Shown: positions 1-59,292 of the stretch, piece by piece
Position numbering within the stretch: the stretch's first letter is position 1
Layout of the letters: every line of letters starts with the position of its first letter
DNA from: Saccoglossus kowalevskii
Taxonomy: Eukaryota > Hemichordata > Enteropneusta > Harrimaniidae
Length of the DNA stretch: 59,292 nucleotides
Assembly: GCF_000003605.2 (NCBI RefSeq)
Contig: NW_003140814.1
Span: forward strand, 457,921-517,212
Reading direction: 5' to 3'
Program-made: the position numbers and the translations under genes
Notes under the pieces: model-generated
Database searches by the model: none
Told to the model about the DNA's origin: nothing
Seen by the model: only the letters and a program-made list of their open reading frames with translations

Positions 1-430
1 ATTCAAATTCCAAATAAGAAATGATGATGTGCCCTTGGGTATATGTATTCTACCATATGAAGATATTCAAATTCCAAATAAGGAATGATGATGTGCCCTA
101 GGTATATGTATTCTACCATATGAAGATATTCAAATTCCAAATAAGGAATGATGATGTTCCCTTGGGTATATGTATTCTACCATATGAAGAAATTCAAATT
201 CCAAATAAGGAATGTTGATGTGCTCTTGGGTATATGTATTCTACCATATGAAGATATTCAAATTCCAAATAAGGAATGATGATGTGCCCTTGGTATATGT
301 ATTCTACCATATGAAGATATTCAAATTCCAAATAAGGAATGATGATGTGCCCTAGGTATATGTATTCTACCATATGAAGAAATTTAAATTCCAAATACGG
401 AATGTTGATGTGACCTGGGTATCTGCATCC
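1..430. repeat. Tandem repeat, ~64-bp unit, about 7 copies
   Basis: A unit beginning ATTCAAATTCCAAATAAGGA and containing TATGTATTCTACCATATGAA recurs every 63-64 bases from base 1. The final copy, around 390-470, is degenerate. The array runs off the left edge of the window. Open frames across it on both strands follow from the repetition and are not taken as genes. Confidence 0.9.
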
Positions 431-875
431 TACCTTATTAGAAAATACGAATACCAAATGTGGAATGATTATGCGATATTTCTGGCTGGCAAGTTTGAAA
501 CGGACTCCCATAGCGAAAAAGTTCAACTAATTGTCACCATGTTGATCAGTTTTAAGCTTCACATAAACAATACTTGCTAAATAGAGTAGATTATGATAAA
601 AAATTGTCACTCTGGAATTATAATGAAAGTCTGGTTACAAATTAAAAAAACTGAAATATTGCAAATAATTGTGCAACATGAAATAGTGAAAATTAATAAT
701 CTAATTATGGAATGTAAATTCCCAAATACCGGTAAGTGACATACATGTACCTTAGTATGAGATTGGGTAACATATTACCGTACCATATAAGTGAAAGCAT
801 GGAAATAAACAAATCAGAGATTAATAACTTAAATACCATAAAATAAATCAGTGTAAGATATTGACGAGTTAAACC

Positions 876-1208
876 ATGAAAAAGAAACCTAAAAGTTTAA
901 AGCATGGTAATCTACATTGTATCCTGGATCTTTTACCTGAAATAAGAAAATAAACAGTGTACAAGATGTGCCCCTCTTGTGAAAATGGTATTGAAACTAT
1001 GGAACATTTTATCTTGAAATGTGCCACTTTTTCCAGCCAGAGAAAAATTATGATGAACAAAATCAAACACATTTTACTGAGTAATTATAAATTTAACATG
1101 TGGAAAGATGTCTTCCAGGGTAATGAACTGCTATTTTTTATTTTGGGAAACACTCGCCTAGGTTACAATGTTGAATTTTGTAGAAAAATAGATAACATTT
1201 GTAAATAA
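876..1208 (+). mobile_element. Non-LTR retrotransposon C-terminal remnant (broken)
   Basis: The frame reading through 957-1208 contains C-X2-C-X8-H-X4-C (CPSC...EHFILKC), the zinc-knuckle layout often found after the reverse transcriptase domain of LINE-type elements. It is followed by a basic, hydrophobic tail typical of such C-termini. The same frame continues upstream to 876 with LLPEIRK but is interrupted by a stop at 951-953. No reverse transcriptase core or endonuclease is visible, so this is a 5'-truncated dead copy. The family assignment rests on the motif alone and is tentative. Confidence 0.5.
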
Positions 1209-4101
1209 TTCCCTATTGATACAGTTTAACTAAGAAAATCATAATTATGTTTTTTTTAAATATCTGTACAAATGGCCAAGTTTTTGTAATTATTTGTATT
1301 GTCAGACGTATGTTTAGCTTCTCCTAATTAAATTATTTCTGTATTTGTACTTCTATTGGTGAGCCCTTTTTGGTATTTTGTTCAAATTTTCAACAGCTAC
1401 AAAATTTCTTGATTTTCACCGACTCTCAAAATTTGTCAAGATTCGTATATAGTGAAATTAAAACAAATGTGTCCTTATCAACTGGACCCTCCAGCACACT
1501 ACCAGACCCCCTAGCACACAATGTACGATCAGTTTGTCCCCAGGCATTTATAAAGCCTGATTGCACAACATGCCGCACACATATAGAATACGTGCTGTTG
1601 TTCATTTTTAAAATCCTTGAGGCAAATATGTGACTTTATAAATAGAAATAAATCTAATAAGATTATGAGATGAAAAAAGTTGACATCGTTTCGTGTGTGG
1701 AACTTTTCTATCATTTTGAGGAGAAAAACAGCCATATTGGTTGAATGTTGAATATTTCTTTCAAACAGAAACGTTTTCATCATTTTGACAAGTCTACTTG
1801 CAATGTCGCAAGCAGCATGTAACTCTTATGTAATGTCAGGAAATATTTTCTTCATTTTGTTTTATACTGTCAGGTAACTGTTAAATTATGATCTCATGAG
1901 AGGAAAATTTCTCAATTTTCTAGCAGTAAAACATTTAAGTTGGTAGGGAGTCTCTTTGAATTTCCTTCTCTTAAATAACCTTTGAACTTTGAATGCTAAA
2001 TTGTGTCTGAAACATCAGAAAATGGCAAAAAAAATTAAATATTTTTTATATTTCATGAAATTGATTTTTTACTTGTTTTTTTTTTTAAATTGTTTGTGAA
2101 ACTAAAAGAATGCTGGTGAATGTACATTTTTAATTTGCGCATTTGATGATAGAAACTTTTATTCTTCTCAGCCTTGAAAATTTCATCTGTTACTATGACA
2201 GCCACGCAAGCTTTCTCTGAATGAACATAATCAGTCATAATGATCAGGAAGAAAATAATTTGAGGGCTCGACAGATAAATGCTCCTAAAATGGATGACTG
2301 AATAAGTCTCTATGACAGAGTAATTATTTATGCATAATAATGAGGCTTAAGGTCACTACCTTATTATTGAACCCTATCAATGTCAGTCTATAGACGAACC
2401 TCCACCAATTCTTTTTTCTGTATTTCTTTTAATAATTTTCAAGACATACAATTATGTCTACCTTTAGTATACCTAAAGATTAATATTTTATGATATTAAA
2501 AACAATTATTGTAATGTATATGATATTCGAGGCAACCTGTATGTGTTGGTTTTATACAACAATAGTCTTCACACACCCCAATAGGTCAATTGATGCAATA
2601 GCACATTTTTACGACTTATTATTCTTCATGATAAATGACTTCCCTAGAAAGTCAACACTGGGAAACAGAAATATAAGCTATAATTACAATGTGTATATAG
2701 ATTAATTATTACTATGATAGTCTGGGCATTCACGAAAGATATAAAATAGTTTTGTTTTTCAAAGTCAAATACCATCTTGTTTATAGCTACTTGAAAAACA
2801 ATTTGAAAGTAAATGTAATTATGATAATTTATAACGTTTTCAGTTTCATATTGTGAATTGAAATTATAGTTCTGGTTCATTGGAGATATTAATCATTAAG
2901 TATTCAATTCACCTTTCTGTGAACCAGGTAGTGGTTGTTGGACGTATGTGTGATATGATATTAAAGTAAATGTTTGGAAGCCTTTACATGTACAAAATGT
3001 TGAAAATACAATTACGTAATAATAAACATTTTCACAAATCCACAAAATAAATCATCATTATTTTTTCAGATTTTGAATTAATTCTATTTGGTTAAACATT
3101 TAACAGAAATTGTAGAAATATATTTTTATATAATTTACTAAATATAATATATAAAATGTACCAAGATTTAAGTTTAATAATATTTACATTGATTATGGTA
3201 CCAAAGCACAAGTTTTTATAAAAAAGACTTATATTTTTTTGGGGTTGGTATTGGAAGGCAGAAATTAGGTTATTTTTTTTACACCAACAAATGCAGTTAT
3301 GATTAGTTGTAGGTTATTTGCAGGAAGTTTTAAAATAATAATTCTTGGCAGGAAGTGGGTTTTTGGACCAAGGTTATGCGGTGGAAGTCCACTCTGCTTG
3401 GGGTATATATTTGTATACTTAATATCCTGCCTTGTTGATTTCCTACATGTAGACATGTCTTAGATTTTCTTTTGTACTATACAATGCCATTTATATATTA
3501 ATTGGGAAAATTATTCTTTTTTTTTTAACTTTTGTGTTTAAATTGATTTAGATCACAATACTTCACTTTTCTGGAATTTATATTTCAACGTTCCACTGTC
3601 AGTAGTTTTAGCACTTTGAATGCTACTCTGGTTTTATTTTTATTTTCAGAATTTTGGTGCAACTTTTGAACTCTTATGTAATTTAATTTATTTGACATGT
3701 TAATACCTACAGGTCTTGATCAAATTTGTTTCAAAAATTAAGAGGATTTACCGGTATTTTTATAATACCGGTTAACACCATCTGTGCATGATGACACATG
3801 GGTATCTGTTTGAATGCGTTCGTTTGAACCAGAACAACTATGTTCAACAGCAAGTAATTTGTCATTAAATGTATTCCCCCTGCATTTTTAATGTGCACCT
3901 GCTCGTTATCATCACTTCCACATTGGTTGCTATGTAAACATTTATGTTGTCCGGGACCCACATCAACTGTTAAGTTATAACATAATTGAAGTAGGTGCAT
4001 GGTCTTTTACAACCTCTATCTTTTCATAAAAACATAAAAAACTAAATATTAGAAAGTCTAGCTACCCGGTATGTTATATTTGCCTAATTAGGGTTAGCTT
4101 A

Positions 4102-4564
4102 GGGAAGACGTCAAAAAATCGATGTCGGATAAAAAGCTTATTTGCTTTAGTTTGGGGGTGGGGGGTTTTTACCTCAAAAAGTTTCCATCCTACAAAAACA
4201 ATTTTATTTTTTAATGAAGTCAAAAAAATCTTGGAGTATTTGTAGTTCATTTTTTTTTCCTATCCAATCATGGACAGAAATAACCGAAAAGGAAAAAAAA
4301 ACACATCCAAGACGAGAAAATGGTTTGGTTCAAGTGTAAATATGTGCATCAAATGAGGTGCATTTGTAAAGTCTTTTTACACCCACCCGACAACCAACTG
4401 CTATGCCATACTGCTGTCTAATTATCAATTTGTATTTAATGGTGAATGTAGTCTGATGCGATGACCAATATTTATCAATTAAGTTTCAGTGGGGGGTGGG
4501 GGGTTTGAAAAAAAACTAAAGGAATTAAGTTTTTTATCCGACATCGATCTTTTGACGTCGTCTC
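4102..4564. mobile_element. MITE with ~55-bp TIRs and TTA duplication (Harbinger-like)
   Basis: The left end starts GGGAAGACGTCAAAA and reads on through ATCGATGTCGGATAAAAA. The right end is its reverse complement with few mismatches (GAGACGACGTCAAAA read inward). Similarity continues inward to a shared CTTTAGTTT, giving TIRs of about 55 bases. TTA flanks both ends (4099-4101 and 4565-4567). A 3-bp TTA/TAA duplication with long TIRs is known for PIF/Harbinger elements. The 463-bp body holds G-rich tracts and no coding capacity, so it is non-autonomous. Confidence 0.75.
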
Positions 4565-7500
4565 TTAAAAGGACCAATATTTGGTTGAATCTGTCAATAA
4601 ATGTACCTGTACCTGTCGATAATTAATACTATATGTGTATATCATGTCCAGATAGTGCTCTGGGTATTCATTACCTGATGATGGACTTAATAGTATCAGA
4701 TGATAAAACAAGTACACTCTGGCTATAGTTGCAAGGCTTGCGGCAGTCCTATCTGGAAATATAGGCATTAGACATGACAGTGTCTGCAAAACTGAATAGC
4801 AGACTGCATGGAGGATCACACGTATAGAGGGCTTGCTCACATTTGTCTCCAATAAATAGAAAAGGAAAAATGGATACCTCATTTTAAGCAAATGAAATGA
4901 AGTCTGTGGGAAGGTACTATCAGTCCTTGCCGTTTGCATGTTATAAAAATCATAGGAGACAACAGTGCATTCAGAAAATGTTGCTTAATTGGCACAATGT
5001 ATTCATATGCGTGTTAAATACATGGCAAATTATTTTGCGATACAAAATGGTTGTCTGTTGATCAATTTGTTTTATTTTTCATGTGAACCTATTTCTCAGA
5101 GACTCCTTGGACAATATTGTTCATAATACCAATTCCGTAGACAGAAAAGCTACTTATTAAAATGAACCTGACCAATTTTATTTTGTGTTATGAATTATCC
5201 TAAATGTCAAGGAAACTATATAGTCATCTTGCTATATGCATAATTGATATCATATTCATACCTATGAGCTTTTATCACGTCCCTTAGGCCTTACTCATTC
5301 CTTAAATCGATTTTTTTGTTTCATGAAATATACAAATTACTTCCCAAGCCTGCCCGCAGGCAGACACTATGTATGTATATCTAATACATGTGTGTCCAAC
5401 AAGTTAAAGTACTTTTGTATGCATGGTATTGCTAGGCATGCTGTTATACAACTGCCGACTTGCTCTGGATTACTGATTACAAATTCCAACATTCATGGCT
5501 GTGATTTAATACAATTGATTGCTTCAATATTGTCAGTCTTTTCGTTACTCAATGAGTTTTCATGCTTTTGTTCTTTCCATTCACTCTGACGATGACGTCA
5601 ATAACAGTCAGTCTCCCATTGATTGAATATCCAATCTGTGTGTATTCTGCAGGTTTCCAATTAAGTTGCAAATAGGTAATGTTTAAATAGAGTGGTTCTT
5701 CTTTGACTTTGATTCATTTTTCACAAATTTGACGGAACACTGAACCCTATGTAATTCTAATTCCCCACTTTGACTTTGATGGATCTTCTCTTTCCTGATC
5801 GTGTAAAACAAACACTGTTTTCTGCATGTCATTGAACCAAACTAGCAGCCAGTCTCTGAATCACATACATTATGAAAACAGAAAGCCAATCTTCATATTT
5901 AAATCATGCCTTTTGCTTTCCCTAAATTGTCCACGGAAATATAGTAGGCCAAAAATATTTTGTTTAACAGCAATGCTATTTTCTTTTCTTCTTGCTTGAT
6001 ATTTATTTTTCAAACCAATCCTTGTGTAATAAGACCTACACAGATCGAGCTAAAAATTGGCAATTAATTTTTACCACTTTGAGTAACTCATTCTGTGCAT
6101 AGTAATGTCTTTCTGCAAAAAGACAGAGAAGATTCAATTCTTGTTTTAATAATTTAAGCTTTGTATTAAATTTGTCTGAAATTGTCGACCTTTAATATGG
6201 ATGTAATGTTAGTTTTTCAAGAGACTAACTTTCATGTTTGATTTATAGCTAGAGGGTACATGGGGCAAGAGTTAGAATGACATACCTTTAATGATTTAGT
6301 ATAGCAATCTTTGTAACTGAAACGAAAACTATTAAGTTTAACACTGAAACTGACCTTGCCTGCAGCAATTTCATATTAGCTTTCTTTCCATTGATTTTCT
6401 ATTTTTAGAATAATGTTTTATTAAATGCTATTTTGTTGTTGTTGTTTTTTTTTTTAATTTTGAACCGGACAGATAATCTCTATTATTCAAAATTGGAATT
6501 TGTTTATCAGTAAAGCTTCATACAAATGTATATATTCAGCACAATCGTAAATTCCTAATAAATTCATAAAAATCATGTTCTTTGCGTTTGAATATTGTGG
6601 CATGGCATTACTAATTTATCTAAGGTAAGATTTCCGACCAACGCGGAGTATGTTATTACTATACATACTGTAAATCCATTAGATTGGAATATTTCAAGAT
6701 TCTCACAAACTTGTTTATTGACATGTCAAATCATAAATAGATATTTATGTTTTGATTGATCACTGTGTAAATGTGATGTTTCAGGAATTGGTTTCAATTT
6801 CACTTTCTCAGAGCTGTTTACAAATATTTACAGTTTTACGAACGTTGCTGACACATTGTATCATATGACCCCAGTGAAATTTTCAATGCAGCAATATTTC
6901 ATGATTTTCACCATTTCAAAATTTCAGGATAATTGTCACTTTTGAAATAACACAGTAATATAACATTATATTGTTCAGTTTGAAAAAAAAAAAACTTGTC
7001 AATTATCATTATTTTAGAAAGATCACACACACAAAAAAAAACTTATGTTGATTTTAATAGCTACCTTTAACATAAAAGGAGATATAACGGCATCTGATGT
7101 AACAGAATTACCCACAATGCAGCTTAATAGAAGGTCACATAGGAAGTGGGGCATAAGTGTCGAAATTGATTTCCTCCCAGTTCATGTAAGTGACGCTTTC
7201 ATTCGATAAAATCTAAACACTAAATTTTATTAGTGTAAGAGTGCATTACATCAAAGCTATTTGATTAAATTTTACAACCTTGTGTAAATGAAGCTGTATG
7301 CAACAAGTTTCACAAAGATTCTTGATAGAATAATTGCAAGTGACCTTCATGGGTATGTAAGGTCATAAGCTGAGTTCAAACAAAATGAGAAACTCTGAAT
7401 TAGTGAAACCATTCATCCATGTTGGAAAAACAGATGATTAGTAACTTTTTCTGTGAATGAATGAATGAACTTTATTGTTCCCGTGTAAAAAAAGAGTAGG

Positions 7501-8167
7501 TTACATAGGGTGTTTGCAACAATAAAGAGTTTTTGTTAACAAGACAATATTTTGAAAGTAACTTGAATGAATGTACTTAAAATTCACAAATAAATAAATA
7601 TGTATAAAAATAAATACACAAATAAATTATTAAAGAAATCTAATCTCTAATTTTGGTCGCAGCTAAAATAAAGTTCGATATCTCTTGTTGAACTAATTTA
7701 TCTTGATGTGAAAGTAAATATGTGAAACAAGAAATGGATGGGATGGGATCTGTTAATTACCTCTTTGTTCAAAACCAACACAGTCTTCGGTATATGAATG
7801 TTTAATTTTGTGTTAAGAGACAATATTACGAGTCTGTCTATTCATGGAGGTATGAATGTATACCTCCATGGTCTATTACATGTATATGCCTTTCAGAACA
7901 TCAACTTGGAACCTGTGATAAAGCACATTAAATTGCGCTACAAGCGTTAAAGTTGTAATCATATTTGAAATGTTCTTATATTCAAATGTGCTATTAGATT
8001 TGACCAATCAAATATCATAATATTTCCTGCCAAAGTTTGATTGCATCATTATGCACATTTTATGTGTTTTTTATAATTCATTTGTCTAATTTTGAACCAA
8101 ATGGTTATAGTTACCAACAGGTTATGATCAAATCTGATGAAAGAAAATGCATTTTTATTCTGTGAAA

Positions 8168-8475
8168 TGTCACAAAAGTTGACTTTGGTATTCAAAAGTT
8201 TAATGATATGCAAATTACCTAATTAATATGCACATAGGGTATCTAGAACTATTTTGTGAATGGTGACAAAAGTTGACTTTGGTGTTCAAATGGTTAATGA
8301 TATGCAAATTACCTAATTAATATGCACAGATGGTATATAGAACTATTTTGTGAATGGTGACAAAAGTTGACTTTGATGCTCAAATGGTTAAAGTTATGCA
8401 AATTACCTAATTAATATGCACAGATGGTATATAGAACTATTTTGTGAAAGGTGACAAAAGTTGACTTTGGTGGTC
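8168..8475. repeat. Tandem repeat, 94-bp unit, 3.3 copies
   Basis: GACAAAAGTTGACTTTG recurs at a 94-base spacing (GTTGAC at 8178, 8272, 8366 and 8460). Between copies lies TATGCAAATTACCTAATTAA and a TAGAACTATTTTGTGAA segment. Single copies of the GACAAAAGTTGA core also occur elsewhere in the window on both strands, so the array probably grew from a dispersed repeat. Confidence 0.88.
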
Positions 8476-11400
8476 GTCAGAATTAAAACTGAAGTGTTGA
8501 ATTCGTACCTCTTTCAGAATGCAGACATATTCAAGCTGTGTAAGTACACATGTACTTAGCTTAACTGCTGCCTGTATGAGTGTTGCTCTTCTGTCAGTCC
8601 GTTCTCTTTAAAGTGTTATCTTTCAAGTCATTCTAGTTTATGGAACCTATAACCAGCATAAATTGAGGAATTCTTTTGGGTAATTCCTTCTAATGGCTAC
8701 AATACACATTAGCATGCACTGCCACCCGTGTGTTTTGCGCTTTATGAGTCGATCTGTAGATTCTAAGGGTAGGCATTAAACTTGCTTAAAACTGAGTCTT
8801 GTTATATATATATGTTATATATATATACGCTATATATAGATTGTCTAAATACTGTCTAATGGTGAATTAATACGTAATCACTAATGGAATTAAGCATAGC
8901 CATTAAAATGCGAAGATCAAAAGGACGTCGCTCTTCAAAAATGTATGAATTGTCTGTTATTGATGCATTATGTAAGCGTTAAAAAATGGATTCATCTTGA
9001 TAGAATAGATAAAATATTATAAATGGCGTACATTTCGGAGAATTAAGGATTATGATGCCATAGAGAGCTATCTTTGAGTACACTTCAAAATAATCCACTT
9101 ATCTCATCATCCTGTCAAAAAGCTTGTACAGTGCTGTGATTAATGTTGTGCTGTGTATGTGTGTCATTCTACTCATCAAAACTACTATCTTATTAGACCA
9201 GTTGGGCTTTCTATTTGATTGAACAAACTTAACAAAATATATTTTCTTTAAACCGTAATTATTAGCGTAGGAAAGACTTCTATAAACTCTCACCTTCCCA
9301 GGGGGGCAAGGTAATTCATTATATATAGCGGTAGTGTCAATGTTGCATGGTTGTTATAATTATAGAGGTATTATGCCTCCATGTTATAATGAAGACATTG
9401 TGTCACGCGTGTTTTATACATGCCAAACTCTGTAGGTGTACAGTCACTGCAATTGTCATGTATTGCTGTATCATCTTCATTCTGGGTATTGATTATTGTA
9501 GCAGATCATTTTATATAAAACAACAATTACTAAATCTGCTAGACTAATAACTACGTATTAAATGGTAGAGATATATATTTTGTTCTCTATAAGGATGTAC
9601 CACATCGGATGTTTGTTCATAAATGTATTATTGGACAGTCATGCGTTCAAATGTTTATTAAGACAGGAATTTGTGCGACACATGCCAGTGTCATTAACCA
9701 ATTTCATCTATCACTACATCACCAATTGATGGAATTGTAACTTTATTCAATCCATCCTGTCCACATACATTCCTCGTCATCAACTACCACTCAACCAACC
9801 TACTTTTATTTTATCACATGCAATTAAGTTTATAAATATTTGCATTTTTAAAAAGAAAAATATTACTGGTATGTATTATTTGCCACGGCCTGCTGAATTG
9901 GCCGCTCCTTATGAACAATCAATGGCGATGTGACTGTAACTGTCAACATGATTTAGGATGCCCAGACCGTAGAACAATTTTACGATAAGAGTATTTTACC
10001 ACTCAATACTTTAATCTGTTTTGATGAGGAACTCAATACCATTGAGTTACACAGCATCCTGTGAACATATCCTGCATTGCTTAACACAATTTTTTTCCCC
10101 CATCACCAAAAATGTGGTTCCATGTTTCTCGCAAGTTTTGTATATTTTTGGACAATTTCTTTGTTGTTTTGGAACAAGTGCACGTAATTTGCTTCATGTC
10201 TTATCCAAACTTTTTGAGAAAAAATTAGTTGACAAAAGTTGACTTTGGCACTGAACTATTTTCTTTTAAGCCTAGCAACTTCGGTTCCGGTGTTGCTCAT
10301 AATAATACAAAAAAATGCAATTTAGATTTGCAATTGCACATTTATTGCTATATGGTTTTCGTAATAGTTGGGGGAGGGGGCTAAAATAATATAACTATTA
10401 TGTTTATAGCAAGGAAATCTGCTATGATTAATTTGTTTAAAAATCTGATTGCTTTTGAAATGGTGTTTTCTATAATAAATCTGTGTGTTATTGCTGTATG
10501 ATCAAATTATCTTGTTATACCTGCAATATAATTGGAAGTCAAACCAAAAATAATGAGAATGATTAACTTTTTGCTGATTACCTTACACAATGTGTGGTCA
10601 TGCTTTATTGCCTCAGGAAACTGTAAATTATGTATTATATCTTGTAAAAAAACCCTGTCTATTAACATGTGTTATACTACTAGCTGAAACAAATTATGTT
10701 AGACGGAAACATGTGAGTGCGCCCTCACAGACCATGTCTGCAGATTAATTTGGAGTATGTAATTTACATTGTAGAATATCTCTTCAGGTATTCTTGTGAT
10801 TCTTACAAAATTTATTACATTAAATTAAATTAATTTTCATAATAACTAAAGACTTTTTTAATTTTGTTGTTGTTGCTGTTTTCAATTTTCAGGAACCAAA
10901 AAATATGTTAAAAGTATCACTTAGTCACGATATTAGCACTCAATTATATTTGCACTGATGTACTAAATTATAACCTGCAATAAAACGAAAAAATATAAAA
11001 ATAATTGTCTATATTGCCAAGTCAATGTAATGAATCATCTGTTATTTACAGAATGTTTTACTACAATAGACCTGAATGTTTGGTCTATGCCACACTTTGC
11101 AGTGTATAGCCATGAAGCTAATTCTCTGGGTTCCAGATGGTCTTTGAAACATATACTTGAATATAACCTAACGATACTGCATATATTCTGCATTAACCTG
11201 CTTGTATTATTTTCATTCTCCCTGTTTGACAAATATCATATATCCGCCAATTGATTATGTAAATATTTGATGGGGTTCGTAAATTGATCTCTGTTCAGTG
11301 GAATTGTTTGTCTAGTTAGCTTGTCAAATACTGTTCAGTTCAGGTAGATTTCAACCAATGCAATTACCGGTAATCTTTTTTTTATTCATGATTAAATGCC

Positions 11401-12469
11401 TGGTGAAATGTTTTAAATATTTTGTAAAACTGATATTATATATGATAACTATACTCTGAATATTCTCTCAAGTTTTATGCATGTATTATTTAATTCTACA
11501 TCAATTAATGTAATAAATGATTTGTATTCAAGGAATACGATTGGTTCATAAACATCATTTGACCTGTGTTGCCATCAGATCATCCACATCAAAAACCTTT
11601 TTTTTTTCTCTACGTCAAAAATGGTTTCAATCTTGTTTTTTGTTGAAATCTGTAGACTTTCTTTCGTCAGACTTGCATGTGATATGAAAGTGAAAATCAA
11701 TGACTAAATTTTATGTGAAAAATCAAGTCAACTGGATTTCTGATATTTAAATTCTCCCAACATCAATATGCAAATGATACACAAACTTTGAAAAGTGGGT
11801 TGCCAATAGGAACATGAACAGATGCCAAACTCGCTACCTCAGGTTTTAAAATAAACTTTGCGTAGAAAACATTACAAATCAATAAAAAAATTAACTAACT
11901 ATATTATCAGATGATTTCCCACAATTCCATGGATTGACAGTTTCTCATTTAATTAACAATTATATCAATTTTACCTTGTGAAATAACCTAATATAAATGC
12001 AAACATATTGAAAATCAACTTTTAACATAGATGATTATGGTAAAAATAGTTATAAGGCAATGTATTCTGTAGCTCCAGGTTTGATCAAACTTGTTGAATA
12101 TATTTCAAATATATGATAGATCTTGTATAATTACATCAGTCTGATTTATCACATCCGAAGAGAAAAACTATTATTACAAATCAAAACTATGCTATAAAGA
12201 TTTGTTTAATAAGGAACCTGTTTGTATCGTGATTGATTATTTGTTTCCTCTAGTGGCCATACTTTTCTAAGCATTTGTTTCCCTTGCATTCTAAAAAGTG
12301 CTTCTTGGTAGAAGGTAGACAATTGCATTTGCTGTAAAATCACAAGTGGTTGGAATTATGAGTAACAAGTGTGCCGTGTTTTTCTTTTTAATGCTGTAAT
12401 TATAGTAGTTATCCAATGTGTGAGTGCCCTGTGAAACTGTTAAAACATCTTTGTTTCTAGACATTTTAT

Positions 12470-12485
12470 GGTTTCCATGGAAACC
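12470..12485. promoter_or_regulatory. Perfect 16-bp palindrome resembling an RFX X-box
   Basis: GGTTTCCATGGAAACC is a perfect palindrome. Its core GTTTCCATGGAAAC fits the two-half-site X-box consensus bound by RFX transcription factors (GTTNCCATGGNAAC). It lies about 380 bases before the PAS exon, inside an intron. Binding is an inference from the motif only. Confidence 0.4.
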
Positions 12486-12863
12486 TCATGTTGTGAGTAG
12501 AAATGGACTGAAGAGGGCTACTCTTGGGACTGATAAAAACCTTTGTAAGGGAAAAAGGATTTTAGTTACCAAAAAATAAAATTGTGTTAATAGCTTCTCT
12601 AGATATGGATGACTTAAAAGGGGGTTGAAAGGTCGTCTAATAAATCATAGTAGAGTAATTAGAAATAGATAATGACAAACAGTAGGCCTGGTGTGACCTC
12701 GGCTGTGACCTCTGCTGCCTGGATCACAATTTTGTACATTCGCTCCTCAAAAAAAAATAAACATTATTGAACAAATGTTTTGATATGCTTTTAAAAGTGG
12801 TAGAGAGAGAAAAATAAAATCTTTTGAGTTGTTATAATTTATTTTGTTATATTTAATTTACAG

Positions 12864-13049
12864 GGTCTACATTTTTATGCAGTGTGTTAATAGCTCCTGT
12901 GCGAAATGAAAATGACGAAGTTGTTATGTATATACTTAATTACGAAGATGTTACAGATGCACCGGTACGCGAGGAAACAAATAGTTCCACGACAACAGGG
13001 TCAGCAGTTGCGGCTACGCCATCAGGATATAAATGGAAACGATCACGAA
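12864..13049 (+). CDS. ERG-type K+ channel, exon encoding end of PAS (eag) domain
   Basis: The exon follows an AATTTACAG acceptor and ends before a GTAAGC donor, entering and leaving in phase 1 (186 bases). Its 61 full codons read STFLCSVLIAPVRNENDEV and then VVMYILNYEDVT. These match the last beta strands of the ERG PAS domain, where the human channel has FLCLVDVVPVKNEDG and an IMFILNFE-like strand. The tail is polar and basic (KWKRSR), leading into the linker. This domain caps the N-terminus and slows deactivation in ERG channels. There is no start codon in frame, so it is strictly internal. The last base joins to 16830 as AAT (Asn), or to the microexon at 14540 as AGA (Arg). Confidence 0.88.
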
Positions 13050-13839
13050 GTAAGCGACATTGATTATTCTAGATTTGTATCTTATAATATTAATGTTGAG
13101 AAATTGCATATCTGGAAATATTACGTAAATTAGATGGAAGTATAGGAGATTACATTCCTGCCAATATTAAGTACGTTTCATGGAATAAAATTTAATCTTC
13201 ACCATCACTCCACTCATCATCTACATATTTGGCAATTTGCAGATGGAGATGAGAATCTGTTAATAGTTTTATATCCATCATGAAGTACACAATGCTGTAT
13301 TGAAATATAAGATGGAATTGAATTGACCATGGAGTTGTCTTTAATAAAACTTGATAAAGTTGCTTGTATGAAATAGGCATGTTTGTAGGTGGTATTACTG
13401 GAACACTTTTTGAGCTTTTGATTTCTCGGCAAATAGAAATGTTTTGGCCGATGGGTTCTGGAATTTAGAATTTTTGTTAGAATTGGTGAAATATAGTTTC
13501 GTAGATGTTCTTGTTCTAAATTTGCAAAGTTTCAAACTAAACCTCATTACTTTGCTTTAGTAAGTACCAAAAGTTACAAATGTGTTATCCCGATTTCTCA
13601 GTTTCAGATTATACATATTTATGTTGTATCTTTCTTTGGTGAATCACTATGAGTAGTGTGGAAATCTTACTAAATTAGCCAGTTTTTGTAGATTGCAATT
13701 ACAGCATCAAGACTGGGTGCAGAAAATATAAGTAGCCTTCTGAGATAAGATGGGCAGTGAAACAGCTTTATTTTCAAGATATGGGCTGTAACAGATTCAT
13801 TGATCACTCACTGCAGCCAATTGCAAACATCTACTGTAT

Positions 13840-14293
13840 ACTAGGTTCTTTCATGGCAGCCAATCACAACACATCTATTATTTCAGTTTTTTTTTCAGTG
13901 ACAGCCAATCACAATATGCCTATTATATCAGGTTCTTTTATGGCAGCCAATCACAGTATGCCTATTATATCTGTTTTTTTTTCATGGCTACCTATCACAC
14001 TTTCTGATTATATCAGTTTTTTTTCACAGCAGCTAATCCCAATATGCCTATTATATCAGGTTTTTTCATGACAGCCAATCACAACATGCTTATTGTATCA
14101 GGTTCTTTCATGGCAGCCAATCACAATATGCCTATTATATCAGGTTCTTTTATGACAGCCAATCACAACATGCCTATTATATCAGGTTTTTTCAAGGCAG
14201 CCAATCACAACACATCTACTATTATACCAGATTCTTTCAAGGCAGCCAACCACAGCACATCTATAATACTAGATTCTTTCAAGGCAGCCAAGT
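13840..14293. repeat. Tandem repeat, ~42-bp unit, about 11 copies
   Basis: Copies share GGCAGCCAATCACAA and CCTATTATATCAGGTTCTTT. Because 42 is a multiple of three, a forward frame stays open with a 14-residue period (MPIISGSFMAANHN), which is an artefact of the repeat. The copies at 13960-14040 are the most divergent. Many units carry CCAATCA, a CCAAT-like box. Confidence 0.88.
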
Positions 14294-14539
14294 GACTTTT
14301 TTTTGTACAGCATTTCTATTTCAATACTGATGCAGTACAAATACACAAACTAAGATAGTCATAAAAAAAGCTACTAACAGTAAATATAGTATCCTTGCTT
14401 TGTTTGTAATGCATGGATTCTGACAAGTTATATGACTTTCCGCGTGTCACAACAGTAGTGTATTCTTCTCCTGTACTCTATAAAAGAATGAATATTCCTC
14501 CATGAAAAGAATTCTCTTATTTTATATTTTAATTACCAG

Positions 14540-14560
14540 GAAATCGTTTATTCGGCAAAG
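14540..14560 (+). CDS. Candidate 21-nt in-frame microexon of the ERG gene
   Basis: GAAATCGTTTATTCGGCAAAG lies between a pyrimidine-rich TTAATTACCAG acceptor and a strong CAAAG|GTAAGA donor. It is 21 bases, a multiple of three, in the intron between two phase-1 junctions, so its inclusion preserves the frame. The join would read SR-RNRLFGK-DNHRTFRL instead of SR-N-NHRTFRL. The insertion point is the flexible segment just after the PAS domain. Two CpG dinucleotides in 21 bases are unusual for the surrounding intron. Whether it is constitutive, alternative or unused cannot be decided without transcripts. Confidence 0.45.
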
Positions 14561-16116
14561 GTAAGACGACCGTTAGCTAAGCGCACTACGCGTTGCAAAT
14601 AATAACAAAGCATGCATCATGGATTTAAATAACACTTATTGGTTCGTTTTTTTTCCTTTTTTTCCAACAACTTTCTAATCCTGCTTATCACGCAGGTTTA
14701 TTTTATTCAGGCATGTTTGATTTTGTTCTCATTGTTAGAAAATTTACTTTTAAAAATCATACATTCTTACCACTGAGCACTGTATACACACTGATACACT
14801 CACATAAATCTATAATCACATTTCAGTGTAAATTCTCTATTGGATTTCAATCATTGCATTTTTTTTTTTGTTTCTAATGACTTTCAAATTCCATATAAAA
14901 TCCATCTATGTTTTGTATTTTTAATTACTTCTTACGCTGTCTGTGTTCATAATCAAAATGTCTGGGAATGATGGTTTGGTACTACATGACACACTCAAGG
15001 GTAAATCTGTAATATTTTCTAGAGTAAGGGGAGTTTGAATACCTTTTTTTAGACATGGTCATTTGGATTTATAACTAGCCTAGTTGTCAGGATTCTTATT
15101 CTTAACATTGATTTTTATAATCTTCTAAAAGATCATATATAAAGTTGTAAATCAAAATCTTATTTTTAATCAGTAAATACTGGTACTGTTTCAACTCCTA
15201 GAATGTAGGTATCCCACCTTAAATTGAAATGCATGTAATCCTCTATAATACATGTACTGGACATACCGGTAAAAAACAAAATCCATGATCATTACTTGCA
15301 TTCAATGCGATCACTCTTTAAGTTTTGTTTTTAGGCAAAAAAAATATTTTTTTTTTTGTGAGAACATGTGTGGCAGTTCTAAAGCTCAATGTCATGACTT
15401 TTCTATATTCTAAAAAAAATATTGTTAAAAAAAAGTGAACAAACATGAAAAAAGGACACTTCTCATTTTGCGACCAGACAAACATCCTTTTTTTAAAAGC
15501 CTTACATGAAATACTTGATTATGTGGATTTGAACGAATAATGACAAATTATATAAAACATACAATAATCAATAATTTCCCAGCATGTCTGCAACGTGGCA
15601 TTTGTTTTTACATCTCATTTGATTGTTTGTTTGAATTTTATTTGCTTTGTAGTGAGACCAGATTTAGGTATAACTATTCTAACGCACATTTACTTCAATT
15701 CTGGATTACTGCGCTTCAGAGTAAATCGGAGTACTGTGAATCCAAAGACTCCCCAGATATCTCCCACCATTTACACATATTCCAAGCTTTAAATATATCC
15801 CATAATAGTCACATGACACCAATTAAGCCATAGGAATGATCATGGACTGCTTTCAGTAGAGTAAGTAGGGTACGGTACATATATGAGATATCTTGAATCA
15901 ACATTTAATATGTAGGAGTATCTTGCTCACTAATGCCTGCCAATTTTTACTGTAACTTTTTAATTCAAACATTGTTTGATTGTTATAATTGCTAAATTAT
16001 TAGTGTAGAATTCTAAAAAAATTTTACTTCGGTATATAATATTTACACTACCCAAACTGAAACAGAAAGGTTTTATCAATACCTGCCTATAGAGGGCAAT
16101 ATCACTCTTAATATTA

Positions 16117-16330
16117 TTTATTGTAAAAAACTTTATTTTAGCTGGAATTAATTTTTTCTGACAAGAGTGTTTTGTATGGAATTTATTTTCACTGATTTTT
16201 AACAAGTTGAATGTAAAATATAGAAAAAAAGGTACATGTATATTCACTGGATTTTATTTTCACTGAATCATTCCTTCAGCGAAAATAGCAAAAATTAATT
16301 CCAAGCGAAAATAAAATATTTTACAATAAA
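16117..16330. mobile_element. TA-flanked MITE, copy 1 of a four-copy family (degraded)
   Basis: The left end reads TTTATTGTAAAAAACTTTAT then TTTTAGCTGGAATT. The right end is the reverse complement pattern, AGCGAAAATAAAATATTTTA then CAATAAA. Internally it shares TTTTGTATGGAATTTATTTT and TTCAGCGAAAATAGC with the copies at 31497, 42568 and 51847. No coding capacity is visible. A TA target and short TIRs suggest a Tc1/mariner-mobilised element. Confidence 0.65.
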
Positions 16331-16829
16331 CTATTATTACATGTGTGCATTGTGTAAGGTAAAATAGAATTTACAATTATTACTATAATATTTTTGTTGA
16401 TTATCGGGAAACATATAAACAACATAGTTAGGCCATTCATCAAATAAACTGAACACAAAATGGATTCTTGTGTAATCAAGAATTGCCAGTATACATGATT
16501 AAAAACTCATTGTATGATACTTCCTCTTCAAAAGTTTTGCTTGACCTCCTTCTCATGCATATGGCTTGAATGATTAGCATAGTGTTGTTTACCCTACTAA
16601 TGTACTCATCACTACTCACTCCTAAACACAAATAGTGATTTATTGAGAAACATTTTATGTTTTATCTGCAATACAAATAAACTTTTATCTCTACTTCGTC
16701 TCTACAACGGGAAATGGAACTGCTGCTCTTTAGTGTTGACTGCATGTAGTACTTTTCACACTTGTGTGATGCATGTGTGCCTTACAAATTTGTTTGTTTT
16801 CTCCACTAATTGTCTATTATCTTTTCTAG

Positions 16830-17321
16830 ATAACCACCGAACTTTTCGACTCCGGCTTCCATCACTTTACAGACAACACAAAGGGCTTCAAAACAAGGAC
16901 GAGGAGAATCCCCTGCCGCCGAATGACCCAGATTCGTCCCTCCCTTTGCTTAACCTTTTGCCCCAATCTAAAGACATTCTGTTAAATACGCCGCCAGCGG
17001 GTAGGAAGAATGAGGGTGGTGCAGAGAATTACGACGAGAAATCATTTACATTAATGGACACTATTAATGAACAGAATATTGATATTTTACGTGATAGGAC
17101 TACATGTACCTCAGACAGTAAACGTAGATCGTTAGATAATTCACAGCTTGAAAGCTGTAGCACAAAATTTGAAAAAGAAAAAGCTGAGCTGGGTAGGTCT
17201 CCATCAAACTTAAGTTCTTCCTGGTCAAGAGATAGTATACGCAGCAACAGGAGTTTCAGAAAAACCTCATCATTAGAAAGAGTTGATACAGATCGTGATC
17301 GACATAAAACATGTTCAAAAG
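16830..17321 (+). CDS. ERG-type K+ channel, linker exon after the PAS domain
   Basis: The exon starts after CTTTTCTAG and stops before GTAACA, with phase 1 at both ends (492 bases, 163 full codons). It opens with NHRTFRLRLPSL, matching the KTFRLKLPAL motif that follows the PAS domain in human ERG1. The rest is a low-complexity cytoplasmic linker: an acidic and proline-rich part (NKDEENPLPPNDPD), then serine- and arginine-rich tracts. KRRSLD and FRKTSS are basophilic kinase-type sites, so PKA-like regulation is possible, though not shown. Its last base plus GT of the next exon makes GGT (Gly). The open frame extending upstream of 16830 is intron, because homology begins exactly at the acceptor. 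Confidence 0.9.
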
Positions 17322-17806
17322 GTAACAGTTTTCTGTTTCTTGATGCCTAATATGAGACCAGTATATGTACATTTGTACTAATGTGTTGGGGGTAATCTGG
17401 TATCAATGCAGATAATCTGGATCCGGGAAATTTGGTACATGTGTCAAGGTAATCTGTATTGATGCCGATAATCTGGATCCGGGAAATTTGGTACAAGTGT
17501 GGGGTAATCTAGTTTCTATAAAGATAATCTGGATCCAGTTGATTTGATACATGTGTCTGGTAGTCCGGTTTCCATACAGACAATCTTCATCCAGGTGATT
17601 TGTTACATGTGTCAGATCGTTCTTTGTTTGTCAGATCGGTCTCAAAATGGCCGACTGGTGGCCATTTTTTTTAGTGTAAAGTACAGAATTACCACCTGCA
17701 TTACCTGCAATCATTTCTCATCTATATTATCAAGAAAAACAAAATAATTGTTTTAACACGTCAGCAGTATTCATACTAACATGGACTTGTTTGTTTCAAG
17801 TTTCAG
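17322..17806 (+). other. Short intron with 58-bp tandem repeat
   Basis: The 485-base intron is bounded by GTAACA and TTTCAG. From about 17390 to 17620 it holds four diverging copies of a ~58-bp unit carrying GATAATCTGGATCC and TTTGGTACATGTGT. A hairpin with 9-bp arms (AAAATGGCC, loop GACTGGT) lies at 17644-17668. Confidence 0.8.
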
Positions 17807-18018
17807 GTAACCACCTCAAATCAAACCTATCAAATGCGATCTCTGACTCTGATCTGATGAAATATCGACTCAACAAAGTATCAACCAGCCTCTGCGACCT
17901 TGCTCACCATTCTGCGCAATCTAGGAAAGATCCACTAGCATCGTCAACGGTTTCATCCAATAAGTTCTTTCAGCCTGTAAAAGACGCTACTCATAACGTT
18001 GGAGAGAAAGTGGCGCAG
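17807..18018 (+). CDS. ERG-type K+ channel, second linker exon before S1
   Basis: This 212-base exon enters in phase 1 after TTTCAG and leaves in phase 0 before GTAAAA. It contains LSNAISDSDLMKYR, the counterpart of the conserved LLNSTSDSDLVRYR in human ERG1. It ends with THNVGEKVAQ, matching THNVTEKVTQ just before the [12 protein letters not shown] segment. The join to the exon at 50682 restores the continuous family sequence, so no coding exon is obligatory in the 32.7 kb between them. This boundary is also where the mammalian ERG1b transcript departs from ERG1a. Confidence 0.92.
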
Positions 18019-18164
18019 GTAAAACCAACAATTCCTGATATTTTAATCTTATATTTTTATTACTAAAAAAAATCCCTTTCTGCTCTGTACCATATCCTCT
18101 TTCATGTGCTCCTTGTAATCAGCATGCTAGTCTGCCTTATTCCCAATCTTTCCTGTTTTTCCAG

Positions 18165-18299
18165 TTCCAGTTTATTCTTCTTGCTCTACTCTTGCTGTGT
18201 TCTTTTTGGTGGTGCATTAATGTCTTCCCCACTTCTTTTCTTACTCTTATCAAAAAGAAAAAATCTAAAAGAACAGTACCACTAAGTAGTGCTTCTAAG
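18165..18299 (+). CDS. Candidate alternative ERG exon: hydrophobic segment plus lysine cluster
   Basis: After CCTGTTTTTCCAG there are 45 open codons in phase 0, ending before AAG|GTAGGT, also phase 0; flanking exons 17807-18018 and 50682-51140 are phase 0 here too. The peptide opens with FQFILLALLLLCSFWWC, a plausible membrane helix, then NVFPTSFLTLI and a basic patch KKKKSKR. As a cassette it would put an extra hydrophobic segment before S1. If the donor is ignored, the frame continues 12 codons to TGA at 18336-18338, with ATTAAA at 18372-18377, so it could be a last exon giving a PAS-linker protein anchored in the membrane. A caution is that the hydrophobic part arises from a pyrimidine-rich tract, which can mimic a helix. 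No family homologue is known to me. Confidence 0.3.
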
Positions 18300-18371
18300 G
18301 TAGGTTGTCTCGCCATATTCCCTAACTCAAGTGTGTGAATATTTATTCATCATTTTCTTTTCAATACTCAC

Positions 18372-18377
18372 ATTAAA
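18372..18377 (+). promoter_or_regulatory. ATTAAA polyadenylation-signal variant
   Basis: ATTAAA, the commonest variant poly(A) signal, lies 34 bases after the TGA of the extended candidate exon. In AT-rich DNA it is frequent by chance, so it only supports the last-exon reading weakly. Confidence 0.2.
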
Positions 18378-19062
18378 TGCTTGTGCCCTCACAGTTGTTA
18401 TGATATAAAAACAAAAGAACAACTATATTGGACTTATGGTGGTGTCCTTTATACTTATTTTATTTATTTAGAGTTTATCGTGATCTGAGTGATGCATATT
18501 ATTATGGAATATATTTAATATCCTAAGATCTGTTCAGTATATATTTTACTACTAACATCAATCCCAGATGCATCCTCAACTCTATTTACTGCCACTTTTA
18601 TAAAACCAGCTGCTTATGTAATGTAGTGTGCACGTTTGCTGATCAATGTATAAAACTTAGACATTAACTCCCTATGTGTGATTAGTTTTAGCACCCTGCA
18701 TATGCATTTACCCGGTTGTTCTGTTGCTTTCAAAAACATTTTTCAACCCACTTTATAATATATATGTAGCTTGCATTGATTGTCCGTCTGGTATGTATGC
18801 ATTGAATGGAATTTTGTCATCGATTTTAGTTGTTTTCATGATGATTTGATATAATATATAGTATGGGTGTGGCTAGCTCAGTCTCTATGATTGGCCACAC
18901 AAGTATAAACTTACTGTTTTATCCTCAACAAATGAAATATTAGTAGTAGTATTGATATTGATTATCAGTTTGTCTTCTTTTGTAAAGCATAACATAGTAA
19001 AATACAGATGTGAATAAGACCCTGGTTGTATCCTAGTTGACAGGGTGGTGTTTAAGTCTATC

Positions 19063-19696
19063 CTTGGGGGCGGAGCTACGTCACGGACGTTCTACGTTGC
19101 TAAGATGCGCACCACTGTACCACGTATTTCTATGGGCTTTGTGCGCGCTGCTGTGGAATGCTGGTGGAGCCAGTGAAAACTCGAGAAAACAACGCAAACT
19201 CAACTTTGAAGTAATCCTGAACAACCAAATTCATATATGTTACACACGTAGGGCTAATCTTGTTACACTGTTCAGGGGACTCTCAATAACCATTGCAAAG
19301 TACTGTTTTCTGCAAGTTTTGGTCTTTGTTTTCACCGCGAGGGTTGCCAGGCGATAGAAAATGCCCGGATGTCCGCCCTCAAGGATAAAAGTCATAGTAT
19401 GATGAGTATAGCGCCCTCAGTGTTCTAGAATTATACCACAACCAGTGAAAACAATGTTCGAAACCTCACAACAACTGTGCTTTGGGAAAATTTTTGAGAT
19501 TCTTCTGAACAGTGTAACAAGATTACCTTTATATGTACAATGTATATAAATTTGGTTCTGGTTTATCTCAAAGTTAAGTTTGTGCTGTTTAACTTTAGCT
19601 GTTTTCACTTTGACCGCATAGCCTAGAGAAATACCGGTACATGTGATGTGTGTCTCAACAACATAGAATGCTCTCTGATGTAGCTCCGCCCCCGAG
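19063..19696. repeat. Large inverted repeat, ~270-bp diverged arms
   Basis: The left arm (about 19063-19347) begins with GGGGGCGGAGCTACGTCA. The right arm (about 19437-19696) ends with its counterpart, TGATGTAGCTCCGCCCCC. Both share GGTAATCTTGTTACACTGTT-like and AACTTTGA blocks in opposite orientation around a ~90-base spacer. Translated outward, both arms give similar peptides (KLNFEV...NLVTLFRGLS on plus, KLNFEI...NLVTLFRRIS on minus). It is either a fold-back element or two copies of one mobile repeat inserted head to head. Confidence 0.75.
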
Positions 19697-22600
19697 AATA
19701 TTAAATCATGAGTATGTGTCATATGTAATGGGATCTGGGATTGCAGTGGTGTTTGTGTCAGCTCTACGGAATACTTTGATTACTCACGTCTGTAATCATA
19801 TACATTGGATGCAGTGGATTCCCCGTCAAATCTGTCAAGGTCGTGCAATAAAGTTCTGGATTATCCGCAATCAATCATCCAGCGTCAAATTTCTGATAAC
19901 CTCCCTGCCTTGACTTGTTCAGTTTGTCACTTGAAAGAATGCTTTTCTACGTACATCTGCGCAGTGACGAGGGACGCTGCAAATCAATACATTTATGACA
20001 AGATTGTTGATTTGTGCATTTGGAAGGTTGTAATTATGTCGCGTTAGCATTTTGTAATGTGACTTATAATGCCAATATTCTGTAAAATCAATTTTTTATC
20101 TCTAGATTTATGACATTTTTTGTCAATTTTGCATCATCTATTTGAAACTAATAATAATAATGTATATTAAAAGCCATAAATATAACTGAAAACAGTCAAA
20201 GCCTAGATTCGTACATATAATTTTAGTATTATCATATTATAGGATTATGATTATTTCACAGTGCTCAACGCAAGTCTGGAGCTTTTGCCTAGTAATCAGT
20301 CAAAACTCTTCCCTGATTGGCTTGTTCACAAGGTGCCTGGGCTGGTTAACCAATCATAAGCTGCCTTGTATATCTTTTGTAATTTACTCAGTATGTGTTT
20401 ATGAAAATAGTAGAGCTGTACCTATGTTCAAAATAAGCCATATTTTAATGAACCATTATACATTAAAATATAGTATTTGGTTAAATGTGCTTTTATTAAA
20501 GAAAATACGTAGCCCGCATTAGTTATCATTTCAAACACTGTGAGGAGTCCATGCTGGGTTTTCTCCACCTCAGAAAATGCTGATATGTTGCTCATTAACC
20601 ATATAAATCTATTGCAATGTCTTAAAGAATGAAGTGGTTGAACTCTCCTCACTGTGCCAAATGTCAGTTAATATACATTGTAGCATGCGGAGGAAAATGT
20701 AACTGTCTTCTATTGTTTTAAAAAAATTAGCATATTCAGTTACTAGTATTCGCAGTCACCAGTCACATCTTAGCAGACGGTAGTGGAGAATAAACCAATA
20801 AAACAGTTCTCGGATATCCACGCCAATTTTTGCTCTGACCAATTACCGGTAGAATTTAAAGAATATTTAACAATAACAGTTGTCTAAATGTTCATTATAT
20901 TAAAAATAAACATCTGTGTACTTCTTCTTAATAATCATAAATTATTTATTGGTTTGCATACTATAGTGTAAGTGATATAAAAAAAACTATTGATATATTT
21001 TAGCATTCAATAAAACTAAGTTCAAAGTTCGAAGTTAGTTGCATTATGATTGAGAGGTTCAGGGAATATTAAGTTTTTTTGGCTTGCTCGTAAGGAAACG
21101 GAAGGGAAAGTCATAGTAGTGGCAAGATATCTGTTGTTCATTGTTGTCATCGTAAATTTTTCTTTTGGGCTAAATAACTCCAAAAATATTCATTGTAAAA
21201 GTTTTCAATGAAGTGTGCCCATTATCTTTTTGTTCATAACTCCAGTTTTTAACATTTTCAATGAATTTAATAATAAATATCTACAAGAACTGTTTACTTG
21301 TTTTACCATATTAGAGGGATAGTTCTGGTATTATTTGGGCTAAACCATTCAGCAAAATAGGGAGGGATGTGCAGTCATGATTTCAAGCATTTACCTGCTC
21401 CAATCAAGGTTATTAGACAATTTTGTTGAAGTTTATGATAGACAACTAACAATAGTGTTGACTTTGTGAAGAATAAGATCATTCAACTTAAATTAATAGA
21501 GTGAATCAATTTTTAACACTTTTGTTTCTGTTCTGCTGTACGTAATACACACTATAAATTACACTTTCTTTTGAATTATTTCAAATTACACTTTCTTTTG
21601 AATTCCTTCAAATTGAATAATTTCCATATTTTTTATGACCTGCCCACACTTGCATGCATAGGGCAAGATATGTTTAGTTTAACTGTGTTTTATTAGGTTT
21701 CTTTTCTTACTTGATCTACCAATAAGCAAGTTAAAATAGAAATGTTGTATTTTATGTGGATGCTATGGATGTATTTAATTGTTAGGGACACACCCATAAT
21801 AATGTATTTGACTTAAATGAATGAACATACCATAAATCAGTAAATGAAAGTGTTTTCTGAGTCAGAGTGAGGGTCATGTAGTTAACAGATAAAACCATTG
21901 CTTGTGGTATACTTTTAGAAGTTTGTGGAGAAAGTTTGGTTAAAAATTATTGAACTCAGACGTGTATTACTGTAACAGCATTTTCAACAACAGGATATGC
22001 ATCGCAGTCGGTTCTCACTTTTCTGTTTATTATACACTGTCTAATTGTGTAGATTACAGCTACAACAAATGAAGTGTTATTACTACTGTAGAACTGTGTG
22101 TGATACATGCATTCCATTCTCCTCCATTCTCGGCCAAGCCACTTTAAGTATGTATTTGCTAGGTTTACACAGCAACGTTTCTTACCAATTACTACTACCG
22201 GTACTGCATACATCATTCGAACACCAATGATGCATGTTAGCAAGCAAATTTGCTAGTCAGAAAATGTGCTTTCTAGTGTACAGCATTGGTGAATAGTAGT
22301 AACAGGAGATAATTCCATGTATGTTTATACGGTTGTGGGCAAACATGGTTCAGAGTGCGGCCCAGCAGATCTGGAACTGCAACGTTAATCGGGAGTTCTT
22401 GTTTAATAGGCAGTTGGGAACAGCTCAGTCTTATCTGCGTTCAACTATAGGGATTAAATGAAGCCAAACTCATGTTTATATAGTCATTTTTGCTGGCTTG
22501 ATCCTTCTTGTGCTGTTGGGCTCTGATAAAATACCTTTGTGTAAATTAGGTAATACATGTGCACATATTTTGTTTAATGTAAACTTTTATCAGATTGCAA

Positions 22601-22857
22601 TGTGGATTCTGTTAATATATGCTACCGTTACACAGTAAATTTATTTGGTGGTCAAATTACAGTGTTTTTACATTGTATAGTCATAAGTTTGTTGATGCTT
22701 GTGTTGTCCACTGAAACAATGAGTGCTATTATTTAAAATTTAGTGAGTTTCAGTATACTGTGAATATAATGAATACATGTACTATAAATTTAAAAATGAC
22801 ATTAATTGCAATTCCATGTTTTTGGCACATTTGGTATTCAAGAGATAGTGCACCTGT

Positions 22858-23085
22858 CTGTTAACCTTTCTGCAACCAGGCTTTCCCACTCAAATTTTTC
22901 TGCACTTCTATCTTATATTCTTCAATATTTCTGAAAATGAACCCTAATTTAGTCAATTTCAGTTTTTACTAAAAAATTTGGTTGTTTTTTTGTCTCAATC
23001 TTCTGAAAGAAAGTGCAGATTATAAACAGAACTATTTTGTGAATTTGTGATGAAAAAGGGAGGGAACTGGTGGTGAAAATGTTAA
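22858..23085 (+). repeat. Dispersed repeat, plus-oriented copy
   Basis: TTAACCTTTCTGCAACCAGG starts this copy, which continues with CTTATATTCTTCAATATTTC, AATCTTCTGAAAGAAAGTGC and TTTTGTGAATTTGTGATGAA. The same blocks in the same order occur reverse-complemented at 41528-41720, showing a dispersed family. No TIR or coding capacity is seen. Confidence 0.7.
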
Positions 23086-23515
23086 AATGTCCATGAATGT
23101 GTGTATGTTAGTGTGACAAAAGAGAACACCATCCGTCATAGACTACATTTTTTACATTTCAAATTGTCAACATTTGAATATTACATTGCAATGTATGGAA
23201 TTCATTCTTTAAATATTTGTGATTATTCCACTTAGATATAAAAATTCACTTCAATTTAGAGAATTTTTACTTCCATTGTGAATTTTCAACTTTGCTAAGC
23301 GCAAGTGAGGACAACATTCAGGCAGCTTGATGAAAAGCATTCAGCAGTAACACTGTGATATGTTTTTTTATCTGTCCTGTTTTACATCACACTGTGGTGA
23401 TACACTAGTTATGTATTTGATAAAGATCTACATACATAAAATCTACATCAAATCTAGTTGAACATCATTTCTCATCATATATCACCACTGAATGGAGGTA
23501 TATCACTATCTGGGG

Positions 23516-23690
23516 TGATATTTAAATAATAACACATGTGAGGGTAATATCACGATTTGTTGCCTGCCCAAGGGGATGNNNNNNNNNNNNNNNNNNNNNN
23601 NNNNNNNNNNNNNNNNNNNNNNNNNNNNAACAGCCCAAGGGCAGACAACAAATCATGATATTGCCCGAATAACCATGTGTTATTTATTTT
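23516..23690. repeat. Inverted repeat flanking the assembly gap
   Basis: The left arm (23516-23577) contains AATAACACATGTGAGGGTAA and GATTTGTTGCCTGCCCAAGG. The right arm (23629-23690) carries the reverse complement with few changes (CCCAAGGGCAGACAACAAAT, AACCATGTGTTATT). The N run sits exactly at the centre, so the missing interior belongs to this palindromic element. Confidence 0.75.
23579..23628. other. Assembly gap (50 N)
   Basis: Fifty consecutive N bases. The true length is unknown; a round 50 may be a placeholder. A tool-predicted open frame running through it is meaningless. Confidence 0.99.
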
Positions 23691-24039
23691 ATCACATCGA
23701 ACAGACGTCCACCACGACAATCACAGCTACCATAGGTCACTCACACCCGCTCTCCCACAAAATAACAACACTTATATTTGAAGTATGCAATATTTTATTT
23801 TATCTATTATAACAAGTTTCACATTACTCAATAACATACATACATTATTTGCTAAAAAATACACTCAGTAAATGTTATTTTCAGCCACAGATACTCTTTT
23901 TAGTAACCATGTTTCAGTAGAGTGAATCACTCAAATTATCGAGAATAACATTTTTGAAATGAATTGAGAAATTCTCAAACGCAAGTTATTTGATCACTCT
24001 ACAGATAAAATTGTCAGAGTGCCGTGGAAATGACTGAAA

Positions 24040-24420
24040 TTACTTTCTCACGAATGTACCACACCTATTCACAAGCCACACAGCTTTAGAGTGTTTTCGG
24101 TTAGCATCGGCGTGGAACGCGTAGAAATGCTCACAGCGTAGAACGCGCTGCAGCGACCCCGGCTGCGATGTTTCAGTGGCGGCTTTGCCGTACATTTTTG
24201 CTTCATATAAAAAATACCATAACCATCAAAACAGAGTATCTTACTTAATATTCATTCTGGCACGTTCACTGTCTATTTCGGATGGCTAAAGTTTCTTCAA
24301 AATCTTGAAAGCAACCCCGAAAACAACAGCAGCCGGGACAGCACCAGTGCAGCGAACGACAATTGGTTATGCGCAGTATTGTTGCGCAGTAGTTTCAGTG
24401 ACGTCATCCATGTGATATAC
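24040..24420. other. CpG-rich segment, probably part of a mobile element
   Basis: In an otherwise AT-rich intron this segment holds many CpG (GTGGAACGCGTAGAAATGCT, AGCGTAGAACGCGCTGCAGC). CGCTGCAGCGACCCCGGCTG and a later CAGCCGGGACAGCACC are inverted relatives. It lies between the gap palindrome and the 20-bp minisatellite, so all three may derive from one element. No open frame is convincing. Confidence 0.4.
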
Positions 24421-24540
24421 CCATGTAATATCCACTTGGCGGGCAATATACCATGTAATATCCATTTTTATTCAATGTCATGTGACTGAGTCTCAACCAA
24501 TCACAGCATGCGTAACAAAAGTGAGATGTGATAACACCTT

Positions 24541-26235
24541 ATAGGCCAATATATCACCACTTCAGGGGATATATCACCACTGCAGGGGATATATTACCAC
24601 TTCATGGGATATATCACCACTTCAGGAGATATATCATCACTGTAGGGGATATATTACCACTTCATGGGATATATCATCACTGTAGGGGATATATCACCAC
24701 TGTAGGGGATATTCACCAGTGCAGGAGATATATTACCACTTCATGGGATATATCACCACTTCAGGAGATATATCATCACTGTAGGGGATATATCACCACT
24801 GTAGGGGATATTCACCAGTGCAGGAGATGTATCAATACTTCAAGGGATATATCACCACTTAAGGGGATATATCACCAAACTAGGGAATATTCACCAGTGC
24901 AGGAGATGTATCACTACTTCAGGGGATATATCACCACTTCAGGGGATATATCACCACTTCAGGGGATATATCACCACACTAGGGATTATTCACCACTTCA
25001 GGAGATGTATCACTACTTCAGGGTATATATCACTACTTCAGGGGATATATCACCACACTAGGGGATATTCACCACTGCAGGAGATGTATCAATACTTCAA
25101 GGGATATATCACCACTTAAGGGGATATATCACCAAACTAGGGAATATTCACCAGTGCAGGAGATGTATCACTACTTCAGGGGATATATCACCACTTCAGG
25201 GGATATATCACCACTTCAGGGGATATATCACCACACTAGGGATTATTCACCACTTCAGGAGATGTATCACTACTTCAGGGTATATATCACTACTTCAAGG
25301 GATATATCACCACTTCAGGGGATATATCACCACACTAGGGGATATTCACCACTGCAGGAGATGTATCAATACTTCAGGGTAAATATCACTACTTCAGGGT
25401 ATATATCACCACTTCAGGGGATATATCACCACTTCAGGGGATATATCACCACACTAGGGGATATTCACCACTGCAGGAGATGTATCAATACTTCAGGGTA
25501 TATATCACTACTTCAAGGAATATATCACCACTTCAGGGGATATATCACCACACTAGGGGATATTCACCACTGCAGGAGATGTATCAATACTTCAAGGGAT
25601 ATATCACCACTTAAGGGGATATATCACCACACTAGGGGATATTCACCACTGCAGGAGATGTATCAATACTTCAAGGGATATATCACCACTTAAGGGGATA
25701 TATCACCAAACTAGGGAATATTCACCAGTGCAGGAGATGTATCACTACTTCAGGGGATATATCACCACTTCAGGGGATATATCACCACTTCAGGGGATAT
25801 ATCACCACACTAGGGATTATTCACCACTTCAGGAGATGTATCACTACTTCAGGGGATATATCACCACTTAAGGGGATATATCACCAAACTAGGGAATATT
25901 CACCAGTGCAGGAGATGTATCACTACTTCAGGGGATATATCACCACTTCAGGGGATATATCACCACTTCAGGGGATATATCACCACACTAGGGGATATTC
26001 ACCACTACAGGAGATATATCAATACTTCAGGGTATATATCACTACTTCAAGGGATATATCACCACTTCAGGGGATATATAACCACTTTGGGGGATATATA
26101 ACCACTTCAAGAGATATATCACCACTTCAGGAAATATATAACCACTTTGGGAGATATATAACCACTTCAAGAGATATATCACCACTTCAGGAGATATATC
26201 ACCACTTCAGGAGATATATAACCACTTCATACAAT
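24541..26235. repeat. Minisatellite, ~20-bp unit, roughly 80-90 copies
   Basis: The unit is GGGGATATATCACCACTTCA with variants ending CACTAGG, CAGTGCA or CACTGCA. Each unit carries the 8-bp palindrome GATATATC. A longer block (ATGTATCAATACTTCAAGGG followed by AAACTAGGGAATATTCACCA) recurs near 24830, 25090, 25670 and 25880, showing higher-order amplification. Three bases times a 20-base unit keep forward frames open for up to 179 codons; they are not genes. Confidence 0.95.
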
Positions 26236-26699
26236 ATATATGATGATATATCACCATGTAAATAATATCATTTTGTACAAATTGAATTGAAAAGTGGTTT
26301 CTTTGCCAAATGATGTTTCTACTAGCTTTTAAAAATTCATCACCATCATTATCACCGTTCCCTGCTCATCGTAATATCATTAGTTTCCATAGCGATGGAG
26401 TATCAACCACTATCAGTCTGTAATTTTCAGTTTCCAAATCATCTTAAAAATCAATTTCTTAAGTAGAATCACGAAACTTAATATTTCACATCAAGGGATA
26501 GACACTGTCTCTTCTTGTACAATTGGAATTGATTAATTGAATTGTGGTGTCATTATTAATGGCTGTAGCATGTGTAGGAAAAGTAAAAAAAAAATTAAAA
26601 CACTGCTTCACTGGTTTCCCATGATTTTAAAATCTTCTTCATTGTAACAGAATGAATTTGAATGGAAATATAGTTATTTCTCCACCATAAAATGTGAAT

Positions 26700-27035
26700 G
26701 TTGTTTCAAAATTGAAACAGAATTCAGAGAAAATTACAGAAACCTTGTGAATATTTGCACCTAACGTTTTGGTAAAAAAAATCTGGCTTCAAAATTAAAA
26801 TAGAATTCAGAGAAAATTACAGAAATCTTGTGAATATTTGCAGTAAAGTTTTGGTGATGGAAATCTGGCTTCAAAATTGAAATAGATTCAGAGAAAATTA
26901 CAGAAATCTTGTGAATATTTGCACTAACGTTTTGGTGAAAAAAATCTGGCTTCAAAATTAAAATAAAATTCAGAGAAAATTACAGAAATCTTGTGAAAAT
27001 TTGTACTGAAGTTTTGATGAAGAAAACCTGGCTTT
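26700..27035. repeat. Tandem repeat, ~84-bp unit, about 4 copies
   Basis: TCAGAGAAAATTACAGAAAT then CTTGTGAATATTTGCA and GTTTTGGTGAAAAAAATCTG recur at about 84-base spacing. The unit resembles the ATTACAG...GTCTGG part of the dispersed repeat seen at 41528-41720. Confidence 0.85.
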
Positions 27036-27749
27036 GAAAACGACCAGCTAACTGTAGTTCTCGATCCAGCCAAAACTTATGCACTAATCTTTGTGGCAAA
27101 GTTACAGTAACTGACATTGAATTGATTAAATCTGTAATATTTTTTTTATCCATGATATTTTATACTGTAATCCAAATCGAGTTATGATTTAGCAGAAACT
27201 AAAAATGTTGTGTTGAAAAATTGAAATCATTAATATGCATGTGCAGTGATTGTACATTTCAAAACAACCAGTAAACTGTGTGTATTAGTGAATTTTATTG
27301 TTTTGTTCAATGATTATTCAGATGTGAACTACAAGAACAGTATTTTCAGTTTATAATAAATCATCGTCTAATTTATTTACCAACATACAGTATCAAACAA
27401 CAATATTAAAAATATTAAAAATTACATGTTCTTGTTCATATTGCATCTTTGACTTTTGGCAAATTACAAAATTATTTTGTAGTCTGACCTTCTCCACATG
27501 AAATGTGGACATAAATTAACCTTTTTTGATCAAAAACTAAAAGCAATATCTTAAACTGTTCATATGGTCCAAAATGATGATGAAATTTAGTGAAAATTTC
27601 ACAAAATGTGTTAATATTTACACTGAATTGGGCGGGAAAAATGTCTGGCACTCAAAGGGTTCATAGATATAGATAATGTGAAATACGTTGTTTGTTTCCA
27701 CGTAATTTGAACATGTGCGTAAGAATAAGATGACAAACTGGTATCGGTA

Positions 27750-27926
27750 CCGTAAAATCTGTATTAGAAGCCATGTACATCCCTAATAGAAATCGCACCC
27801 ATTCTTTTTGAACAATTTGGAGCCAAAAATTTCTCATATGTGTAGATGCTCTAATAGAAGCCCCATCCCATCTGTTGCATTGTACCATTTTAATAGAAGC
27901 CGAGGCTTCTAATACAGATTTTACAG
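27750..27926. mobile_element. MITE with 23-bp TIRs and TA flanks
   Basis: The left end CCGTAAAATCTGTATTAGAA and the right end TTCTAATACAGATTTTACAG are inverted copies with one mismatch over about 23 bases. TA flanks both ends (27748-27749 and 27927-27928). TAATAGAAGCC is repeated internally. The TA duplication suggests Tc1/mariner-type mobilisation; no transposase is encoded. Confidence 0.75.
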
Positions 27927-29224
27927 TAATTAAAAAATATAAAAAAATATTTGTATTTATGGAATAAAGTAAAATTCTGCAACTTGCCCTGTCCATCTGT
28001 CCCTGCTAGTCTATGAAAGAAATATGAGGTTACAAGTGACTATCTGTATTCTGTGTCTAGTCTTCAGTTGTTTAATATTGGTTGTGAGAGATGCGTGTCC
28101 AATTACAAAAAGCAGCTGACAAGTTAGGCTTTAAATATCTTTATCACATCGTTTGAGTTCACATAAATTTTATTATTAAATCCTTCACATTTTCTTTTGA
28201 CATTTTTGATGCCAAACAATTTCCAGCCAGCAGTAATTGGAGTTTGAGTGAAAATGAAATATGATTCTAAAAAATAGCTTCTTTTATTAAATTAATTTTT
28301 ACCTTGTCCCAGGCCATCAATGACTGTTTTAAAAACGTTTTTTTTTTTTTTTTTATGCAAACTCCATTGGAACTTTTTATGCTTTTCAATGAATGGTAAA
28401 TATATGACCACTATGATACAATTTTGCTTGTAACACACCGAACTAAACTTAAAATATCTGACAGTCAGCATGCATGTTTGAAGTGTCAACTGTTCAGGTT
28501 GTTAACAGTTTTATCACATCTGATATTTATTCAATTAGATGTACTATGCTTATTGATTACTGCTTCAGTAGATTATTTGCTCTCACATGTGTGTTCAGGA
28601 TTAAACCATATAAATATACATTTATATTGCATGGTACTACTTGTCGATAGAGCATACGTGCAAAATACACAGATCAGAAGAGCTTCTCCTCGTAATAAAT
28701 CAATATGGATTATTTATTCACTAAAACTTTTACCCACACACAGTTAAACATCTCTAAAAATGATTTACTGTTTTTTTCCACCCCTCTGGAGTGAATAGTT
28801 TGTTCCGTTACAGCAATTATGCATTCGCGCTTTCATATTGGAATGTTTTTTTTTTTTATTATATAAAAATTAGATGACCTGTTTTGGGGGGGTTAAAATC
28901 TGGCGGTGTTTGTATAAAGGGCTGTGTCTGCCCACTCAGTTATAAAAGTATCGTTTGAGTGTTCTACATATGTAAATCAAATCAATCCGAGTAATTAGCA
29001 TACAAATGTAAATGTACATATTTGTAAATGTAAGAGCGTATTATATTTGACTTGTATTATTGTATTCAAATCATGGTCAAGGAAACACAAAAAAAGTTAT
29101 AAAACATAAATACATATACTTTACACTATGTACTGTTTTTATTAATTTCTAGTATTTTAGGTGTTTTTATGATTTGGGGATTTTATGGCAGTTTTTAAGG
29201 CAAATTTTGTAAAATAGATATAAC

Positions 29225-29440
29225 CCTTTTAATTTCAATTGGTCCAGCCCTTATTGAGTAGAAACAACTCTCCATCATTTTTATTGGTCAAGCCCTTATT
29301 AAATAGATATTATCCTTATTTGTCTAGCCCATATTAAACAGATACATGATATCCTATATCAATTGTCCCAGTCCTTATTAAATACCTGTAGATATACCCC
29401 CCATTTCATTTGGTCCAGCCCTTATTAAATACAGATAATT
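29225..29440. repeat. Tandem repeat, ~50-55-bp unit, about 5 copies
   Basis: TTGGTCCAGCCCTTATTAAA recurs five times with diverging spacers (ATAGATATACCCC-like). The second to fourth copies carry substitutions such as TTGGTCAAGCCC and TTGTCTAGCCC. Confidence 0.75.
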
Positions 29441-29659
29441 GAAAGAATCTATGGGCGTTTCAATAAAATTTGTTTAGTTGACGTATTGTTAATTTGAGAA
29501 AACTATGTATAGAATGTTGTGAGATGAGATTGCGTGAAATGAACATTTTAACCTCTTCACCGCTGTCAACTTTTGTCACCTTCCACTCACTGGATTTGTT
29601 TAAATGTCAGTTTGTGTTCACCGTAAATATTGATCAAAATCATGAAAACTAGATCTAAT

Positions 29660-30370
29660 AATGTAGCAATCATGTAGTCATTTGCTAAAATCATGTAGTC
29701 ATTGTTAAAATCATGTAGTCATTAATGAAACCATGTAGTCATTGATGAAATCCTGTAGTCATTGATGAAATCATGTAGTCGTTGATGAAATTATCTAGTT
29801 AATGTTGAAATCATGTAGTCATTGATGAAATTATATATGTAGTCATTGCTGAAATGCAGTTACCATAATTATATATGTAGTTACCATAATTATATATGTA
29901 GTCATTGCTGAAATGCAGTTAATGTTGAAATCATGTAGTCATTGTTAAAATTATATATGTAGTCATTGCTGAAATGTAGTTACCATAATTATATAATGTA
30001 GTCATTGCTGAAATGTAGTCAATGTTGAAATCATGTAGTCATTGTTAAAATTATATATGTAGTCATTGCTGAAATGTAGTCAATGTTGAAATCATGTAGT
30101 CATTGTTAAAATTATATATATAGTCATTGCTGAAATGTAGTTACCATAATTATATATGTAGTCATTGCTGAAATGTAGTCAATGTTGAAATCATGTAGTC
30201 ATTGTTAAAATTATATATGTAGTCATTGCTGAAATGTAGTTACCATAATTATATATGAAGTCATTGCTGAAATACAGTCAATGTTGAAATCATGTAGTCA
30301 TTGTTAAAATTATATATGTAGTCATTGCTGAAATGCAGTTAATGTTGAAATCATTTAGTCATTGTTGAAA
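29660..30370. repeat. Composite minisatellite built on ATGTAGTCATTG
   Basis: At the left the simple ~20-base unit AAATCATGTAGTCATTG(A/T)T is repeated. From about 29830 it becomes a longer composite: ATTATATATGTAGTCATTGC, TGAAATGTAGTCAATG, TTGAAATCATGTAGTCATTG. Copies with TTACCATAATTATATATG are interspersed. This indicates nested amplification of a simple unit into a higher-order one. Confidence 0.9.
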
Positions 30371-31496
30371 TCACGATGTCAGTGTTCAAATCATGTCTTA
30401 AAACGTGAAATCATGTTGTCATGTAGGCAATGCTCACTGGGAAAAGCACAGAGCCACTCTGGTAATCATGTTTCCAGTGTTGAAAAACATGTTGTGAATT
30501 TTGAAACAATTTCATTAGAATCACATTGTCAGTGTTAAAATCATGCTGACAATGCTAGGGAAGTGAAGAAAGTAAACGTCCATTCCCAGGGTCATATATC
30601 TTGAAAAAATTCATCAGTCTGTCAGACGTTTTCCTAAAATTGATTTGCATAATCACACTCCAAATATGCATATACATTTTGATGAAACTTCAAGTTGTTT
30701 GCACAGTCTGGCTCATTGACTGTAAGTCTGTAAACAATCTCTGTTTGAGTCGCGCTGTTGAAGAACAACATACCGATGCCCTGCAGCGTTCACCGCTATT
30801 CACTCTTACGGCGTGAGTGCACTCCTGGAGTTCATTAGAATTAACGCATCTTTTCACTGATTCTTGATTTTTCACTAACTTTCCAAGCTTGACTTTTTTT
30901 TTTTGATTGTGCGCCATTAAAACGGTACCGAGAGTGAATTATGATCCATTGAGTGTAGCTGTTTCATATTGACCCCGTGACATCCAAGCTGAATTGCTAT
31001 TGGCTGACTGAGTGATTTCTTAACATGTAGTAATTTGCTGTATTTTGCGTGTAGCCCATTAAGCCATCACCAACACAGCTAGTAACTCTAAGTATAGTTG
31101 GTATTCAGCAAGGCCACAACCTCGAGATAAATGCACAGTTTGCAATCAGTGACAAAGAAGCCAACTTTCTGATACACCATGTAGTAACACTATAAAGAAA
31201 AAAATTTGAATAACACTCAAGATTAAGATGGACATTTATTTGTTTGTTTGTTTGTTTTGTCTTATCCCCAATTAACCAGCATCCTTTAGTAAGAATGCAT
31301 GTAAGAATTTTTTAGATAAATTTCAGGCACTGAATAGGAAAATGCTAGACCTATTACTGTTGCTTATTTTATTATAAGGCAATAATTGTCTTCCAATTTG
31401 CAAACCCCTAATGTTAATTTTAAAATTAACTCAACATTGTCTGCCCTGTCAGGCATTTATCAATATTGTCTTCCTCATGAACATCAGATTCTCTAA

Positions 31497-31672
31497 TACT
31501 GTAGAATACTTTATTTTAGCTGAAATTAATTTTCACTGAAAACACTTTTTAAGCGTTTTGTATGGAATTTATTTTCACTGATTTTTTGACAAGTTGAATG
31601 TAAAACATAGGAAATAATGTATATTCGCTGGATTCACTGAATCATCCCTTCAGCAAAAATAGCGAAAATTCC
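31497..31672. mobile_element. TA-flanked MITE, copy 2 (right end lost)
   Basis: The copy begins TACTGTAGAATACTTTATTT then TAGCTGAAATTAATTTTCAC, and contains TTTTGTATGGAATTTATTTT and CCCTTCAGCAAAAATAGCGA. The match ends near 31672 without a clear right terminal repeat. It is oriented like the copy at 16117. Confidence 0.65.
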
Positions 31673-31759
31673 ATAATTTAATTTCATACTCATTATACTC
31701 TTATTTATTACTATCATCACATCAATAAGAACATGTATGTTTTCTAAAGATGCAATCAA

Positions 31760-31811
<52 letters not shown>
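31760..31811. repeat. ATT trinucleotide microsatellite
   Basis: About 17 perfect ATT units. Confidence 0.97.
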
Positions 31812-31812
<1 letters not shown>

Positions 31813-32149
31813 ATTTTTTAACTGGTTAAACATTACTAGCTATAAAAAAAAGAGATGAACATTTATGATATAGATGTAAAATAAGCTACCTTGTTCAAAA
31901 AAAAGGCTTTACGTTTTCATATTTCGAAAAGATATTAAAATTTAAAAATGTAGAAAACAATCTGAAAATATTTTCATTTCAAAGATTTTAGTTGGATGCA
32001 GACTCAAAATAGTCTCCATCAATAAGGTGAGTGTAATTTGAAATTGTATGAAGTCACCAAGAATATGCATTTACATCATAGTAGGTCACTCAGGATTAAA
32101 CAAAAGCTTCTGGACCTTTGGATTAATTTTCTATTAAAAATTGACACTA

Positions 32150-32461
32150 CCGTACTCGACTGCATTAGCGCCCAGGGGCCTCAACTCAGAAAATCATGAT
32201 TTTTTAGGGGTAGGCGCTTACCCGAGCACCCCCCTCGAAAAAGAGTGCAAATGAAAAATGTGATTCATCAAGTGACAGATTACGTCTTTGAGGGAAAATC
32301 AAATTACGAAATTAGTTGAGTCGTCATTGATTTTCACAATGAAGAAACAGAAATGATCACAAAAAATATGCACATTTTATTACAATATTAATTACGTACC
32401 ACCAGAATTTGCGCAAAAGCGGGGGTGGTCGCTTGCCCGGGCATGGGCGCTACGAGTACGG
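32150..32461. mobile_element. GC-richer MITE with TA flanks
   Basis: Left end CCGTACTCG, then ACTGCATTAGCGCCCA; right end TGGGCGCTACGAGTACGG, the inverted counterpart apart from a short insertion on the left. TA lies at 32148-32149 and 32462-32463. The subterminal parts (GTAGGCGCTTACCCGAGCAC and GGTCGCTTGCCCGGGCATGG) are also inverted relatives. It is 312 bp and non-coding. Confidence 0.72.
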
Positions 32462-33699
32462 TAATAATAATATTATATAAAGCTTAACTTGAAAATAATG
32501 TTCCTGAAGAACAAATTATTAATACAGTATTTTTAAAATAAAATAAAATAAAATAATTTAAAAATGGCTTCTCAGTGAGTATGGACTGGATTTTTAAAAA
32601 TGCATTGATTTCAAGAAATCTGTTTTTTATAAAATGAAAAAAAAGTCACGTTGTAGCCTTTTATTTTTGTATTATACAGTTGTGTTTACCCATAGATTGT
32701 GAGTAAGTGCACCCCTACTATAATTAAATCAATTCTTTGAATGGATTTCTAATTCCAGCATTGAGAATAGGGTTCACTTACCTTTCATAGAAGATCCAAC
32801 CACTATCTGCAGGGGGTAGTCAGTAGACATTTCATGAGGGGGGGGGGGTGATTGATTATTTCTCTTCTCACATTTCTGAATCAATACCAAATTCCGGCTT
32901 AGCAGTTTTATGTTTATTTTTATAGAAAAAACAAACAAATTATTTGATCAAATTAATTTTTTTGTGAAAATAATATTTAAAATTCAATAAATGAACATTG
33001 TTATTTTGTACAAATCTTTGAACCATGACCACTTAATCAACATTATCCAGAACTTTTATTGTTTGATTCAGTATATATCTGATTTCCTATCAAGTTGGCA
33101 TTTATTTTTTCCTTTGAGTGTTGTAGACTCTCATTTTTCTGCACTATAATAACCATTTCCTATGTTTTGATGCTGCAAACAAACACAATATTCTCATTCA
33201 TGAACCTATTATAAATCTACCAGTACGTACATTTGAGAAAAAAATACAATGTACAAACATACGCTAGAGAGCAGGAATCAACATCTGACAAAAATAACAC
33301 TGACTATTAATCCTACCAATCTAAAAAGCAGGACAAAGTAATTCCCTTAGTAAAATGCGTACTCTTCTGATGGCCTCTGTAGTTTTCTATTTTTAGAACA
33401 TCTATACTGTCAATGATGTTTCACCAACTGAATGTAGGGTGTCACAAATAATTACCGCTATGGAAACAGAAAATCTGGATTTGTAGCCTGATGAATAAAT
33501 AATAAACCTCACAAAGTCTGCTAAATATTAATGATCTGCAAGAACAGCTTAAAAATTGAAATCATTTATTTTTTACGAATAGATATTTATTTCAATATAT
33601 TGTAATTATTTATTCATCTCTTTGTCTGGATTTTCGTGATTGCAATTTCTATTTTGCCATGTTTTTAAAGGTCTATTATGACAAGATCCTCTTTAAGGA

Positions 33700-34236
33700 T
33701 GAATTCTAATAACCTTTTCTTGTGATGATTTTTGGCTTCAGCGTGTATATGTATTTAAAACTTATGTACGTTTAAGTGGCTGGCTCAGCTTGCCTTTCTG
33801 ATGAATTACCTGCCATTATTTGAGCGGAGAAAAAGCCTCTTAAGTCCACAGTAGTCAAATTGATTTCACTTTCCTGTCTACAAAGCCCTGTATGTGAATA
33901 CCTTCCTTCTAGTATTATCTGAATTGCGATAATACCAACTTGCTAATGAAGCTCCCTGAGCTCATGTCAAATATACACTCATTTGAATATTGATCCCCTA
34001 TCTTGGTGCATATGGGTAAATTATGCAAATGAGCATTAGTGGAGTGGAAGTAGTCTTCTGCGAAAGGCTGAGTATTAAGTGGATGGAGGATCGTTTTACC
34101 GATACACCTGATTCTGTATCCAATACCATGGCAATTACGATTAGAGCAATATTTCCACAGTCAGCCGAGGTAGTTAGCCAAACATGAAAATTTGGAGAAT
34201 TTTTACCAGGCAGGAGGTGAGATTCAGTTGATTGAA
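33700..34236 (+). promoter_or_regulatory. Likely internal promoter and 5' leader for the short ERG form
   Basis: This non-repetitive stretch precedes the alternative first exon. It holds a perfect octamer ATGCAAAT (34023-34030, POU-factor motif), a CCAAT-like TATCCAATACC, and no clear TATA box near the start codon. A 12-codon upstream frame (34185-34220) ends before the main ATG and could damp translation. The promoter role is inferred from the downstream exon; the transcription start cannot be placed. Confidence 0.35.
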
Positions 34237-34323
34237 ATGGAGTTTGTACGGCGAAAACTAGGATTAATCAAGGAGATTTCAAGAGATGCACAGGAGGAAA
34301 AAGAAAAACAAGATGATGAGAAA
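34237..34323 (+). CDS. Candidate ERG1b-like alternative first coding exon
   Basis: ATG at 34237 lies in a good context (G at -3, G at +4) and opens 29 codons that end exactly at AAA|GTAAGT in phase 0. The next exon, at 50682, begins in phase 0 with [12 protein letters not shown]. The predicted start is MEFVRRKLGLIKEISRDAQE, followed by a charged EEKEKQDDEK tail; then S1-S6 would follow. In mammals the ERG1b promoter lies in the intron at this same junction and gives a short unique N-terminus without the PAS domain. Residue similarity to the mammalian 1b start is not evident beyond a basic cluster, so the case rests on position, orientation, phase, Kozak context and donor. In-frame stop at 34186-34188 closes the frame upstream. 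Not proven without RNA evidence. Confidence 0.6.
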
Positions 34324-37300
34324 GTAAGTTACCAAAATGTGTCAGGCAGGTTTTAGATTTTTCCTGCAAAATGTTTTTTTTTCTGCTAATAATACAATGG
34401 TGTGATTAGTATATTTATTTTGTTGAAGACAACAAAATATTGTTATATTTCAGAATTATTTGTAAAGTGAGTAAAATCAGACACAAATAATCTGAGTGAA
34501 TTTCAGTGTGACAACTTTGTGTCAGCACACTCTTCAAAACCAGAAATATTTCAATTTTTCTCAAGTCCTCGTAGATAAACATTATTCATCCATCAAAGAT
34601 ATCTCCGGAGAGAGGTTAATTCTTTAAGAGTACAAATTCCACCAGAGAACTGTGTTTGTAAGAGATAGTGTGCATATGTGCTTGTTTTACTGGCAGTTTG
34701 GCATAACTGCTAATATTTATTCAATATTTCATATGACCATTTTGCAATCTTATTGTTTTAATTTGTCCCTATTTTAAATGTTGTCAGAAATAAAATGATT
34801 CAGTGGAATATGGTATGGTATAAATCTAATACCATGAAAAATTTGATTTCTCATTAATTTGTATGTTGACGCGTACTGTTATTATTAATAGAAAAAATAA
34901 AAAAAACTGTAGTGTTGTGGGTATTGATGTTAGTCTTTTCCATGCTGTGAGCAATCAGCTTTTCTGTCGCATTGAATAGGCTTCATTTTGTTCCGTACCT
35001 TTAAATAGGAAACCTTATTTTTGTAATTTGCAAAACCCGGTGAAGAGGTTTCCTATTCCCAGTGAGTGCTGCCGTAATTCTCTTTCAAGAACCATAATGG
35101 GAAAAATCATAAAATAAGTAAAAAAAATATTATAGAAAATATTTACATGCAGTTTGTATGTGTTGGTGATATTTGATGATTTGTTGTTGTTACAACGCTG
35201 TATATTAAAAAGTGTTTTTCAAAAATCCATCCAGGTTTCGACAATTATATTTATTTGCTATACAATTAACGTTTATACTGAAGGGGTCATTGGTCGTTGA
35301 CTTTGACTTTGAACTTGCCCAGTAGCTCATTATATTGAGATGCATGACTGGGTTATATTGATGCATGTTGAAGCCAAAGCGGTACATGTTGTCTACATAC
35401 CACATGCATGGCTGGCATCAATCATAATGGAAATATATATGTTTTTTTTTTTTAAATCTCATATTTTCTCACATTAAACAAACATAGCTATCTGTATTTG
35501 TCAATGTTATAATATACCCTGTATTCAGAGATCTGATAAAAGATTAATATATATTTATCAATGAATATTGTTCCCTTAATACCTTTACTCACCATAATTT
35601 TTCTTTCCAAATATTGGTGTTAAATATTTTTTTTTTTTTTTTATGATTTTTTTTGTTGCTAATTTTGGATCTGGTAAACTTAACGTCTGGATCGAAATGA
35701 AATATGCAGGTTTATTTTGCGGGAAGTGACAAAAGTTGATTTTGGAATCAAAAGGTTAATTATTTTTATGTTCACTTAGCTTTTCTGCCTTCTGGCAGTT
35801 TCATGTTTATTTGTACTACTCCCACTGATTTTGTGAGTTATATTGTCTGTATTTTGACTGCAATTTTTGTTATTCTAGTCTTTTTATGTTCTTATTATCA
35901 ACAAAAACAATTATTATTATCACTTTATTTAATTGATTCTTAAACTGTCATTTCCCCCTTAATTTGAGCTTTTTCTATCATAGTCATTCATTCTCAAGGT
36001 ATTGTCAGGATCATATTATCAAGGCGTTTCCAAGGCAATGCAACGATTTGCATTAGATTCACTAGATTAGCCAAAAGTTGTAAAGTGGAGGAAGATAATA
36101 ATCGTCCATAATACTAATGGACTTTAATTAATATGTCATTCATTCTGTGTATTTTAGTTAATGAAATATGCTATGAATATTTTACTGTTTGCTTTTTTCA
36201 TTTGATGTAAATGCCTTCCCCATTGAACATTTCCCATAATGCAATGCACAAACCGAGGGAGAATATTCCAAAACTGCATGGTTTTGTATTGGTGATTGCA
36301 TAATACTTCATTGTTACAAAAAGCACAACAAATCACAACATGACGTATAATCTACATTGATATTAAATTTGGATACAAAATAAAGTCATCTTATTTTATC
36401 AGAACAACATAATTATGGGATAATTTAGCATTGATTACTGAATCACTAAAATAGAATTATGATTTGATTGTTCCCAGTTGATACTAAAGCTAATCTGGTT
36501 ACATCTATTAAAGAGAAAAGTGAATTTTCTTCAAAGACATGCAGATTCATTTCATTTTTCTTTCTCTGCAACTTTTTTTTCTTCATATTTGCACGTACGA
36601 TTTGACATTTACAATATTTGGCTGTAAACAAACAGTATTGTTAGAAAAAAAAGAAACTTATTTTTAGAACCACTCAAATGATATTTATGCTGATTTTTGG
36701 AGTTCACTCAAAATAAATTTCTAAAGCTTTGAAATTAAATTCTTGATAATGAGTAAAAAAAAAAAGCAGTGTTCGCAAACAGTACAGTGTAATACAGAGT
36801 ATTAAATCAATTAAGACTGGTTGTGCCTACATTCATGTACATACATCTATATACTCTTAAATTAAAATAGAACAAAAGATTTCTGCAGCATCTCGTGTTT
36901 CATTATTAGTTGACTCTCATGCTCATATTATATTACTGAGTAAATTATAACTGATGTTTATTTTTAGTCCACTCCAAAATGTGCACTATCCAATTATACA
37001 CACAGTGTTTTTGTATGCGCTAGTTTGTCGTTAATGAACCGAAATAAAGAGCATTCATAACTGTGAAATATTACTACCTTTCTTGTATTTCCTGGGGCTG
37101 TATGTAGTCTACAATGTTTCAAAACTTGTATTAAAGCCTTAATATAAACAACTTTGTTTCATATTACATCTTCCTGAATACCATAGGGTATAATTTTTTG
37201 TAAAATAATATTGTTGTTTTGGCAACAATCATCGCAGAATTTATTAAATTACATAATGAAAATCTGTACGCCCCCAGATTTAAAATTGTCTTGACATGTG

Positions 37301-38240
37301 TTTTTCGCTGATATAAAAACTGATGAGAAAACACAGATCTGACTGTGCAGTGTGCACCATTCTATATTTACCTTGCTACAATAATTTGGATAACAAGAAC
37401 AGTCATTCTCCCAGTGATGTTTATGTATGCATGTGTGTATTTATATATAAGTAGAAAATACTCAGAAACATCTGAAATTTGAATGTTATTTATTTAGATA
37501 ATTGATTTTAATGCATAAATTAGGTTTTGCTAATTTTGTAAAATGAAACCAAACAATTTACTGTTAAAAAACTGAAACCAGACACGTAGCAGATGTGAAT
37601 TGGTTTTCAGCTATAAAGCTGAAAAGATTATGGCTTCTTTGACATGTTTGTTTCCAAAGGCTTTGATTTATGCTTTCTTTTACCACTCATACTATAGTTG
37701 TCATTTCGTTGGTGAATTGCCATATACTCACCATACTGTACCTTTGTTACTGAGAAATAAATAGTCTTAGAGTATTAGTTTATAAAATGTGGAAGTGCAT
37801 AGAGGTGTTAGGCAAGGGAATACGTTATTACCAGCCATATTTCACGGCATTATGGTCACAATTTGCATGTAGTTAAGTGGTCATAATATTATTTCTCCAA
37901 CAGAAGATAAATATTCTTTGATACTTTTGTATATATACATTTATCAAGGCTTAAAGACAAATTGTCTTTGGTCTCTCGCCTCTTATTTGCAAAATATGGT
38001 TGTCTGTAATTTTAATTTGGAGTTCTGTTAATTTAAATGTAATCCTGGTATTGCACTATTCATGTCATGTGCACCTTTTTACTCCTTCTTTCACCTTCAT
38101 GTCCAGCTTTCTAATTGCTGCCTCCAATCCCTTAGCCTGACAAGTTGGCGTGAGTGGTGCACTGGACTGCTGCATTGTCACCCTTATGGATCAAGTGGTA
38201 TTGTCCTATTGTTGAACGCTAACCAGCATTAGTAAACAAC

Positions 38241-38345
38241 ATGGCGGACTCAACTCGCCGGAATGCCAGGGCATCGATCATAAAAATGTTGGTAGCTGAT
38301 AGAATTCGCCACTCTGTTTCCAATTTTGAGCATAAACGAATATAA
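38241..38345 (+). other. Short ATGGCGG-start open frame in a CpG-richer patch
   Basis: AACATGGCGGACTC starts 34 codons (MADSTRRNARASIIKMLVAD...) ending with TAA. The patch 38210-38420 has more CpG than its neighbours, and ATGGCGG also fits a YY1-type site. A weak GTAGCT donor would lie in phase 0 after ATGTTG (38289-38290 onward), which could join 50682, but the site is poor. I treat it as unresolved. Confidence 0.15.
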
Positions 38346-38649
38346 TATAGTACTAGGATTGCTGCCGCTGCCCCACGTATTAGGTACTTCCCCCCGTTCG
38401 CCCCGTGCATGTCCAGAAAGTCCCACATGTATCTGCGCGTTAATTAGTAGGACCCCTCCACTCCTGTTTTTTTTACAACGCCCTTCTACACCACTGCCAC
38501 TCTCACATTGTCTAACTTCCAAAACAACGCAACCTTCACTTATGCATGTATGTCTACATTGATCTATTTATTGTAATATATTGAGCTAAAATCACAATAT
38601 TTGCATGCCAGTGAGTGAAGTTGGTAAATAAATGCAACTATATCAAGCA

Positions 38650-39215
38650 CTGTTCAACAAATGTACAACCACTGTTCATGTTCAACCACTGTTCAGCTAC
38701 TGTTCAACCACTGTTCATGTTCAACCGCTGTGCAATCACTGTGCAACCACTGTGCAACCACTGTGCAGCCACTGTTCAACCACTGTGCAACCACTGTTCA
38801 GCCACTGTTCAACCACTGTGCAACCACTGTTCAACCCCTATGCAACCCCTATGCAACCACTGTGCAACCACTGTGCAACCATTGTGCAACCATTGTTCAA
38901 CCCCTGTGCAACCACTGTTCAACCACTGTGCAACCACTGTTCAGCCACTGTTCAACCACTGTTCAGCCACTGTTCAACCCATGTGCAACCCCTGTGCAAC
39001 CCCTGTGCAACCACTGTGCAACCACTGTTCAACCACTGTGCAACCACTGTGCAGCCACTGTTCAATCACTGTTCAACCACTGTGCAACCACTGTTCAGCC
39101 ACTGTTCAACCACTGTGCAACCACTGTTCAGCCACTGTGCGACCACTGTTCAGCCCCTGTTTCCATCACTGTTCAACCACTGTGCAACCACTGTTCAGCC
39201 ACTGTGCAATCAAAC
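38650..39215. repeat. Minisatellite, 11-bp unit, about 50 copies
   Basis: The unit CAACCACTGTG varies mainly at two positions (CAGCC for CAACC and GTT for GTG). Since 11 is not a multiple of three, each frame reads the same 33-base triple unit, so all three forward frames stay open and show an 11-residue period (VQPLCNHCATT). The three long overlapping frames here are therefore artefacts. Confidence 0.95.
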
Positions 39216-39424
39216 AAAAACATACTTCTGTATAGTAAGTTATGCAGGGTTGGATATGTTGTTGCAATATCTGGTAATTATACAGACGAGATCAGATCTA
39301 CTTTCTACCCTATGAGTAAGCAAAATATTATTTGTAACTTTCAAGGTTCTTATTTCTTCTTTTGCATTTCATGGTCACGCTCCAATAATACTTAATGATT
39401 ACCAACCAGCCTTGTGCTTGACTC

Positions 39425-39520
39425 CTATAGGTCACACATCCTGGCATTATGCATGACCCCTAAAGTTCACACATCCTGGCATTAGGCATGACCCCCAAAA
39501 GGTCACATCCTAGCATCAGC
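39425..39520. repeat. Tandem repeat, ~45-bp unit, about 2.5 copies
   Basis: GGTCACACATCCTGGCATTA followed by GCATGACCCC(T/C)AAA recurs twice, with a third partial copy (GGTCACATCCTAGCAT). Confidence 0.75.
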
Positions 39521-40630
39521 TCGGATGTCCTCTAACAGCAATAATTTCTGACATCACATCTCAGCGTGTGAACATCTGCTTGAATTGTTATGGAAATATA
39601 ATCGAGAAATTCATATTTGTAGTGAATTTGTGGGACTTACAACATATTCAAAACCGCGGATGAAACTGTTTCGGTATGCTGCAAACTAATTTAAAGTTGA
39701 CGTCACTATGAACGTTATAACAGCAGGCATTATTATTACATTAACAAGAGGTCAATTGTCTGCACAGCTTGCAGCTGTAAAATGAAAACCAGTATTCAGT
39801 AAATAAGAGGAAAAAATAAACTGGAGCTAGTTTGACTGACAACGATAACAGACTGTTACTGTAAATAGTTTTTATATGGTCACAAAAATCTGCTACATCT
39901 TCAGCATGCATCAGTAGTTCACAAGACTAGATCTCAAAATCAATTACGTAACCAAGATACGATATATTCATCAAAACATGAAAGGTACCTTTCATGGTCA
40001 AAATATTTGCATTTCGCCACTACTTCAAGTAAGTCTAAGCTTTGTTCAATTGAGGTTTTTATTAAGGTTTGAATCTTGAAATAACAATTTTTCAAAGTAT
40101 GTAAATTAACGAATTTGAATCGATGGAGTTGTACACTTTATTCCTGGTAGGGAGTGAAGAGTGCCTACTTTTACAATCACATCATCATCTGCATTGCATT
40201 GTGGGATATACATATATGAGTGACAAGTTTTAAAGGGGCATGTATCCCATATCCTTCCAATCTATAAGAAAAAAATTAGAATGATATTTTCAAGTGGAAC
40301 AATTTGATAAGGCTATTTACTATGCAAATTCAGTTCATTAATATTCATAGATTCATAAAAAAAAAAATAGATGTTAGAAAGGTAGCTGCTTGTACGCAGT
40401 ATATTAGCAGTGAAGTAACAGGAGACCCTTTTGTTTGCTTTCTGTGCAATTCTAAAAAAATAAAAAAAGGGAAAATCCAGAAATTATGTAGTTTTATTTG
40501 TGCCATACAAACTGATAACACATGTTTATGTTGTTATGTATAAATTTATACAGTGTTGTTTCAGGAAGTCTGGAAGGGAACAAAAGTACTTGTATTGCAT
40601 GTGATTATAAATGGTTCATGCGCTGTGTAT

Positions 40631-40957
40631 ATAGTGCATTTTTGCCACAGAAGCCATATTCATGTTTTGGGACTACACACATAACAAGGCTCAATCAAAT
40701 GGCAATTTTAATGCGCTATCCTGGCGTCAACCAGGTTTGGTCGAACACAAGCACCTGCGGACCTTAACCAAGGTTTCCCTAAAATGGCATTCGTTAGTGA
40801 ATGAATCTCGGCCAGTGGAATTGGCCTTCCCATTGAGTCTGTGACGCACTCACCCAGGGTAGGTGTCGACTCTTTTGATGTTCAGCCTGAGGTAGGATTT
40901 GAACTTGGGTCTACCGATCATGAGTCTGATGCAACAACCACTGTGCTACCAGCCACC
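40631..40957 (-). mobile_element. tRNA-derived SINE with target-site duplication
   Basis: Read on the minus strand from 40957, it opens TGGTGGCTGGTAGCACAGTG, with box A TAGCACAGTGG (40938-40948). Box B AGTTCAAATCC is at 40895-40905, inside GGTAGACCCAAGTTCAAATC, typical of a tRNA TPsiC arm. The unrelated body includes CCACTGGCCGAGATTCATTC and ends near 40631. Flanks ATGCGCTGTGTAT (40618-40630) and ATGCACTGTGTAT (40958-40970) are a 13-bp target-site duplication with one mismatch. This marks LINE-mediated insertion of a pol III SINE. The anticodon arm is too decayed to name the parent tRNA. Confidence 0.82.
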
Positions 40958-41527
40958 ATGCACTGTGTATTTACTTTCTTTAATTTTGAGTAAACTGTTA
41001 TTGTTAAAAGTTTTGTTTAAGTTTTTACAAAACTGATATATACATTCCCTGTACCCTTGGATCCAAACATATATATTAAAAAACAGTATTAGTATACAAT
41101 TCAATTCCATTGTTATTTACTGTGTTAGTGGCTTATATTATTTTGAAATGTGTGGACAGTTTTATTGATATCATAATATCAACTTTGTGAAAGTTTTTTT
41201 GGCCATTCATATTTACATGAATTTCAATTAATCAATGAAATGTATCCAATACGACGCATTGTTCAGTGGTGCTGTACAATTAGTTGTTGTCAAAGACTCT
41301 GGTAAATATGAAAGTTTTGAGATTCTTTCTAAAGTTATCTATTGTAGGTTGCTCATAAGCGTGGAGCTGCTCGAGAAAATGCTCGCCCACCAGATGCTAG
41401 TCTGAATTTACTCTTAGACTATTGTTTTAACAATACAATACGAGAAAAATAATGCGACCTTGATCCTCATTTTCTTCTTTATATTGAATCACTCAATCGA
41501 CATACATGTGTACATGGATGTCGAAAG

Positions 41528-41720
41528 TTAACCGCTTCATCACAAATTCACAAAATAATCCTGTTTATAGGCTGCACTTTCCTTCAGAAGATTGGGACAA
41601 ATTGAATCAAATGTTGTCTGTTGGCTCCAAAATTAGGGTTCATTTCCAGAAATATTGAAGAATATAAGAAAAAATTACAGACAAATTTGGACGAAAAAGT
41701 CTGGTGTCGAAAAGGTTAAA
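41528..41720 (-). repeat. Dispersed repeat, minus-oriented copy
   Basis: Reverse-complemented, this runs TTAACCTTTTCGACACCAGA, CTTATATTCTTCAATATTTC, AATCTTCTGAAGGAAAGTGC and TTTTGTGAATTTGTGATGAA, colinear with 22858-23085. The outer end (GTCGAAAAGGTTAA) resembles ends of other single-copy repeats in the window. Confidence 0.7.
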
Positions 41721-42567
41721 GTAGTGCTGAAAAAATATATGCATGCATTTTCTGTTGAGTTGTTCACTCAACTGAAAAACTGATATATATTAATTAAAGG
41801 TGGAATGGTAATAAAGGTAATGAAGTCCTATAGATATTTATTAAATTTGTCATGTATCATTTCAACAGCAGTGAGAAACAAAATGTGGTCAATCTAAAGT
41901 GTGTGCATACACTGTTCAAAAATATTTGTCGATGATATTTTCTTGTTGCTAGGAATTCAATTTTAAAAAAAGATGCCCAGAAACATTTCAATTGTTTTCT
42001 CTCGAACTTCCCTCATCTATTCTTCTAAAAACTGAAATTTATATTAGAATCTGTAAAAAAAACTACCCTGAATTATTAAGAAAATTGTTTCTTAATTTAC
42101 ATCTTATAAATAATGTGTATTTGAGAGACCAGTGAATCATTCTCTTAAATAGCGTATGACACCTCGTAAAATCAGTAGATCAATGCTGTGCGTCTTAACT
42201 TGTACTACCGGGGTATAATTGCATTAGCTATATCAGGCAACCCAGCAGGTTTGCCTCTATTCTAAAACAACTCATCCTGTCTAATTGGAACATGAGCAGC
42301 CTCTCAGCTACTTTCAGATGAGCTATTTCTAATTTGTAGATTTTAAGATTTATTTACTACGTGTGGGTTATAAAGGTGATTGTTTAATTGTTTCGTTCAA
42401 GTGTTAGTTGTGAGATTTATTGGTAGAAATAATACAAATCACAGCATATTAAACGATTTCAGAAATTTAAATAAACTCCAAACAAATAGTATTTATCAGT
42501 TTTTTTCTGAAAGTTTTGCGAATTTTCTTCATGATAATTATCTCATAAAAACCAGTCATCAATTGAA

Positions 42568-42770
42568 TACTGTAGAATACTTTATTTTCGCTTGGAATTT
42601 ATTTTCGCTATTTTCGCTGAAGGGATGATTCCGTGAAAATAAAATCCAGTGAATATACTTTATTTCCTATATTTCACATTAAACTCATCAAAAATCAGTG
42701 AAAATAAATACCATACAAAACAATCAAAAAGCCTTTTCAGCGAAAATTAATTCCAGCGAAAATGAATATA
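42568..42770. mobile_element. TA-flanked MITE, copy 3 (inverted relative to copies 1 and 2)
   Basis: It starts TACTGTAGAATACTTTATTT then TCGCTTGGAATTTATTTTCG. The internal order is reversed relative to the copy at 16117: GAAGGGATGATTCCGTGAAA comes first and ACCATACAAAACAATCAAAA later. It ends near CCAGCGAAAATGAATATA with a decayed right TIR. Confidence 0.7.
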
Positions 42771-43684
42771 TGAATTGTTGAATTGATTCTTTGGGAAAAG
42801 CAGTGTATCCTACTGATTAATGTTTTAACTAGCCATATTGTGAATTATTATAAAACTATTTTGAAACATGTGGGAGGTTGTAAGTTATATGTTGCTTTGG
42901 TCTCTTTAAGTTGTATATTATCTAATTTTGAGTATGTCATGAATGTAATACAATTAAGTTGGCAAAGCAATATAGTACAATATACAAAATATTGCGAAAT
43001 AGTGTTTATATTGGATCTGCAATGTACGTATGTGGCAACACAGTTGGAATATATATATTTACATATCACAGTCGTATAGCCGTAATTGTGGTCATGGTGT
43101 GTTTGTTGTACCACCTGCTTAGAGTGACTCATGACTGATTGTCTTTGAAAGTCTGATAATAGTCTTTGCTTTAACAAATGAAAATCCATGATGAGTTCAT
43201 TAGTAGCAATACTAACACCATGTGACTAAGCACCGGTCACTCGGTGGGCCAAGCAACTGTCTAGAAAATTATCAGTTAAAACATCAAATTTCACAGAATG
43301 ATATTGCTTTAAAGAGAAGCACGTAAAAATGTGATTGCAATTAACTAAAAGAGTGAATTAAATATGAAGGTTAAAAGAATTGAGTGCATCAATTATAATC
43401 CTGCTACTGTCTGACCTGTCTGCATGGTGACCTACATGAACATGTACCTGGGAAAGTATTGCATTTAAATGTCTCTTTGTGCCAAAACCAGGTATTTAAA
43501 ATCAAGCTCATTGAAAAGTTTTCAAGTGGAATGTTTCTTTTTAAGTCTTCAGTTTGCCATTGACAGCCTATTTAATATAATTAATGTGGAGTGGAGTAAC
43601 AGACGCTCTGTATTGCTGTGAACAAAATGTGGTGAGCATGCCGACAAGCTTACCAAATGAAATATAATATACAAGTCATGTATA

Positions 43685-45235
43685 ATGAGATATCACTGCT
43701 GTCCACACTATATGGTATACTGTATTCATTGTCTCTCCCTAATGTGCTATCACTGCTGTCCACACTATATGGTATACTGTATTCATTGTCTCTCCCTAAT
43801 GTGCTATCACTGCTGTCCACACTATATGGTATACTGTATTCATTGTCTCTCCCTAATGTGCTATCACTGCTAACCACACTATATGGTATACTGTATTCAT
43901 TGTCTCTCCCTAATGTGCTATCACTGCTGTCCACACTATATGGTACATTGTATATTGTATTCATTGTCTCTCCCTAATGTGCTATCACTGCTGTCCACAC
44001 TATATGGTATACTGTATTCATTGTCTCTCTTTAATGTGCTATCACTGCTGTCTACACTATATGGTATATTATATTCATTGAGTCTCTCTCTTTAATGTGC
44101 TATCACTGCTGTCCACACTACCGGTATATGGTATACTGTATTTATTGAGTGTCTCTCCCTAATGTGCTATCACTGCTGTCCACACTATATGATATACTGT
44201 ATTCATTGAGTGTCTCTCCCTAATGTGCTATCACTGCTGTCCACACTGTATGATATACTGTATTCATTGAGTGTCTCTCCCTAATGTGCTATCACTGCTG
44301 TCCACACTTTATGGTATATTATATTCATTGAGTGTCTCTCCCTAATGTGCTATCACTGCTGTCCACACTATATGATATATTATATCCATTGAGTGTCTCT
44401 CCCTAATGTGCTATCACTGCTGTCCACACTACATGGTATATTATATTCATTGAGTGTCTCTCCCTAATGTGCTATCACTGCTGTCCACACTATATGGTAT
44501 ACTATATATTCATTGAGTGTCTCTCCCTAATGTTCTATCACTGCTGTCCACACTATATGGTATATTATATTCATTGAGTGTCTCTCTCCCTAATGTGCTA
44601 CCACTGCTGTCCACACTATATGGTATATTATATTCATTGAGTGTTTCTCCCTAATGTGCTATCACTGCTGTCCACACTTTATGGTATATTATATTCATTG
44701 AGTGTATCTCTCCCTAATGTGTTATCACTGCTGTCCACACTATATGGTATATTATATTCATTGAGTGTCTCTCCCTAATGTGCTATCACTGCTGTTCACA
44801 CTATATGGTATATTGTTTTCATTGAGTCTCTCTCCCTAATGTGCTATCACTGCTGTCCACACTATATGATATACTGTATTCATTGAGTGTCTCTCCCTAA
44901 TGTGCTATCACTGCTGTCCACACTATATGGTATATTATATTCATTGAGTCTCTCTCTTTAATGTGCTATCACTGCTGTCCACACTATATGGTATATTATA
45001 TCCATTGAGTCTCTCTCTTTAATGTGCTATCACTGCTGTCCACACTATATGGTATACTGTATTCATTGAGTGTCTCTCCCTAATGTGCTATCACTGCTGT
45101 CCACACTATATGATATACTGTATTCATTGAGTGTCTCTCCCCAATGTGCTATCACTGCTGTCCACACTGTCTTGTATATTGTATTCATTGAGTTTCTCTC
45201 CCTAATGTGCTATCACTGCTGTCCACATTATGCGT
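43685..45235. repeat. Minisatellite, 57-63-bp unit, about 26 copies
   Basis: TAATGTGCTATCACTGCTGT then CCACACTATATGGTATACTG and TATTCATTGAGTGTCTCTCC make up the unit. Early copies are 57 bases and lack the GAGTG block; later ones are 60-63. The 57-base copies explain the open frames on both strands at 43650-44095. Confidence 0.95.
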
Positions 45236-46939
45236 TACTGTGTTTCATACAGTGTTAACATCTTGTATTACATCTCAGTTTTTCTTCCTTTGGTAATACC
45301 GCTTTTATTCCTCAAAGGTCACATTCATGGTATTTTTAGTGCTATAAAAATTTTAAAAAGTGACTTTATTTTATTGATATTTCCTAGACTTGAATAATTT
45401 AGTTAGCTACAAAAAATATACATTCCCAAATAGTGATGCTGTCGTCCCAACAAAAGTACCAGGATGAAAGTGGCCAATTGTGTAATTCATGTATCATTTG
45501 ACTAAATGTACAACATGAGGAATATATTACCATCGAATCAGTGGCATTATTATTATGTATATATGAAGTGGCATTCGCTCATTCTACATGTATTATTTAG
45601 TTGGGATCAAAACTATGTGACCTCAATTTCTTTAGGGAATTCAGGTTGAGATATTTGTAAGAGTTATTGACTTGTTGTACGTGACATACAGGAAAAGCCG
45701 TTTCGTTATTAGTAACAAGCTGTCTGTTTTAGAATTATAATAACAGCTATTTTTTTATTTATTTGATATACATTGTATATTATTGTAGATGTTTTCCGAA
45801 TAGTTTGTTTTTGTGAAAGCTGGGGTGTGTTTTATCTACCGTATGGGAGTTGAGCTGTGCTACAGTTGATATTTCAATGTTCCTTCAGACAGATTGCTGA
45901 GTATGATACTTCCCTGTTTGAACCTAACATTATATATTTATTAAATAATAATGCCCATCGGACAAGTGTTCCAATTTCATGTATGGCTATAGGTGCAGAG
46001 GAAAGAAATTTAATGTTTTATTTAAAACATAAAATATTATATTATAAAATATTAAATTATTATTGTTTTTTTCTGTAATAATGTGTGTATGATATTCCAA
46101 ATGTGCCCTGGCAAACAACTATTTCACTTGGTTCCATGTACTCTCAGTGCAACAATGGTATCTTTATAAATAGCTTGAAATGTCAATTGTGGTCGAATCT
46201 AGCAGGACAATCAACATGCAAAGTGTGCATCAACATCATTTCGAAATGTTCCAGTGTTATTCAATCGGTCAATAGAAACCTTTTGTTTCAGTTTGAATTG
46301 AGAAATTTATAAATATTTATGAAGATGAAAGGAATGTCTCTATTGCCACGAGAGTAGTATCAATTGATCGTTTAGAATCTTTATGCTAGTGTATTATATT
46401 GTGTTGCATCTGGTAGAACATACTTATATAACTAGAAGAAAATTAGAAGCATATTCTAAACATTTAGTAAATATGTAAAATAAGAATTTTGTTGAAATAA
46501 TACTTCTCAAAAAAGATTGAGTATAATTTTCATGTTACAACAAAAAAATCTTCATGTCTTTATGCACTGTATATCTAGAGTCTGCCAAATTCACATTATT
46601 ATTGCATTTCATATATCAGATATGAATATTGATATTATAAGAAACATGATATGCATGAACCACTTCATACATTGCTTGAATAATAAAGAAAATTCTCTAA
46701 CTTAATGATAACAAACATAGGCATGTACCATTTTCATTTTTGTTCTGAACTATAAGTGCATGCACTTTTACTCTTGATTAATATAACATTGTTGGCAGCC
46801 ACTATTGATTTACACATAGTCTAGTCTGTCTTGATGTTAGCCAATTAAAAAAAACTAAAAATAGTCTGTATACTAATTCTTTGTTGTTTTGTCCGAAAAT
46901 ATATTTGTAATTGTTTAAATTGTACACAGCTTATTCAGT

Positions 46940-48445
46940 ATGTATGTTTGCTCAGTAAATATGGGCACAGTGTTGTACTATACAAAAATGTAAGTGGAGA
47001 GTGACTGTTGTATGCTTGCACAGAGTTGTAATCTGGATGGAGAGTGACTGTTGTATGCTTTCTCAGTGAATATGGGCACAGAGTTGTACTATGGGTGGAG
47101 AGTGACTGTTGTATGCTTGCTCAGTGAATATGGGCACAGAGTTGTAATCTGGGTGGAGAGTGACTGTTAATGTTGTATGCTTGCTCAGTGAATATGGGCA
47201 CAGAGTTGTAATCTGGGTGGAGAGTGACTGTTAATGTTGTATGCTTGCTCAGTGAATATGGGCACAGAGTTGTAATCTGGGTGGAGAGTGACTGTTAATG
47301 TTGTATGCTTGCTCAGTGAATATGGGCACAGAGTTGTACTATGGGTGGAGAGTGACTGTTGTATGCTTGCTCAGTGAATATAGGCACAGTGTCGTACTAT
47401 GAGTGGAGAGTGACAGTTGTATGCTTGCTCAGTGAATATGGGCATAGTGTGTTGTACTATTGGTAGAGTGACTGCTGCTTAGTGAATATGGGCACAGTGT
47501 TGTACTATGAGTGGAGAGTGACTGTTGTATGCCTGCTCAGTGAATATGGGCATAGTGTTGTACTATTGGTAGAGTGACTGCTGCTCAGTGAATATGGGCA
47601 CAGTGTTGTACTATGCTGAGTGGAGAGTGACTATTGTATGCTTGCTCAGTGAATATGGGCATAGTGTTGTACTATTGGTAGACTGACTGCTGCTCAGTGA
47701 ATATGGGCACAGTGTTGTACTATGAGTGGAGAGTGACTGTTGTATGCTTCCTCAGTGAATATGGGCAGTGTTGTACTATTGGTAGAAGGACTGCTGCTCA
47801 GTGAATATGGGCACAGTGTTGTACTATGGGTGGAGAGTGACTGTTGTATGCTTGCTCAGTGAATGTGAGTAGTCTTGTTCTATGGGTGGAGAGTGACTGT
47901 TGTATGCTTGCTCAGTGAATGTGAGTACAGTCTTGATCTATGGGTGGAGAGTGACTGTTGCATGCTTGCTCAGTGAATGTGAGTACAGTCTTGTTCTATG
48001 GGTGGAGAGTGACTGTTGCATGCTTGCTCAGTGAATGTGTGTACAGTCTTGATCTATGGATGGAGAGTGACTGTTGTATGCTTGCTCAGTGAATGTGTGT
48101 ACAGTCTTGTTCTATGGGTGGAGAGTGACTGTTGTATGCTTGCTCAGTGAATGTGAGTACAGTCTTGTTCTATGGGTGGAGAGTGACTGTTGCATGCTTG
48201 CTCAGTGAATGTGAGTACAGTCTTGATCTATGGGTGGAGAGTGACTGTTGCATGCTTGCTCAGTGAATGTGAGTACAGTCTTGATCTATGGGTGGAGAGT
48301 GACTGTTGCATGCTTGCTCAGTGAATGTGAGTACAGTCTTGTTCTATGGGTGGAGAGTGACTGTTGTATGCTTTCTCAGTGAATGTGGGCACAGTGTTGT
48401 ATTATAGATGGAGAGTAACTGTTGTATGCTTGCTCAGTAATCTTT
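46940..48445. repeat. Minisatellite, ~55-65-bp unit, about 26 copies
   Basis: The unit combines GGTGGAGAGTGACTGTTGTA, TGCTTGCTCAGTGAATATGG and GCACAGTGTTGTACTAT. Copies change gradually from left to right: AGAGTTGTAATCTGG types first, then a two-part form with TTGGTAGAGTGACTGCTGCT, then a homogeneous GAATGTGAGTACAGTCTTG type from about 47860. The last block is the most uniform and so probably the youngest amplification. Confidence 0.95.
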
Positions 48446-49039
48446 GTACATTATTACTGCTGTACTGTGGGCAGTGATTGGGAACTTTTATATACTGTGC
48501 AATGAATTATTTCACTGTTCTAAGCAATGTAAGAGCTTCTGATCAATGAAATTAACAATTTAAAATGAAAAGTACCTCAAAAATCAAATTTTTGCTACCT
48601 ATACGTGTTGTTGCAGTAGTCGTCTGTTCTGTCCTTCAATGTAACGGTGAACTTTGACAATGCCCCTTAGCTTTCCAATGTTGACTTACTTTAGTATTAT
48701 TAACTTGAGTCAACTGCTTTAATGGTATTCCTATCTATGTATTTTGTATATACATTTTGCCACATTTAATTCAGGTAATTTTATCTTTGTTTTTTACATT
48801 GCATGGCCCCCTATATCGAGAATGACATGACAATTACGTTGCCTTTTTCATTAATTCAACTGTTGTCAGTTATCTAAGACAGAATAATGTTATTATGGAT
48901 ACTTAAGATGACTTGTTGTGTAATTTTGTTTTCTCAGCGGATTATTTGACAGTGAGTGATGATAGAACAAAAAGCAATTTGTTGTCAAGATTACCGAAAT
49001 ATTTATAGTTGTTTCACAAGATATCAAAACACATTCCAA

Positions 49040-49250
49040 TAATGTAATATATTATTGTTGTCAACACTATATGCTGTTGTATTCACTGAGTGTCCCTCCT
49101 CATTTTATGTTATATCATTGCTGTCCATACTGTTTGGTATTGTTGGTGTTTCTCTTTCTAATGTAATATGACTCCTGTCCACACTATATGTTAATGTATT
49201 CATTGAGTGTCTCTCTTCTTAATATAATATTATTGTTGTCCACAATATAT
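49040..49250. repeat. Decayed outlying block of the 43685-45235 minisatellite
   Basis: Four diverged units keep the signature order TAATGTAATAT, GTCCACACTATATG and TATTCATTGAGTGTCTCTC. It lies 3.8 kb from the main array, on the far side of the unrelated 46940-48445 array. Confidence 0.75.
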
Positions 49251-49839
49251 TTTAATAAATTTGTAATAACATTTGTGCTTCTGGATGCTATATATTGTTA
49301 AAGTTTACAATCCTCATTTTAGTTTTACGTTTTTATGCTTTCAAAAACCAATGCCAACAAAATAATTCTGTGATGCAATTCAATGCTTATCATGTGAAAC
49401 CATTGTGAATATCTCACCTACATAAATAACTTTTCCTCTGTCATTCAGATCAACATTTGTTTTCAATGTCTAAATGCTTAATATGATTGCCAAAATTCCT
49501 TGACTTCAAATTTTATTCTTACCTGCATAATAAATGCATGATACTAAATTGTGTTATATCAACTGCAATAGTTACCATCCACTGGCAATTCCGGGAGTGT
49601 AACTGTTCACATGTGCAGTGGTTTGATTCTGACATTCTATAAACCTTTAATTTACAGCTATATATAAACTGATTTACTATTATATACACTCAATCATTTT
49701 TTCATGTGAATATTTTTTTTATCGACATCTGGTTGAAAATGGCTGTGATAATCAAAATATGCACTTAATTCTAATTGGTTGTAATTTTATATTCTCTCCA
49801 ATTTTTTAGTTTGATATTTTCAATTTTAAGTGATGTAAG

Positions 49840-50500
49840 AAACAAATTTTTTTTGACTCTGGGATACCCAATGTCTGTATGTCTGTTCCGCCAGTATCTG
49901 AAGAACCACTTTTCAGAATTATAGGAAATTTAGTGTATACAGGTAGATACTCTGGGACAAGATGCAGACCTAGTTAGTTTTTTATTGACACCATGCATAT
50001 TAATGAATATATTTGCATAATAATTAGCCAATTTTTAGCTCTCCCACTGATTTATCAAGAACATATTTCATTGAAACTTGATACATCATTGCAGTGATGC
50101 ACAAACATGATTGGGTTATGGTATAAAAGCTCTCTTTATTAATTACCTTTTTTGCATAATAATTAGACAATTTACTGCTGTTTGATTCATATTTGAAACA
50201 GCCTTTGATATATAGATGCATTGGAGTAATGCACAGATCTTATTAAAATATGCAGGGAATCTGTGCATAATAATACCTAAGTTGATGATAATTAGCCAGT
50301 AATTAGTTATTTCAGTATTTACATCAAGATTTCAATGAAACAAGATTCATTGTGTATTTTAAGCATATTTCAATGAAACTTGGACAACCCACATGCCTGA
50401 TTATTGTGAAAATTAATTAATATCTAATTTGCATAATTCTCTATTTTTAGCAGTTCAACCATAAAACATAGGCACATAGAGGGTTTAAATGTTGGGGTTC
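49840..50500. repeat. Probable dispersed repeat with TTTGCATAATAATTAG blocks
   Basis: TGCATAATAATTAGCCAATT-like and TTTCA(A/T)TGAAACTTG blocks recur three or four times in loose order. The left end carries ATGTCTGTATGTCTGTTCCG. The layout is that of a degenerate dispersed repeat just before the S1-S3 exon; the family is not identified. Confidence 0.45.
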
Positions 50501-50681
50501 CCTGTTTCTCTACTTCAATATTGTGGATCAAATTACTTTCAGGCAATTATGATTCTCACACGGCCGAACTATATGTATTTCTTGTATCCAATTCTCTGAG
50601 CACATGGATGTTCTTTCTAAGCATTCTTTGATTTTTGTTTGAAGATTTGTCAATTGGTGACATTAATGTGGTTGATTACAG

Positions 50682-51140
50682 GTCCTCTCTCTTGGTGCTG
50701 ATGTCTTACCTGAATACAAGTTACAACAACCAAGGATACATAGATGGACAATACTTCACTATTCCCCTTTCAAAGCAGTATGGGACTGGATTATTCTTTT
50801 ACTTGTTATCTATACCGCCATATTTACACCTTACGTTGCTGCATTTTTGTTGAACGAGGATGAAAAAAGGACCAAGTTGAATAAAGATCCTGAAACACGA
50901 GTGAACTACGGAGCTTCTAATCGCTATGGAGATCCACTTGTCATAATTGACTTGATAGTGGATGTCATGTTTATTATTGATATTTTAATAAATTTTCGGA
51001 CAACCTATGTGAATAAGAACGATGAAGTTGTTTCACACCCAGGCAAAATTGCTGTACATTACTTTAAAGGCTGGTTTCTCATTGATGTAGTTGCTGCCAT
51101 TCCATTTGATCTCTTACTATTTGGATCAGAGACAGATGAG
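50682..51140 (+). CDS. ERG-type K+ channel, exon encoding S1, S2 and S3
   Basis: The exon lies between GATTACAG and GTAAGT and is 459 bases, phase 0 at both ends (153 codons). It starts [20 protein letters not shown] and [15 protein letters not shown], which are almost invariant in ERG channels. S1 is about residues 36-56 ([20 protein letters not shown]). S2 is about residues 87-108 ([16 protein letters not shown]) and carries the three acidic residues typical of ERG. S3 is about residues 128-146 ([17 protein letters not shown]) with its two aspartates. The S1-S2 loop is longer and more charged than in human ERG1 ([17 protein letters not shown]). It acts in the plasma membrane as part of the voltage sensor. 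A TTG-initiated open frame at 50847 is only a fragment of this exon. Confidence 0.96.
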
Positions 51141-54100
51141 GTAAGTGGTTTAACCAACACTTTCTCTGGCACTTTCCTTAGATACAATTTGTTTGTATAA
51201 GGTCTTGAATTTCAGTAGAATTCTTTCGAAATTGATCATATAGGTGCTCTTTACTTTGATTCATTATTCATTGTTAGTTGTATCCATGCAGATATTGACA
51301 GTCTCATCTCCACATGCATGAGAACACATTAGTCATTAGGTTGGCCTTGTATCAATACCCTGATGTGTTCGCTAATTTGCATATAAGTCAAGAAAGATGT
51401 GGAAATGGATAATTCTGTTAAATCCAACAGCAAGGAATAGACATTACTTTACATATTATCCATGCATCACAACTGTGTAATAATGATGTGGACAGTTATT
51501 TGCATGTTTAAGCAGTCGGAAATACAATCTCACTAATGCTTACAAGTAAATGCTTTCAAATGGTGCAGTGCCGTATATTACATCGCATCAATCAGAAAAG
51601 TTCAAGAATGCGAATAAAAACTTAATTGTGAGAGAAAGAAATTCTGAAAATTGGAAGATATAGACATATGACCTTCACAATATTTCTATGAATAATGCAA
51701 CTTGGAATAGACAATTACATTTATTTTGCAATAAGGAATTTTCAACTTCTTCTCTGAAACTCTTTCCAGGATTGTTTCATTTACATTGATAAGTAATGTT
51801 CTCTCACAATTTGAAATATAAATGTACCATGCAAATTCAAGTGATATACTGTGAAATACTTTATTTTCGCTGGAATTAATTTTCGCTGAAAAGGCATTTT
51901 GGGTGTTTTGTATGGAAGCGAAAATAAAGTATTCTACAGTATTCAAAATTGATAACCGGGCAGTGGACTATTCGGTAGGTTGCTTAATATGTGTTGTCAT
52001 CTTGAGATAGGAATTTAGTTTTCTAATATGTCACAATATTTTGCATAAAGGTTTGTATAAAAGCCTGTATTTCTCATATAGAGTTTGAATTCTATGTGTG
52101 ACAAAAATACATACCCTAGCCCTCTTGCAAGTGACTTGCTTTGCGCCAGTGGGAGACCGACTTAAGTCGTTTAAACCTCAGATGAATAACCTTGATTAAG
52201 ATCGGCAGCTGTTTGTGCTTGTTCAGGTGTGGTTGATTCCAACAGAACAGATCAATTGACTCTGTTAACATGACGTCATCATTCTGCCTCAAGCACTAGA
52301 TTACATATTATTCGTAACTTTGTGACGTTAGTAACTGTTGTATTATCAAACATTACCTCTTTGCATTTATATATAAACTGACATGCTTGGTATTTAATTG
52401 TAGATGGAAAATATATTTTGAACTCTGCACACACTTTCGCTTTATCTTCCTCGTCTTTATTCATAGAACTTGGGTCATTAGTTTACTAGTTTCTGTGGAA
52501 TTTTGAAATAAAACTGTACTTGAGTGTTTAAGCAACGAGGGAAATCTATGTACATTGACCAATTTTCATAATATTTAACTCATTATTAGCCCTAAGCTTT
52601 TTTTCCTCACGTAAAAATAATCTACCGGTAATATATTATGTCACTAATTAATAAAAATCCAATCAAAGCTATCATTACTCGCAAAATTAATGAAAAAAAA
52701 AGTTAATTAGATGATGTTTATTTTTTGCGTATATACAAATATACATAGTGTGTAAATTGTACCTACTGGATTTCTTGACACGCATGTTGAAAACGCTGGT
52801 TAATTGAATGATATTTTCAAAATGTAGTATTTCAGGTGTTCAATTACATGCAAACGTGATCCAAATCTGCTCTGTAATAATCTCATTTCGTTTGTGTTAT
52901 CCTGAGATCCAATTTCAGCTTATCTGTGTGTGTCTCTTGTAATGGAACTTATCAATTGCTTTTGTAGCATTGCATCTTGTAAAGAAAGGTGACAATTAAG
53001 AGGAATGTACATTCTATCCCTGGCAAATGCTCCTCACCACTGTGCATTATCGGTAAACTTTCTAGCATATCCACGATCAATCTCCCATCTCAGTATTCAC
53101 AACTTCTGTCATTTGTTTTTTTTTAACCTATTTATTCATTTATATTTATTTAATTTTTTTCTAATGGTTAAAAAAAATTATGACAACAGAAATTAGACAT
53201 ATTATAAGACTTGATTTTTGAATGTTTTTTTTTTTCTGTGTTGGCCTTTTGCTGTAATGCTTTGATGGAGTGACTCTATACCACAAAAATGTGTAGAAAT
53301 GTACGTATGCTTCATATGGGGAAAGGACAGTATTTTAGAAACTTCTGTTACGATTTTCATTAAGACAATACCTGCTACAGTTTTATTTTGTGAAAAGTAT
53401 GTGTTTGATGGTCTTAAAAAGTCGATTATAACTGAGTTTATTGATTATCATCCTAACTAACAGTCAACCTATCGACACCTGCCTGGGTGGCAAGTGTTTA
53501 TACAAATTGTACAGAGAACAAAATAATATGACTGACCTTATACTCTAAGTCCTTATTCTCATTTACCCCAAACCATTATTTAGCAATTGCCAGAATATTA
53601 TTTGTTTACAATTGTTTCATTCCTGGATTTCAGATTTTTTTTTAGTAAAGAAATAAGTTGAGTCTTCAAATACCGACTTTATAAATTTGGCTTGTTATAA
53701 CACCCATTGCACTCCACACAATCTGATTGTTGAAGTCAATTGGCCATCTGTTTTTTGCACAAATGTCTGTATTTCAAGTCAGATGACTCAAATCTATGTG
53801 CATAATAATCACCTAATTTACATATTAGTATTTGATCATTATGCTGTATTCTATTACAACTGATTTAAATTTGAATATAGTGTGTCCTCTTCTTATTCAG
53901 ATAATTTTCAGGTGAATTGCATGATGGTCAAAACAATTTAATAAATTGGGCCTCAATAAAATATTTTGTTGAAAATTTGACAGAAAAAAAAAATGTGCCC
54001 ATTAAGAAACAGCTGGCAAATGTTTTTTTTTTTTCAGCTATATTTTATTTTCCTGTAAATGATCATATGTTCTTTCGTTATCCATTGAGAAATAAATGAC

Positions 54101-54840
54101 ACTATTGGCCATATACAACAATGAATTTTTTTTAAATTAGTTTGGTTACTATATTGTGACTCGTATATGCATGTATATTTTGGTGCATGTGATTTCAAAC
54201 ATTTCTGAAAAAAATATGTCTCCTTACTGTGCCTAATGTATTTGATTCATGGATTGGCATGACTTGCCATACTTCAGTAAAACTGACACAGCTCAGAGTA
54301 TTATCAATGTTCTTGTGTTAGTTAACAATTTATAACCATGAATATTACTGGTATGTAATACATTAAGCTATATTTTTTAAAAAAGGAAAATGTTCTAGAG
54401 CAGAAAAAAAAAAATTTTTTTTTTTATTGACCAACAAATATTCCTATTTTATTTTTTTGCCAAATATATGCAATCCCCCCAAAATTAGAGGAATGAGTGG
54501 GGGAGTTGATCAAAAGTTGATCCTGTTTTTTTGCCCAAGTTCAAATTTAGAAGAAAAAAATGTTTACGTATTATATAACACATAAATCAAAAATAGTTTA
54601 CTTTAGATTTAATATCAACATGAATTTCGTATTTACGATCACCAGCAGATTTTCCAAACAAAATACTGACCTCACCACATATAGCTGATTTCTAGACCGC
54701 AATACACTAAGCTGACATACTAATCTTCATAGATTAGAGAACCTAAATCAATAGGATTACTTGTTAATCTAAACTCCTGAGGGAAGTTAGCTATTCATAC
54801 AAACCTTTTCTATTAAACTGTCTTTTTGTTGATATTACAG
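51141..54840 (+). other. Intron between S3 and S4 exons
   Basis: A 3.7-kb phase-0 intron bounded by GTAAGT and GATATTACAG. Apart from the 95-bp MITE at 51847, it is AT-rich with no recognisable exon or repeat array. A GACGTCA CRE-like octamer (TGACGTCA) occurs at about 52272, and an A11/T13 run at 54405-54427. Confidence 0.85.
51847..51941. mobile_element. 95-bp MITE, copy 4, with intact TIRs
   Basis: Left TACTGTGAAATACTTTATTT then TCGCT; right AGCGAAAATAAAGTATTCTA then CAGTA. The inverted ends match over about 24 bases with one mismatch. TA at each edge fits a target duplication. The interior is much shorter than in its relatives, an internal deletion. Confidence 0.8.
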
Positions 54841-55240
54841 ACTGCTACGCTTATTGGACTACTGAAAACTGCTCGTCTGCTACGTCTGGTAAGAGTCGCC
54901 AGAAAACTGGATCGATACTCAGAATATGGAGCGGCTGTACTTTTACTTCTCATGTGTACATTCGCCTTAATTGCTCATTGGTTAGCGTGTATTTGGTACG
55001 CTATAGGCAACGTGGAAAGACCCATGTTAAAATATAAAATAGGCTGGCTAGACCACTTAGCCAAGCAGACTCACCAGCCTTATTTTGATAATGCTACGAA
55101 TAGTGGACCTACAATGAAATCAAAGTACATTACTGCATTATATTTCACATTCAGCAGCTTAACAAGTGTGGGATTCGGAAATGTTTCACCGAATACCAAC
55201 TCTGAGAAAATATTCTCAATCTGCGTCATGCTCATAGGAT
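54841..55240 (+). CDS. ERG-type K+ channel, exon encoding S4, S5, pore and start of S6
   Basis: The exon starts after GATATTACAG in phase 0 and ends before GTAAGT in phase 1 (400 bases). S4 is [20 protein letters not shown] with its regularly spaced Arg/Lys. S5 follows ([20 protein letters not shown]). The turret contains [10 protein letters not shown] and an N-glycosylation sequon NAT near residue 87. The pore helix and filter read [16 protein letters not shown], then [11 protein letters not shown] and S6 start ICVMLIG. SVGFGN instead of TVGYGD is diagnostic of ERG. The serines equivalent to human S620 and S631, needed for fast inactivation, are present, so hERG-like inactivation is expected. 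The last base T would join CN of the next exon, where the family has Ser (GSLMYAS), which lies beyond the window. Confidence 0.97.
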
Positions 55241-56445
55241 GTAAGTAGACTTTTTTTTTTTTTTTATTAAATTGCAAGATCATTATTATATTTTAAATTG
55301 CATTGCGAAATAGCAACAAAACATATTTATAGTTTCTGAATGTAATACGCTATTAATAAAGTGGAAGGACTATATGTATCTACCCAGCATGGGTCCAGGC
55401 ATACAATATGTAATACAACTAACCATATTAAGTGTGAGTTATTACATTATGTCAGTACTTCATATCAACCTGTTGTGTACAAGGTGACTGTGTAACATTT
55501 TGTGTGTTCTTATGATTCTATCAATGAAGGGCAAAAAAGGACAGGAAATGGGTTTACACCGAATGACTGACATGTGTCCACTTCATGAAATCATTGTAAT
55601 CCTGTAAGAGCTGCTTGCTTGTCATGTCATGGTTGTCATTTGGTTTTAACAGAACTAATCGTTGATTTGTTCCGAGTGCTGAAAAAATATGGACAGCCAA
55701 ATATGATAACCCTAATATTAATTTATGTTTAGGTGCCAACTGATGTTATGACATGTGTTTTCTTGTGATTTAATTGCTATGACAAGTGTCGTTTGTCCAC
55801 TGGCTGCACTCGGATAGTTTGTAGCTCCCCGGGAAACTCTCACAATCTTTGCTTTCTCATGCATAAGTAAGTGCATGTAATTAGTCCTCGTAAGAAAGGG
55901 TCCTTTCGTCTTTTTTTCAGCGTGTTCATACCCCTGTCTTGCATAGATCAATTTCATACAATAGACATGTAATAGTTAAACACAAGACAGACACTGAAAT
56001 TGTACTTGAGATGAGAAGAATTTTCACTGCAGATTATGCTTAACTTGTTGCCATTGGCGATGACCCAGAAATTGACACTTTTTTTTAATTTTGTATTTTT
56101 ACTGTCCAGGCATCGTCTGTTTTGGCAGGTGGGTAACATAAAACAGAAAATGTTTTTTTTCTTAACCTTTGTGAATGAAAATCTATGAACTGCTCTAACT
56201 TTCATGCGAGTCAAATTTTCACAAATTGGTTATTGAACATCTAAGTGTTTCGTGGGGTTACTAAAGACACACAGTCACAGCGACTTTCATGAACTGTTAT
56301 CCTCTTGAATGCTATTAAATAATTAAATAGTGCAAAATCTGGGCAACGGGAAACTAATCTGTTTACAGTATCTTAATCACTTTTGGTCATATAACTGTAA
56401 ACAATTATATTTGAAAGTTAATTATGGACTGGTTGCACTTCAAAG

Positions 56446-56540
56446 TTTAATCACTACAGTTAAAGGTTATTTTATTAAATCCTAATAACTGATTATTAAT
56501 CAGTTATTACTTCTAAAAATAATCACTGCTGTAGTGATGA
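56446..56540. repeat. Small fold-back element, ~95 bp
   Basis: The centre is TAATAACTGATTA, one base, TAATCAGTTATTA (56483-56509), a perfect inverted repeat. Outer arms TCACTACAG and CTGTAGTGA extend the pairing to about 45 bases per side with mismatches. This is compatible with a palindromic mini-element. Confidence 0.6.
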
Positions 56541-57269
56541 GTTGACATTTCTACCCGCATAGCAAAAATTGTTTGATTTATATTTACGTCTGTACGTCAT
56601 TCTTAAATTCAGTCTTGAACCTCGTAAACAAGACGTGATAGAAAATGACAGATTGAGGTGCCATTTCCTGACATTTCTTTTGCGGATGTGGAGGAAAAAA
56701 ACACTTGCATTTTCAAGTACCGGTAGCTCATTACCAGTGAATGGTATTATTACCATGACGATATATTAACTTAATGAGCAGTTGTTTTCTAATGGGAATT
56801 TTAAGACAGTTGTCACTCAACACACTTGACTTATTTTAAAATGCTAACAATGAATATAACAAATGTCAACATTGTTGAGATGCTTGAACCGTTCACTGTC
56901 ATCTATGTGCTTGAACCGTTCACCGTCATCTATGTGTATGTATAGAAAACAGGAGATGGTTGAAAATTTATAAAGTTATAATTTGGATCCTCTTTGCCCA
57001 TTTGTGAGTGTATTCCTCTAACATATCATTTCTCTCACATACTCTGATTGATGTACATTTCAAAAAATTACTCATCTGGTATCATTTTGTTTGTATATTT
57101 CCTTACCCGCTTCTCAGATTTGTATTTGATGTGTTGTTTTCATTTTAATCCCCTTGAATTAATACAAAAACAAGATATGATATTCATATAAACGAAAAAA
57201 AATATGAGAAATAACTTTAATGTTTATGCTAAAATTTTGTGATTTCACAATTCTAAAATATGAATTAAA

Positions 57270-57790
57270 GACACTCTTTTTTTAGCCCTGCTGTCGATTT
57301 TGTCGAGCGGAGTTATTGTCTGTCGTTGTTCGTGTCAACTTTTTATTTTTGTGACTTCTTCTTGAAAACTACAAACCTGAATGCTTTGATTCTTGGTTTA
57401 TGTACCTTAGGCAGACCTCTCTTTGATTTGTTCATTTCGTGATGATATCTTTAATCCTCTAATTTTGATAAATATTTTTGTCTTTTTTGGTAAAAAATGA
57501 TATTTTTGACTTCTTGTTAAAAATCTCAAGTCTTGATTGCTCTCTCAGATTTATTTATATTTCATGATAATATCTTCAGTTTTATAATTTGGATGAATAT
57601 TTTATCATTTTTGGTAAAAAAGTGATATTTTTGACTTCATGTTAAAAACTGCAAGTCCGATTGCTTTGATATTATACATATAGGTACCTCAGGTAGACCT
57701 CTCAGATTTGTTCATTTTCTAATGATATCTTTAGTTCTTGAAATGTGCATTGCTAACAGCGGAGCTATCTCAGCCAAGAGGCGGCTTGTT
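57270..57790. repeat. Probable dispersed repeat with internal duplications
   Basis: It begins near GCTGTCGATTTTGTCGAGCG and ends near AGCGGAGCTATCTCAGCCAA. The block AAAA(A/G)TGATATTTTTGACTTC, then TGTTAAAAA, occurs twice, and GTAGACCTCTCAGATTTGTT-like text three times. No TIR or tail was recognised. Confidence 0.45.
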
Positions 57791-58929
57791 TACAGTTTAG
57801 CATACCAGGAAAGAATATATATATTGTTCATTAGTTAATACAGTAGGTTTTATAAAAGTTATAAAATTAAAATTTGTACGGTAATTTCCTCATAATTGCC
57901 AGGACAATTAGAAAAAATGTGTACATTTTTGTGGAATATTACCTTGCACTATTGCATATACAAATGTACTAGCCTGCGTTATTGGTAAGGTTTTTATACA
58001 GTAGGTTGTACAGAGAGAAAAATCAATTTTGACAATCTACCTAGATTGGTAGGATGTGTCCTGCATTGACTCTCAGACACATAATTGCACTTTATTTGCA
58101 TACTTATAAAAGCTGATGGAACAAAAGTGCCTTTCAGAGAATGTTACTCTGAGAAGACAGTTAATTTAGTCTATTCAGAATCAAAAAATGTCAAATTGGT
58201 AAAATTAGTACATTCATAGGTGCCGAGAAAGCATTGGTAATAATAGATACCACCTGACAAAGACACTAATTGCTAGCAAATATGTGTTCAATAGTTTTTT
58301 TTTTTTTATTTTTGTATGTAACAGCACCACGGTAAATCATTACATTTAGATTGTGTGTATGACCTTTGACCTGCATATCGTATCTTGTTTACCTGAATTG
58401 TCATCTTCATTAATGTTAATGAAATTCCAGCACCAGTAATGATTGGTTTGCATCCCTGGAAATAAAGTATTGTAGCAGTAGCGACAATTAATTTGTTTGT
58501 TTTTAGGAAAAACCTGAAATTTGTCAGGACATTCTTATTAACACTCGGCAGAATAATTTTGCTGAAGTGAAACTAATACGTGAGTGAAGTTTGTGTTTCC
58601 TCGTCTCTCTCCACCAATAAACTTGCTTTAATTAAATAACAACACAGAATACATGTAAAACTGAACAATCATTCCCTCAGGATAGGCTTCATTAGGCAAT
58701 GCAGGATACCTAAACATGACCTTTAACCTTTGAGTTGTCACGGGGACATGAGTTATGGTACTGTTTATGGGCATTCTGTGCCTGGGGTCCTACTCAATAA
58801 AAGGATTTTACTTTCTACCTACTCAATGAACTTGCTTTTTATGCTTTAAATTTGTAGTGTTTACAGCTTTATTAAAAATATCGTAATGACAATTCTTATG
58901 TATAAAATATCAAACATGAATTTGAAATT

Positions 58930-59292
58930 TCTCACCTGTGATGTGGTAATTGAAATCAATTCACATGCATCCCTGAGATTTGGTAATTGAAACCAATTAA
59001 CATGTACATCTGTGATGTGGTAATTGAAATCAATTCACATGCACACCTGTGATGTGGTAATTGAAATCAATTCACATGCACACCTGTGATGTGGTAATTG
59101 AAATCAATTCACATGCATCCCTGTGATTTGGTAATTGAAACCAATTAACATGTACATCTGTGATGTGGTAATTGAAATCAATTCACATGCACACCTGTGA
59201 TGTGGTAATTGAAATCAATTCACATGCATCCCTGTGATGTGGCAATTGAAATCAATTCACTTGCACACCTGTGATGTGGTAATTGAAATCAA
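58930..59292. repeat. Tandem repeat, 37-bp unit, about 10 copies, running off the end
   Basis: The unit is CACCTGTGATGTGGTAATTG followed by AAATCAATTCACATGCA. A variant (TGATTTGGTAATTGAAACCA, ATTAACATGTA) appears at copies 2 and 6, so a four-unit block is itself repeated. ATTGA-AA-TCAAT in each unit is an interrupted palindrome. Confidence 0.95.

Follow-up and report, generated by a model that had tools for sequence, protein, structure and literature searches.

A candidate coding exon in the long pre-S1 intron of the Saccoglossus kowalevskii ERG gene and its plausible ERG1b-like use

In the mammalian heart, ERG1b helps set the closing speed of IKr, and the human ERG1b N-terminus carries an R-X-R motif. 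The PAS domain has been lost more than once among animal ERG genes. The fly ERG gene considered below is seizure. In the available part of the source, mammalian ERG1b is described as starting in intron 5, before exon 6, and replacing exons 1-5, and the PAS-less forms ERG1b/1c as activating and deactivating faster (PMC9113952). For the C. elegans ERG gene unc-103, the available parts of two reports describe promoters A (used as a pan-muscle promoter), E (sex muscle and some neurons) and F (PMC7115159, PMC2432499). The accessible portion of PMC9989356 describes fly and worm ERG as lacking the PAS/eag domain, indicating that PAS-less ERG subunits occur in invertebrates; PAS-less genes, as far as the available parts of the sources go, include Nematostella NvErg2-5, fly ERG and zebrafish Kcnh6b (PMC9989356, PMC13398235). 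A review states, in its accessible part, that all KCNH channels except ERG1b have PAS (PMC7515569), a statement at odds with what PMC9989356 says of these three animals, the fly, the worm and Nematostella. Searches of an open-licence library turned up no report of an ERG1b-like exon in an invertebrate, and sequence-database isoform models may already contain the exon described here.

We analyzed a window of 59,292 nucleotides from the hemichordate S. kowalevskii (contig NW_003140814.1, positions 457,921 to 517,212); coordinates below are those of the window. The gene on its + strand is a true ERG (Kv11), as the first-pass annotation of this DNA had proposed. Specifically, the S1-to-S3 exon at 50682..51140 matched human ERG with an E value of 1.8e-70, and the next family member, KCNH5, with 1.3e-28. 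Ion_trans was matched in two exons of the gene, one of them the S4-S5-pore exon at 54841..55240 (E 1.4e-16). Further upstream, the exon at 12864..13049 (..STFLCSVLIAPVRNENDEVVMYILNYEDV..) aligned with the C-terminal part of PAS, with a PAS_9 score of 18.9 bits that lies below the cut-off of 27 (E 0.0019), and it matched human ERG PAS chains at E 3.5e-4 and up, an unrelated Ig-like chain being slightly better at 2.7e-4. From these weak scores, the gene appears to retain at least the C-terminal PAS part. Motif scanning of the readable DNA upstream found no exon for the N-terminal half of PAS, nor did scanning of the readable DNA downstream find C-linker/CNBHD motifs; on both sides, a large share of the sequence is N. 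Two N-linker exons lie between the PAS exon and S1, at 16830..17321 (TTCTAG acceptor, GTAACA donor), which has the top exon score of the whole window, and at 17807..18018, which ends ..DATHNVGEKVAQ in phase 0.

The exon ending at 18018 was aligned to human ERG 311-376 (E 4.4e-4), so that the phase-0 intron behind it, 32,663 nt long (18019..50681), lies at the human residue boundary 376/377. The upstream exon closes with HNVGEKVAQ at 18018, and the downstream exon starts at 50682. We take mammalian ERG1b to join the channel core at exactly this boundary, residue 377. The locus resembles mammalian ERG1b (KCNH2 isoform 1b), as described in the available part of PMC9113952, in having a short candidate coding piece in the pre-S1 intron that would replace the PAS-bearing N-terminus; judged from the sequence, this piece can join the 50682 exon in phase 0, as in the ERG1b-type layout. 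The first-pass annotation had read it as an ERG1b-like alternative first exon, and its placement in this intron, before a phase-0 downstream exon, was borne out.

The candidate is a 29-codon start-to-donor frame on the + strand (MEFVRRKLGLIKEISRDAQEEKEKQDDEK, 34237..34323), and its ATG, the good start context claimed for it (G at -3 and +4), the upstream in-frame stop (TAG at 34171-34173) and the coordinates all proved exact on re-examination. It is followed by the donor GTAAGT (34324..34329, AAA/GTAAGT), in phase 0 as had been claimed, which scored 7.35 bits with generic, untrained splice matrices; the five other donors of the ERG gene in the window scored 6.0-11.9 bits.

We compared this frame with what the intron yields by chance. 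Order-2 Markov simulation of the intron (60 copies) gave, per strand, an average of 1.67 frames that reach 29 codons and end in a donor as good, and the real intron holds one such frame on each strand. Length and donor were thus rejected as proof of an exon, since chance yields as many. Once codon usage was included, the candidate stood moderately above chance. Over both strands, and with the tandem arrays and the vicinity of the candidate excluded, its codon log-odds score of 12.0 was matched by 51 of the 7,580 intron windows of 29 codons without a stop; of the 171 such windows that begin with ATG, one matched it. Only one reading frame of the candidate scores (12.1 vs 3.1 and 0.0, the other two both with stops). 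Taken jointly, the first-exon features were satisfied by a single + strand frame of the real intron and by none on its - strand; no frame satisfied them in 80 simulations under Markov order 2, or in 80 under order 4. In control DNA, consisting of 24 stretches of the same contig with 269,704 readable strand-bases, the same joint screen gave three frames (two in stretch L017 and one in L030), or about 0.36 per intron strand, and laxer thresholds gave 4, 5 and 10 frames. Note that the thresholds for frames and exons were chosen after the candidate had been seen, and that the codon models rest on 2,183-2,764 codons.

Upstream of the frame, we found an acceptor that the first-pass annotation had overlooked. 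It is TACCAG at 34204..34209 (TTTTTACCAG/G), 27 nt 5' of the ATG; it shares the frame of the candidate, and its phase agrees with the upstream exon. Its score of 7.9 bits is reached by 24 of the 1,527 AGs of the intron and lies within the 7.1-8.1 bits of four real acceptors of the ERG gene; the acceptor before 54841 scored 5.2. The nine codons between acceptor and ATG are open and code-like, raising the codon score from 12.0 to 14.3. The resulting candidate exon at 34210..34323 on the + strand has 114 nt, or 38 codons (AGGEIQLIEMEFVRRKLGLIKEISRDAQEEKEKQDDEK), is phase 0-0 and has an exon score of 29.6. There are seven AGs in the 63 nt before the ATG, two of which score well; the second of these, an acceptor ending at 34213, is slightly better at 8.3 bits and would break the phase with the upstream exon. 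In addition, the polypyrimidine tract of acceptor 34209 consists of five T only, another AG ends 12 nt upstream of it, as one also does just upstream of the real acceptor 17806, and no clear branch-point word was found near it.

At the level of complete exons, the candidate was an outlier. Among phase 0-0 exons of the intron, its 29.6 compares with 15.5 for the next of 14 on the + strand and 20.5 for the best of 7 on the - strand, and 2 of 58 phase 0-0 control exons, both in L017, scored above it. In an any-phase scan of the window, whose training set included the codons of the real ERG exons and excluded those of the candidate, it ranked fourth on the + strand, among real ERG exons and ahead of 17807-18018 and 54841-55240; the best - strand piece reached 23.7. 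With a codon model built from five other loci (2,183 codons, ERG gene excluded), the candidate scored 27.4 and ranked third on the + strand, behind pieces of two real ERG exons, 16830-17192 and 12883-13049, which were detected with partly wrong ends; the best on the - strand was 21.3, and two control exons, both in L017, reached 27.4. The control DNA gave 14 non-overlapping exon-like pieces at 26 or above, four of them at 29.6 or above (three in L017 and one in L030), some of which are probably real exons.

These comparisons bear on whether the candidate is a non-functional stretch of intron that happens to resemble an exon. For such a chance resemblance speak the 1.7 frames per intron strand expected from start, length and donor, the three control frames and 14 control pieces given above, the choice of features after the fact, and a 3' half of the candidate that looks purine-rich by eye. 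On the other hand, its standing as a phase 0-0 exon against 15.5 and 20.5, its ranking among + strand pieces of the window, fourth with one codon model and third with the other, and the single scoring frame argue against chance, and we regard this explanation as unlikely. Taken together, codon use and the in-frame acceptor 34209 make the case for an exon, with length and donor alone at chance level, and 34210-34323 is in our judgment very probably a real coding exon of the ERG gene.

Two observations on the control DNA deserve mention in their own right. L017 holds an open frame of 396 codons (4955-6142) that has a strong codon score besides a good donor and is probably a real gene. Three further stretches of the same contig, L024, L026 and L027, carry related exon-like pieces (EDCQL.FWYHMY in L024 and L026, CTIRFWFHMY in L027), which suggests a repeated-domain or duplicated gene family.

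We also considered that the exon might belong to another gene nested in the intron, or be a decoy exon borne by a repeat, as could be imagined in a long intron with several tandem arrays. However, the ERG exons on either side match its phase 0, and it lies outside all 23 tandem-repeat rows. In addition, a peptide search of the genome (572 Mb, 4,830 contigs), which scores only the best candidates, returned no match beyond the locus itself at E values up to 10, speaking against repeat or paralogue debris. A nested gene or decoy is thus very improbable. The peptide had no Pfam match and no match to a solved structure. In a search for relatives elsewhere, there were none in viral contigs, and genome contigs gave one distant channel in a bacterial bin (L013). 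On a separate contig, a COX1 match with 7 internal TGA codons was observed.

If the exon is real, two uses fit it. The first is as the first coding exon (34210/34237-34323) of a PAS-less, ERG1b-like channel, a reading to which we give even chances from the sequence. In its favour count the start context, the precedent of ERG1b in the matching intron, the promoters A, E and F of unc-103, and the existence of ERGs without PAS in fly, worm and Nematostella. Beyond the frame, splice signals, phase, gene identity and exon-like score described above, we infer for this short form a transcription start, splicing, a protein and a gating effect of its own. A promoter inside the 32.7-kb intron would drive a short ERG isoform, the candidate being read either directly as the first exon or after an untranslated leader exon joined to it at 34209 or 34213. 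Donor 34323 would be spliced in phase 0 to the S1 exon (50682), giving a product that consists of the candidate peptide followed by S1-exon sequence, without the PAS-cap and PAS domain. By the precedent of mammalian ERG1b, short and long subunits would assemble together, and the short one would close faster; faster activation and deactivation would be expected by analogy from the loss of PAS. At the N-terminus, an amphipathic helix would take the place of the PAS domain.

The second use is as an in-frame cassette, in which some long transcripts would carry 34210-34323 between the exons that end at 18018 and begin at 50682. The N-linker would then gain a helix of 38 residues, between PAS and S1, with no new promoter and no PAS-less channel. 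We hold this to be possible, though somewhat unlikely. An acceptor and a donor of normal strength, an open frame and a phase that matches both neighbouring exons were found, as this use needs, and the code-like codons before the ATG agree with it. Against it stand the short polypyrimidine tract with its nearby upstream AG and lack of a clear branch-point word, the slightly better acceptor at 34213 with its broken frame, and human ERG, in which alignments of the flanking exons show no insert at the 376/377 boundary. AlphaFold, run on the single sequence, predicted one helix over residues 2-37 (mean pLDDT 93.3), which is amphipathic and compatible with such an insert. Charged Glu/Lys-rich peptides are often predicted as helices, and the prediction therefore does not discriminate between the uses of the exon.

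The acceptor also bears on how a PAS-less form would begin. So strong an in-frame acceptor speaks for splicing at the 5' side; an exon that simply begins at a transcription start is the version of the PAS-less reading that we favour least, because so good an acceptor would then be a coincidence. The candidate may accordingly be spliced on the 5' side too, as a cassette or behind an untranslated exon. Upstream of it, we found a CCAAT (34120) and a TCAGTT resembling an initiator (34224), and no TATA-type word in 337 nt; the G+C content over the preceding 300 nt is unremarkable, 23% of intron blocks being as rich. These promoter words do not decide between the uses. The octamer ATGCAAAT at 34023 was rejected as a promoter mark, with 18 copies in the window vs 9.5 expected, and a bacterial promoter scan was empty and is unsuited to an animal gene.

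Returning to the PAS-less reading, we asked how close the peptide is to ERG1b itself. In an alignment with the human ERG1b N-terminus, shuffles of the peptide scored as high in 2,339 of 5,000 trials with stiff gaps and 1,878 of 5,000 with soft gaps. Homology from the shared VRR...AQE look was rejected on this ground, and descent from ERG1b is unsupported, since the peptide is no closer to it than its own shuffles. The candidate peptide, as read from the sequence, lacks the R-X-R motif of human ERG1b, and, in a further difference from mammalian ERG1b, a strong in-frame acceptor precedes its exon. Of the alternative first exon proposed in the first-pass annotation, the ERG gene, the intron, the phase and the exon-like character thus stand and the shared ancestry is unsupported; an ERG1b analogy, as distinct from descent, is plausible. 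Overall, the underlying observation is sound, the exon is better than that annotation knew, and its interpretation is plausible with two uses that fit.

The comparison extends to other animals. As far as the available parts of the sources describe it, C. elegans unc-103 is alike in being an ERG gene with several promoters and a PAS-less product; the worm gene has lost eag/PAS, whereas the Saccoglossus gene appears to retain the C-terminal part of PAS at least. NvErg2-5, fly ERG and Kcnh6b are alike in having an ERG core without PAS, but each is, as described in the accessible portions, a wholly PAS-less channel, whereas here the choice would be between isoforms of one gene. It is conceivable, though distinctly improbable in our view, that a two-promoter ERG layout, with a long PAS form and a short PAS-less form from the pre-S1 intron, predates the split of vertebrates and invertebrates, and that fly and worm lost PAS by dropping the long-form exons. 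If that layout were ancient, the Saccoglossus gene would be a living intermediate with both forms. A PAS part and a PAS-less start at one boundary outside vertebrates would make it testable whether PAS losses were promoter losses, and, if the PAS-less start is true, also whether combining subunits of the two lengths is an ancient means of tuning repolarization. If used as a cassette, the exon would add a new, regulated insert to the ERG N-linker, a region that is poorly understood.

Several minor features of the window were recorded as well. The intron contains four large tandem arrays, at 24549-26229, 38643-39209, 43683-45231 and 47018-48438, with units of about 20, 11, 61 and 58 nt, respectively, the first three of which yield long spurious open frames. 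Three copies of ATGCAAAT lie 94 nt apart at 8208-8403, a hint of another tandem array around 8.2 kb. An imperfect inverted repeat, 19223-19335 / 19445-19557, has 113-nt arms that are 73% complementary and is possibly a mobile-element remnant; an exon-like piece at 19044-19163 lies close beside it.
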